Position numbers and translations under genes: made by a program. Below are positions 1-64,000 of a DNA stretch of 64,000 nt, in pieces (within the stretch, counting starts at the first letter, position 1; every line of letters starts with the position of its first letter). The notes under the pieces were generated by a model. The model was not told where the DNA came from. It ran no database searches and worked only from the letters and a program-made list of their open reading frames with translations. This DNA comes from Primula veris (lineage: Eukaryota > Streptophyta > Magnoliopsida > Ericales > Primulaceae), in NCBI GenBank assembly GCA_963682055.1, contig OY821747.1, positions 21,822,126-21,886,125 of the forward strand. Reading direction: 5' to 3'.

Positions 1-416
1 GTACTTATTTGACAATATTATATTAACAGCCTCATAAAACTATGGAGTATTTATCAAGTCCGTATGAACACAAAGTTACAACTCTGGTAAAAGAAAATCA
101 GATGTATATATTATTATATTCAAAAGTACTATATATAAAACGATCATAATTTTTATCAAAGTAAAATAATAAAGAATTAAAAGAATGAAATCAAACAAAA
201 ATTAACTGCAAGAATGAACTTTTAAACAGTTTTTTAACCCTCCAAATGAATGAATGAACTAGTGGTTAGTTACAAGAGAACTGCAAGAATAATTTCTCTG
301 AGCAGTGTTTTATGTGACTAACTAATTTGTAAGTTGTTACTAACCAGATCACCACATTGGCCACTTATAAGTGGCTTATGTGATCAATATTTGTCAATTC
401 TTCAAAAATATTTCTA
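1..416. other. AT-rich flank, no gene seen
   Basis: AT-rich sequence outside the left end of the Mutator-like element. No open frame of note, no splice-flanked exon and no repeat that I recognise. Confidence 0.6.
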
Positions 417-426
417 ATATTGACAC

Positions 427-977
427 GAGCTTGAATTTTTCTACTACACTTTTTCTGATTGTACATAAAATGTATGGTTTGGGTTTTCAGTACAAATCGT
501 ACATTTAATCTATAGACCGTAAATTTTTTGTACCGTTTGGACTAAGAAATTACAGTACTGGTCCCTGCTTCTTCGTTAAACATAATTTCTCTTCATTTCC
601 CTTTCTTTCACAGTTTGTTTACAGATTTTATAAAATAAAAATAAAAACCCAAATCACCAATCAACCAAAATAAAAACCATAACCACCAAATTTTGTCAGA
701 TTAAACCACGTTTAGCTTTAATTCACCGAATTAGATAACCTAATTCAAGCTATTTCTTTATTCCCTAGTTTATTATTTATTTTATATAGTTTCAATTTGT
801 AAAATAGGAAAAAAGATATAAAATATGTCAATTGATTATTCACTTAGGTGATTATAATTGTTGTTATTTGTTTATATTAATTAAAAAAACTTAGAGTTGT
901 TGATATTTTTCCCGTTTTATAAAAATCATGGTTTTTATTCAAATTTGTTTATTTAGATATTTATGACTAATTGTTTG
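427..977 (+). repeat. Left terminal inverted repeat of the MULE, outer part
   Basis: The reverse complement of 23220-23825 matches this stretch almost throughout, including the AT-rich block with GGTTATCTAATTCGGTGAATT and the block ending AGATATTTATGACTAATTG. The Gypsy element begins at 978, directly after the 5-bp target duplication GTTTG (973-977). The arm resumes at 18460. Confidence 0.85.
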
Positions 978-1547
978 TGATAAAGCCATAACTTTGGTCG
1001 GTCACGTTAGGCTTTTCAACAATGATATAATGATAAATCAACCGTGAATAAATGATACTTCCTGATCTTTATTATTGCTCGGATTATTGTCCTTGTTCGG
1101 ACTCTTACATTTGCTCGGATTAGTATTTCGGTTTTACAATTATGCTCGATATAACTATTTAATCTCTCGTCTTGATCTTTCTCCTCTTTTATTCGGTGCT
1201 CGGCTGTCTTTTCTCGGTTTATTTCTCGAAGTGATATGCTTTGGTTAGTTTCTCTCTTTTCTTAACTTCTCTCTATATTTTTTGGATAGATTTTCTGGGC
1301 CCTTTTTCTAGGAGGGGTAGTTGGCTATTTATAGGCAACTGCGCCTTCTAGGATACTGACAAATGTCTTCATCCCAGTGATTTTTCAGACACGGGTCCCC
1401 CTTTGATTGGGCTTGGGCTTTTGGTAGTAGCACCTCAATTCCTATAAAAAGTATGAGATGACCCATTTAAGCGTTGGATACCCATTTATAAAGTGGGTTG
1501 ATTATGACCCGAATAAAATATTCGGGTCTGATTTTTATGTTCTATCA
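978..1547 (-). repeat. Downstream (3') LTR of the Tat element
   Basis: 570 bp, matching 17890-18459 except for two substitutions seen by eye near 1379 and 1383. Contains the palindromic core TTTATAAA (1485-1492) inside CCCATTTATAAAGTGGG, which could serve as a TATA box on either strand. In the element's orientation this is the 3' LTR; in the plus direction it sits upstream of the antisense genes. Confidence 0.92.
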
Positions 1548-1730
1548 AGTGCTCCCTGACTTCCTCGGCGTGGTTTCCATGTCGGGGGAGTCATGTTCGG
1601 TTTGTCGAGAACGTTACTTCGGTCTTGTTTTTCCCAATACTTCATCGAGAAACGCAATAGACTCGTGACGGTTCCCAGGGGGGCACATTTAATGTTTCCT
1701 ATCCTAATATCTTTCTTCGAGGAAAACTCC

Positions 1731-1737
1731 TATAAAG
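1731..1737 (+). promoter_or_regulatory. TATA box of the first antisense coiled-coil gene
   Basis: TATAAAG at 1731-1737, 60 bp upstream of the ATG at 1791 and facing the plus strand. Similar TATA boxes occur at matching distances before the next four small genes (2358, 3381, 4679, 5408), three of them close to a GCTCCCT-like stretch. Confidence 0.55.
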
Positions 1738-1790
1738 GGGTGTGCTCCCTCCATAATTAGGCATTTTACTACTAATTTGCCCGTGACATA

Positions 1791-2111
1791 ATGGCTTCTT
1801 CTGGTTCTACTGGTGAGAGCTCCTTTAATTATATTTCATATTTAGAAACGGAAATCAAGAAATCTCGTACCGCGAATAAGAAACTCGTGGCCAAGGTTTC
1901 AACCTACAAGAAAAGGTTGTCTGACATGGATTCTGATCATCATGTGACGATGGCCGATCGGGATTGGGCCTATGAGCATATAAAGAGGCTCGAGGCTAAT
2001 CTGGCTAAGCAGAAGGCAGCAAAAAGGGCCTATAAGCTTGCCTTCAAGGAGTTGCATGCTCGGTCCAAACCGAGTTCGGATGACGATGAAGAAGGCTCTT
2101 CCTCGAAATAA
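1791..2111 (+). CDS. Small coiled-coil protein, antisense gene 1 of the Tat element
   Basis: 106-residue protein starting MASSG and ending in an acidic, serine-rich tail (DDDEEGSSSK). The middle is highly charged and fits a coiled coil, with heptad-like Leu/Ala spacing from about residue 15 to 90. The C-terminal part contains KRAYKLA-KE-ARSK, which is shared with the next gene, so the two are paralogues. It has its own TATA box at 1731 and an AATAAA signal at 2191-2196, and looks like a complete single-exon transcription unit. It lies antisense to the retrotransposon, just inside the downstream LTR. I recognise no enzyme domain and its function is unknown. Extra antisense ORFs are known from Tat elements, but I do not recognise this short gene as a named family. 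Confidence 0.7.
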   Translation: MASSGSTGESSFNYISYLETEIKKSRTANKKLVAKVSTYKKRLSDMDSDHHVTMADRDWAYEHIKRLEANLAKQKAAKRAYKLAFKELHARSKPSSDDDEEGSSSK

Positions 2112-2190
2112 TTAGTCTTTTGTAATTTCTGTCGTAATTTCTCTTGAATGGGGAGTCTTCTCCTCAGTTGTAATCGAAGTTTTTGGAATT

Positions 2191-2196
2191 AATAAA
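2191..2196 (+). terminator. Polyadenylation signal AATAAA of antisense gene 1
   Basis: AATAAA 80 bp after the stop codon of the gene at 1791-2111, followed by T-rich sequence. A matching AATAAA follows the second gene (2815-2820) and the fifth (5903-5908). Confidence 0.45.
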
Positions 2197-2414
2197 ATAT
2201 TTTCCTTTCCTTGTTCTTGTCTGTTTATCTTCTTGATGTCTTTTTGGATGACTTTAATTGGATTTGGAACTGTGGTTAATTCGCCTTAAATGCTCTTGGG
2301 AAGTTCAAGAGGTTGTATTTATTCGAGATGACCTTTGATCTACTCTTTGTTTCTTCTTATAAAAGGGGACTGTCCCAGTATTTTTTATGCAGTTCATTCT
2401 TTATTAACGAACAA

Positions 2415-2753
2415 ATGGCTTCTCCTCTTGAAAACTATGGTGACAACCTTCCTGAATACGTTGCCCGTCTGGAAGAGGAAGTTCAGAAGGTGCGTTATCT
2501 CGAGAAGAGGGTTGCCCAGCTGTCGGTGGAAGCTCGTCGGGCCGCCGAACTAGACGAGCGATTGGATGCCCTAGAGAAGGAGCACCAGAGGTCTTTGCTC
2601 GACAGTATTCGTGCTCGTGCCCGGATCAAAGAGCTCGAGGCCTCCAGAGATAGGCAGCTTGCTTCCAAGAGGGCTTACAAATTGGCCCTTAAGGAAGTGT
2701 ATGCTCGGTCGAAGAGGAAACCGAATGACGAAGCGGGCCCTTCTATGAAATGA
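2415..2753 (+). CDS. Small coiled-coil protein, antisense gene 2 of the Tat element
   Basis: 112 residues when started at the ATG at 2415 (MASPLENYG). This start is preferred because a TATAAAA box lies at 2358-2364, and an earlier in-frame start would fall before the box. Almost the whole protein is predicted coiled coil rich in Arg, Glu, Leu and Ala (LEEEVQKVRYLEKRV, and RARIKELEASRD near residue 80). The C-terminus, SKRAYKLALKEVYARSKRK, matches gene 1, so they arose by duplication or share a conserved functional end. AATAAA follows at 2815-2820. No domain recognised. Confidence 0.7.
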   Translation: MASPLENYGDNLPEYVARLEEEVQKVRYLEKRVAQLSVEARRAAELDERLDALEKEHQRSLLDSIRARARIKELEASRDRQLASKRAYKLALKEVYARSKRKPNDEAGPSMK

Positions 2754-3012
2754 TTTTATTGTTTTCATTGTATTTCCTCTTTGTGCTTCTTCTGTAACGA
2801 AGTATCAACCAATCAATAAAGATTTCTTTTTCTTGTTTATATCTGAATTATTTTCCCAATGCAATTTATTTTGACTGCGCACGCTTGTGGCCTCATCAAT
2901 GCTTTTCTTGGGCCTTGCGTTTGATCTTATCCATTGGACCTTTTTACTCTTTATATCTAGGGACCAATAGGATTTCTTGAGCCTTGTGCATAAAAATCTT
3001 ATTCACCAGAGT

Positions 3013-3190
3013 TTTCTTGATCTCTGTGCAAAAGATCTTAGATATTTATTTGAACCTAATGCCTTTCCCCAGAAATGACGTGTGTTTCAATGCCATTATT
3101 ACTTAAGCTTTGTGCAAAAGATCTGGGATATTTATTCGAACCGCTGCCCTTCCCAAAAATGACGCGTGTTTTGCTGCCATTATTACTTAC
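3013..3190 (+). repeat. Diverged tandem duplication, about 95-bp unit
   Basis: Two adjacent copies, each running from TGTGCAAAAGATCT through GATATTTATT-GAACC to a GCCATTATTACTT end. Located in the spacer between antisense genes 2 and 3. No coding potential seen. Confidence 0.65.
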
Positions 3191-3472
3191 CCCCTTTAAA
3201 TATTGGTAAGAATCCAAACGTTTCTTGAACAGGTGTGGCTTTTAATTACTCACGCTCTTTAGAATCTTTTGGGAATCCAAACGTTTTTGTTGAACAGTCA
3301 CCTCTTTTGAGTGCCATCGCTTCTGAATACCCATTGGCGAATGGTTGCGACTCTCAATCCCAGCCCTCATCTAATTGATCTATAAATACCTGCTTACAGC
3401 ATGGTTACATCCACACTTCTCATCATATTATTTTCCCCCATATATAGACCCTCATCTTATAATTTCCCTAAG

Positions 3473-3712
3473 ATGTCTGGTCCTTTCACCCAATCAGCAT
3501 TATCTTTGCAAGTGGAGGCCTTTGAAGCCTCCTATAACCATGTACAAAGGCTGTTGAGGGATGCCGAGGAGGAATTGAAGGTGATGCGTTATCACCATAC
3601 CGAGATGGTTCGGGAATTAACTTGGCTAAGATCCGAACTGGCTTACTGCCGACGTGCTCGTCAGGCTCTAGTCGAAGAGAATGAGATGCTAAGGGGGGGA
3701 ACCCGACACTGA
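3473..3712 (+). CDS. Small coiled-coil protein, antisense gene 3 of the Tat element
   Basis: 79 residues from the ATG at 3473 (MSGPFTQSA). A TATAAATA box lies at 3381. Residues about 12-72 are charged and alpha-helical with leucines at heptad-like positions (VQRLLRDAEEELKVM, then LTWLRSEL). The starting MSG is shared with gene 4. It ends just before a long pyrimidine tract. No domain recognised. Confidence 0.55.
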   Translation: MSGPFTQSALSLQVEAFEASYNHVQRLLRDAEEELKVMRYHHTEMVRELTWLRSELAYCRRARQALVEENEMLRGGTRH

Positions 3713-3767
3713 GGGACAGGGATGTCTCTGCCGGGCCCTCTCATCGATACCGATCGACTTCCCCCTA

Positions 3768-4255
3768 ACCTTCCCCCTTCTTTTTTTTCTTTTTCTCTGC
3801 TTTTCCCCATCTTTTCCCATCTCTTCCTTTTTCTTTTCTTTTTTTTATTTCTCCGTTTCCATCATTTCTTCCTCTTCCTCTCTTGTGTTTTTTTTTTTAT
3901 ACTCTGTTTTCTCGTACTTTTTATTCTTTTCTTTTCCCCTTTCTTTTTTGTTTCATTGACTTCCTTTTTAGTTGTCTGTCTCCTTCATCTCTTTATCTTC
4001 TTCTCATCTGTTTTTCTTCTGTGCCTCCTCTTTCTTTTTCTTCATCTTCTCTCCCATCACTTTTTTGCACCACTACGATGTAACAATCAGCCCTATGATC
4101 CAAAGGGTTTTGTGTTACATTTAGGGTTGGTCATTTTTATTTTTGACTCTTCTTTCTTATCACTTCTTCTTTTCTTGCACTCTTCTTCTTTTCCTCTTCT
4201 TGCTTTTCCTTTCTCTTTCTTCTTACTTTTTCTTTTTGGCGTCTCCTGCTCACTT
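3768..4255 (+). repeat. Polypyrimidine (T/C) tract
   Basis: About 490 bp that is almost all T and C on the plus strand, interrupted mainly near 4070-4125. On the element's own sense (minus) strand it is a long purine tract. The long plus-strand frames through it encode Phe/Leu/Ser runs only and are not treated as genes. Confidence 0.8.
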
Positions 4256-4303
4256 GGTCAGCTGATATAGTTGATCCTTTGCCTGATCTTCTGTACTAGC
4301 TCT

Positions 4304-4402
4304 TCTCGGATGTAATAGATCTTTTCGGATGTAATAAGTTTTCTTTTCGGATGTAATAGGTTTTTATCTCGGATGTAATAGATTCTTATCTCGGATGTAA
4401 TA
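4304..4402 (+). repeat. Short tandem repeat, TCGGATGTAATAG unit
   Basis: Five imperfect copies of a roughly 20-22 bp unit built on TCGGATGTAATA, in the spacer before antisense gene 4. It may belong to the 3' end of gene 3's transcription unit, but this is inference. Confidence 0.75.
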
Positions 4403-4781
4403 TTGTCTTTTGATGTAATGAACAATGATGTATTACATCTTCATTAATGAAAAGTATTTTTGCCATTTTATTTTTGCATTTCTTTTTATATAGTACCTGT
4501 GGTTTGTTGTTTGTCGGGAATCTAGATCTTTGAATATCTCGTCTTTATTTCTTTTGCACTGTGGTCTCAGATGTCAGTAGATGTCCCCATCACTGTCAAA
4601 CATATGTGCATGCTCCCCAGCATGTCAGGAAATATGCAATTTCCCAAGCAAGGTCATAAAATATCGTACTCTCCGTTCTATAAGTACTTCTCTTTTCTTT
4701 GATAGTTTATCATCTCTTTTTTCTTTTTGCTTCTCTCTTCCTCAGCCCTTTATTTTCTTCCGTACTAAACAATTTCCTAGA

Positions 4782-5261
4782 ATGTCTGGACATGTGGTGA
4801 GATATCATGCTCAGATGAAGGGCTTGGACTCTGAGGTATCTCGGGTCCGCCGTCGGATGGCAAGGCTTGAGAAAGAGTATGGCGTTTTGGCCTTGAGCTT
4901 GTTCGGCTCTTATCCCGAAGAGACGGTGAAGTGGACCGAGATCTCGGCACTGAGTCGCCAGCTCGATCACTTGTTGCTACAGAGAAACCATCTGGCCAAC
5001 TCCTGGTATGATGCCGAGGAAATTTGGGACCATTCTCAAGATGAGTTTGACAACTCTCCTCAAGGCCTAGCTAGCATAATGGTAAAGAATGCTCGGCTCG
5101 TGGAGCGCGTCAGGGTTCTTACTACGGAAAACAATAGGCTCTTCTCGGAGAATGACGATTTGGTCGCCATGAACGATTCCTATCAAGCTCGGTTGAATTG
5201 TTCTGCTCGTATTGCTTTCTCTCGGTCTGGCAGTTCGGTTTTTCCACCCATTGATCCTTAG
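4782..5261 (+). CDS. Coiled-coil protein, antisense gene 4 of the Tat element
   Basis: 159 residues from the ATG at 4782 (MSGHVVRYH); a TATAAG box lies at 4679, about 100 bp upstream. Two helical segments are visible: residues about 8-75, with basic-leucine heptads (VSRVRRRMARLEKEY), and about 105-145, with LVERVRVLTTENNRLFSEND, which resembles a leucine-zipper-like coiled coil. The tail is Ser/Pro-rich. Starts earlier in the frame would fall before the TATA box. Antisense to the retrotransposon polyprotein, with unknown function. Confidence 0.65.
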   Translation: MSGHVVRYHAQMKGLDSEVSRVRRRMARLEKEYGVLALSLFGSYPEETVKWTEISALSRQLDHLLLQRNHLANSWYDAEEIWDHSQDEFDNSPQGLASIMVKNARLVERVRVLTTENNRLFSENDDLVAMNDSYQARLNCSARIAFSRSGSSVFPPIDP

Positions 5262-5484
5262 ATTGGGCTGGTTTTCTTATGTATTTCCCCTTTTGCCATT
5301 TGTGTTTTATCTTCTGTATTTGACGAATCAGTTGTATCTTTTCGTATTATCTCGTGCCTGTCTTATGAACCATTGTAACGCTTCGTATTTTGTGCCTTTT
5401 GATTCTCTATAAATGCTCCCTATTGCATGTATCTCATTATCAATTTCTACCTCTCTCTTGTTTTATAATTTGCTTTTGCGTGAG

Positions 5485-5847
5485 ATGGCTCCCATCACTA
5501 GGTCTGCCTCCAAAAAGAAAGCCCTTATGGAAGAGGAGCCTACCTTTTTGCTACCTCGTCCCCCTGGCTTTGGGGAGGAGGATTTGACTCCTCTTCAACT
5601 AAAAGAAATTGAGATGTCATGGCTGAAACATGATCTCATGTGTGCTCGGACGGAAGCGAAGAGGTTTAAACAATATTGGGACGAGAAGGGCACTGCTCGT
5701 TTCAAGGCCGAGCAAAAATGCGAGTCTCAGTCTTATGCCTTGAAACAGGCTGAGATGGCGATTTCTCGTTTGGTTAGGGAGAAGGAGCGTCTGGAGGAAC
5801 TTTTGGCGAAGAGGGATGTTGCTATGGGGGATAGTTCGAAAAAGTAG
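5485..5847 (+). CDS. Coiled-coil protein, antisense gene 5 of the Tat element
   Basis: 120 residues from the ATG at 5485 (MAPITRSASKKK). TATAAAT at about 5408 and AATAAA at 5903-5908 give a compact transcription unit. The N-terminus is basic (RSASKKK), followed by a Pro-rich stretch (LLPRPPGF). From about residue 45 to 115 it is a charged helix (LKEIEMSWLKHDL, then LVREKERLEELLAKRD). The C-terminal GDSSKK resembles the Ser/Lys end of gene 1. No domain recognised. Confidence 0.65.
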   Translation: MAPITRSASKKKALMEEEPTFLLPRPPGFGEEDLTPLQLKEIEMSWLKHDLMCARTEAKRFKQYWDEKGTARFKAEQKCESQSYALKQAEMAISRLVREKERLEELLAKRDVAMGDSSKK

Positions 5848-6546
5848 GATGGGTGTATTTTCTTTTTCTGTTGTATTGTTTGTGTTTCCCCCTTTGTGGA
5901 TGAATAAAACTTGTCTTGCATTTGATTCTGTCCTATTTTATTTCCTGTTTGCCTCTCTTTATGTTTCTGAGCATACACCGAACAATATGGCCGGTTATCC
6001 CCCCGGAGAGCGTTGTTAGACTTGATGCTCCCTGTCATCAAGCTAGGAACGGTCTTCGTCCACCTTGTTCGGTGTGCCCTTGTGGTAAGGATTGGTTGGG
6101 AGTCGAGGAACTTTAATCGGGGGATATTCTCGGTGTGATAGTAGTGGTAGCGTATGTGAGAAGCTTTTCGTGGTAGGGTCCACTGGCCGTTTATTTAGAT
6201 TTAATGATGTGAACTGCCTTGGGTAGTGGAATACGCGCTGACGTGGCGAAATCTGGAGCGTTTATATGTTAAAAAGAGCAGCGGTTGTTGACTTTTGTAT
6301 GGTTGGAAAAAGGTAAACCTCTGTTACACGAAAGGACGGTTATTATTTTATTCCTTTTGTGACTCCACTCCTTTCTATTATGCCAAGTAATCCTGTTTAT
6401 TTTTATCACAGAATTTGCTGAAGAAAATATCTCTCTCTCTCTAAAGCATATTCTTCCCGCCAAAAAGGAAAAGAGTTCGGCTGCTTGATCTAGGGTTTCG
6501 TGGTTGTGTTGGAAGACTTGCTGCTGTTCGCGCTTGCTTACTCATA

Positions 6547-9500
6547 ATGATTACTGTAAGTGATTTTTCGTTCTCCCCCCCTTCCCTCTTTTAGGAGTTG
6601 TATTTGATTTGTCGTTGTGGTCATAGGTGTGTCGTTGGTACATGGTTCAGGTTATCTATATATGTCTGATGATTCTGATGTAATGTGCGTGGGGGGGGGG
6701 GGTGGCTCTCGTTCTATTGATGTGGTTCTGGTTTGTGTATTTGGTTAGTATATTGATGGATTTTTGATGATCTTTGTATAGGAAATTTTGACCCAAAGTG
6801 TGGCCCAAGTTGGCACATTCGTGGAAAAGGATTTTAAGGAGCTTGCCGGAATACCTGACAACATACATATCCGGCTTCCTATTTCTGACGAGGAGGTGCT
6901 GGGATTTGTACCTGCCGGCGAGGTGGCCGTGCGCTCTTCGGCATTCTTCACTGGGGGTCTTCGACTGCCCTTTACAAACTGGGTGGCTTCGTTCTTTGAG
7001 GCCATCCAGATTGCTCCGGCCCAACTGGCCCTAAATGGTTACCATACTCTGACTGGGATCCAAAGGCTATCGGAGCTGTCCGGAATACCGATTGAACTGA
7101 AGGATGTCTTCGGAGTCTATAGTTTGAGCTTTGAGCGGCGCAGCTCGTATCTGAAAACCTTGCGGTCCTTTTGCCGGCTCGTCCTCGGTTTGCCGGATAC
7201 CAACAAAGAGCGCAATCTTGGTATTGTTATTGCGTCTGGTGAATGGGCTTGTCCGGGATACCAGATCCCTGGGCCGGCTACCAATGCTCCCACTATGCCA
7301 GACCTCGGCGCCCCCAATGTAGAGGCTCTGTTAGCTCTTTGGAAATGGTGGGGGCCTGGACCTACGCCGGATCCTGCGAGTCGTACGGCTCCCATGTTGC
7401 TCGGTTACCCTATGGGGTCGGTGACCCGGGGGAATCCTGCACCCGAGATCCCCAAAGAGCCCGAGGAGGAATTCTTAAAGGTGGTCCAGGCTCGATGTGC
7501 TACTCGGCTTGGGAAAAAAACCGTTCGTTCTAAGCGTCGTGCATCTGACCCTGTCGTTGAAACAACGAAGAGGGCTAGGGGAACCGATACATCGGTTACC
7601 GAGGAAGATGCTAACGTTGGCTCGGGCGAGGGGGTGTTTGCTGCTTCTCAAGGGGATACCGCCGAGGATGCCTCTGCTCCAGGCGAGGTATGTGTATATG
7701 TATTATGATTTTCTTGTCTTTTGGTTGTTTGTCATTTGGTTCGCTAGTGCTTTGCTTTATTAGTCATCTTGTTTCAGCTACTGACTTCTCCATTGGTTAC
7801 CCTCGCTCTTGCCCGGTCTATGGGTATTATTGTGTTTCAGGGGTCGATCGACGATGTATTCGGACATATGAACCTCTTGACTAACATGGGAGAGGGTACG
7901 ATGACTTTGCCTGTCATCTCGCCTATCCCCACCGAGGGTCCGATAGATTTGCCCGTTTGCTCGCCCCTCCATACTGAGGAAGAGATCGAGCATAGGGCCC
8001 CTGAGATTGAGCAGTTGGAGGAGGACGTGGGGGTGGAAATGGAAGGCAGCGAAGAGAATGCCGGGGATGTTGTGACGGGTGTCGAGGATGAGGCTCTCGA
8101 CGGATCCGAGAAGGGGTTGGTTGACGGGGTTGCAATGACCCGGTACATTGACCGATGTAGGGGTGAACTGCTGGATCAACCGAGAACCTTGAAGATGGGG
8201 TATACGGCTCTGAAACCCCTTGTGTTCAAGAATGCAGAAAGACTATCTGCCCAACCTACAATGTCGGTTATAGAGCAGGCCCACGCGGATGCGCTGAGGG
8301 TACGTGGGGCTCGTATTTCACTATATAGGTTTGGTACTTGTATTTTATTTGGAAACTAATGTGTTGAAGTGCAGATTGCTGTGAGTACCGTGGCGCTACG
8401 GGATCAGCTGGGAGCTCTAGGGGCTGAGAAAGAGAAGCTGGTGGCCGAGAAGGAGAAATTGGTCGCCGAGAAGAAAACCCTGGGCGAGAATTATGACAAG
8501 CTGTCGGTGGACTTTCTGCACCTGACCGAGGATGTCGAGAAATTGAAGGTGGAAAAAGAGAGCATGGCCGTTAAGTACGGCGAACTAGAGGAGGAGAACT
8601 TGCTCCTGGCTGAGGACGTGGAAGCCGAAAAGGCTAAGGTGTCTGCCCTGAAAACGGCACAGGCGGAGGAGCGGAAAAAGTTAGCGATGATGGCCAACTT
8701 CTCTGTATACTGCGCTCATGTGCGGGCGCTCAATTTCGCGAATGTTCCTTTGTCGGATAGGGCGTGGTCGGAGTTGGTGTATCCGTGTCCGCATGGTGCA
8801 CCGCCGAAACCCTTGGACTGGGCGAATCTTCGTGAAGAAGAGCTTCCTCGGCTACCGGGACAGACAATTTCGACAGCGCTGCGTCCTCACTCTATGTCGA
8901 TCCCGTCCACTCCTCGACCGGATGCTACCGTTGTTCCCCCACCAGCATCTCCTCAGGTGGAACCTTGACTATCTTTCTAGCAGTATGTATATATTTTTTT
9001 TTTATTTTTTTTTTATTTTTTTTTTATTTTTTTTTGTATCTAGAAACAGATTCGTTTGGGGAAGTGATAATATAGGTGCTGTGGTTTCTTTCTGTTGGGC
9101 TTGCTTGGGTTAATTTCTTTTGATGGTCGTCATATTTTGAAGGATATGAAAACAAAATATTGTCAGGTACCAAATAACCCCCTTGTCATGGTGGTCTGGA
9201 CCTCGCCTAGTCGTAGTGTAGGTGACGTAATGGAGGATTTGGAAAGGTCTAACGCGTCCCTTACCGCGAAATTGACTTGTGCTTATCAGGAAATCGAGGG
9301 TCTGAATATTCATATTTCCAACCTGGCGATCCGGTTACGTGATTTGGGAGAGAAATTTAGTAAAAAGACTGCCCATTATACGGCAAATAAGGGTAAAGCA
9401 AAGGAACTTCCCAGTGCCCTACGACGTTCTCGTGATGAAGCCCGAGGTCGTGTGACGAGCTTGAGCTTGGTCCTTGGGGCCGTTTTCGAGGACGCGGATC

Positions 9501-10567
9501 TGCTGCTATCCTTTGCCAAAGCGTATTGGGCCCGAGCTCGCGCCTTAGAGGTGCTGGAGCATATAAAAGGAATGAGTGGTGTGTCCCAGGCAGAGCGCAT
9601 GGTGGATGCGAAGGCCGGGGTAACTGAAACCACTGTTGCCTTGAACCGAATCGAGGCGGTCATTCGTGAGCGTTTGGGGACGCAAATTAATTCATTGCGA
9701 GATATTCATTTTGCCGATGTAGTAGAGACTTCGGCGTCTGTTGAGGGGTTGTCGGATTAATAAAATAGCTTGTTTTGTCGTTTTCTTTGTAGCTTGTATA
9801 AAAAAATTCTCTCCTCTTTTTTTTTTTTTTGTAGCTTCTTGCTTCTTTTTTTTTTTTTTTTTTTTTTTAATATTCATCTCTTCTCGTTCGTCTCCCCCCC
9901 TCTTTTTTTTTTATAGGCACATGCTACTATGTTGCACCAGGCTGGTTCTCCATGCCTAGTTAACCCGGGGTTAGGACCTACTGGTGCTGCCCGGGACGAG
10001 GTCTCATCTGGTGCGGCTAGTGAGGTGCCTGACAGGTGGCCCTACATTGTTTTGATGAGCAAAAATGTCAAATTGACCGACCAATGTGCTCGACTGCGGA
10101 CCAAGCTGAAAACCCAGGCGACCTCTTTTCGAGAATACGTTCGCCGTGCCGAGCATGCTGTTGAGGTTCAGGAGCGTCGTTTGAATCGATATTGGCGTGC
10201 AAAGGGCGAGTACTTCGGCAAATTAAAGTTGCTTGTGACCAAGGCCAACGTGTTGGTGAAGTATTTCCGTTTGTCCCGTGCCAGATACGATGCTTCCGCA
10301 GCTGTGATCGAAGCTCGCCGTAACCTCTCCTTTGACGATGATCGCCATAAAGCGGCCTCGGATGCTCACGAGTTCGCCAAAGAAGCCGAGTTCAACGCGC
10401 GGCTTCAGACGCTGACTTGTGTTGGGGCTCATACGACCAATTTTGATGCCCTCATTTCTGAGGAGCGTTTTGATGGTGATGAGTCTGATGGGTACACAAC
10501 GACGGATGACGAAGAGATTGAGCTCGGTCAATTACCGTCGTGCTTCTCTTGCAGTAGCTCTTCTTAA
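6547..10567 (+). CDS. Multi-exon antisense gene: Transposase_28-like N-terminus plus long coiled coils
   Basis: Proposed exons: 6547-6555 (codes MIT), 6782-7687, 7841-8299, 8375-8956, 9167 to about 9720-9757, and 9917-10567. The supported introns are GT-AG and all in phase 0. The donor of the fifth exon is uncertain, so the last exon could be read separately. The product would be about 1,060 residues. Residues about 15-210 resemble the plant putative gypsy-type transposon family (Pfam Transposase_28): note FTNWVASFFEAIQIAPAQLA and WACPGYQIP. A basic stretch, KKTVRSKRR, near residue 248 could be a nuclear localisation signal. Exon 4 has repeated EKEKLVAEKEKLVAEKK heptads, and exons 5-6 are also helical. 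The gene runs antisense to pol, between integrase and the downstream LTR, where Tat elements are known to carry such an ORF. Function unknown. Confidence 0.7.
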
Positions 10568-10860
10568 ATGAATCTCTTTAGTGTCGTTGATCTTCTTGTT
10601 GCCTCCGTAATGCGGGCGAGGACTATATATGTTATTTCTTTATTCCTGTTTTGTACCTTTCCATTGCCGTATTGCTATTAATTGATTGGATCGATTTTTC
10701 CTTGCTAAATCATTTGTTATTTCGTTATTCCTGTTTTGGAGATGCTTCTTGTTGATATTTTGTTGTTTAGATTGATTCTCCTTCATTATTTTAGCCAATT
10801 TATATTGCATCGCCGCCGTAATGTGGACCTGAATAATTCCTTGCATTGTACCTGCATATA
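10568..10860. other. Spacer between the antisense gene and the satellite array
   Basis: T-rich sequence that probably includes the 3' end of the spliced antisense gene. No further gene seen. Confidence 0.5.
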
Positions 10861-11781
10861 AATTTCATAGTATTCCTAGGCGTTCCTTCGGTAACACGCC
10901 ATGTTGGGAATTTCATAGTATTCCTAGGCACTTCGGCCATGTTGGGAATTTCATAATATTCCTAGGCGTTCCTTCGGTAACACGCCATGTTGGGAATTTT
11001 ATAGTATTCCTAGACGTTCCTTCGGTAACACGCCATTTACGGAATTTCATAGTCTTCCTAGGCACTTCGGCCATGTTGGGAATTTCATAGTATTCCTAGA
11101 CGTTCCTTCGGTAACACGCCATTTACGGAATTTCATAGTATTTCTAGGCACTTCGGCCATGTTGAGAATCTCATAGTATTCCTAGACGTTCCTTCGGTAA
11201 CATGCCATTTACGGAATTTCATAGTATTTCTAGGCACTTCGGCCATGTTGAGAATCTCATAGTATTCCTAGACGTTCCTTCGGTAACACGCCATTTACGG
11301 AATTTCATAGTATTTCTAGGCACTTCGGCCATGTTGAGAATCTCATAGTATTCCTAGACGTTCCTTCGGTAACACGCCATTTACGGAATTTCATAGTATT
11401 TCTAGGCACTTCGGCCATGTTGAGAATCTCATAGTATTCCTAGACGTTCCTTCGGTAACACGCCATGTTGGGAATTTCATAGTATTCCTAGGCACTTCGT
11501 CCATGTTGGGAATTTCATAGTATCCCTAGACGTTCCTTCGGTAACACGCCATTTACGGGATTTCATAGTATTTCTAGGCACTTCGGCCATGTTGAGAATC
11601 TCATAGTATTCCTAGACGTTCCTTCGGTAACACGCCATTTACGGAATTTCATAGTATTTCTAGGCACTTCGGCCATGTTGAGAATCTCATAGTATTTCTA
11701 GACGTTCCTTCGGTAACACGCCATTTACGGAATTTCATAGTATTTCTAGGCACTTCGGCCATGTTGAGAATCTCATAGTAT
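10861..11781 (-). repeat. Satellite-like tandem array inside the Tat element
   Basis: About 21 subunits of two types: a longer one containing CGTTCCTTCGGTAACACGCC (about 48 bp, 11 copies) and a shorter one containing CACTTCGGCCATGTTG (about 38 bp, 10 copies). Both end in a shared TCATAGTATTCCTAG-like core. Through most of the array they alternate strictly, giving an 86-bp higher-order unit. It lies just downstream of the integrase stop, where Tat/Ogre elements are known to carry hypervariable tandem repeats that can seed genomic satellites. Confidence 0.92.
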
Positions 11782-11891
11782 TAGTAGACAGCATAATAAT
11801 ATATTTTATTCATTCAAAAGAAGAAAGATAATGCCATTAAGCAAGAAGGGTAAGGTAGCACCTGTACTTGTACTTGTATTCGGAGCATTGC

Positions 11892-14560
11892 CTATACGTA
11901 ATACTTCTTTAAGTTAGCCACATTCCAAGAATTCTTTTCCCCTCGGCTGTTGGCGAACAGGACGCTTTTGATTTTGTAAGAGACTGGACTTGTTCGCTTG
12001 ACGATTTCGTATGGGCCTTCCCAGGTAGGGCTTAGTTTGCCATGTATTTCGTTGCGGGTATAGACCGTCACTCGTCGCAGCACCAGTTCTCCTACCATGA
12101 ATTCTTTGGATCCTTTTACTCTCTTGTCATAAGTTTGCTTCATGCTTTGTTGGTACTTAGCTAGGGTAAGGGCCGCTATCTCTCGTTTCTCGTCTATCAT
12201 GTCGAGCTCTTCTCTCATTCTTTGTTCATTATTTCCCTGCTCGACCAACGTCGTTCGGAGCGTGGGTAGCCCGATCTCTGTCGGTATGACGGCCTCAACA
12301 CCGTATGCTAAGCTAAACGGGGTTTCCTTGGTGCCCGTCTTGGGTGTAGTTCGGCACGACCATAAAGCGTTGAGTAGCCGCTCGGGCCACCTCCCCTTTG
12401 CCTGTTCAAGGGTGGTCTTGATGCCGTCTAATATTGTTCGGTTTGACACTTCGGCTTGCCCGTTCCCTTGTGGGTATGTCGGCGTCGAATAGAATTTTCG
12501 GATACCGAGTTCCTCGTACCACAGCTGTAAATTGGCATCTTTGAACTGGGTTCCGTTGTCGGCGACTATAGCGTACGGAATACCGAACCTAGTTATGATG
12601 TATTCCCAAATGAATTGTTTGACGTTGCTGGGTTTGATTTCTCGGAGGGGTTTAGCTTCGACCCATTTGGTGAAATAATCAGTCGCAACGATTAGATATT
12701 CCACATTCCCAGGTGCTCTTGGGAGTTTACCGACCAAATCAATTGCCCATTGAGCGAACGGCCATGGTGCTGATACCGGGGTCATCATAGATGAAGGGAG
12801 CCGTGGTATCTTGGCGAATCGTTGGCACTTGTCGCATCGTTGGACGTATGCATCGGCGTCTCGCTTGATATAGGGCCACCAATATCCTTGGGTCACTGCC
12901 TTGTTTGCAAGGGATCGCCCTTTGATGTGTGCTCCGCAGGATCCTTCGTGGATTTCCTCCAAGACCGGCAGTTGTAGCTCGGTCGGGACGCACAGCAGAT
13001 GTGGTCCCCGGTAACTGGATTTGTATAGTTTATCGTCCTCGGATAGCCAGAAGCGAGGTGCTTTTCTTGTAATTTTCAGCGCTTTTATCTTGTCGACCGG
13101 AAGCGTTCCACTTCGCAGATAATGGGTCATGTCCTCCATCCATCCTAGTTCGTACTGTATCGATGTCACCCGGTTTACCCTTTTTATTATGCTCGGGGTC
13201 GGCAGTAGTTCCACTGTGATCAACCGGGTGTCGGTCAATGTTAATGTCGAGGCTAGGGTGGCCAATGCATCCGCATGTGCATTCTCGGTGCGATTGATTC
13301 TTACTAACTCGCACTGTTCGAAGGTGGCCATCAAGCTTTGGACTTTTTCTTGGTAGAGGATCATTCTATCATCTTTCGCTTGGTACTCGCCGATGGCTTG
13401 ATTGACGATGAGCATGGAGTCTGAGCTTGCAATTAAGTGGGAGCATCCGAGGGACCGGGCAATAAGCATGCCATTTATCATGGCCTCGTATTCTGCCTCA
13501 TTGTTGGTAGCTCGGAAGCCCAGTTTTATGCTTTTTTCGATGATTGCTCCCTCTCTAGACTTTAGGACGATCCCTGCTCCTGATCCGTCCTTGGTGGCTG
13601 ATCCGTCGACATGTATCTGCCAGTGTGATTGTGGAGAGAGTGTCAAAGGCTCGTCATAGCCTTCGGTGAATTCTGCGACGAAATCGGCCAGGACTTGTCC
13701 CTTTATGGCATGGCGGGGTGCGAACTCGATATGAAATTGGGATAGCTCGACCCCCCAGGTGGCAACTCGGCCGCTAATATCCGTCCGTCGAAGTGACTCT
13801 TTAATATGAAATTTTGTGTATACCCGGACCTGATGAGCTATGAAATAGTGTGGCAACTTTCTGGTTGCGACGACCAATGCCAGACACAGCTTTTCCAAGG
13901 GTAAATAACGTGTTTCGGCTTCGACCAGAGTCTTGCTGATGAAGTAGATCGGAAATTGTTCGCGACCTTCTTCTCTTAGGATAACTGCGCTCACAGCTGT
14001 AGTGGAAACTGCTAGGTAGCATGCCAGAATGTCTCCTTTGTTCGGCCTTACTAGCAGTGGCAGTGTCCTCAAGTACTCTTTGAGATTGTTGAATGAGACT
14101 TCACATTCCGGGTCCCAGACGAATTTTCTATCCTTCTTGAGTGATTCGAAAAATGGCCGTCCCTTATCTGCGGATCGGCTAATGAACCTGCTCAGCGCGG
14201 CCATCATTCCCGTGAGCTCTTGTACCTGTTTCTTGTTATTGGGCGCTGCTAGGTTTCGTAGAGCCGTTATTTGATCGGGATTAGCCTCTATTCCTCGTCG
14301 GCTAACCATATGCCCCAAGAATTTCCCTTTGCTGATGCCAAATGCACACTTGCTCGCATTGAGTTTCAGTTTGTGCTCGCCCAGAGTTCGGAAAACGTCC
14401 CTGATATCTTGTAGGTGGGATGTGGCTTTTTCGCTCTTGACGACCATGTCGTCTATGTATACCTCCATCGTCTTCCCTATATGATCTCGACATACCCTTG
14501 TTATCATCCTTTGGTATGTTGCTCCTGCATTGCGTAGGCCGAACGGCATTACCGTATTAG
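11892..14560 (-). pseudogene. Gypsy pol, second part: RT C-half, RNase H, second RNase H, integrase
   Basis: Open frame that picks up the reverse transcriptase at MPFGL and holds the YIDD catalytic motif, then the thumb and a Gypsy RNase H region. Next comes a second, archaeal-type RNase H (starting IHVDGSATKDGSGAG, with NNEAEYEA and ADALATLA), which is characteristic of Tat elements. Integrase follows, with an HHCC zinc-binding region (H-x6-H, CDKC), catalytic D (AIDLVGK), D (VADNGTQF) and E (GQAEVSNR), and a C-terminal GPY motif (WEGPYEIV). It is separated from the upstream RT half by a one-base frame offset near 14558. The frame is open a little further upstream (to 14648), but that part is out of register with the RT. 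Catalytic residues downstream of the break are all present. Confidence 0.92.
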
Positions 14561-16962
14561 CAATAATTTCCCAAAGGTGAGATAAACGAAGTCTTTTCTT
14601 GATCTTCGCGGGCGAGGGGAATTTGATGGTATCCTGAATATGCGTCAAGGAAGGTCATCCGTTCTGCCCCCGCAGTTGCGTCCACCAGTTGATCAATCCT
14701 CGGAAGGGGAAAGTGGTCCCTCGGGCAGGCTTTGTTGAGGTTTGTGAAGTCTATACATACTCTCTCCTTCCCGTTCTTCTTAGGGACGACAACCGGGTTG
14801 GACAACCATTTTGGATAGTAAACCTCTCTTATGGCTCCAGCCTCCAATAACTTTTGTACTTCAGCGATTATAGCTGTTCTGTGCTGTACAGACACTTTCC
14901 TGCTCCTCTGTGCTATCGGCTTGTACTCGGTGTTTACACTTAGGTGGTGGCATGCTGTATTGGGGTCTAGGCCCGGCATATCTTTAGGGCTCCAGGCGAA
15001 TTTATCAGTGTTATTGAGAAGGAATGCTTTCAACTCCTCGGATTCCTGTTTTGGAAGGTTGTCGCCGAGGAGGAAGTAATGCTCCTCGTCCATATCTGGT
15101 ATATACACCTTCCTAAGTGTCTCTCCTACTTGTTCTTCGACAACCCTTTCGGCTTTGGATATTTGGCTGATCAGCTTCTTTGTGCTGGTGGGTTGTTCCA
15201 CAGTGCTTCGTTGTTGTTGGAGAGTCGCGGTGATGTTCTCGCAGCGTCTTGAATCTTCTTGACATCCTCTGGCTGTCTCGATCGCCCCCCTATCATTTGG
15301 GTATTTGACCTTTTGGTGATAGGTCGAGGGTATGGCCTTCATGGCATGTAACCAAGGTCGGCCCAATATTGCGTTGTGCCCGGAGTGGTCGTCGACCACT
15401 AAGAACTCCACGGGAACCGACATGGACCCTGTTGTGACACTGAGGACGATCTTACCCAAAGGTTTGGTCATTTCGGAGATGAATCCGATCAGTGTGACAT
15501 CGGTAGGCTGTAGATCTTGCAGCTTGAGTTCCATCTTGTCGAAGAGCTCCTTGTACATGATATCACAAGAGGCTCCTTGGTCGACAAGTACCCTGCTGAC
15601 TGTTTCTAGGCCGATTTGAACACGGAGGTTAATGGCGTCTCCGTGGGGGTAAATCACCCCTTCTTCGTCAAGATCCGAGAAAGAAATGGGCGGATGTCGT
15701 CGTGGTGCGCATTGTCGTTTAGAGGTCGACGCCTGTGATGTCTTGGCTACTTGGCCAAAGTGGGCCAGCTGCCGTTGTCGTGATCGTTCCCCGCCTGGGC
15801 CCTTGGGTCGTGACATATGAACGACGTTGATCGTTTTGCCTTGCCGGTTGTCAGATCCCTCGATGGCCAGTTGTTTGCCTTTATTCCCAGCTCCTTTGAT
15901 GAACTTGGCTAGGTATCCTGCATCGCCCCACTGGTTCATTCTCCATCGCAGGTTACGGCAATGCTCAGTGAGATGGCCGTGATCCTCATGATATGCGCAG
16001 AAGAGCTTGGAATCTCTCTGATTGGGGGGAGAGATGATCGGTTGTGGTCGGGAATACCAACTTTCCCTGCATATATCCTTGAGGATATCTTCAGCAGACA
16101 GGTTGAAAGTGTATCGCAGCTCGACCGGTCCGAAAGTGTTTCGGTGTTCCCTCTCTTGGGGCCGAACCTGTTGAAATGGCTTGGGTGGCATCGGGTAGGC
16201 GAGCTGAAGCGGTTTATGTTCGTTGGTCGGTGTTGGGTATGCGATCTGGAGCGGTTTAGGCTCTAGTGCTCGTGGTCGCTCTCCCCTGCTATGGACCTCG
16301 GGCTCTTTGCCCTTTCTGGTCGGTTGGAATGCTTCTCCCTGGTTATTTCTAACTCTTTTGCGACCCACCTGTGCCTCGCGGACCGACTCTCTTCTCGGTA
16401 GAGTTCGGTTGAGGAAACGCAGTTCGTCGTTTTTATCGGTGAGGTGTGTACAATAGGCTAGCAGGGAATCAGTGGTCGGGAAGTTTTTACCTATGAACTT
16501 CCTTCTCGCCCAATAGCCATTAGGGATGGAATTGATAAAGTTTTGGATGGCTATATTATTGGCATATCGTGGAATCTGGTTTGCTACGTCGATAAAACGT
16601 ATGCAGTAATCGTTGAGCCTTTCATTCGGCATCATCGTCATTTTAAGAAGGGTTTCGATACTAACCTTCTTTTTCCGATGAGCAGCGTATCGGGTGGAGT
16701 ATGCCCTTAGCAATTCTGCCCAGTTTCGAATGGAGCCCCGTGGTAAGTTATGATACCATGACGAAGCCTCTTGACCCAAGCTGTTTTTGAAAAATTTGCA
16801 CATCAGTGCATGGTCATCACTCCACAGTTCCATCTTCGTCTTGTAGTGCCTCAGATGGTCGATAGGGCAACTCTTCCCGTCATAGAGCCTGAATTCGGGG
16901 ATGACGAATCCCATAGGATTGCGGTACCGCGTGATCTGTTCAACACACGGGTTTCTTGGCAT
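14557..16962 (-). pseudogene. Gypsy gag core, zinc-binding motif, protease and RT N-half
   Basis: The first in-frame ATG is at 16962 (MPRNPC). The gag capsid region follows (FRLYDGK, then LMCKFF, then SIRNWAELL). Around residue 325 is a modified zinc knuckle (C-x2-H-x4-GH-x4-C), as in Tat/Athila gag. The aspartic protease has VLVDQGASCDIMY and the supporting ILGRPWLH. RT blocks include PVVVPKKNGKERVCIDF and LDAYSGYHQI. The frame then stops directly after LGNYC because of one extra base relative to the next frame, in the middle of the RT domain. This is a disabling mutation rather than a normal gag-pol junction. Confidence 0.9.
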
Positions 16963-17810
16963 ACGTTCCAAGCCTGTTGGAACGCGTCATCCGTGACTTG
17001 GTAGGGGGGAGGGTATCCTCCCTGATGTGGTGGTGGGCCATATCCCTCCCCGATCCTGTATTCGGGATATCTATCGTCCTTCGTGTTTGTGTGGACACGT
17101 TCCATATGAGTGTTCGGATGGACGATAGTTATTGGGACATTGCCCCCTTGGTGGGGGACTCTTGTATCGGGTCGCCGACCCGCTGCCTCCAGGGCGGCCC
17201 TGTAGGCAGAATCTTCCACTTCATGGCGTTGGTCTTTGTCGGGTTGGATAACTGGCAATACGATGCCGGCCGCTGTCATGGCCGTCATGCATGCCGCCAG
17301 CTGAGCTTGTAGCTGGGTGTAGTTCCTTTCATCGGCTAATGGAACGACATGTTGTACCTCCACCGTGGGTGGTGTAATCATCCTCGGAGAATTAGTCGGC
17401 AGTCGGGGCGACTGTCCGAGTACATGATCCTCGGGCATGCCAAACTGATGAGCCTCGTCCGCTTGTAAACGAGCACCGGAGTTGACCGAGGCCGTAGGCA
17501 AAGGGACTCTTGAGCTCGGCCCTGCTTGGGACCCGGTTAAGCGTCTTCGTGCACGCCTTAATACGGGCACGTCTTGTTCGTCCTCCGAGGACGAAGGGTG
17601 TTCGTCGACAATCCCTTCAATGAAATGTCGGGGTGGTTCGACCGGTTGTTCTTGGTTGACGTAGGAGGTTGTTGGTTGGTTTCCGGATTGGATAGCTTCA
17701 TATCTGTCGCGGATAGCGAGTAGATCGTCGAGGTCTTGTTGGCTAATTTGCGTGTTTTGGTTATTGGTTTCTACTATCTCGGGATGGGTTTCCTCTACAT
17801 TGGTAACCAT
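16851..17810 (-). pseudogene. Gypsy gag N-terminal region, out of frame with the gag core
   Basis: Starts at the ATG at 17810 (MVTNVEETHPEIV), the first ATG after the primer-binding site. About 280 residues of polar, low-complexity, Pro/Gln-rich sequence fit the poorly conserved N-terminus of Tat gag. The frame ends at 16851, but the conserved gag core continues in another frame from at least 16962, so a frame break lies between about 16851 and 16971. A programmed frameshift is possible but unusual inside gag; a simple indel is more likely. Confidence 0.75.
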
Positions 17811-17869
17811 TGTCGCTCGTCTGGCAGAGTATTGGTATTCGAATTCTAAACTAGTTGGGAACTAGATGA

Positions 17870-17887
17870 TTCCCGGAGACGACGCCA
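17870..17887 (-). other. Primer-binding site of the Tat element
   Basis: On the minus strand, two bases inside the upstream LTR, lies TGGCGTCGTCTCCGGGAA. It starts with TGGCG, as do primer-binding sites of many plant Gypsy elements. I did not assign the tRNA. Confidence 0.65.
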
Positions 17888-17889
17888 TT

Positions 17890-18459
17890 TGATAAAGCCA
17901 TAACTTTGGTCGGTCACGTTAGGCTTTTCAACAATGATATAATGATAAATCAACCGTGAATAAATGATACTTCCTGATCTTTATTATTGCTCGGATTATT
18001 GTCCTTGTTCGGACTCTTACATTTGCTCGGATTAGTATTTCGGTTTTACAATTATGCTCGATATAACTATTTAATCTCTCGTCTTGATCTTTCTCCTCTT
18101 TTATTCGGTGCTCGGCTGTCTTTTCTCGGTTTATTTCTCGAAGTGATATGCTTTGGTTAGTTTCTCTCTTTTCTTAACTTCTCTCTATATTTTTTGGATA
18201 GATTTTCTGGGCCCTTTTTCTAGGAGGGGTAGTTGGCTATTTATAGGCAACTGCGCCTTCTAGGATACTGACAAATGTCTTCATCCCAGGGATATTTCAG
18301 ACACGGGTCCCCCTTTGATTGGGCTTGGGCTTTTGGTAGTAGCACCTCAATTCCTATAAAAAGTATGAGATGACCCATTTAAGCGTTGGATACCCATTTA
18401 TAAAGTGGGTTGATTATGACCCGAATAAAATATTCGGGTCTGATTTTTATGTTCTATCA
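17890..18459 (-). repeat. Upstream (5') LTR of the Tat element
   Basis: 570 bp, begins TGATAAAGCC and ends TTCTATCA on the plus strand. The flanking target duplication GTTTG is at 18460-18464. On the minus strand the palindromic TTTATAAA (18397-18404) is a candidate TATA box for the genomic transcript. Confidence 0.93.
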
Positions 18460-18745
18460 GTTTGGTTTCATTAATTGTTTTTTACACAGCTATTACGTTG
18501 TTTTTTAAACAGCTTTCTGTTTAAAAATAGCTTAAAAGATGCTTAAAAAACAGTTTAAAAAATCAGTTTAAAAACAGTTTAAAAGCTGCTTAAAAAACAG
18601 CATAATAGCCGTGTAAAAAATAGTTAATTGCTTGCAGTATGCTTCATAGAGAAAAATGCTTCAGGTTCCTATTATTTGTAATATTGCACCTTTGACCCGT
18701 TTATGTTGTGTTTTTTTGCCTTCTCAGCGTTTTGCTGCTGTGATT
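18460..18745 (+). repeat. Left terminal inverted repeat of the MULE, inner part
   Basis: Continues the left arm after the Gypsy insertion and matches the reverse complement of 22868-23225. It contains many short inverted motifs of the type ACAGCTTAAAAGCTG and TTTAAACAG (18482-18615), also present in the right arm at 22995-23215. The arm ends inside the captured TBP exon. Confidence 0.8.
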
Positions 18746-19218
18746 ATGAGAATAAGAGAACCAAAGACGATAACGCTAATATTTGCTTCTAGAAAAATGA
18801 TAGGATTTTTTAAAAATTAGCAAGAGTTCTTTCTTTGGATGTGCTACATTTGTTTGTTTAGGAAAATTTTTACAGTGTTCTATGGGTTATATTGACCGTT
18901 GAATTGGTAATAAATTCTTTATCTCACCTGCTTTAGATGTTAGTGTAGAGAACCTAATCCCTAGACAAGTCAATCTCTAATGAAACAAGGAGGTACATGC
19001 TATTTTTGTAGAGGCCAATCTCTAATGAAACAAGTAGGTACATGCTATTTTTGTAGATCACTTTTTTAAAATGAGAACTGGAGTTGTTTAACACTTCAAT
19101 TTTGTTCTGTTTTTTTCATTAGTAATTGACACTTGTTTGATTGAATTAATGATTTGTAAATTTTCAGGTTTGTACTGGAGCCAAGAGAGAAAGGGATTCA
19201 AAATTGGCTGCTCGGAAG
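18728..19218 (+). pseudogene. TBP: Captured fragment of TATA-binding protein, two exons
   Basis: Exon 18728-18799, after an acceptor TTCTCAG, encodes RFAAVIMRIREPK-type sequence and ends in SRKM. Exon 19168-19218, with AG before and GT after, encodes VCTGAKRERDSKLAARK. Together they match the end of the first and start of the second TBP repeat, in consecutive order (in TBP, KM is directly followed by VCTGAK). TBP is the universal core promoter recognition factor. The donor after the first exon reads AT instead of GT, and the rest of the gene is missing, so this is a non-functional fragment carried by the MULE. Several conserved residues are changed (for example S-R-K instead of S-G-K). Confidence 0.88.
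18970..19058 (+). repeat. Short tandem duplication, about 49-bp unit
   Basis: Two copies of CAATCTCTAATGAAACAAG followed by AGGTACATGCTATTTTTGTAG, between the two captured TBP exons. Confidence 0.75.
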
Positions 19219-19412
19219 GTATCTGCATTGTTTTGAGTGTGTTAAAAAGTAACCATATCAGCTTTTGCTAGAGCAAATAAATGCGTTGTAATGGTTTTTA
19301 GGTTTGTAACAACAACAGTGTAGCAGTTACATAACTAGAACTGCTATACTTCTTCAGTCTCGTCGCAACTCTTGAAATTTACAAATAAACATTACTTCTT
19401 AATTTTATATCT

Positions 19413-19570
19413 TATACGAGGATTTTGTCGGGACTGGGATATTGTGTGTGATAGAGGCCTTAGTTTTTTTATTACTCCATTATTGAATTTTTTTTATTGA
19501 GTTGGTGATATGGAGTATTAATACTCCATTATTGATTTTTTTTTATACGAGGGTTTTGTCGGGACTGGGA
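19413..19570 (+). repeat. Direct repeat pair inside the MULE
   Basis: The stretch ATACGAGG-TTTTGTCGGGAC occurs at about 19413 and 19545, with a TACTCCATTATTGA pair between. Probably a local duplication. No gene. Confidence 0.5.
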
Positions 19571-20146
19571 ACACCTTCATGTGGAGGGTGTGAGAGAAGA
19601 GGAGAACGGTGCGGGTTAAAGAGTTCTTCTAGCCTTGAAGTTGAATGCATAGGGAATACCAAACATGGTAAGACATGATTTTTTTTTTTGTGGAGAAATT
19701 ATTGCTTTGCCTCTTAGTTTTTCTAGTTTCCTCGTACCGTTTAAAGATTGCATAATAACTTTTTTTGTACTTAATTCACGAGAAAAATACGTAAGAGCAA
19801 GTCTATGGCGGTAATTATTTGCTATGGTGTTCAAACAAAATATTTTCAGATTTCTCATCTATAGAACCACCAACCATGTGATCGCATTTTAACTGAGTTA
19901 TGGTAATCTTCATTCAAGAGTTACTTAGTTTTTAACAATACATGGGTCTCGTATAGAACATATTGACTTGTTCCTTGGTATGCATAGTATTAGGTGACAA
20001 TAACTATGAGGTTCTATTTAATAACATGCTTAATTGTAGCTATTGAATGTAATAATGTCAAGAACAATATTATTTATATAATTTGAAGTTGATAAATATA
20101 TTAATTTGTTTAAAATGTTGAAAAAAATGCTCATGAAATTTATCAG

Positions 20147-20566
20147 GATTACCAATAAAAGCTCGATATGCCATATCAGCGGCAGCCGGAGTAGTACCCA
20201 TGTTCATCGTTGGGCTACTTTGCTTCTTATGTGGGCGAATTCAGTCGGCGTATGACCATGATGAGCCAAGCCTAGTAACTGACGCTGAAGTTGTTTTACA
20301 CCGCGTTACTGTTTTGGGTCTAGATGAGCACACGATAGAGCTGTTTCCAAAAGTCATAGTGGGCCAAAGTCTGTCTAAAGATCGATTCGGATACGTGTGC
20401 TATATGTTTGTCTGTGTATATACCTAAAGATATTCTGAGTATACCTCAGTGTCAACACTGCTTTCATGTTGATTGTATAGATGGATGGCTTCGCTTAAAT
20501 CCCTCTTGTCCTGTTTGCTGGAACTTACTTGATCAAAAATTTCCTAGTGAGAATTTAATTTTATAA
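20147..20566 (+). pseudogene. Captured RING-H2 (ATL-type) ubiquitin ligase fragment
   Basis: Opens after an acceptor-like TATCAG at 20146. The first part encodes a hydrophobic segment (VVPMFIVGLLCFLCGRI), as in membrane-anchored ATL20/21-type RING-H2 proteins. Then comes a linker ending [16 protein letters not shown]. The RING-H2 finger itself is visible (CAIC, C-x-H-x2-H-x2-C in CQHCFHVDC, then CPVC) but sits in a different frame from the membrane segment, so there is a single-base offset near 20390. The downstream frame ends at TAA 20564-20566. ATL proteins are E3 ligases, but this copy lacks its N-terminal domain and is frameshifted. It lies inside the Pack-MULE. Confidence 0.85.
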
Positions 20567-20616
20567 AGATGTCATTTTTTTATTATGTAAATGCATATGC
20601 TCTGTTAAACCATTAG

Positions 20617-20746
20617 GAATGGAGTTAGAGATGTTGCTATTACTTGTAGAAATGTTAGGACAAAGTACCAAGGTGAAAGAGTATTTACTGTTTTGAAATC
20701 ATATTTACAAGACAACCGACGTGTGACTTGTGAGGCTTTTGAATGA
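20617..20746 (+). other. Possible further captured exon, unrecognised
   Basis: After CATTAG at 20611-20616 the sequence stays open for about 43 codons to TGA at 20744. It encodes a polar peptide that includes RTKYQGERVFTVLKSYLQD. I do not recognise it. It lies between the RING-H2 and channel fragments and could be the end of another captured gene or chance. Confidence 0.3.
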
Positions 20747-20923
20747 CCGATGGGTTTCTAATTTTAGCTGAACGAAGCCTGAGTCAAACCCAACATATCG
20801 TCAAAAGAAGGTTGGGTTTGGCTCAGACTTATTGCTCTGCAAAACAATAAAAACTCTCGAGTACATATATTATTAAACATATACAGACACATAATCTATA
20901 CAAATAACAAAACCAATTTTCAT

Positions 20924-21460
20924 TTATTTATCCTCAACACCGAAAACCGGCTCATCCGGTTTCTGAAGCATCATAGCCGGAAGTCTCACCCTCATCCCAC
21001 CCCATCTCCTCAACCCTCGTAGCGCATTTGCAGCAAATTGAGACGCATAAACCATAGCACCAAAACTAGTTTTATTCCCCTCTCCTTTCGCCAACGCCTC
21101 TTTCAACCTACTCTCCTCAACGCTTCCTCTGACCTCTTTCTACAATGCCATCACCATGCAGCTTGTATGAAACACGCGCCCCACGTCTTCCACTACTGTG
21201 AATATGTTTACTATGTAACCGCCTATATTGGCTAGCAACAAATTTCAAATCATCAGCTACTAATGCAAATGCTTCGACTTTGGATAATGCCTTTACTATT
21301 CTTGTTGAGATTGGAAGATTTGTCGAGGTGTGGGGATCGAGAGCCCATGTTAAGAGCTCTTCTCCGTAAAAATCGCCAGCTTCCTTCGGTGTACAGAGAG
21401 GGTTAGTCGGTCGCACATTGCATCTAGGAGCTGTTCGTCCATTTTTTCAAACATAGGGAC
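20924..21460 (-). pseudogene. Captured cyclic-nucleotide-gated channel fragment (C-terminal part)
   Basis: On the minus strand, an acceptor TTTTCAG at 21461-21467 precedes VPMFEKMDEQLLDA, typical of the start of the CNGC cyclic-nucleotide-binding domain. After a missing stretch of roughly 50 residues it continues with GDFYGEELLTWALDP, ISTRIVKALSKVEAFAL and KFVASQYRRLHSK, which are hallmark plant CNGC sequences. The IQ-type calmodulin-binding region is present but in a frame with stop codons. The final segment, YASQFAANALRG ending EPVFGVEDK, is the usual CNGC C-terminus. Deletion, frame changes and stops make it a pseudogene fragment. It is opposite in strand to the other captured pieces. Confidence 0.88.
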
Positions 21461-22867
21461 CTGAAAACACACAAAAGAATTGCAGTTAAGATTAACATAG
21501 CAACATGCCAACAAATAACCGTGAGACCGTGAGAGATAGAAATATTACTGTTTAGAAGGAGAAAGTGAAAACATTCAAGCATGAGAATAGAAGAAAACAG
21601 TTATATATCGCTTTATTTTTTTTGTTTCTAAGAGCATTTGAGATTTAATCTGTCAACATTTATCGTTGTTGCTACGAATAGGGCTTATTGAAAGATATAA
21701 TAATAACCATCATACAGAGTTTAAATATTCCTATTAATGTCGTTAAAGCAAAAAATAAAAGAAAACCAATCAATCTAACCTCTATTTAGTGCTTCTAAAA
21801 GTTGGTTTTGAGTTTCAATTTGGAAAAGAATTATTGAAAGAAAGCAGCAAGAAAATGTTTAATGCAGTATGTTTTGCTAATTATATGAAAATGGGAGAGT
21901 GAAAGACTAAAGAACCGAGAGAATTAGATACTAGTAGAAAGATTTGTTTGCTGATTTGGTTCTCACAACTCGTAAAAAACCCAATTCCCATGTTCGAGAG
22001 TTCTGTTTTCAGCTTCATAGCATGTTTTCGAGACATAATACTAACAGTTCATCAACTTATATAACAGTGCATTGTGAAATAAGGGTATTATTATCTTTTT
22101 ATGTTTATGTTATCTTCTTTTCATATGTAATGTACAACAACCAATACAATCATACAATACGTTTCTGTTATCTTTTTTTCATATGTAATGTTACGTTTTT
22201 GTTACGTTTGTGAAATAAGTGCATTTATATTTATATAACAACATCGTGCAATTTGTGATGATTATAGAGGTACTTAAGGCAATAAAAAGCTTAACTCAAT
22301 ACAATCATCCAGTAAAAAATACAATGTTTAAAATAAAAATTCAAACATGATATTTAACGACATAATATAACACCTTTCGGGAAGAAATGATCAAAATATA
22401 CAAGCATCAAACATACTTCAATTTCTACACTTACAACTACAACTAGTAAGTTTGATAGTTAAATTTTTAGGTAATAATCTTCTTTTTAACTCTTAACACT
22501 TCGGAGAGCAAACAGGATAAACAGTGAACTTCAAAAGTCGAAACAAGGAAACCATAACATCTGCACTAATTGAGCTGCAATTTGCAGGACAGTAGTTTTT
22601 TTTTTTTTTTTTTACCTCTAATACCAAAAAAAAAAAAATATCAGGCACTTTGAGGGATTTCTATCAAATATCACCCTTTTCTTCACATAAGCAAAAAAAA
22701 ATCAGCAAGCGCTTTCACATTTTTCTGAAATACACTTATTTATGTATGTGGATGAAAGTAGTTATTATGTGAACAAAAAAGAAATGACCAGATTCAGACC
22801 TCAGATTCTGTAGGCCCCACCAAAAACAGTAAAAGAACTTTTCGGGAACCGGACTGAAGTGGGTCGA
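21461..22867. other. Interior of the MULE without recognisable gene
   Basis: AT-rich sequence with A and T homopolymers near 22595-22640. I see no transposase and no further exon that I can name. Confidence 0.5.
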
Positions 22868-23825
22868 GGAAAATCCCAACAGCAAAAAGCTGAAAAGGCA
22901 AAAAAAACACAACATAAACGGGTCAAATGTGCAATATTACAAATAACAGAACCTGAAGCATTTTTCTCTATGAAACATGCTGCCATCAATTTACTATTTT
23001 TTACACATCTATTATGCTGTTTTTTAAGCAGATTTTAAGCTGTTTTAGCAAGATTTTTTAAACTGTTTTTTAAGCAGCTTTTAAGCTATTTTTAAACAAA
23101 AAGCTGTATAAAAAACAGCTTTTAAGTTGTTTTTTAAACAGATTTTTTAAGCTGTTTTTTACACAGCTTAAAAGCTGCTTAAAAAACAGCGTAATAGCTG
23201 TGTAAAAAACATTTAATGAAACCAAACAATTAGTCATAAATATCTAAATAAACAAATTTGAATAAAACCCTGATTTTTATAAAATGGGAAAAATATCAAC
23301 AAACCTAAGTTTTTTTAATTAATATAAACAAATAACAAACAATTATAGTCACCAAGTGAATAATCAATTGACATATTTTATATATTTTTCCCTATTTTAC
23401 AAATTGAAACTATATAAAATAAATAATAAATTAGGGAATAAAGAAATATATTTAATTAGGTTATCTAATTCGGTGAATTAAAACTAAACGTGGTTTAATC
23501 GGACAAAATTTGGTGGTTATGTTTTTTATTTTGGTTGATTGATGATTTGAGGTTTTTTTTTTTTTATTTTATAAAATCTGTAAACAAACTGTGAAAGAGA
23601 GGGAAAGAAAGAGAAATTCTGTTTAACTAAGAAGCAGGGACCAGTACTGTAATTTCTCAGTTTAAACCGTACAAAAAATCTACGATCTGTAGATTACATC
23701 TACGGTTTGTAGATAACCCAAACCGTATATTTTATCTACGGTATGTAAATAAAATATAAGGTTTATACAAAAAAAATTACGGTTTTTACGTTTTTTCAAA
23801 AAAAGTGTAATAGAAAAATTCACAT
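22868..23825 (-). repeat. Right terminal inverted repeat of the MULE
   Basis: Reverse complement of the left arm (427-977 plus 18460-18745). It runs from a TBP-exon-like CAACAGCAAAAAGCTG through the AAAAGCTG-rich block to GAAAAATTCA near 23820. Indels and substitutions between the arms show the MULE is much older than the Gypsy insertion in its left arm. Confidence 0.85.
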
Positions 23826-23835
23826 ATATTGACAC

Positions 23836-24612
23836 CACCGTGTAATCTGTGGCTAAAATTATGAGTCTTGTCATCTCACATTTCACACAAGTGTTGATTT
23901 CTAAGGGAGGCCAATATTCCATTCCGTGTATTATGGAGATTACGACAGCCAAACCCCCGACTAATATCACACTTCACAAATCAAAATTTATACTACTACC
24001 AAGACACCAAGCAAAATTATTTGCTAGAATACGCTAAATTTTTCACTGTTATAAATGTTTCTTGGTATCAATCAATATGTAATTCCTAGGCTGAAGATTC
24101 ATTTGTAAACTTACAGAATCCTGCAAAAAATCAACTCCAAAAACCCAAGGTCTGCTCGCTGGACAATGAATTTAGCAAATGAATGATACAACAAAAGATG
24201 CAAAACACTTATTTTCGTTTAGAGGTTCATACAGTTAACCCATTGGGACACAAATAAAATAAAAAGATGAAACCTTGCCAGTTACAGTTAAAACATTTAT
24301 ATAGCATAGGAAGAAAAAGCATATGCTAAGACTACACAAGATCCTTCATTAACATTAAAGCTTTATGGTCTCAAAAAGCTTACGTAAATATGTAATTACT
24401 CTCAACCTGGAGAATTACTAACAAACTTACAAAATCCTGCAAAAATGACTCCAGATGTCTAAAGAGTTTGCTCATATTAGAGTTTTAATAATTTAGCATA
24501 TGAAATCCTATCAAGTCTAGCTTTCAAAACGCCCAAAAGATGCCGCACTTAACAGGCCCCCATTACAACAGAAAACACTAAAAGACAAGGACCCAAAAAA
24601 GGCACACAACAT
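23836..24612. other. Flank between MULE and helicase, includes helicase 3' UTR
   Basis: The helicase stop codon is at 24613 on the minus strand, so the right part of this stretch should be its 3' UTR. I see no clear poly(A) signal that I would commit to, and no other gene. Confidence 0.5.
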
Positions 24613-27600
24613 TCAGTCTCGAATCATGCCTTCTTCAATATCTTCACTTCGAGGACGGGGGGCTGATGAACGTGATTTTTCCATCATTAATTCATGAAAA
24701 CTGCGGCCAGGTGGCACAAATGACCTTTCAGGGCTACGAGGCTTTGCGCCCCATTGTGAAGCTTTGGTAGGTGGGCTTCGACTCCTACTTCTGCTCCGAG
24801 CTCGCCCACCATTTCCATTGCTACCCATCCTATCATGAAAGCTCTTAAACTGGTATCCACCACCATCTCTGTCACTGCATAAGCCACATGCAAACAGCTC
24901 ATTACTAATCAGGGCAACTTGTTTTATGACAAAATACAGAAGGAAAGTTTTAGTCCTGGACAAATAGGGACTCCATTAGTAGCCAGAGTAAAATACCCCA
25001 ATTTACTTTAAAAACATTAAACCGGACGGGTAATTATGAAACAAGAACAAAAACAGGAAAAACATTACTCGATAAGGGTAAAGATATGTGATTTGACGAT
25101 GAAGAAAATCATTACTCAAAAACTCTACTAAACAGAACTTTCTACGACAAGATATGGGGATGCGTTAGTACTAGGAACAATTTGGAATGAAATTAGTATT
25201 AGGAGCCTTATAAACAGTACACAGTATGAGACGCACAAAATGAATCAAGAAAAATATTAATCAATATGGACAATGAATTATCAATTTGACGAAAAGAATA
25301 TGAAAAACTAGTTTTTGGAATACCAACATTATTCCTAAATATTCATACGTTACTTCAACAATATTCATCCAAAAACAAATCAATGATTAATCAAGTTAGA
25401 GAAAAATAGAAAAAAACATATGGTTTGTTTATACATGCATACACACATATAGATATGATTTGGACTAAAGTTATGTCAAACTTATCAAAATTATATTCTA
25501 ATGTTATAGACACATTTATAACGTCATAAACAGTAGTAACTGGAACAAAATGAACAAGGGGACAGAGAAAGGGTCGTATTGAGGGGTCAGAAGAGCTTGA
25601 CTCAACATAGAGTATCAAATATATGTCAAATAATGTGTTCAGTGTTTTGATTTAGAATAAAACGATCATATATTTATTCGTAAAGCCGGAAGCATGATCA
25701 GTACAATATTAATAGTTACTAAATAACTAAACACAATAGAAGTACATAGATACCTATCACGGCCGCCTCCATAGCTGCTCCTTCCACCACTCCCTCCCGA
25801 GTCATACCTTCCACCACCACCACGGCCTCCCCCGCCAGCAGATCCACCAGAAGGACCCCATCGGCGCACAGGCCTTCCGTATCCGCCGCCACGTGACATT
25901 TCACGAAGCTCAGGTGGGACCTTCTGGCTTGCCCCTTCCAACACTTTGATAAGGTCCGAAGCATGTTTACCATCTTGGTCACCAAAAAAGGTGAAAGCCA
26001 GGCCGGTGGCACCTGCTCTTCCGGTCCTTCCGATACGGTGAACATAGTCCTCTACTCCTGTTGGAAAATCATAATTGACAACCACCCTGCTCAAGGCAAA
26101 AGGTGAGATAATTATAACAAAGGGATTCAGAAGCCTTTTAGAAGAAACAGAGCAACACTGCACAATATTAAGAAACTTTAAACATAATGTCCACTAATCA
26201 AATTATATGAACTAGCATCCACATAAATTTCTAATAAAATTTTGTTTTCTTTGGACAATTATTTTTGGTTATGTTAGCACATAAACAGATAGGAGAAGGA
26301 AGATTGAAAAAAAAAGATCAACTTTAAGGAGAGTGGCTCCCCAAAATATATCAAACGGAGATGAAATTTTAAGAGCTCCAGAAGTTTAAGGAGGTCAAGG
26401 GAGGAGGATGGTATAGTAATTTCCAAATATGAGGGATTGTAGGAGGCAGACGTGGAAACACTTGCAATACAATAATGTCTCAATAGTAAAAAAAATAATG
26501 GGAAGTAAAAAAGCATAAGAACCTATAGTGACAAACCCAAAAAAGCGAGGGAACCTTTGAAACATATAACAAAAAGATTTGAAAGCCAGACAAAGAGAGC
26601 CGCAACAATTGAGCAACATAAATATGTTTGATGCGTATCACCAAAAGTATGCGCAGAAAAACTTAGTCATGTGGGTCATATCCAGGCCCCCAAATCAAGA
26701 TTTGATCAGAGGGGGCAGACATGGAGACCTCTAATGGTTCAATTTCCATGTACATTACCATGCTTCCTTCATTGTTCTTATCCACAGCATCGGCTTATTG
26801 TAGACGGATTGTAAAAACTAACAAACACTAATTAGCTTGACAAAATTAGCAAAGAATACTTTTTTAATACTTTCAGGGTAAAAAAGTGTATTTTTGACTA
26901 CTCCCAATACAAAAGAATATAACTTTCATCAAACAGCCATACAATACTGTACGTATATTATTTAGTATCTTTCTCAGCTCTAACAACTAAGTATACTACT
27001 CCCATACTTATAAGATACAGCCAAATAAGTCTTTAGTATCATACAAAATTTATGCCAAATGAATTACTCAGTGGAATCCTGAGATTAAACAGCTAAAACA
27101 TACTGTATTTATAACTAAATGTATGATAAAGTTAGGAAATAAGATAAACAAAAGAATTGTTACCTAATATCTTTCACATCCAACCCACGAGCTGCAACAT
27201 CAGTTGCTACGAGAATGGGACATTTCCCACTACGGAACTGGTTCAATACGAAATCTCTATCTTGCTGAGATTTATCACCATGTATTGCAGCTGCTCCAAA
27301 CTGGCGGGTTAGGTTACGAGAAAGTTGGTCACACATCTTTTTTGTTGAACAAAATATAATGATTTTAGATCCAGGTTCTTGAGATCGTAATATTTGCTCA
27401 AGACGACGGTGTTTCTCCATTTGTGGCACTACTTCAACATGCTGCAATTAATCAATAAAAACCACAGCATAAATAAATAAGAACAAGGACTATTGAAAAG
27501 CATATCAAAAAGTTTATTATATTCGGTAAACTCAGTCTAGAAAGTATTGTTCTGTTTAGCAAAGTAATTTTCACATAATTCTCTCCCAGACTAATTTTCT

Positions 27601-30600
27601 GACTTCCAAAGCTAGCGATGCCAAAATTCTACTCATTAAATTTCCATTAACTAATATGATGTTTTGTAATTGGTCGCAACGTTTTTTAGCATCTAGTATC
27701 TTTTGCTAGAAATTATAATAAAAAACAGAAAAGTTCCAGTACACAAGATTGAGTTTACATATTTATTAAATACCTTCACACCAATATCAACTTCCACTCT
27801 TTCTTTAACACCCTTTTCCTTTCTTTTGTACAACTAAGAATTTGGAAATAATTACTTGATAAAAAAGAATATTTTTTTAAAAAAATTATATCAAAGTTAG
27901 AATCAACAATTGTAGATTGTAACCATAAAATTAGTTCTAAGTAATTATAAACTTGTTCCTCAGAGTGCTAGATCGATCATATTAGCCCCTGAAACAACAT
28001 ATCAGAATCGACTATCTTGTGTAATTCTGGTGACCTTGGTCTTACTTTTGTGGTACCTCAAAAAGAAAGAATATAATGATAAAAAAAGAAAACGAAATAA
28101 AATGGAAGGAAGAAATCAAACCTGAGTAATAGATTTGTTAGCAACAAGTTCATCAATATTTCCGATGTTGACCTGAACAGGATTACTCATCAAATCCGCA
28201 GCGATTTTCCTAACCTCTTTAGGCCATGTTGCAGTATACATGAGGGTTTGTCTTTTAGTGGGGATCTCCTTCACGATCTTCCGTATTTGTGGTTCAAACC
28301 CCATGTCCAACATCCGATCTGCCTCATCTAACACCAAGTAAGATACTTGATGGAGAGAGATTCTTTTCATTTCTAAAATATCATTTAGACGACCTGGAGT
28401 TGCCACTACAATATCTACTCCTCTGTCTAAATCTCTCAATTGGGGTCCCTTTGGTGCTCCTCCATACAAACACTGCATTGCAACCACGAGTTTAATACAT
28501 ATTAATGCTAGCACATCAATACTGTGACCCTCTAAATTTCATGATTACGAGATCTTTTATAGAAATGCAATCAAGAAACACATCAAACCAGAAGCAGAGA
28601 CAAGAAAAAGAAAGCTTGGTACCAAAAAGCGAGACTAAACAAGAATGATTCCTTATTGTCCCTGAAAGTAAGGGGAGCGAGGTTAGCTAAAGTTTTGCAA
28701 GCATAATAATGCTCAAACAAAATGGTTTTACAAGTTATACTATGAATAATTGAATTCTTATACTTTAAATCAGGATTCGTACAGCTGTACAAACACAATA
28801 GAGTCGGATTTGGAAAAAAAAAAACAGCTAAGAAAAAAAGGCATTCCCCTCAGTTCTCAAAATAAAAAAAAACCAATTTTTAAGTACAGAAATTTCTAAG
28901 CAAACGTGATTAATTACAATGCAATATCACAAATATAGCCTCACATTTGGTCGCATCATATAATATTAACTTCATTAACTATACTAATGTTGAAAGGAAG
29001 GGCAAAAGAGTTACTACGCTTTCTTTTAACATCTCTTTTAAAAAAAAGTATATACATATTTAGTACAATGTAGCTAGTTTGCATGCACCATAAAATCAAA
29101 AATTACTTATAAACATCTTGACAAAACAAAAAAGTAAAACTTACCGTGCATGAAATTCTTGATGTCTTTCCAAACTTAATAGCTTCAGCTTGTATTTGCG
29201 TAGCCAGCTCCCTTGTTGGCGACAACACCAGAACAGTTGGTCCCATTTGAGGATTTTTTGGGTTGCGCTTAAGATGAGCAAAACCGGGAATTAAGTATCC
29301 CAACGTTTTACCGGACCCTGTTTTTGCAACAGCAACTATATCACGACCCTGCAAAGCAATCGGCCATGACTGTGCCTGGATTGGTGTGGGTGCAGAGAAC
29401 CCAGCTTGCTGAACCTGGTAAATAAAAATCCACCAACTTTCTTTTATAAGTTGAGGACCTTGTAATGTCAATGCCATTTTTAGATTTTTTTTTCCACATT
29501 ATCTTCCTCTTTTTGGACAGTAATGGGGACCTCTTCTGTTTGGGACCAAGTGGCAAACTGAATCACCAACGGGAGTGTCGAGCATTAACTTGTTGGATGA
29601 TTCGGAAAGCCCTTCTCAAAATTGGTCCATCACATGAAGGCGCTCAACATATATATGTATGTGTATATATATGCAAGTTCCTCAGAAGAGAGGGGAGACA
29701 CAGCGTACGACATTTAGCTCCTCTCTGGAGCAAATATCGCACCTGCGGCAAAAAATGACAGATGGAAATAGGTTGAATATGAGTCCAGAAGATTGATATT
29801 GGACTTCAAACAGTAATAGAAGTTCAAAAATCAAAATGCTCAGGTCACATATCGTCAGAAGCACATTAAATGCATTTTAAAATTACAAGATTTCCCTAAC
29901 AGATGCCAAAACAGTTTAAATAATGACATTATTAAGTCTGAACGAAAAGAAAAAAGAAGGTACGGTGGTCAACCAATTTGGAAGAATAATTACTTATTTG
30001 GAAGAATAATTACTTATTTGGGCATCCCAAATAGTATGGAGATCGTTCATTTTGAGGTGAAGGGACTATAATTGAAAAAGTATTTTGGACATCCCAAATA
30101 GTGCGGAGATTGTTCATTTTGAGGTGAAGGGAGTAGTAATTAAAACAAGTACCAAAGTCGCATAGCCAAAATTATGTACCTCACGAAGAAACTCAGAAGG
30201 AAGCCCAGTTGCTTCAAATGACGTGAAAGGAGGAGGCACATTATTTCCCTGATGATAACATAGCACAAGTATTAGAAAATGTTGTTGGAATCAAAAGAAA
30301 ATAGGAGATTCAATATGTTGCATACCAAAAAAACCAAAATAATGGTTTCAAAACAAGGTTAGCTTGAACTGTTGTTCAACCAACTCCATCTCTTTTTTCT
30401 TATTATTGTTTTATGAAGTAAACTTAAATCCATCATCATCATTAATTCAAAAACACATTCTACCGGAGACAATCAACTTAGAATATTAAAGAAGTAAGCA
30501 TAGTACTAGGTTACAAGAGACATTTGTGAGAAAAAAAAGTGTAATCTCTAAAAGACTTACAGATACAGTTATTTCGTGCTGACGACGGTAAGCATCTGGA

Positions 30601-31615
30601 GACACGTTACTTCCAACACTTGAAGGGGTAAAATCTTTGTTAGCTTCCCCTACATTTCCATCAGTAGCCTTCTGCGACTGATATGACCCGCCATTCCCAG
30701 TCTATCATGAAAAACGAAAATATTAACAAACCAGGAGAAAATAAAAGGGAACAATAGACTAAAATGCCAAGCAAAACCTTACAAGGTTCTCACCTATATA
30801 AAAAATAACAGATTTTGGGAAAAAGATTTAAAAATCAATCTTCTTTCTTTTATAAAGCAATGCATGTAGCTTAATATGTTAACTTGGCACAATATATAGT
30901 CCTCTCACCCCATTTTCAACGTCAGAAGGTAACTTTGTGGATATATATCAAAGATCGCGCTTTAGATTTTAAAAAAAGAGAGTAGAACTTAAACATAGGA
31001 ACTACCTAATAAGGTAGGCCTGTGTTGGTTCTACGCTCTTCTCAATTTTTGCTTAAAAGCCATACTGCATTTCGTTTAACCAGCTTAAAATCGAAAGCTT
31101 TTCTGGTTATTTGGCCTGATATATCTGAAACCATTATGCTGGACAAACCTAACGTTTTACTCGACCTCAAAAGATTCATTTTAATTGCTCAAGGGTTGCA
31201 AAAAAAAAAAAAACAGCACTATATATTCAAAAAAAAACAAAAAAACAATTAGGGGGTCACATAGTTGAACAGTTACCTCATAGTTCCTTGTTTCCGGAGC
31301 AAACTTCGACCCACCATTGCTACCTTTACTATATCTATCGTCATTATCATTATAACTATTGTCCCGATACTGGACTTGAGAAGACTGCTGAACTTGAACC
31401 GAAGAGTTAACATTAGCTGATGACGATCTCTGTTGCGAGGCAGCAGGCGCTGAGTTGGTATTACCACCAGGACGCTCATACTGCGTGATATTGGTCTCTG
31501 GGTTCCAAAAGTAAAGGTATCCAGTTTTACCGTCAACGAGGCCTCTCCAAGGCTTGGGAAGAGTGGGATCCTCGGGGGCATAACGTGGACCAGCAGCTAC
31601 AGTTGCAGAAGACAT
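24613..31615 (-). CDS. DRH1: WW-domain DEAD-box ATP-dependent RNA helicase (DRH1/RH46 type)
   Basis: Eight coding exons: 31615-31277, 30701-30561, 30248-30180, 29414-29145, 28472-28122, 27441-27164, 26086-25754, 24874-24613, all with GT-AG introns. The exons sum to 2043 bp, or 680 residues. An N-terminal WW domain spans residues 20-49 (W23, with Y46 in place of the second W, which I believe is usual in this plant group). Helicase motifs are Q (near 189-196), I AKTGSGKT (213-220), Ia PTREL (249-253), TPGRL (298-302), DEAD (322-325), TAT (353-355), then [10 protein letters not shown] and [10 protein letters not shown]. The tail is Gly/Arg-rich (RGG type) followed by [10 protein letters not shown]. 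It should unwind RNA in the nucleus, with the WW and RGG parts contacting partners or RNA. No break is seen, so the gene looks functional. Closest named relatives are Arabidopsis DRH1 (RH14) and RH46. Confidence 0.94.
29981..30133. repeat. Tandem repeats in a helicase intron
   Basis: An exact 20-bp duplication (GAAGAATAATTACTTATTTG at 29981 and 30001) is followed by two copies of a roughly 46-bp unit, CATCCCAAATAGT through TTCATTTTGAGGTGAAGGGA (from about 30022 and 30090). It may be a decayed MITE. No coding role. Confidence 0.7.
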
Positions 31616-31617
31616 TC

Positions 31618-33441
31618 TGCAAAATGTATGTACACATACGTAAGAAAAATATTGGATTAGAAACTGCATATAAACATGTTCATTTAAAAAACGTTTCTTA
31701 AAAGAATTATACTTCTTCAGGTCAGAAAGAAATTAAAAACATCACGTGGCGTGTTTGGCATCAGCTTTTTGACAGTGAGGTCTTTTGCACCATCTTAGTT
31801 TTTTTGCTTAAAAGTGAGTTGTAACTTGTTTTTGTCAATAAGTCAATTGCAGCTTATCTACTCTACCCAGAAAATTGCATGTGTGGAATTCAGACCTTAC
31901 ATCAGTAACTAACCCAAACAAAAATCACAGAAAAATCGCACAAAAAAGAGAGGACACATCCAGCTAGTATTCCAATAATTTAAATAATAAAAAAAAGCTT
32001 GCTTTCCAGAATCTACAATGCGGTTATGGCACCATAGCTTTTTCTGCTTATAAGCGACTTCTAACATGTTTTTATTGACAAGTCAATTTTCACTTATTTT
32101 AACTTACACGGGTGACTTGTATATATACAAACATATTTCATAAGAATTTCAGTTTTGGTAGTTTTTAAGTTAAAAGTTAAAAAGCTAAAAAAAAAAAGCA
32201 AATTCCTAGCTTCTGTGTTTTTGAGTTTTTTTTAGCCTTTTTGACCCAAAAGCTATCTATTTAAAAGCTAACAAACCAAATACCCGTAAATTAATTGAAG
32301 TAAACAGCTATAAAGGCAGGAAGTTGTTGTCAAACAGGCACCAAATCACGAGAGGAAGCATACATCTGGCTACTAACTTAATGTGGTTCTGCTTCACCGA
32401 AGTGTTGCAAGCAACAAATGTTACAGCTCATTTCCTACTCCAAGAAGTGTGTTTGTAGAATTACATATCTTACAAAATTATAGTAAAAGTACACAGAAAA
32501 GAGATGATGATACATTCAGCTAACATAAAAAATAAATAAATAAAAACAGAGGAAAATGTATAACCGAAACCAACAGACAAGTTTACAGTTACCTGAGAAG
32601 ATGTATCACTGTATCACGTGACTTCATATCACAAATAAGCAAAACAATAACTATATATAAACAAACAGAGCATGCATTCAGTTAAAAAGCCAAGAAAAAA
32701 AAAGGCAAAAACACATCTTTAGTTAACAAAACCTAAGTACCTAATAAAAACTTTTTTACAGAAATCGAAATTTGCGAGCAATTAACTTCGACACCCTAAT
32801 TCCAAAAAACACCAGAAAAAGCTCGATTTGATTTACGGAGCATTACAAAAAGAATAAATAAATTTAAACACTAATATGAAACCCTAGATACACTAAAAAA
32901 AGTCCAATGTAAATCTAAGAAACATATAAAAAATCAAACATAAATATTAATCCACTAACATCAAGAACACTAATTCAAAAATACTTCAATTAAAATCTAA
33001 GAAACAAAAAAAAAAAGAAATTAAATAGTAAATAACTTCAAAACCCTAAATACACCACAAACAGCTCGATTCAAATCTAAAAAAAATAGCTAAACATTAA
33101 ATCTAACACCATAATCACAAACCCTAAAAACATCAAAAACAGTTCGATCATAATCTAATGAACACCAACAATTTCAAAAAAAAAAAAACTTCAAAAACTC
33201 TAGAAACAAAATAAAACTTGAATAGCAATCTGAAGACAGTAAAAATATCAAAACATGAAAAACCTTTAAAAACATCAAATCTCAAACCCTAGAAACGAAA
33301 TACACACTTCAATTGCAATCAGAAGACAATAAAAAAATAAAAAAATCAAACATTTACTTCAATAACCGCAATATATTAAAAAAAAAGAAACCCTAGAAAC
33401 AAAATAAAAGTTCGATTCAGATCTGATAAACACGATAATAC
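31618..33441 (-). other. Leader (5' UTR) intron of the helicase gene
   Basis: An acceptor CAG directly precedes the ATG exon (exon from 31617). A donor CTAG|GTATT is at 33441. The 1.8-kb intron thus lies two bases before the start codon. Its 5' half (about 32870-33440) consists of degenerate repeats of the exon-proximal segment AAACCCTAGAAAC... GATTCAGATCTGA. On the transcribed strand it carries copies of TTAGATTTG and near variants, which resemble the TTNGATYTG motif tied to intron-mediated enhancement in plants. The boundaries are inferred from sequence only. Confidence 0.65.
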
Positions 33442-33640
33442 CTAGATTCGACGAATTAAAGACGATCAATATAATATGACGTGTCGTGAGGAGAGATATG
33501 CTCTGTTTCTCTCTCTACAGGAGAAATTTGTATAGATATATATATATATAGAGAGAGAGAGCTACGATTCCGAGAGCAGAGGAAACGTAGGTAGAGAGAG
33601 AGAGAGAAAGAAAGAATGATACACGTAATGTTGTACAGTA
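33442..33640 (-). promoter_or_regulatory. Helicase 5' UTR exon and core promoter region
   Basis: On the minus strand it contains CT-rich stretches (GAGAGAGAG runs on plus at 33551-33611) and an alternating TA block at 33535-33550. Such pyrimidine patches are common at plant transcription starts. I place the 5' UTR exon here because it ends at the leader-intron donor at 33441, but I cannot fix the start site. Confidence 0.5.
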
Positions 33641-33750
33641 CTTATAGGCGGCTACTGACCATTGAAGGCCAGGTCTTTTAACCCTGGTTAGTAAATTTGT
33701 TAACTATGGTTTCACAAGTTGCCACTATTTTTTTGAGTTTATTATTAAAG
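33586..33750 (-). repeat. Helicase upstream segment, copy A of a dispersed duplication
   Basis: The stretch from CGTAGGTAGAGA through ACTTATAGGCGGCTACTG to CCCTGGTTAGTAAATTTGTT recurs in diverged form at about 52940-53200 (copy B) and at 53360-53381/54438-54960 (copy C, split by two hAT elements). It lies immediately beyond the helicase start region and ends at the old Copia LTR. Confidence 0.65.
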
Positions 33751-33753
33751 TTG

Positions 33754-33982
33754 TGTTTTAACCCAAATTAGTTCAATAATATATCTAAAAGAGAGATACA
33801 ATGATGGTCAAAATATATGTATTCAAGTATAGTGTAGGTGTTCCAAACTTTATAGGCACAACCACTTTATATAGGCTAAATGTTGGGAGATTACAAGTTA
33901 ATTATTCAAAAGTTTGTAACATACAAAAGAGCAAATGATATGTAACTGCTATACTTAAATGGGCAATCCATGAGTTACAACA
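33754..33982 (-). repeat. 3' LTR of the old Copia element
   Basis: 229 bp, TG...CA ends, preceded in the element's direction by a purine-rich GAAGAGGAAG. Differs from the other LTR by substitutions and a roughly 30-bp indel. Confidence 0.75.
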
Positions 33983-34070
33983 CTTCCTCTTCGATGTCCA
34001 AAAGTATACTTAATCACATTTGAGCTCATCCGTCTTGTAGCTTGTTAGTACGAACTAACCACTAACAAAC

Positions 34071-34440
34071 GTCTCATTAAAACCTTACTAGAGAAAACCC
34101 ATTAGAAAAAAAACATCTGACAAAAGACAAAAAGAGTACGATTTGGTTAGAACAATAGGGGCAACCACATACATAAAGTGCCTCATCAAAACCTTTACAG
34201 AGTAAACCGAATGGGAAAAACGGAAAAACCTCCGATCGAAGGAAAAAGAGTACACTGTGATTAGAAGTATTTAACTGGATGCTCCCCCTGATTTAGAGCA
34301 TCATTAGTGAAGATTTTCTCGATCTAGTATCTCATTAAAAACATTGTCAAGGTAAACCCAATGGAAAAAAAACCTTTGACTAAGGATAAAAGGAGTACAC
34401 GATCTGAAATGAGAAATCGACCATACATCAGGATGCTCCC
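34071..34440 (-). repeat. Three tandem copies in the 3' UTR of the old Copia element
   Basis: Starting near 34071, 34181 and 34328, each copy has CTCAT-AAAACC, then AAACCCAATGG-AAAA and a terminal AAAAGAGTAC-type end. The last two are followed by GGATGCTCCCCCT. This motif is common in the 3' UTR of plant Copia elements; here it is triplicated. Confidence 0.7.
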
Positions 34441-34580
34441 CCTCACTTGCACACGACAGGGTGCAAGGACATGTCACTTTAGGATAGCTCAGAGAGCTTC
34501 CTAAAACCAATTGCTCTGACATGTTTCTGAAACGAATACTTTGGCAGCGACTTGGTGAACAAGTCTGCATGATTATTCTC

Positions 34581-35343
34581 TTATCCAATATGTTTAACTT
34601 CAATCTTTTGAAGCGCTTGTTGCTCATGTGTAAAGAACAATTTTGGCGAGATATGTTTGGTGGCATCACCTTTGATGTAACTATGTTTTACTTGATTAAT
34701 AACAGCGGTGTTGTCCTCATAAATGACAACATGTTCATCCGGATCATAAGCTAAATCACACGTACTTTGAATATGGCCAATAATTGCTCGAAGACATACA
34801 CACTCTCTAGTCGCCTCATACAGCGCGAGTAGCTCAAAGTGGTTCGTCGAATTAGCCACCAATGTCTGTTTACGAGACCTCATGATATCGTCGTGTTCCC
34901 AATAGTAACGACATAACCAGATTGGGAACGCCTCTTATGCGGGTCTGGTCTCTTATGCGGGTCTGATAAGTAACCCGCATCGGCGTAACCGACAAGGGTC
35001 GCGTTATTTTGAGTGCAAATAGGGTTGGACTCACTCCCTGATGTGTAGGGATAGAACAAACCCATATCTGTAGTACCCTTAAGGTTATATAACAGAAGAC
35101 GTCTTTAATGTCATTACAGTGGCGGCGTGTTGACCCGGTGTTGTGTCGAACTAAACAATTAACAGCAAACGAGATATCCGATTTAGTACATTGAGCCAAG
35201 TAGAATAGTGTGCCAATTGCACCCAGATATGAGCACTCAGGACTCAATATCTCTTTATCGTCCTCCTTATTAATGTCTAGAGAGCGGACGACCATGTGAG
35301 TGGAGGACGGTTTTACGTCATGATGATCAAACAGTCTCAACAC
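34581..35343 (-). pseudogene. Copia RNase H region, decayed
   Basis: Pieces in several frames: YLGAIGTLFYLAQCTKSDISFAV (the RT-RNase H linker), VGYADAGYLSDPHKR and the end with HVVIYEDNTAVINQ and DATKHISPK. Frame changes separate them. A 14-bp duplication (CTTATGCGGGTCTG) produces a repeated DPHKR, which should disrupt the fold. No longer functional. Confidence 0.85.
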
Positions 35344-35358
35344 CTTCTCGGTGTAATT

Positions 35359-36333
35359 TTATTGATGGACTAAAATTCCATCTTTACGGTGCTCGATCTG
35401 CAGGCCGAGGCAATACCGTGTCTTCCCAAGATCTTTCATCTCGAATTCCTTCTTCAGGAGTTCGACAGTTTTGAATAACTCTTTCGAGATTCCTATGAGA
35501 TTCATATCATCTACATAGACTGCGATAATAGGGAATCCTGAAGTGGATTTCTTTATGAACACGCATGGGCATAATTCATCATTAACATATCCCAAGCCGA
35601 TCAAGTATTCACTTAAACGGTTATAACACATTCGTTCGGATTGTTTCAATCCATATAGTGAACGTCTCAGTCTAATAGAGAATGTGCTCCATGGCCGGGA
35701 ACTACTTGATTCAGGCAACTTAAGTCCTTCAAAGACTTTCATGTATATCTCTGTGTCCAGATCCCCATAGTAATAAGCTGTGACCACATCCATGAGCTGC
35801 ATATTCAGTTTTTCGGAAACTACTAAACTGATTAGGTAATGGAACGTTATAATGTCCATTACGGGAGAAAACGTCTCCTCGTAATCAAATCTAGGGCGTT
35901 GAGAGAAGTATTGCGCCACTATGCGAGCTTTGTAACTAACAATCTCATTACTCTCATTACACTTCCTAACGAAAACCCATTTATAACTAACTAGTTTAAC
36001 ATTGGACGGTGTTAGAACGACAGGTCCAAACATTCTTCGTTTCATGAAAGAATCCAATTCAGCATGGATTGCTTGTTTCCATTGAGGCCAGTCTGTTCTT
36101 CGCTGACACTCAGCAACGGTGCGTGGTTCCATGTCATCATTGCTCATAATGTCAGTGGTCACTGCGTATATGAACACATCATCGATGACAGTCTCGTTTT
36201 GCTTCAAAATATCATCTAAACTAGTATACTCGACGGATATTTCGAGGTTATCGGGATGATTAGGAACTGGTGTTACATCAGGAACGCGCTCCTCTAATAC
36301 ATCACCGTGATTCTTAATGATCTCATGTGGCAA
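35359..36333 (-). pseudogene. Copia reverse transcriptase, decayed
   Basis: The longest surviving frame of this element. It carries WPQWKQAIHAEL, WVFVRKCNE, DVVTAYYYGDLDTEIYMK, RRSLYGLKQSERMCYNRL and the catalytic YVDDMNL. Several normally conserved residues are changed (for example AYYYGDL for AFLNGDL-type sequence). It ends at a stop after ILVHQ, before the RNase H frame. Confidence 0.85.
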
Positions 36334-36611
36334 AACGGATACAACGGAAATTCTCCTCCTACGAGGCAGAACATCCTTAGAACCAACCGGTCTTCCTCTT
36401 TTCTTGGAAAGAGCGGCGAACTACACGTTCTTCCTCCTACGGTCGACGACAACGTCCTTTGCTCGGTGGGTACAACCAGAACAACATGTTCAACAAGAAC
36501 ATGGCGTCTCACATGAATGTCTATCCTTGCAGGCACATTTGCAGCAGGTATATGTGATTTTGTGACATTTGCTAGGTCATTATATGCGTCTGACATTTGA
36601 TTTGAAACATT

Positions 36612-37525
36612 TTACAGACCTAGAATTCTCTGCACCTCCTTATCACTATGTGCATTAGGGGGATCGAGATGAGACATAGTGGGTACATGCCACATTAATT
36701 CACGTTGTTCCTCATCAACATTAACGTGTATTTCACCCCTTAATGAAGGGAAGATAGTCTCATCGAAGTCACAAACTACATGTCTAGCGGTAAAGAGATC
36801 GCATGTCACTAAATAACATATTATGGATGGGGATTCATAACCGACATATATTCCCCATCATTTCTGAGGTCCAAATTTTGAACCCTTTGGCGGCTCAATT
36901 GGAACATTGACTAAACACCCAAACACGTATAGATGTGGGAGTCAGGCTCATATCCAGTTATCAACTGGTACGCAGATAGTGGTTGGGTGGCCATGGGTCT
37001 CAGATGGACCAACGCAGTAGCATGCAAAATTGCATAACCCCATGCAGAAATTGAAAGTTTGGTGCGCATTACCAAAGTTCGCACAATCATTTGCAAACGC
37101 TTAATGAAAGCTTCTGCAATACCGTTTTGGGTGTGAACATAAGCAACTGGATGTTCAAGATCAATTCCCAACGTTATGTAATAATCATCGAAAGTTATCG
37201 ATGTGAACTCTGCGGCATTATCAAGTCTAATAGACTTTATTGGATAATCCGGATGGTCATCCCTCAACTTAATGATCTGGGCAAGGAGTTTAGGAAACGA
37301 TGCATTTCTTGTGAACAATAAATCTACGTGTGACCATCTTGTCGATGCATCAACCAAAACCATGGAATATTTAAATGATCTGCATGTTGGATGGACTGGT
37401 CCACAAATATCTCCTTGAATTCTTTCAAGGAATTGGGAAACCAATTTTGTAGGTTTCACTTGAATTGGTTTGAGATTTATCTTTCCAATAGAGCATGTTT
37501 GGCATAGGCTTTTCAGATTGATCAC
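36612..37525 (-). pseudogene. Copia integrase, decayed
   Basis: Catalytic core motifs: QGDICGP, SIRLDNAAEFTS (second D) and AYVHTQNGIAEAFIKR (E). The C-terminal part continues in another frame, and 36809-36612 keeps CDFDETIFPSLRG. Frame breaks between the pieces. Confidence 0.8.
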
Positions 37526-38010
37526 GAAATTTTTTCCTCCAAGAGGATACCCATGTTTGGCATCGTATTTTGAGCCGGGTGTCCCAGCTGGTCATGCCAT
37601 AACATATAAATGCTCTCATCAATCGGCGCCCGCCGAATGATTGGATTGCTTTCAATGTTTCGTATTGTGGCAACATACAAACCACAAACCACTTGAGTGG
37701 AGGTGATGTAAAGGTATTCAATACCATTTTCACGAGCAGTTTTAATATGAAACTTATTTTCTCGGATATTCTTAAAACTCAACAAGGTTCGACTCGATCT
37801 CGGAGAATATAAGGCCTCAGATATGGTCAAAAGAGTACCATTTGAAAACAAGATATGAGCTTTACCAAAGCCTTCAACAAGGGTCGACGGGCCCGAAATT
37901 GTTGTCACTGGGGTTACTTTAGGCATAAAGTTGATAAAATAGCATTTATCTTTTAAGATAGTGTGTGTAGTACCACTATCAGCCACACAATCAACTGTCC
38001 CACAGTTCAT
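37522..38010 (-). pseudogene. Copia protease and pre-integrase region, decayed
   Basis: Protease active site DSGTTHT after CVA, then LYSPRSSRTLLSF and a pre-integrase LWHDQLGHPAQN. The frame ends a few codons later than the integrase frame begins, with an overlap in a different frame. Confidence 0.82.
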
Positions 38011-38279
38011 GCCTAAAAGTAAAATAATTTAAAGTCAGTCACATTAATAAAGGAATCGCTTAACGAAATAACTTTAAATTATTGCGAAAAATATTCAAAT
38101 ACATTTATTTATAATGCAAAACCACATAATCCAAAAGAAACAAATATCAAAGGGAAAAAGCATAATACTAATGAAAATTAAATCCAAGAGCTAAACAAGT
38201 GCTCAATTATTAACGAAAATGAAGGAAAAAAACATTATTCTTCCATTTGAGCCATGAAATTCGGGGTCTCAAGAATTTC

Positions 38280-39250
38280 CTATCCGCTCGCTTCAACCAT
38301 ATTTTCTTTGGCATTTATGCCCCTATGATAGTTTTGAACTTCTTGGGGAGTTGCCTTGCAGGTCCTTCGCATATGACCATAAACACCACATTTGTAGCAC
38401 AGAATTTGCTCTTGAGCATTTTCTCTTGCTTTGGGACGACCGGCCCTATTGTTGTTTTTCCTACCACGAGACTGTCTAGGAGCCAAAGGTCTTCGGTTCA
38501 GACGATTGTCCAAACCTCGCTTGGCTGGGCGAGCATTACGCTCCCCATGATTCTTTGGCTGACGGGACGACTTGCCCTTGTCTCGGTTCCCATATCGTGG
38601 ACGTGGTCTACGAACAGCATAAGCATCAGGCCTTGGAATAGCCTTTGTCCCAACAGGACGAGAATTGTTGTTTCTCATTAAAACGAGACTATTTTTCTCG
38701 TCCAATAACAGCTGGGTGATGAGCTCGGGGAACTTGGTATACTTAGACTAACGATATTGCTTTTGGAGCAAGTTGTCAGAGGTAGGAAATGTGGTGTAGG
38801 TCTACTCCAGCAAGTCATTGTCGGTTAATGTTTCACCACAATACTGGAGAAGAGCACGAATCCTACATACGTTGGCATTATATTTCGTAACGCTTTTGAA
38901 GTCTTGAAATTGCAGATTCAGCCAATCATGGCGGGCTTCAGGAAGCCAGATGATCTTTTGGTAGTCAAAACACTCTCTGAGAGAGTCCCACAACATCTTC
39001 GGTGAGGTGATCGCTATGAACTCAGACTTCATTATGTCTGATAAGTGACGGCGGAACAGAATCATCGCCCTCGCATTCATTTCACGCGTCACTTCCACTT
39101 CACATTCATCCTCATCATGAGATCATGTCCAATAATCCTTGGGCATATAAATGGTTCTGGATATCTTGAGTCCAGTCCAAGCAGTTCTTGTCAGCGGCAT
39201 CGAGGATCGGAAAGTCAAGTTTGATTGATATTTTTCTACAACGGGAGAAA
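38280..39250 (-). pseudogene. Copia gag, decayed
   Basis: The N-terminal part reads LDFPILDAADKNCLDWTQDI and NHLYAQGL; the middle keeps ILFRRHL and EARHDWLNLQFQDF; the C-terminal part is basic, with a zinc knuckle CYKCGVYGHMRRTC. In-frame stops lie near 39115 and 38800. The intended start codon is not clear, and TTGTAG just before KISIKL could be an intron acceptor. Confidence 0.78.
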
Positions 39251-39360
39251 AATATTGGATTAGTTATCATATAAATCAACAGGTTTATATGTTTATGGTT
39301 TGCATAAGCATAAACTTGTTTCGAATCGACTGGTTCGAAAAATACCAGTTTTGCTTTCAA

Positions 39361-41432
39361 TTGAAGAGGTTCTCATTGATCGGGCAACGGGTCGATACTG
39401 AGACACCAATTCGGCAAAAATACACCTATATAGACACATTCGGGGAACTTATTATTTACTCAACCCCTTTTGGTAGCTCTACTTGAACACGACCAAGAAA
39501 GACGGTGAGGGTGGATGACACAAATGACACTTAAACCCGACCTCATTAGGATTCTATCGTCTGCCTATATCTTTCCTAGACATCGTATCCAAATAGGTGA
39601 GCCTATTTGGGGATGATTCGTAATTATTCCAACTTAAATGTGAATATATACCGGTTTTGCAAATTTTTGTGCAAAAAATTTAAGCTCACATATTCAATTC
39701 GTTAAATAAAAATATGTTTTAAAAAATTAATAACTAACACAATTATAATAGTCGTGTGGCATGTTCAACGTTGCATACATGTATTTGGACTAACTAATGG
39801 TAAGTTAACTAACTTATAACACTAAGTTGTCAACCGTGTACTGATAGCATATCATGAGTAATATGTGCAACAATCATAGGCAGATTCACGCATGTATTAC
39901 CAAAATCTTATTCCATGCAGGATAAAATTTATTTTAATCATGGCTAATATTAAGGTGTTCGTATAGGTGTTCTCAATTTAATCAAATTATAAGATACAAT
40001 CATATCGAATATTAAGTACAATTCATCACACATGTTTGCACCTTAACAATATCATATATTAGTAAAGTTAACATGCGGGGTAGATCAATTATATGATAAT
40101 ATACATTTAATTAGCCTACATTAATACGTGATTTGGAGTTACAAAAAATAATTAAGTTACTAACCTTAAACATTAATTACTATATACTAGTAACCTAAGT
40201 TATAATTGCATTTTTTTTTTAAATAATTTTTAAGCATTTACTAGCCACTAACTAACTTAATGTTACAAATTCATATCACACATATTGTAATAGTCATATT
40301 CAAGGCAATAATGATTTAAGTTATATATTTTAGAAAGTAATCAGTTTTTTATAACATGCAATTTCCATTTCTAAATACATAACTATGATAATTGGAGTAA
40401 ACATGAACAAATTAATACACATATACTGTTTTGTATAGAATGGTGTATAATAGGGACTACGGATGTAATTACATATTTTCAGTTGCAGCCTTATTACAGA
40501 AGCAGTTCAATAGTTTCAGATTAATTACATAGTAGTCGTACATGTTCCGGATTACTACCGATCAGTTCTACAGCTTCAGTAAGTGACATATTCAGTCCGA
40601 CAGAATTATATTTCCTATTCATACAAGTTTTAACTCGTTTTTTAGTTACATACATGGGTAACAAAAGCCATTTTTCATCAAAAAAAATCTTTTAACAGTT
40701 TGTATCCATACTAAAATGTTTTTTCCGGTTATATCTTGATTTATATGCAATTTCGCATGGTACATTCAACGATTTTATATGTTACAAACAAATAACAGTA
40801 GTATATAGGAATATCATGGTTATTACCATTTACATTTAACATCCAGCAAATTACTCTTTTACTATTACAATGCATTTTCATAAGCAAACAATTGTTTAAT
40901 AACAACAATATTCATGCATTTACATATGACAATAGTCATAGGTGGATGTTTTTAATAATAAGTATTCATAACATATTGTCATAATCAACTTCTAATAAAC
41001 ATATACACACATATAAATTAATTATGGTCCATGTTATCCTAATTACAAACATAAGTGATTTAACAATTTTAATTGTAAGAATTGTTACTATAAAATCAAT
41101 CACTACAAAAAAAAAATTGTTTTTGCCTAGAATAAGACCATACATTTATAGCATAACATGTCGGTAGATTTATTCGGACAAGTTCCACATAGATGAAGGA
41201 CTACTATACATGAATAATTTAGAACATACTGCTATTTTACATGCGTAGATTACACTAATCAAGTATCAGTAATATTATTTAGTGGTTTTAACATGTTAGT
41301 AAACTACGGATCATTTTTTTTTCATGCAATTAGCAGTGTTATGACAAATAAAGAGATATAAATTTGTGCTTTTCACACGTATGTTGATGAAGGTCGATAG
41401 AAGAAATTTTTACCCAAAACTTTCAAAAGTTT
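39361..41432. other. AT-rich leader region of the old Copia element
   Basis: About 2.1 kb between gag and the primer site (which lies beyond the nested element). Very AT-rich, with no coding frame, repeat or inverted-repeat insertion that I can define. Confidence 0.45.
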
Positions 41433-42605
41433 TGTTGAACGATGTTCTTCTAATCGATTGTTTTAATGATAACAAAATTTGTAAAACATGATAAAAGCTC
41501 ATTTTGCATACTAATCATTTATCTAGCTTGTTAAAGGTTCGAAATGATAGAATACCTAAATACGAAGCCAACGGTTCAAGCGGAACCATAATCGGACTTA
41601 AAATGAAAAAGTTACGAGCATTCGAAGTATAACAAGAAAACCGAGAAATTGCTAGGAAAAACGACCGATCGTTTTGGACAAAACGACCGATCGTTTTTGG
41701 TCCAAAATGTTCTAGTGAGGTCGTTCAAAAAACGACCGATCGAAATGGCCAAAACGACCGATCGTTTTTGGTCAAATTTGTTCCAGTGAGTTCATGATAA
41801 AAACGACCGATCGTTTTTATGAAAACGATCAATCGTTTCCTGCATAATTCAAAAATTAGCTTTTTAACTTATTCTGGAAAATTGGGAAACTGCTTAAAAT
41901 CATTGGATAAAGGCATAACACTTCATACAACGATAACAAAGACCAATTAGCCTTCAAATACCCCCAAATTCCTTAATGAAGAAAACCGTAATTCATACAC
42001 TCATTAAGCTATCAATTCAAGTTCATACTCAAAGCTTATACTTCATTTTTCTCACCTGTATTCATATAAATTCTTGAGTGTAATATTATTGTAATCTTAT
42101 AAACACCAAGATATTATTTGTTAGTGATCGATACTCCTTCGATTCAAATTGTAGAGTGAATTATAAACTCATTTGTGAGCGAGTGATCGGGTAGAGGCTT
42201 TGTAAGCAAGTGTAGCTTAAAAGCTCTAGGTCTTTTCATTCGGGATACTCATAGAGTGAGGGGGAGCTTAATCGGTCGATTAGCTCGTTAGGGTGTAATC
42301 TTGGGAAGAAGATTCTAGTGAAATACTCGGTAGTGTGAATACTGAGGAGAGGAGTAGGCGCGTTTTGCCGAACCTCTATAAATCTTGTGTTATTTCTTTT
42401 CCCTTAACTTTTACTTTCCGCACTTATTTATTGCTTATTTTGATTCCTTGCATAGCTTAAATTAGCATTAAATAGTTAACCAAATTGTTTAGGTATAAAA
42501 TCTACTAATTAGTTTAGTTAATAGCTCAAAGTTTTTATTCCGCAAAAATTGTACGTGAACCTTATTCACCCCCCCCTCTAAGGTTTAGACACTTACGGAC
42601 CAACA
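41433..42605 (+). repeat. 5' LTR of the SIRE-type element
   Basis: TG...CA ends. Contains a cluster of near-palindromic AACGACCGATCGTTTT motifs (41658-41840). Differences from the 3' LTR are frequent (several in the first 250 bp by eye). Confidence 0.93.
41658..41840. promoter_or_regulatory. Clustered palindromic motifs in the LTR
   Basis: Six copies of CGACCGATCG or a one-base variant, most with flanking AAAA/TTTT. Equivalent clusters are in the 3' LTR (51380-51560), the inverted solo LTR (45105-45235) and before ORF3 (48772-48918). A regulatory role is inference. Confidence 0.5.
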
Positions 42606-42607
42606 AT

Positions 42608-42619
42608 TGGTATCAGAGC
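42608..42619 (+). other. Primer-binding site, initiator methionine tRNA type
   Basis: TGGTATCAGAGC two bases after the 5' LTR, the standard plant Copia primer site. Confidence 0.92.
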
Positions 42620-42670
42620 CTAACTCTTCTCTTTATAAAATCTAACGATTTTTTAGTTTAAAGATCCGAT

Positions 42671-44307
42671 ATGTCTTCGTACGCTGACTCAAAATCCATA
42701 ACTAGGCCTCCATTCTTTGACGGTACAAACTATCCGTATTGGAGAGACCTAATGAAAAAATTTCTGTGTGTTTACGAAATAGACCAATGGATTAGCATAA
42801 GTAAAGGCTATAAAATGCGTAGGAGAAATGGTTTAGATAAACTCGTAGAAGAACTCGACACGGATGAACGCGCCATGCCTTTTCTCTAAATTGTAGAGCT
42901 ATAACTTCTATAACTTGTGCGCACTCGCCTAGTGAGTATGAAAAGATTTCCGGTTGTGATACCGCTAAACAAATGTGGGATAAGCTAGCTATTATGCACG
43001 AGGGAACTAGTCAAGTTAAGGACTCTAAAATTAGCATGCTTATTCATGATTATGAACTTTTTAAAGTTGATGATGACGAGTCTATTACTTCTATGTACAC
43101 TCGTTTTACTAAAATTACTAATGATCTTAAAAGACTTCAAAAAGTGTATTCTAGCAAGGAGATGGTGACAAAGATCCTACGAAGTCTTTCAAGAAAATGG
43201 GAATCAAAAGTGACGGCTATTCAAGAAGCCAAGGACATGAACATTCTCTCTCTCGACAACCTCATAGGATCCTTGAGCACTCATGAACTAGACATGACAA
43301 CTCGAAAACAAGAGGATGACTCGAAAAAGAAGAAAGGCATCGCCTTCAAAAGTACAACAAATAACGATAGCGAAAACGATTCCTCTAGCGTGGATGATGA
43401 AATGGCACTCTTCGCCAAACGCTACAACAAGTTCCTAAGTTGGAAAAAGAAGGGCGGACAACGATTTCGGAAAATGGAATATAAAGGAGAGCCTTCCGAA
43501 AAATCGAACAAGAAGGAAGAAATCATTTGCTATAAATGTCACAAACCCGGCCATATGCAAAATGAATGTCCCTTGAAGAAAAAGGAATACAAGAAGGCAT
43601 TCATGGCCGCATGGGAGAGCGATGATGATAGCTCCGATAGCGATAATGAAGAAGTCGCAAACCTATGTCTCATGGCTAGAGACGACGATACCGAGGATGT
43701 AAGCTTCCACTCCTCTAACTCCTCTCTTTCTAATGATGATGGTTTTGATATAAATGATGTGTTAGCTTCTTTAGAAAAAGCTAGAGGTAAAAACAAATCC
43801 TTTAGAAAAATGTTAATTACTTTACAAGACGAACTTAAAAACTTAGCTATAAAAAATGACTCACTCACATCTAAAAATGCCGAACTTGCCATGAAAAATG
43901 ATAAGTTAGTTAACGACCTTAGTTCATGTAAACTTAAGGCGGATAGCGCCGAACTTACTCTTGCTAAGTTCACTAAGGGAAGTAAAATGCTAAGTACTAT
44001 ATTAGCTTCTCAACAAGGCACGTATGATAAAACCGGTGTAGGGTACAACCCACTTCTAACTGCTAAGCATAAAAATCTATTCATCAAACAAATGACTAAA
44101 AATGAAAATAGACGATCAAGTCACTCTCGTAAAAACAACTTGCATAAAAATGACTTAGTTTATAATCGCTTTGTTAAACCAAGCATGCATGTTAAATGTC
44201 TCACTTGCAACCGTAGTGATCACTTTGAGGATTATGTCTATTGCCCTTATAGATATAAATTAAATAGAAATGACTTGGTTTGGATTTCAAAGGGTCGAGA
44301 CACTAAC
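42671..44307 (+). pseudogene. SIRE-type gag, frameshifted
   Basis: Starts MSSYADSKSITRPPFFDG with NYPYWRD, as in Copia gag. The first frame stops at 42889 (MPFL); the same gag continues in a shifted frame with CDTAKQMWDKL, so there is a single-base offset near 42875. It then keeps LSRKWESKVTAIQEA, a Lys/Asp-rich linker and the zinc knuckle CYKCHKPGHMQNEC, followed by a coiled-coil-like stretch. The C-terminal end is cut by the solo LTR at 44308. The gag/pro junction resumes at 45492. Confidence 0.88.
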
Positions 44308-45486
44308 TGTTGGCCCCGTGCGGCTAAACATTAGAGGGGGGGTGAATAAGGTTTTTAGCGTTTTTCGCCTAATTAAACTTAATGGCAACTTAACAACCCA
44401 ACTTTCGCAATTCTAAGCTTAAGCGTTAATAATCGTTAAACAATTCAAACGCAAGCAAGAAATTAAACAATAATATAAGTTGCGAAAAGTAAAAGTTAAG
44501 GAAGAAATTGACACCGTGATTTATAGAGGTTCGGCAAACGGCCTACGTCCTCTCCTCGGTACTACCGAGTATTTCACTAAAAATCTTTTTTCGGATATTA
44601 CAATCCTAACGAGCTAATCGACAGATTAAGCTCCCCCTCACTCTATGAGTATCCCGAATGAAAAGACCTAGAGCTTTTAAGCAACACTCGCTTACAAAGC
44701 CTCTACCCGATCACTCGCTCACAAATGAATTTATAAATTTACTCTTTACAAAATTTATTACAACAATGTAACTACACTCACTATTTTAATTGCTTCTAAA
44801 TAAGCTAATTTGTGAGTCTTTGATGTTGTTCGAGCTTGAATCGCTTTATCCTTTATTTCCCTCTTTTTCGAATATTTTCACCAAAATGGTGATATTTAGG
44901 GTTATGATTGAGAGAGATTTAAGGATGATGAATATGTATGAATGGATATGATGGATATGTTTGGAGAGTTTTTTGGGATGGTTTATATGGAGAACTAACT
45001 CTGTTTTTCTGTATATGACCGTTGGTAGTGGTTGAAGACTTTTATCCAATGGTTTTAAGCTGTTTCCCAGAATAAGCTGAAAAGCTGTTTTCGAAATTTG
45101 CAGAAAACGATCGGTCGTTTTCTGCAGTCGATCGGTCGTTTTCTGAGAAACGATCGGTCGTTTTTCAGACGACCTCACTAGAAGAATTTTGGACCAAAAC
45201 GATCGGTCGTTTTTGTCCAGTCGATCGGTCGTTTTCTCTGGCTGTTTCTTGGTCTTCTCGCTATTCTTCGAAAGCTCATAACTCCTTCGTTTTAGCTCCG
45301 ATTCTGGTTCTGCTTGAACCTGTGGCTTCGTTTTTCTGTGCTCTATCTTTCTGGCATTCTAAAATTTACATTTTCTACTTTTGGAAAAAGACAAGCATTA
45401 TATCATCGAAATAGAGAAATCGTAAAATCATTAAAAACATAATCAAAATTATAATCAAAATCAATTATTGAACTCTAAGTTCAACA
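44308..45486 (-). mobile_element. Inverted solo LTR of the same SIRE family
   Basis: 1179 bp whose reverse complement matches the flanking LTRs in large blocks (for example the GAGCGAGTGATCGGGTAGAG block and the GATCGGTCGTTTT cluster), but clearly diverged. It has its own target duplication CTAAC (44303-44307 and 45487-45491), so it is a separate insertion later reduced to one LTR by recombination. It sits between gag and protease of the host element. Confidence 0.9.
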
Positions 45487-45491
45487 CTAAC

Positions 45492-47394
45492 CCTCAAGGA
45501 CTCAAAAGTGAATTAGGGTACCAATGATCGTTTTGTTTTATAGGTATGCTTGAGGTCAAAAATTAATGAGGACAAGTGGTTCTTGGATAGTGGATGCTCA
45601 AGACATATGACGGGAGACAAAACGAAGTTTACTACTCTTGCACCTAAAGGCGGAGGCTTTGCGACCTTCAGGGATAATAGCAAGGGTAAAATAATCGGTA
45701 TTGGTAGTATTTCTAAACTATTAAATGTTATTATTGATAATGTATTGCTTGTTGATGGTCTTAAACATAACTTGTTTAGTATAAGTCAACTTTGCGATTT
45801 GGGTCACAAAGTCATTTTTGAAAAATCGCATTGCATCATTCATTGTATTTCGGAAAATAAAACTATTCTCATGGGTCAAAGACAAAATAATGTCTATATG
45901 ATTGATTTGAATGGTTCGGTAGATAATGAGATCAAGTGTCTTGTTACTATCAACGACAATGGTTGGTTGTGGCATAGAAGACTTGGTCATGCTAGTCTTG
46001 ATTTACTCGCTAAACTTTCTAGAAAAGATTTGGTAATAGGTTTACCAAAAGCTCCTTATAAAAAGGACAAACTTTGTCACGCTTGCCAATTAGGCAAACA
46101 AACGAAGATTTCTTTTAAATCTAAAAATATTATTTCTACTACTCGTTGTTTGGAGCTCATTCATATGGACTTAGTTGGTCCCTCCCGGACACTTAGTCTT
46201 GGAGGGCGTGCATATGCATTCGTCATGGTTGACGATTTTAGTCGTTTCACTTGGGTTTTGATCATACAAGCGGAATTCTCTATTATTTGCAAAAAGCTCC
46301 AAACACGAAAGGGTTATATGATCAAAAGTATCCGAACCGATCATGGTAAGGAATTTGAAAATACTCCATTTCAAACTTATTGTGATGAAAATGGTATTAA
46401 TCATAATTTTTTGGCCCCTCGTACGCCCCAACAAAATGGGGTAGTAGAGAGGAAGAATAGAACCCTAGAGAAAATGGCACGGACCATGCTTTGTGAAAAT
46501 AATTTGTCAAAGTATTTTTGGACCGAAGCAGTAAATTCCGCTTGTTACATTTTAAATAGAGCCTTAATTAGGCTCATATTGAAAAAGACATCTTACGAAT
46601 TATGGAATGAGCGAAAGCCCAATATTTCTCATCTACGTGCATTTGGTTGTAAATGTTATGTTCATAATAATGGTAAGGATAATTTAGGAAAATTCGATGC
46701 TAAGTCTGATGAAGGAATTTTCATCGGATATGCTCTATCGAGTAAAGCGTATAGAATTTTTAATAAAAGAACTTTATTGGTTGAAGAATCGGTACATGTT
46801 TCCTTTGATGAGAATTTACCGACGATTGATAAGTCATTAATTGTTCATAATATCAATGATGATATTTTTCATAATGCATCTTCTTCTAATCATGTTACAT
46901 CTATCTTAGAGATTACGCCTAGTATAGAGGTTGAACCCGTTGTTGAAGAAGTCACTATAGAGAGAGTTCAAACGGACCTACAATCTAGTGTACACATTCA
47001 TGACGATTTGCCTCAAGAATGGAGGTTTGCCAATCACCATCCGCAAGATTTAATCTTGGGTAACCCGGGAGAAAGAGTGCATACACGTTCTTCTTTAAGA
47101 AATTTAGTTAATCATCTTGCATTCTTGTCTCAATTAGAGCCTAAGAACATTCATGAAGCGAAACTTGATGAGAGTTGGGTATTAGCTATGCATGACGAAT
47201 TAAATCAATTTGAGCATAGTAACGTATGGACTTTAGTACCTAGACCGCGTGAGAAAACCATCATAGGTATGAAATGGATATTTCGTAATAAGATGGATGA
47301 ATCCGGGGTAGTCATTAGAAATAAGGCTAGACTAGTGGCTGAAGGTATAACCAAGAAGAAGGCATCGATTTTGATGAAAATTACGCACCCGTAG
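45492..47394 (+). pseudogene. SIRE-type protease, integrase and RT N-terminal part
   Basis: An in-frame TAG just before VCLRSKINEDKWFLDSG suggests a nonsense mutation. The protease motif DSGCSRHMTGD is followed by WLWHRRLGHASLDLLAKLS (pre-integrase) and integrase with HMDLVGP, RTDHGKEFEN and PQQNGVVERKNR. About eight residues are missing around FSRFTWVLII, compared with the usual core. The RT starts with WVLAMHDELNQFE and GMKWIFRNKMDE. The frame is lost near 47345 by a one-base deletion and resumes in another frame. Confidence 0.9.
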
Positions 47395-47414
47395 TTAAAC
47401 TAGAAGCCATTAGG

Positions 47415-48659
47415 ATGTTGATTGCTTATACTTCTTTTAAACTCTTTAAATTGTTTCAAATGGATGTTAAAAGTGCTTTTTTAAATGGCTTTATAAATGA
47501 GGAAATTTATGTAAAACAACCACCGGGTTTTGAAAATCATGAGTTTCCCGATCATGTTTACAAACTTCAAAAAGCTCTTTATGGTTTAAAACAAGCACCC
47601 CGGGCTTGGTATGAAAGACTTAGTAAGTTTTTGATTGAAAAAGGTCTTTCTCGTGGTACTTTGGATACTACGCTTTTTATTAAAAAATATGGTAAAGACA
47701 TGCTTTTAATTCAAATATATGTTGATGATATCATTTTCGGTGCTACTAATGCTCGCATATGCGAGGAGTTTTCTAATTGTATGCAAGGTGAATTTGAGAT
47801 GAGCATGATGGGTGAACTTACCTACTTCCTTGGATTGCAAATCAAACAAACTAAGGACGGAATTTTCGTCAATCAAGCCAAATACACAAGGGACTTGCTC
47901 AAACGATTCAACATGAGCGATGCAAAGCCGCTAGGAACTCCAATGAGTCCGGCAACAAAACTAGACAAGGATGAATCGGGTAAAAGCGTGGACCAAAAGC
48001 TATATAGAGGTATGATTGGATCTCTCTTATATTTAACCGCAAGTAGACCCGATATCATGTTTAGTGTTTGCTTGTGTGCTAGGTATCAATCTTGTCCTAA
48101 GGAATCGCATGTTATAGCCGTTAAGCGCATATTTAGATATCTTATAGGTACATGTAATTTAGGATTGTTTTATCCACATGATACCACTTTTGATTTGCTT
48201 GGCTATTCCGACGCCGACTTTGCCGGTTGTCGCTTAGATAGAAAAAGTACTAGTGGCACTTGCCATTTTTTAGGAAACGCTTTAGTTTCTTGGCATAGCA
48301 AGAAACAAAATTCGGTTGCACTGTCTACGGCGGAGGCGGAATACGTTGCCGCGGGTAGTTGTTGTGCGCAAATCCTTTGGATGCGTCAACAATTGAATGA
48401 CTTTGAATTATCTTTTTATTGTGTGCCTATTTTGTGTGATAATACTAGTGCTATAAATCTTTTAAAAAATCCGATCCAACACTCTCGTACTAAACATATA
48501 AATTTACGACATCATTTTCTAAGGGATCATGTTCAAAAAGAGGATATTATACTTGAATATATAAGTACTGATAGGCAATTAGCCGATATTTTTACTAAAC
48601 CCCTTAACGAGGAACAATTTTGTTTTATTCGACGAGAGTTAGGCATGTTTGATATGTGA
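47415..48659 (+). pseudogene. SIRE-type RT catalytic part and RNase H
   Basis: Open 414-codon frame: QMDVKSAFLNGFINEEIYV, YGLKQAPRAWYERL, YVDDIIFG (catalytic), FLGLQIKQTKDGIF, then RNase H with YSDADFAGCRLDRKSTSG, ALSTAEAEYVAA, LCDNTSAINL and DIFTKPL, ending MFDM. This half is intact in itself but is separated from the RT start by the frameshift near 47345. Confidence 0.9.
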
Positions 48660-48771
48660 CGTGTGTATATATATATATATATATATTATATATATTTTAT
48701 TGATTTTATATATTTTTTTCCAAATCGGTGTCGAAAAGTGTAAAAAATTCCTGTCTGTAAACTTTTTACAG

Positions 48772-48918
48772 TCGACCGGTCAACTATACAAAACGACCGG
48801 TCGTTTTGTGTCAGACGACCGATCGTTATGAAAAACTACCGCTCGTTTTTTAGGTGTGGTCTCTGGAACAATTTCTTCCCAAAACGACCGGTCGAAACAC
48901 CAAAACGACCAATCGTTT
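48772..48918. promoter_or_regulatory. LTR-like palindromic motif cluster upstream of ORF3
   Basis: Seven occurrences of the CGACCGGTCG / CGACCGATCG / CGACCAATCG type, most with flanking AAAAC...GTTTT, in the spacer between pol and ORF3. The surrounding sequence is not otherwise an LTR copy. Resembles the cluster in the LTRs, so it may act as a second control module for ORF3 (inference). Confidence 0.5.
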
Positions 48919-49190
48919 TTCTGTTTTACTGTTTTTAACTTTAAAACCCTAAATTCTTTTCTCATTCTCTCAACAATCTCTCTCTCTCTATATCAAAATT
49001 CGCCCCCCCTCCCCTTCATCAAAATCACTCAAAAATCCCAAATATATCTATAATATATATCCTAATTCCCTTATTATCGATAAAATCATCAATCCCTTGA
49101 TTCTTTTTCTTAAAACCCCTATCTTTTTCCAAAAACCCAATTTTTTCAAAAAACCCTTTTTTTTTTCCCAAATCATTCTTACATCCAACA

Positions 49191-50585
49191 ATGGTTCGTA
49201 CAAAGAAAGCTCAACCATCCCTCGTCGATGAGAGTGAGGACGAGTTCATGGCTCCATTCACTCGTCGTTCGCGTAGTACCCGCGCTCCGCAAACCGCCGC
49301 CTCAACCGCTCCTCCAACCGACGCTGCTCCACGATCGGGCTCCGGTGCCCCTTCGGCTTCGCTTGGTCCTTCCGGCTCACTCCCTCATCTTTATCCATCC
49401 ACCATCGCCAAACGAGGTATGTTGTCCAATTTTACAATAAACATGCCTCTTTTCCTTGAATGCTTTCCATTTCTAATGAGTCGTCTTAGATTCCAAAAAC
49501 TCGACACCCTTTTTACTTTAAAAGAGCCTTTCTTCCTAGAAAACGTTTATGAATTTTACGCAAACCTAGTCATTGATAAGGGTCAAGGTGATGCACTTCG
49601 TTTGCGTTCATCTTTGAATGGCCAACCATTTGTTTACGGTATAGACCGTTTACAAACTCTTTTACACCTCGATGACGACGAGGTGTACGAGCAAAGTGAA
49701 GAACTTTGCGAAATGCTCGAGATCGATAACTTTAACGATCTCAAAGACGAGCTCTTTCATCCCGACCATAACAACTGCTCAAATAAGGCTCACGGCCTTC
49801 TTTTTCATAACAAAATGGCCTACCATATCCTTTCCCACATTGTCCTCCCTCACTCCTCAAATTTCACCGATGTTACCAACGAGTACATCTTCCTATTAGG
49901 GTGCATCCATCGTCAAGTCAAAATTGACTTTGCGACGCTTATCTTCTTTAAGATGGATTCACTCAAAACCAAATCTAAGAATGGGCTACCTTACGGTGCC
50001 TTAATTTCCGCAATCTTAAAGGACCTCCACCTCGCTCCCGGTGGAACTCCTTTCAAGAATAAGGAAAAACACATTTGGGACACCGCTTATCTAGCCCAAA
50101 TGTATATAAAATTTAATACTACCGATAAGACCATAACTTGGTCAGGTAGAAGGGTGTCTGGCCCCGACTACACCCCTCTTTCTCGTGAAGAGGAAGAGTA
50201 TGTTGGCCCCAAGGCCGCACCGTGAATTGCACCTCGTGAGGATGTGCAAGTTTCCTCCGAGTCCATTCCCCCACCCAATATCCCTACCTCTTCTCGTCCC
50301 TCTCGAGGAAAAGGAAAAGCTCAAGTGGGATCTTCCACCCCACTCCCGCTCTCCGACCAGTTCTATAACGACCTCTACGTCGACACCTACCGAAATGCGC
50401 AAGTCACCTGGCGCATGTTTCGTTTACTTAATCCGAGTCAAGAAGAGCTCGACGAACTCGATCGTTTAAGCGCCGAGCAAAGGACGAAGTTCAATGCATA
50501 TTTTCCCGACCTTCCAGTCCGAATGCTAAGGACGACAAAGAAGCCGACGACGAAGACGACGACGCGACATCCCACCGCCATTAGG
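49191..50585 (+). pseudogene. SIRE-type third ORF, Transposase_32-like domain
   Basis: Starts MVRTKKAQPSLVDESEDEF, with a basic/acidic and Ser/Pro/Ala-rich N-terminus. From about residue 90 to 300 it resembles the plant retrotransposon-associated putative plant transposon protein domain (Pfam Transposase_32): FYANLVIDKGQG, FVYGIDRLQTLLHLDDDEVY, and HRQVKIDFATLIF near its end. An in-frame TGA at 50223-50225 interrupts it; the same frame continues with SSESIPPPNIPTSSRPSRGK and a helical end. A further offset near 50520 puts the acidic tail (DDEDDDAT) in another frame ending at 50585. The function of this ORF in SIRE elements is unknown; it is not a recognisable viral envelope. Confidence 0.75.
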
Positions 50586-51140
50586 CGTTTATGTTTTTAT
50601 TTATTTATTTTTTTACGATGTCAAAGGGGGAGAAATACCCCTCTTATTTTGCGTTGTATTTCTTTTGCGTTTCATTTTTTTTGAACAAAGTTGTTTTTGA
50701 TGTAATAAGTAGCAAACGTTTTTACATTTATATTATTAAGCGTTTTTATGTTGCTTTTTATCATTGCTTGTTAAATTCTATGACTTTGTGAGATTGACGT
50801 TTATAATTCTAGAAAAATGCATTATTATGATAATTGTTGTTATTGAAACTTGTGCGCATAATATCTTGATGATTGGGTTATATTTGTTGATTTTTCATTT
50901 GTGGCGATTGAACGTTTTTAGGCAAAACTATGTCCAATTTTTCGCTTACATTTGTTTGTTCATTATCCTTCAAATTCTTTTAAGCATTGAAAAACTTCGT
51001 TTCATCGGATGTTGTGACATTTACTCGTTTTTCATCAAAACCTTTTATCTAGTAAACGTCACTTACACATCTCGGTTATATTTTGTGTTTAAGCAAAAAG
51101 AGCTTATAATATGTTTAATGTCAATATTTTGTCATCATCA
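50586..51140. other. 3' untranslated spacer of the SIRE-type element
   Basis: T-rich, non-coding sequence between ORF3 and the polypurine tract. Open frames here are low in complexity. Confidence 0.6.
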
Positions 51141-51153
51141 AAAAGGGAGAGAT

Positions 51154-52346
51154 TGTTGAACGATATTCTTCTAATCGATTGTTTTAATGATAACAAAATT
51201 TGTAAAACATGATAAAAGCTCGTTTTGCGTACTAATCATTTATCTAGCTTGTTAAAGGTTCAAAATGATAGAATACCTAAATACAAAACCAACGGTTCAA
51301 GCGGAACCATAATCGGACTTAAAATGAAAAAGTTACGAGCATTCAAAGTATAACGAGAAAACCGAGAAATTGCTAGGAAAAACGACCGATCGTTTTGGAC
51401 AAAACGACCGATCGTTTTTGGTCCAAAATGTTCCAGTGAGGTCGTTCAAAAAACGACCGATCGAAATGGCCAAAACGACCGATCGTTTTTGGTCAAATTT
51501 GTTCCAGTGAGTTCATGATAAAAACGACCGATCGTTTTTCAGAAAACGACCGATCGTTTTCTGCAGAATTCAAAAATTATCTTTTTGACTTATTCTGGAA
51601 AATTGGGAAACTGCTTAAAATCATTGGATAAAGGCATAACACTTCATACAACGGTAACAAAGACCAATTAGCCTTCAAATACCCCCAAATTCCTAAATGA
51701 AGAAAACCCTAATTCATACACTCATTAAGCTATCAATTCAAGATCATACTCAAAGCTTATACTTCATTTTTCTCACTTGTATTCATATAAAATCTTGAGT
51801 GTAATATTATTGTAATCTTATAAACACCAAGATATTATTTTTTAGTGAGCAATACTCCTTCGATTCAAATTGTAGAGTGAATTATAAACTCAATTGTGAG
51901 CGAGTGATCGGGTAGAGGCTTTGTAAGCAAGTGTAGCTTAAAAGCTCTAGGTCTTTTCATTCGGGATACTCATAGAGTGAGGGGGAGCTTAATCGGTCGA
52001 TTATCTCGTTAGGGTGTAATCTTGGGAAGAAGATTCTAGTGAAATACTCGGTAGTGTGAATACCGAGGAGAGGAGTAGGCGCGTTTTGCCGAACCTCTAT
52101 AAATCTTGTGTTATTTCTTTTCCCTTAACTTTTACTTTCCGCACTTATTTATTGCTTATTTTGATTCCTTGCATAGCTTAAATTAGCATTAAATAGTTAA
52201 CCAAATTGTTTAGGTATAAAATCTACTAATTAGCTTAGTTAATAGCTCAAAGTTTTTATTCCGCGAAAATCGTACGTAAACCTTGTTCAACCCCCCCCCC
52301 CCCCCCCCCCCCCCCCTTTTAAGGTTTAGACACTTACGGACCAACA
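51154..52346 (+). repeat. 3' LTR of the SIRE-type element
   Basis: 1193 bp, preceded by the polypurine tract AAAAAGGGAGAGAT. A run of 26 C residues (52291-52316) near its end accounts for most of its extra length over the 5' LTR, which has eight C there. Confidence 0.93.
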
Positions 52347-52464
52347 AGTTTTATACCCAATAAATCTCCAAGGTTTATACCCAAAATTTCTTCTAACTTG
52401 TATTTGAATGCTGCAAATAAAATAAATTTTTTTTAGTGTTTTTTCGAGAAAAGTGCCGATAACG

Positions 52465-52720
52465 TGTTTTAAGCGAAATTAGCTCAATAATATATGTAAG
52501 AGAGATAGAGATAATGATGGTCAAAATATATGTATTCAAGTGTATTGTAGTTGTCTCAAACTCCATAGTCACAACCTCTCTATATAGGCTAAAGGTGGGG
52601 AGATTACAAGCTAATATTAAAGACAAGAATTCAAAAGATTGTAACATACCAATGAGCAAATGCTCATAATAAATGATATGTAACTCATATACTTAAATGG
52701 ACAATCCATGAGTTACAACA
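52465..52720 (-). repeat. 5' LTR of the old Copia element
   Basis: 256 bp. Shares both ends with 33754-33982. In the element's direction it precedes the primer site CGTTATCGGCAC. Confidence 0.75.
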
Positions 52721-53373
52721 AGGGCAATTTTGTGAGCAATTTATTTTTAATATTCAATTTTAGAGTACGGGAATTTTGTTAGCACTTTACTACTACTATA
52801 ATTCTACTTATTATTTTAGAGTTTATTTCACTTAGCATAATTTTGTTAACTATGGTTAATAAGTTAACACCATGCTTAATGATTGTGTGGTAACTTTAAA
52901 TAAACATTCTATTTGCTACGTCGCTCATTATTGACAAACATAGGTAGAGAAAGAGAATCAATATACATAAATGTGTACTTATAAGTGAATACTGACAAAT
53001 GGAGACCATGTTTTCTAACCCTGGTTAGGGGAATTTGTTAAATATATTTAAGAAGTTGACATTGTTTGATCAATATTAACTACGTTTAAGAAGTTGGCAA
53101 TAGTAATCAATAATATCTTATTTTGGATTTTATTACGTTTGGGAAAATTTTGTAATCAATCATAGTTATATCGTGGATGTTTCTTTCCGACTATTGCATT
53201 CGTAACGTTGTACGAGACGAAATAGGTGTTTATGAAAGGTTATAACTCACCGTTCATTACCACTAAGTTATAAACATTACAACCTATGAACGTCAAAAGA
53301 CCATACTAATGACCAAAAATTTATGTATTGTAACTTTTGGTAATGAGATTAATTCTTACAATGTACTCATATA
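52721..53373. repeat. Duplicated helicase upstream sequence, copy B
   Basis: The part from about 52940 (CATAGGTAGAGAAAGAG) to 53200 matches both copy A at 33586-33750 and copy C at 54438-54960: ACTTATAAGTGAATACTG, CCCTGGTTAGGGGAATTTGTT, then GTTTCTT-CGACT-TTGCATTCG shared with copy C. No gene. Confidence 0.6.
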
Positions 53374-53381
53374 GTTATAGG

Positions 53382-54437
53382 TAGGGGTGTCAATTTTATC
53401 CTACCCAACGGTTTTTTGGTATTCGGGTAATGGTTTTAACGGTTCTCTCATCATCTATGGGTCGGGTCAGATCAGGTCTATATAACTTTTTTACTTATTT
53501 TACCCGAGTCATACCCGTATTTGTAATGGGTATAACGGTTCTCGGTGCGGGTATTTACCCAAAATACCCAAAATTCGTAAAATTTATTCTAATTTTCTAG
53601 ATGTTCTTTTCTAAATGATATTTTTACATATTGATAATGAATATATTTTTCCAAGATATTTCTTAACTTACTTGTTAAAAATAAACAAATTAACGAGATA
53701 CTATCATTTTTTTTGTTTCATATTGGTCAACAATGTGTTTTATTGATTACTGAATCACGTAAACATTACAGTCACTTAAACATTACAAACTAATGGTTTC
53801 ATTTTTCTTAATTACCCATTTTATTTTTAATGATTTCCCTAAATTATTAAGAAATATAGCCTGAATTAAAAATAAATCGTAAAACTTGGAATCATAATAA
53901 AGATTAGCAACTGTTTTTTTATTAAATGGTGGAAAAACCCTATATTTTTATATTATTAATGATAAAGATATAAAAATATGGGGAAAACCCTCCACAAGAC
54001 ATAAAAGAAAAAAAAGTAAATGAGTGTCAACTAATGAAAAATAAAACAAGTATAAAAACATCATAAAAACTAATTGTTCAATGTTAAATCTTCAACCCTG
54101 TCTTCGCACATATTCAAAAACGTTTCATATTTCTTCACTCGCCGTTGTATAAGTTCTTCTTGTGTTCTTTTTGTGAATTTATCCAATTTTCGTTGTAAAT
54201 ACATAATATGTATATATATTTTTTAAAATATGGGTATATATTGTGGTTCTATAATTCGGGTATGCGGGTTGGTTCCGCGGGTCGGGTCCACGGTATAAAG
54301 TTGAGAACCATACCCGCCCCAAGAACCAGCGGGGTCGGGTTGGGTAGACCCAAAAACGGTTCTGTGACCGGTCGGTTCGTGTAGTTTTCGGATATTTACG
54401 GTGCGGTTTTTGGGTTTGGGTCTTTTTGACACCCCTG
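53382..54437. mobile_element. hAT-type non-autonomous element
   Basis: 1056 bp with terminal inverted repeats TAGGGGTGTCAA / TTGACACCCCTG and an 8-bp target duplication GTTATAGG (53374-53381 and 54438-54445). Subterminal regions are rich in ACCCG/CGGGT and AACGG motifs. No transposase seen. Confidence 0.88.
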
Positions 54438-54456
54438 GTTATAGGCGGCTACTAAC

Positions 54457-54717
54457 TAGGGCTGGGCGAAAAACCGGAAAAACCGAACCGGACCGATAAC
54501 CGAACCGAAAAAGATCGAAACCGAAAAACCTAAAAAACCCAAAAAAAGCGAAAAAGACCGAAAATAACCGAAAAACCGAAAAAACCCGAAACTGGATCGA
54601 AAAAAACGGACCGGTTCGGTCCAAAAAATAAAAAGACCGAAACCGAAAAAAACTCAACCGAAAAATATGCTCGGTTTCAGTTTTGTTAAAAACCGAACCG
54701 GACCGAACTCAACCCTA
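54457..54717. mobile_element. Small hAT-like MITE
   Basis: 261 bp with ends TAGGGCTGGGC / CTCAACCCTA and an 8-bp target duplication CTACTAAC (54449-54456 and 54718-54725). The inside is a simple-sequence-like series of CCGAAAAACC units. Confidence 0.85.
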
Positions 54718-54725
54718 CTACTAAC

Positions 54726-56450
54726 TATTGGAGACCGTGTTTTCTAACCGTGGTTAAGGAAATTTGTTAACTATGGTTAAGAAGTTGGAACCAATACCAT
54801 ACTATTATAATATTCTATTTTGGAGTTTTACATTTGGAGAATTTTGTAGTTTATTTTTATTTTTTGAAAAAAAGTGAATTTTGGAGTTTAGCATAGTACA
54901 TGTTATATTGTGGGAGTTTCTTCGTGACTTTTGCATTCGCAATGTTTCACCATGCGATGTGTTTACCACGGAAACATACGGTAGCAAGTAGAAGTGTGAA
55001 ACGTTGTATAGCTAGTCAGCTATCAACAAAACAAATACAATAATAATTATTCGTTGAGTATGTTTATTTTAATTGTTCTTATTTATAACAACATAATATA
55101 TAGAGAAAAAATATGTTTAGTGTTTTGTATTATCAGTGATTAACGATTTAGGTATTCGATTACCAATTTTAACAACTGAGTTATCAGACTACGAAATTTT
55201 ATCCAATTAAGGGACTAACAGCATAAATCGACGAAATTGCAATCACTATATTTGACATTTGGTGATCTAATTTTTACGGATATTGATAGAAATATACTCT
55301 AACATGTGATAGGTAAGAAAATGTGAATGCAATTTTATTATTTTGTTTAACGATGGATCCTCAATTATGACAAATTTCATAGTTTGGTATCTTAATTGTT
55401 AAATTTAATATTTCAATAATTAAATCGTTAAACACCGATAGTACAATACATTAAACTTATTTTTTTACGGAATATATAAATAAGGTAAACATGGCTATTG
55501 GCCTACTTAGATAGTTTTATTGGTGGCTAGTATTTTTTGGCTAATAAAGTAGCGAGCCACATGTGGCTGCTTATTTAAGGAAATTTTGTAATCAAAACCA
55601 CTGTTATTTAGTGGTTGTATCATGTATCATTATTACTCATTCAGTTGCATATCTGCTTGGGGATTAAAAAGCCCCTTTGACGTTTTCATCTGCAAAATAA
55701 CTCTCGATGTGAAAACACAGACAAAGGGATTTTTTCTATGTTTCCGAATAAAGGATAAAAAAAGTTTTTTTTTTCATGAAACAAATTTTGTTTAGATTCA
55801 TAAACAAATGTAGGGGATTAGATTTAACAACTCATATTTAGCGATTCTTTCATTTTTGCCTCTTGTAATTGTATGATCTAAGAGAAAATAGCCCAGAACC
55901 TAATATTGACGATGGTATCACCAAAAACCAGAAGAAAATCAGTAGGCTCTGCAGGTCATTTTTTCTGAATTTTCCAAAAATAAGTAGATACAATTGGGAA
56001 CAAAAACAAACTGACATTGCAAGAGTAGTGATACCGCAACGTTTACAATCGAAAAAAGAAGCTATTATAAGTGTTGAAACGCAGATACTTAATTGTTGAA
56101 TAGAGAAAGAAATAGTATCGGGAAAAGTTATGATAGGCACAGCAGCGCAAGGCAGGTTGTAGGCTGAAAAAGGTCGCCAAAACGCCTGATTTCGCTTGAT
56201 AATCGCCTAATCCGCTTAATCCCGCCTAATTCCATAGGCTATTGGCCTCCAACTAATATCCATGTAGGCTTGCTTTTTAGAACATCGGTATCGGGTTATC
56301 AGTTAGGAAATATATAAAATTGATCAAGGCCAGAAACAAGTGTTTAAACACCGTTTTGATTGATAAAAATTCACTCTCTCTCCTTTTTTATCTATTGTCA
56401 TCTACATTTACAACCAGTATATTATTAAATTATTAATTCGGTTACCAATT
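54726..56450. other. Intergenic, duplicated copy C then nothing recognised
   Basis: To about 54960 this continues copy C of the helicase-upstream duplication (GAGACCGTGTTTTCTAACC). From there to the MRS2 stop I see only AT-rich DNA and short GCCTAATCCGC-type motifs near 56190-56230. The end nearest 56450 should be the MRS2 3' UTR. Confidence 0.5.
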
Positions 56451-59400
56451 TCAGGATCCAACCAAACCCTTGTAGCGGGCGTAGGAAATGATAAAGCCGA
56501 AAAGGACAGCAGCAGAAGTCCCTCCAAGGATGACCACCTGGTAATTTGAAAGAGAAGGGGCATTCAAGTTCATCAGAATAGTAAACATAAAAAAGAAGAG
56601 AAAGATTGATTAAAAACAAAGGAAAAAAGCATCAGATTATAACCATACCCATTTAAACATGAAACCGTGATGTTCATTCCATGTATAGGGAATATTCATT
56701 CCAAAAATCCCAGCAACCAAAGAATATATAGATAAACAAACAGTACCCGCACTTAAAAATAGCTCCAGCTGCAGAGGATGCATAAACTATTAAACATGGA
56801 AAAGCGGTTACATAAACTATTAAACATGGATAAACTTTGAGGGAAAAACAGAACGGAGATAAAGCCACTGATCATGACTTCACTCTGTGAACAAAAAGTA
56901 CAAGTACCTGAATGAGCTGATTACGATGATTGTCAAGCTGCAAAGAGGGATACGAGGCATTAGTTAATCTCACAGGAAATTAACTTAAAAAGATACGATT
57001 TACATAACTATCTCCCTGTCTGAAGACTCCGAGTTGTCAGTGGTTACCTGAATATTAATGTAATCTTCAGTATCATCAATATATTCACGCAACTGCAAAC
57101 ATTTTGAGCACAAGTGATTTCTTTTAATAAGATGACTACATCACAAGGTTTTCCAATCTATTATTCAGAAATATCAAGAGGGCAATGGCAATATCTGTGA
57201 AGCTTAAATCAAAAGATAATATGTACAGAAATTTGGATATATTTCTTGTAAGAGTCATCAATTATTGTCAAAATGATGGGGAGATAACTGTAGAGTATAC
57301 CCAATGATGGGGAGAGTGTGTTCATCAGATTGACAAAACTCTCCCACCTGGTGATTTTAATTATTACTTATATTTTGAATGTTCCTCCAACTCTTACAGT
57401 GAGAACAAAATAGACAAGCCTTAGGTTTTTTTTTGTAATCGATAGACAAGCCTTTGGTACTCAGATAGGAGAATATCGAAGAGACCCAAAGATCAACATA
57501 AATAAACATAACAATACTAATGATCTACATTATAAGGCAAGAGATATACTCACACCGAAGCTTCAATTCCTCTTAATAAAAAATACACAAACAAAAAAGG
57601 ATAATCAGTTAAATTCAGGATAACATACCGTGGTCAATTTGTTCAATGTTCCATCAATTTGCATAAAGTAAGCCTGTGAATTACAGAAACTTCCCTTAGA
57701 CATCAGTACTCAAATATCGAAACATAATTGAATGGAACATGGTTAACTACAGTAATGGACACTAACTTATCACCATATATCGACTTCGTATACCAACCTA
57801 CAAATGGTTTTACTTCACTTATGTGCAACATAGAAAAAGGTCGCGGGTTGGAATACTAAATAGTTACGAAAACAAAAAGTATATACACTACTATCATCTT
57901 GCTTCTATTTTATATTACTATCGTATCATGCTTTCCCTATCCTATTCCGATATCCATGTTTATTTTCCATTCTTGATCTATGGTTGTTTTCTTAAATGTT
58001 GTGTACTAGAATCATCGAAAAATGCAACTATAATGTGCTAATTTTTGTAGGTTAATGTAAAAACTCAGAAATCTGGTGATGAATTAGTATAAAAGCTGTA
58101 AAATCTCTGATAGAAACAGTAACTGTAATATGGTGACAAGATACTTAAATATGGTAACAAAACATTTAAAATTTTAAATTAAACTAAAAAAACATTACCT
58201 CTAGTAACATTTCAAGCTCCTCGACGTCATCTTCATCGCCATGAACAGTGGCGAAACTAGCCCTACTTGCTTTCGATATCTTTGAAGCTATTGTAGGAGA
58301 GACTGGATACCAATTAGCAGCACCTGAGCCACTCACTGGCGAAGATGCACACGCCAACTTTCTAGATAAGTAAAGATCAGCCATGTCATCGTCGTCGTCT
58401 AGTAATTGTTCAAGCTCATCTCTCACCTGCAACAACTATCACTATTAAGAACATATCCCACTACATGTCTCATTTTTGTTCATGATAGTGCACAAGGATG
58501 GTCCGGTGCCTTTTTACACTTAAGCCGTATAACTTTTTGTGCGCTTTTTTTAACTTTGTCCGAAAAAAATCATATAATGCGTAAGAAAAAACCCAGAAAA
58601 ATTACAAAATCTGAACCACATCGTAATTATAACAAAGTATTGTCTTTTACATTACACAAAATGGACCACCAAATAAAGTAGGTTCTTCTTGTATTGTATC
58701 ACGGGGGGAAAACGATTTTGTTCTAAAAAAAAACTCTTTTTTTTTGCGCCTATTCAGGACTGGTGCCTAAGCTATCAATCTCTATCGGCTTATGCCAAGA
58801 CCGGCCCTGTTGCTAAACCCACGATAGCAAAGGAATATCATATGAATTATACTATTTATCATACTGGAGTTTCAAGTTGGTCTCCTAAGATTAAGAACAT
58901 GAAATCTGGCGGTCCAAAATTTGGTTGATTGCTTACTTAATAACCTATGAACCATTTAATTGAAAGTCGTTCGCATATATATTTCCAGGATGAATAAAAC
59001 ATGTTGACCATGTTAGGACAATTCAGGAAAAAAAACAAGCAGTCAGCAGTGGCTAACATATCACGACCATCCTCAACTTGCCCAGATAACTAAGTATGGG
59101 ACATAAAATATCAGGTGAGATTAAAAAGCTATAACTAGAAAAAGAACAGTTATAGCGAGACAAGAACACTAAGATTAAGTACATGTACCTTTTGAACCCT
59201 AGCAGTCAACCGCGTCATTGCACTCTTAATTTTACGCACCCTGTCTAAGTTGCGACTACTGATCTGCCAAGAAACAATAGTTCAGAAACTTTTTAGTGTC
59301 AATACTAAATGGATCTACGAAACTTTGTTTAAATATCAAAGACTAACGGGCTACTTTGGTTGAAGCTTTTAAGCAAATAAGCTGGACTTTTTAAGATGAA

Positions 59401-62355
59401 GAAATAAGCTGAGGTCATCAAGCTTAAAGCTTCTAGCTTCACCAGACCAGTAAACCAAAAAATCCCAGCTTTTAAGCGGATCAACCAAGCACATTCCAAA
59501 TTTTAACAAAAACCTGGCAAACTCAACAGCAGCAACCAACAATGTCTAAATAAATCATGATAAATTTACTCAATGTTCTTTTTCGGAATGGGAAAATATT
59601 TTACGACCTCTTTACCAATCAGACACTTTAAATTCCTCAACATACTATATTTTGAAATATGAGGATCCTGACAAATGAAATAAGCAAGAAATTCATACCT
59701 TATTTGTGAGTTCATCTAAAGCTGGATAAGCAGCAGTCTCCAATTCTGTTGTACGAGCAGCAAGGAAACTACAAATGGCTTCTAATGCCACCTCTAACGC
59801 CCGAAACTCAAATGGTGATTCTGTACTCCAAAATTTTGCAAAACAGTAAACTTTAAAAAGAATGTACTGTACTTGAAAAAAGATCAAACAGGACAGAAAA
59901 TTAAACCACATAATACAATATATAACTTTAGCATAGATGGGGTTAGCAACAGTTTTGTACACTAACGCATTATCAAATTTGTACCACCAGCCTATAAATT
60001 ATAAGCATCTAGTACATCAACCTAACAATTTGTATTTTTTGGACAATACATATAAAATATCCAATAGTTGGGAACTAAATAAAAAACATAATACAGTTGT
60101 TTGCAAGATATTAAGAACATGATAGATTAGTGTACACATATTTGGTTTCTGAACGTAATCACTATCCCGGCCTATTTTCTTTTCCAATTTGTACACTAGC
60201 TGTACTAAATCGTCGAGAATATAACCGTGAGTTAAGAAATCACGAATTCATTATTTTTATAGGCAGGTGTACAAAATGGAAAGTTTGATGATAAGTTACT
60301 GCAAAACTGCAAATAACCCAACAAATTTTCAGAAAAGAGGAGCTTAGAGTTGAACGCACACCATCTTCTTCACCAGTATAATTATCATGGTGGGCACCCA
60401 AGTCTTTCCCTTCTGCTTGCCCTTTAAGCGTATTTGTAGGGGGCAATCTTCGTTGAAGTTCCTCAACAACAGGGATAACATTATCATCTGATGGATCTCT
60501 AAGCAATACCTATTATACCCTCCATAAGAAAACATCATGCTGAAGTCAGATTAAATTAAGGATATTAATGGCATTCTTATGTAGGAATAGAAATGGAAGA
60601 GTATATAAAGGACAATTTCGTTTTTCATTCATGAGATGAGGCTTTTTTCACATAGGCAGTATAACGAGGTACTACATCTGAGAAGAAAGATTGTGTTCCC
60701 GCTTACATGTGTTTAATTAACTCTAAAATTGGAATGAAAATTCTAAACTAACAAAAACTTATTAACTTCTAGAGTATATATTCAGAACAGAGCAGCAATG
60801 TATTTCTAGCTGAATCAAGTATAAACATATTAAAATTTATGGCTAACAATGTTTAGGGTAGTGATTGTCATCTCCTGCTTTGTATTTAATTTATCATCCT
60901 CCAACTTTACTAGATTAAACTAGTTTCTCATAACTATTTATTCCCAGAAACTAAATTTGGCTTCATCACCTCTTCCATGTAGTTCAAACTTCAAATTACC
61001 AAAATAAACATTTTCAAGCAAATTTTGAAATTAAAAGAAACTAGCCCAATTCACTGGAATTGGAATAAACCATGATCATGATACTCAGGGAGATCCTTTT
61101 CTGATGAGTAATAGACTTCAAATATAATTTTACTTCCTGATTATGAAACAATTTGCGGTTCAACTAAGTAATTTAATCTGCCTTAGCTTAAAACCCTTCA
61201 AAAGACTTAGCTGATAAATTTATATAGTGTTCATTATGCATGTGAAAGGAACTGCTGATAAATTGGTTCTGAAAGCAGTTTCTCTAGAATTGTGAAAAAA
61301 GCTTCAGGCACTCATAGAAAGTAGAAACTTGATTCTGATAATAAATATTCCATCGAAAATTGAAAAAATATTCAACAATAAAGAGTGAATTAGTGAACAC
61401 AAGGATAAACCATAAGCTGCGAGAAGAAAACCAATGCAAGTGAAAACAAAACAGAGCGGCACTTTTTTGACAAAGATCATTTTGATTACCTCTTCAGCAG
61501 TAATGATGGCCTTAATGTGCTGCAATACCCAAACAACTCAAGTTAGTGAATCGGAAAATAAACACTCTTTTATATGCACCCATGTTTACAGATATATCCG
61601 TGTTTTTAGCTATGGGTAAATCGTTATCTTGATTTAATTTGCGACTTGTCAGAACAGATAGGCTACATTTTCATTTTTTATAATCTTATTAAAGAGGATC
61701 AAGGGATTTCACACCTAACCCCGTTAACAAGACTCGAACCCTGCACCTCCTATTGATAGTGCGGGCTCTAGCCCACTAGGCTATTCCTAGTGGGTTAGAA
61801 CAGATAGGCTACATATACATAATAGGGGGTGTTAATCCACTATTTTTATAAAGCATATGTTAATATACACCAACTGCTAGGGTTTCTCATAATGTGTAGC
61901 TTCCTCCCTTTATATACACAGATATATACATATGCATAAATATCTATTGTAGCTTGGCTATTAATCTATTTATGCACAAACAGGTAATAAAAGTCCTAAA
62001 GGCTTCAAGCTGAACAAACACAAATTAATCCCCCCCTCCCCCCAACCTAAACAAATAATACCAAATAGTAGTATACTGTTATAACTGAGAGAAAGAAAAA
62101 AACAATAAAAAGCACCTCTAAGTTGAGAACAATGGCGCGGTCACGACCGAGGATGGTAGAAGGGTAAGACAAAAGCGGGTCGAGGATGCGGAGATCACGA
62201 GCATGAATCTGTACACGGTGCATAATAGCGTATTTATCAACGTCCAAAACGGTACCGGTTCCATCCGAGTTCAGTAAGATCCAGCTACGTGAATTGGCCG
62301 GTTTCTTCTTCGACTCGCCAGTCGCCGGTACGATGGTTGAACCGTCGCGCCCCAT
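56451..62355 (-). CDS. MRS2-2: MRS2/CorA-type magnesium transporter (MRS2-2/MGT9-like)
   Basis: Eleven exons: 62355-62116, 61519-61490, 60509-60362, 59820-59699, 59263-59189, 58426-58199, 57673-57629, 57092-57048, 56937-56908, 56768-56649, 56537-56451; all introns are GT-AG. The sum is 1170 bp, or 389 residues, close to the size of Arabidopsis MRS2-2. The soluble N-terminal region contains [19 protein letters not shown] and [13 protein letters not shown], then a long helical part ([32 protein letters not shown]). The signature GMN tripeptide is at residues 344-346, after the first membrane segment; the second is in the last exon, ending ARYKGLVGS. These proteins form pentameric Mg2+ channels. 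Two exons are only 30 bp. No disabling change seen. Confidence 0.95.
59355..59490. mobile_element. Hairpin MITE-like element in MRS2 intron
   Basis: Imperfect inverted arms: CTTTGGTTGAAGCTTTTAAG at the left and CTTTTAAGCGGATCAACCAAG at the right. Lies in the intron between the fourth and fifth coding exons. I could not define a target duplication. Confidence 0.5.
61669..61796 (-). mobile_element. tRNA-derived SINE in MRS2 intron 1
   Basis: On the minus strand a pol III A box TAGCCTAGTGGG (fits TRGCNNAGYNGG) is followed by a B box GGTTCGAGTC. The body is 128 bp and ends in an A-rich tail. It is flanked by an exact 18-bp target duplication AGAACAGATAGGCTACAT (61651-61668 and 61797-61814). The exact duplication and intact boxes suggest a fairly recent insertion. 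Confidence 0.9.
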
Positions 62356-62482
62356 TGTCCACAATCAGTGTCGCCAAACCCCTATTGTTTTTTACATTGG
62401 GATATTTGGGGCTGGGTGTATACTGTTTCCTGTTTCAGATTTAAATTAAAAGTTAAAAGGTGAGATTTTGAAAAGAGTCATC

Positions 62483-62698
62483 ATGGCGAATAGCTGGAGT
62501 TTTTCTCTTAGGGGGAGTAGTTTTAGCTTTGATTATAATTTAAAGAAAACTAGTAAAGTTTCGAAGTTTCAAATGTGTGGAACTTGTAGTGACGATGTTT
62601 GTACTAATTTTTTTAAATTACGCAAGCGGCCTATGGTAGGAGTAAAAAAATTTAAAAACCCCACCCTTGACAGTGTAAATTTTGCATTTATATTATGA
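62483..62698 (+). pseudogene. Possible truncated first exon, divergent to MRS2
   Basis: ATG at 62483 gives MANSWSFSLRGSSFSFDY and about 51 codons to a possible donor ATG|GTAGGA at 62636. The Ser-rich, basic, acid-poor start could be a transit peptide. The frame then runs into a hairpin element and stops at 62698. No homologue recognised; it could be a broken gene or chance. Confidence 0.3.
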
Positions 62699-62840
62699 AA
62701 AGAGTGACCACAAACCTGTGAATCAGTGGCGTAACATAGGTATGGGGGGCTGGAGATCAACCGGAATTATTTTGATGGGCGAAATGCTATTTTCATAATA
62801 TAAATGCAAAATTTACACTGTCGAGGTGGGGTTTTTAAAA
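62651..62840. mobile_element. Hairpin MITE
   Basis: Inverted arms of about 50 bp (62651-62700 and 62791-62840), both containing GACAGTGTAAATTTTGCATT or its complement, with a loop of about 90 bp. No clear target duplication defined. Confidence 0.75.
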
Positions 62841-62929
62841 ATCGGTGTGCCAAGAGTCATTATTAGCACCTCAGTTGCGATTTTTTTTTTTCGCGCCATA
62901 CCAACAAAAATCACACGGGAGAAAGAAAC

Positions 62930-63720
62930 AAAAATCGACCCGACAACATATTTAAAATAACAAATACCATTCTACCGTAGAACAAGGTCACTGTGTAACT
63001 GATGATTTATTTTTTAAACTAATTTTCAGTCCTAAACGGCGTTTTTCAACAAGAAAACTAAAAATATGCCTCGATTGGGTTACGCACTAGAGCATTGTCT
63101 GGATTATATAGCCGCTAAACCGCATCTGGGTGATACTCAAATTCCAATGTAACACTAAACTTGTAGAACGATTCAGTGGTAGGTAATATCGTAATAATTA
63201 CGAGATTGAGATTCAAAATGATGATAACAGAGAAAAGAAACGAGCGTAGCAAGTGTCTACATATTACGTGTATATGATATACGGAATCAGAAGCGTAAGG
63301 ATCGAGGCACCTATATAAAGAAACACCAAATAACAAAATCGACGCGATAACATATTTAAAATAACAAATACAGAGGGACGCTGCATAATTGAAGATTTAT
63401 AATTTCATTAATTTTCACAAAAAAATAAAAAAAAATTGAGTTGCAGCCTAGATCATTGTAGAATTATTGAGTGGTAAATTGGTAATACCATAATAATTAA
63501 GATAATGAGATTAAAAAATGATGATAACACATAAAGAAAGAAACGAGCTAGCCTAGCAAGTGTTTACACGTATATAATTATAAGGAATAATAAGCGTAGG
63601 GATCGAGTCAGCTATATATAAATATATATGTATATATATATATAGAGAGAGAGAGAGATACATATATATAAAACCATAATTACGAGATTGAGATAAAATG
63701 ATGTATATATTATATAGAGA
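62930..63720. repeat. Tandemly duplicated AT-rich segment
   Basis: Two diverged copies (about 62935-63335 and 63337-63640) share ACATATTTAAAATAACAAAT near the start, then GATGATAACA-A-AAAG and AGCGTA-GGATCGAG. A third partial copy (ACCATAATTACGAGATTGAG) is near 63673. No gene. Confidence 0.65.
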
Positions 63721-64000
63721 GACATATAAATATATATATATATATAGATAGATAGAGAAGGTACCAACCTGGGGAGATAGCTTGATATTGCAACGCTGTT
63801 TTTCGCGCGATGAAGGACAGTGGTTGAGGTTCTATTTTATTTATTTACTTTACTTTAGTTCTTCGTTTATTTTATTTTTATGGTAAAATTAATATTAGAG
63901 GAGTATAGGAGTATTTATTTTATTTTATTTTTGAATCTTCTTCCTTAACTATATAAAAAAGAAAACCTCTATGGTCATGGAAGCAAGCAGCTCACTGTTC
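63721..64000. other. Right edge of window
   Basis: TA-rich microsatellite (63721-63755), then a less AT-rich patch at about 63760-63825 that on the minus strand could be an upstream non-coding exon ending CTCCCCAG|GTTGGT. This is weak. No coding frame seen. Confidence 0.3.

What the first reader, a model, noticed from the sequence alone, without database searches (positions are those of the whole stretch)
1548..10567. A Tat retrotransposon carrying a 9-kb antisense block of at least six genes
Seen: between integrase and the downstream LTR there are six plus-strand coding units, opposite to gag-pol. Five are short coiled-coil genes with separate TATA boxes, three of them with AATAAA signals; one is multi-exon. 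Known: Tat-lineage elements (for example Retand, Grande) can carry one or a few antisense ORFs. Inference: a whole battery of independent coiled-coil genes, together longer than the polyprotein, is unusual and could form a set of self-assembling or partner proteins serving the element.
Basis: partly seen in the sequence, partly recalled or inferred. Interest (0 to 1): 0.9.

Follow-up and report, generated by a model that had tools for sequence, protein, structure and literature searches.

The report
Plant retrotransposon carrying eight backward genes
A jumping gene family in what looks like a plant genome carries, on the strand opposite to its replication genes, a row of eight extra genes, five of them small and each with its own likely start signal, that natural selection has kept intact over long evolutionary distances; what they do is not yet known.

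Summary
The element (978-18459; LTRs 99.65% identical) is a Tat-type Ty3/gypsy retrotransposon of Retand anatomy. Between integrase and 3' LTR lie 10.3 kb with a tandem array and eight, not six, plus-strand genes: five small helix-rich genes, a four-exon gene with a sub-threshold Transposase_28 match, and two more ORFs. In the same genome 19 of 20 fetched copies carry the block (one without o7); the small ORFs keep exact length in 15-19 of 19. One copy each of two diverged subfamilies holds all eight genes in order. dN/dS of the five small genes pooled is 0.25 and 0.24 (pol 0.09, 0.08). Shared variants are poorer in amino-acid changes than private ones (p=0.003). A TATA box stands 57-106 bp before each small gene in all three (15 of 15). 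So the cassette is real and selected. The closest known kind is the antisense Transposase_28 ORF of Retand elements; the published survey's 10-kb reach and 600-bp ORF limit would miss this layout. Function is inferred: nuclear regulation, perhaps through the conserved array. No RNA evidence was available, and only one genome was compared.

The parts
978..1547 (-). 3' LTR (570 bp)
   Evidence: 99.65% identical to 17890-18459; TG..CA ends, TSD GTTTG
1791..2111 (+). o1, 106-aa helix-rich protein, paralogue of o2; TATA 1731, AATAAA 2191
   Evidence: exact length in 18 of 19 copies; dN/dS 0.29 (vs L029) and 0.41 (vs L030); 39% identity to o2, E 2.7e-17
2415..2753 (+). o2, 112 aa; TATA 2358, AATAAA 2815
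   Evidence: 17 of 19 copies exact; dN/dS 0.46 and 0.26
3473..3712 (+). o3, 97 aa in other copies; this copy runs out of frame near the 3' end (private 2-nt difference); TATA 3381
   Evidence: 19 of 19 copies exact at 97 aa; dN/dS 0.49 (interval to 2.2) and 0.14; heptad score 0 of 200 shuffles
4782..5261 (+). o4, 159 aa, three predicted helices; TATAAG 4679
   Evidence: 15 of 19 copies exact; dN/dS 0.17 and 0.20; 127 of the 150 best-scoring places of the P0002 search free of stops, by my count; model pLDDT 71
5485..5847 (+). o5, 120 aa; TATA 5408, AATAAA 5903
   Evidence: 18 of 19 copies exact; dN/dS 0.20 and 0.20
6547..6555 (+). four-exon (TRP28-type) gene, exon 1 (ATG ATT ACT, then GTAAGT)
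   Evidence: sequence; same in 19 of 21 rows, one row changed inside the donor motif (GT kept), one in the third codon
6782..7687 (+). exon 2: sub-threshold Transposase_28 match, then a basic stretch
   Evidence: PF04195 E 0.027 here, 0.0012 to 0.013 in L029, L030 and P0008; cut-off 26.2 bits not reached in any; dN/dS 0.24 and 0.23
7841..8299 (+). exon 3 (acidic, weakest constraint)
   Evidence: dN/dS 0.57 and 0.58; acceptor same in 21 of 21 rows, donor GT lost in 1 of 21
8375..8968 (+). exon 4, stop TGA
   Evidence: dN/dS 0.33 and 0.21; acceptor lost in 1 of 21 rows, stop in 21 of 21
9188..9760 (+). o7, 190 aa
   Evidence: 18 of 19 copies exact from 9188; dN/dS 0.35 and 0.21, measured from 9146
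9929..10567 (+). o8, 212 aa
   Evidence: 18 of 20 copies exact, but copies were chosen by this gene; dN/dS 0.27 and 0.27
10861..11789 (.). tandem array (86-bp period made of two half-units), core GGGAATTTCATAGTATTCCTAGGC with dyad GGAAT-N8-ATTCC
   Evidence: TRF; core found 22 times here, 10 in L031, 10 in L032, allowing up to 7 mismatches
11892..17810 (-). gag-pol: gag, protease, RT, RNase H, second (archaeal-type) RNase H, integrase; frame broken inside RT in this copy
   Evidence: Pfam order RVT_1, RT_RNaseH, RVT_3, H2C2, rve; RT break not shared by L031, L032
17890..18459 (-). 5' LTR

Best explanation
The block is an accessory gene cassette of a Retand-type retrotransposon family: eight genes read against gag-pol, the five small ones each behind its own TATA box, kept by purifying selection while the family multiplied. 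SHOWN here by comparison: open frames, gene order, TATA boxes, splice sites and amino-acid constraint are conserved in copies and, splice sites apart, in one copy each of two diverged subfamilies. INFERRED: the small genes are transcribed by RNA polymerase II independently of the LTR; their helical proteins act with the TRP28-type protein in the nucleus as regulators of the element. A possible site of action is the tandem array beside pol, whose 24-bp dyad-containing core is the same in all three subfamilies. Such a cassette could be expressed when the LTR is silent and so help to switch the element on or oppose its silencing. Likelihoods: selected coding cassette 0.95; separate promoters 0.85; nuclear regulatory role 0.4; array as the target 0.25.
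For: Block present in 19 of 20 fetched copies, one of them (L014) without o7; the 20th, L022, aligns only from 6259 on. Small ORFs o1-o5 at exact length in 18, 17, 19, 15 and 18 of 19. Five small genes pooled dN/dS 0.25 (0.20-0.32) and 0.24 (0.18-0.30) against L029 and L030; pol 0.09 and 0.08. Small genes, shared versus private variants: 25N/31S against 98N/45S, Fisher p=0.0033; all 8 stop alleles found in the eight genes are private, one of them in a small gene. Shared-variant omega 0.30 in the true frame, 1.39 and 2.35 in the other plus frames. TATAAR at -57 to -106 in 15 of 15 gene-subfamily cases. Columns with gaps: 0-0.3% in o1, o2, o3, o5 and 4.6% in o4 (one 22-nt deletion), against 1.0-70% in eight flanking or spacer stretches of the small-gene part, six of them at 17% or more. 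Array core shared. Antisense ORFs and TRP28 are typical of Retand (PMC11963269, parts 1-3 of 5 and passages read); Grande gene23 has its own promoter and a nuclear product (as told in PMC7264820, whole text read).
Against: No RNA or protein data: transcription, splicing and localisation are untested. The TRP28 match is below Pfam's cut-off in all four sequences and its model failed (pLDDT 29). The small genes are less constrained than pol. Substitution density is not clearly lower in the small ORFs (6.9-12.7% variable sites) than in spacers (8.5-20.4%), and exon 2 is the most variable exon, 22.7%. Single-gene tests on shared variants are not significant for o1, o3, o4, o7 (p 0.09, 0.30, 0.06, 0.18) nor o8 (omega 1.56, 5 variants); o3 against L029 has an interval to 2.2. 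The minus-strand frame at offset 1 also gives 0.26, because its third positions coincide; it carries stops in every small gene. Protein-only tests on database relatives were mostly not significant. One 86-nt stretch of the array shows no excess folding. All DNA comparisons come from one genome; the database relatives have no stated organism. Whether other Retand families in this genome lack the cassette could not be searched.
Confidence: 0.5

Rival explanations
1. Capsid or particle partners: the helical proteins are structural or chaperone partners of Gag or of the pre-integration complex.
For: Helix-rich, small proteins, two of them paralogues (o1/o2); o4 modelled as three helices.
Against: Genes lie antisense behind separate TATA boxes, so they cannot be read from the genomic RNA; no Gag-domain match among the ten ORFs scanned.
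Confidence: 0.2
2. Anti-silencing system: the cassette encodes sequence-specific factors that bind the element's own tandem repeats and remove silencing marks, as VANC proteins do for VANDAL transposons.
For: Conserved repeated dyad core next to the cassette in three subfamilies; VANC proteins bind noncoding tandem repeats of their own elements (abstract of PMC10398659); PMC11963269 reports a DNA-binding prediction for TRP28.
Against: Homology to VANC was not tested; VANC target repeats diverge rapidly (same abstract), while this core is conserved; no binding data.
Confidence: 0.2
3. Antisense RNA control: what matters is plus-strand RNA that pairs with the genomic RNA; the ORFs are incidental.
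For: Discussed as a possibility for antisense ORFs in PMC7264820; the block is antisense to the 3' part of the genomic RNA.
Against: Frame-specific amino-acid constraint, no shared stop alleles and few indels in coding parts.
Confidence: 0.08
4. Captured host genes or another nested element carried passively.
For: No Pfam family above its cut-off for any of the ten block ORFs scanned; LTR retrotransposons are known to capture host sequences (PMC7264820).
Against: All eight genes in the same order in three subfamilies at dS 0.09 to 1.8; dN/dS point estimates below 0.6 in every gene part.
Confidence: 0.03

Closest known systems
Retand-lineage elements with antisense TRP28 (PF04195) ORFs (survey PMC11963269)
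   Same: Non-chromovirus Tat type with a second RNase H between RNase H and integrase; long POL-3'LTR region; antisense TRP28-type ORF; tandem repeats adjacent to pol; LTR 570 bp within their 315-1,194 range.
   Different: POL-3'LTR 10,344 bp against 2,933-6,566; internal region 16,342 bp against 7,380-12,869; five further small antisense genes with own TATA boxes plus two more ORFs. The survey counted 104 antisense ORFs in 63 clusters.
Maize Grande gene23 (as told in PMC7264820)
   Same: Antisense gene between pol and 3' LTR transcribed from its own promoter.
   Different: One gene; here eight. Homology not tested.
Ogre elements
   Same: Same Tat clade and RNase H order (PMC6317226, passages).
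   Different: The plant mobile domain found in 57% of Ogre elements (PMC6317226) was not found here by Pfam; only 79 bp between 5' LTR and first gag codon.
VANDAL transposons with VANC anti-silencing proteins (PMC10398659, abstract)
   Same: Possible analogy: element-encoded proteins plus element-borne tandem repeats.
   Different: DNA transposons (recalled); repeats diverge fast there; homology not tested.

Membership tests
Retand (Tat clade, Ty3/gypsy) | Second (archaeal-type) RNase H between RNase H and integrase | tested here: met
   RVT_3 at 347-465 between RT_RNaseH and H2C2/rve; position as given for Ogre and Retand in PMC6317226
Retand (Tat clade, Ty3/gypsy) | RT phylogeny groups with Retand | not tested
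   No reference RT set was at hand; assignment is by structure
Retand (Tat clade, Ty3/gypsy) | Antisense ORF with TRP28 (PF04195) between pol and 3' LTR | tested here: inconclusive
   Only Pfam family hit at E up to 1, same place in four relatives, E 0.0012-0.027, but 15.1-19.5 bits against cut-off 26.2
Retand (Tat clade, Ty3/gypsy) | Published size range of POL-3'LTR region (2.9-6.6 kb) | tested here: not met
   10,344 bp; a survey range, not a definition, and elements laid out like this were out of its reach
Retand (Tat clade, Ty3/gypsy) | Non-chromovirus: no chromodomain after integrase | tested here: met
   No chromodomain in the Pfam scan at E up to 0.01; after rve only SH3_Tf2-1 and a weak Integrase_p58_C match
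Ogre | Plant mobile domain ORF (in 57% of elements); extra ORF before gag (recalled) | tested here: not met
   No PF10536 hit among ten block ORFs; 79 bp between 5' LTR and first gag codon
Functional coding genes | dN/dS well below 1 | tested here: met
   0.25 and 0.24 for the five small genes pooled
Functional coding genes | Transcribed and translated | not testable with these tools
   No RNA or protein data
VANC-like anti-silencing | Binds own tandem repeats and removes silencing marks | not testable with these tools
   Needs binding and methylation assays

The most novel reading that the evidence does not exclude
A retrotransposon that runs its own multi-gene nuclear control unit: eight antisense genes, the small ones on private promoters, whose products form a complex on the conserved dyad array beside pol and set or undo silencing of the family. 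That would be more antisense genes than in any retroelement I recall (from memory, not searched exhaustively).
Probability: 0.22. Interest if true: 0.85.

Novelty: new variant of a known kind. Interest (0 to 1): 0.68.

Why it matters
The role and origin of antisense ORFs in Tat/Retand elements is an open question stated in both papers read (PMC7264820, PMC11963269). Here constraint on several small genes is measured, which argues that the proteins matter and not only the antisense RNA. It also points to a blind spot: surveys that look 10 kb around RT, or only at ORFs of 600 bp or 250 codons and more, would miss such small genes or the whole element, so cassettes like this may be commoner than thought. 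The conserved array gives a concrete DNA target to test.

Tried and rejected
Codon-usage scoring trained on gag-pol did not separate true from wrong frames. Protein-only neutral simulations on eight database pairs gave mostly weak results (p 0.008 to 0.44). Viral contigs (o8, pol) and genome contigs (pol) gave no relatives. The TRP28 model was too poor for a fold search, so none was run; none was run for o4 either. One 86-nt stretch of the array does not fold better than shuffles. Hidden paralogy of the small genes was looked for: only o1/o2 are clearly related (z 22); o3 against exon 2 of the TRP28-type gene (z 5.3) I take as coil-like composition. ORF 3722-4270 rejected as low-complexity sequence. 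The search for TRP28 genes (family PF04195, own genome) did not complete, so I cannot say whether other Retand families in this genome lack the cassette. Literature searches for a similar multi-gene cassette listed nothing alike by title or start of abstract; of the listed papers only PMC7264820, PMC11963269 and PMC6317226 were opened.
Full report
WHAT IS THERE. The window holds a full-size LTR retrotransposon at 978-18459, in reverse orientation: LTRs of 570 bp, 99.65% identical, TG..CA ends, 5-bp TSD GTTTG. The empty site is seen in an inverted-repeat arm at 22872-23739. gag-pol lies on the minus strand (17810->11892) with RT, RNase H, a second RNase H (RVT_3) and integrase in that order, which PMC6317226 (passages read) gives as the Ogre/Retand order within Tat. 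Beyond integrase come an 86-bp-period tandem array (10861-11789) and then the antisense block up to the 3' LTR. That the genome is a plant's is inferred from the element type; PMC11963269 says TRP28 appears only in flowering plants.

THE GENES. Eight plus-strand coding units are present: o1 106 aa, o2 112, o3 97 (out of frame near its end in this copy), o4 159, o5 120, a four-exon gene of 655 aa whose three introns all fall between codons (my reading of the sequence; no cDNA), o7 190, o8 212. Exon 2 has a sub-threshold Transposase_28 match (E 0.027; 0.0012-0.013 in three relatives; cut-off not reached). With the spacing published for the conserved TRP28 positions (G21, P25, L34, P46, N47, F55; PMC11963269) I read, by eye, G, P and N at three places and F, L and I at the other three. 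The ORF surplus on the plus strand of 1548-6500 is beyond shuffles (six against mean 1.26, maximum 5 of 500), and TATAAR precedes 5 of 5 chosen starts (none of 2000 shuffles reached 4; 94 of 20,000 circular shifts reached 5). The starts of o2-o5 were chosen among in-frame ATGs, which favours this result; database relatives of o1, o2, o4 (P0002) and o5 start at the same ATG, the o3 relative starts further upstream, and P0001 starts at residue 6 of o4.

COPIES IN THE SAME GENOME. The window lies in a 436-Mb genome. A DNA search with o8 scored 40 of 1,270 candidates, the window and 39 others at 98-99% identity. 19 of 20 carry the block, at 89-99% identity per aligned piece; L022 has only the part from 6259 on, and L014 lacks o7. 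ATG and exact length are kept in o1 18/19, o2 17/19, o3 19/19, o4 15/19, o5 18/19, o8 18/20 and o7 18/19 from 9188 (12/19 from the earlier ATG 9146). The three large exons of the TRP28-type gene are all open in 16 of 21 rows, window included. A protein search with P0002 scored 150 of 1,439 candidates; 127 of the 150 have no stop inside, by my count of the rows. Both lists are capped at the best scorers.

SELECTION. Variants carried by one copy only (taken as mostly after insertion) were compared with variants shared by two or more (taken as inherited through transposition). Five small genes: private 98 N (one of them a stop) and 45 S; shared 25 N and 31 S; Fisher p=0.0033. All eight genes: p=3e-8. 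All 8 stop alleles are private (o4 one, TRP28-type gene three, o7 two, o8 two). Per gene, shared omega is 0.35, 0.17, 0.38, 0.42, 0.25 for o1-o5 (alone significant for o2 and o5; o3 rests on 18 aligned copies), 0.26 for the TRP28-type gene (p=2e-15), 0.59 for o7 and 1.56 for o8; o8 has only 5 shared variants because copies were chosen by similarity in o8. Private omega is 0.80 pooled for the small genes. True frame 0.30 against 1.39 and 2.35 in the other plus frames; minus offset 1 gives 0.26 because its third positions coincide, but it is closed by stops in all five genes. Substitution density itself is not clearly lower in the small ORFs than in spacers; the share of columns with gaps is, in most comparisons.

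DIVERGED SUBFAMILIES. Two places were fetched (L029, L030). Both hold all eight genes in the same order. dN/dS (counting method, bootstrap intervals): small five pooled 0.25 (0.20-0.32) and 0.24 (0.18-0.30); TRP28-type gene 0.34 and 0.28; o7 0.35 and 0.21; o8 0.27 and 0.27. The RT-to-integrase part of pol gives 0.09 and 0.08, and 0.11 between L031 and L032; about 30 of its some 910 codons, at the start, are an out-of-frame stretch of the window ORF, which I expect to raise the value slightly. So the small genes are constrained, less tightly than pol. These two copies have their own breaks (for example o5 and exon 2 of L029, the start codon of o5 in L030). L029 is a mosaic: its o4 is nearest to L030 (dS 0.25 against 0.70 to the window), as is o5 (0.39 against 0.64), while o1-o3, exons 2-4, o7 and o8 are nearest to the window, so cassette genes have been exchanged between subfamilies.

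CONTROL SIGNALS. TATAAR stands 57-106 bp before the start in 15 of 15 gene-subfamily cases. In the aligned copies the TATA motif is kept except in one row each for o1 (substitution), o3 and o5 (gap). AATAAA follows o1 and o5 in all three subfamilies; for o2 it is seen in the window copies only; o3 and o4 have none in the window or L029. Splice sites of the TRP28-type gene are kept among the copies, apart from one row each that loses the third donor and the third acceptor; they were not examined in L029 and L030. The tandem array is made of a 24-bp core, GGGAATTTCATAGTATTCCTAGGC, with the dyad GGAAT-N8-ATTCC: 22 matches (7 or fewer mismatches) in the window, 10 in L031, 10 in L032, exact ones 2, 4 and 5. 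Its neighbours o8 and pol differ between subfamilies by dS 0.36-1.23 and 0.41-0.58, so shared cores mean constraint or exchange; I cannot tell which.

HOW IT MAY WORK. The proteins look helical; o3 and o4 have significant heptad patterns, and o4 is modelled as three helices. The TRP28-type product has a basic stretch (KKTVRSKRR...KRARG), which I read as a possible nuclear signal. PMC11963269 reports a DNA-binding prediction for TRP28; Grande gene23 is described as nuclear and self-promoted (PMC7264820). I infer a nuclear accessory set acting on the element, possibly at the array, with VANC anti-silencing (PMC10398659, abstract and outline seen) as a working analogy, not a homologue. None of this is shown.

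WHAT IS KNOWN. Antisense TRP28 ORFs are usual in Retand (97% of clusters, PMC11963269). That survey compared 10 kb on either side of RT; here the 3' LTR begins about 13 kb from RT, so elements of this layout would be out of reach, and ORFs under 600 bp were not listed unless they held TRP28. PMC6317226 used 250 codons. In the protein database, relatives of the small proteins at 81-98% identity exist in unnamed public contigs. I found no report of such a cassette (listings; only the papers named were opened).

VERDICT. Real, found in nearly all copies examined in one genome, under purifying selection; a new variant of a known kind, function open.

Noticed in passing
window 10861-11789; L031 1-530; L032 150-545: Tandem-array core with dyad GGAAT-N8-ATTCC is shared by three subfamilies although genes on both sides have diverged; candidate binding site.
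   Followed up: partly
L029 3477-4509: Mosaic element: the o4-o5 segment is closest to subfamily L030, the other genes closest to the window copy; cassette genes are exchanged between subfamilies.
   Followed up: partly
window 14557-14648: Reading frame of RT is broken in this copy; the break is not shared by L031 and L032.
   Followed up: partly
window 461-977, 18460-18745 and 22872-23739: The element sits in one arm of a large inverted repeat; the other arm shows the empty site.
   Followed up: yes
window 41432-42576 and 51153-52298: Direct repeats of 1.15 kb, 97% identical, 9.7 kb apart, perhaps LTRs of another element.
   Followed up: no
window 3780-4270: Long pyrimidine-rich stretch after o3 with an open frame of 182 aa (3722-4270); low complexity, with many gap columns among copies.
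   Followed up: partly
window 3013-3189: A 90-bp direct duplication between o2 and o3; many fetched copies align as if they had one unit fewer.
   Followed up: no
window 18971-19057: A 45-bp unit repeated about twice some 500 bp outside the element (97% match).
   Followed up: no
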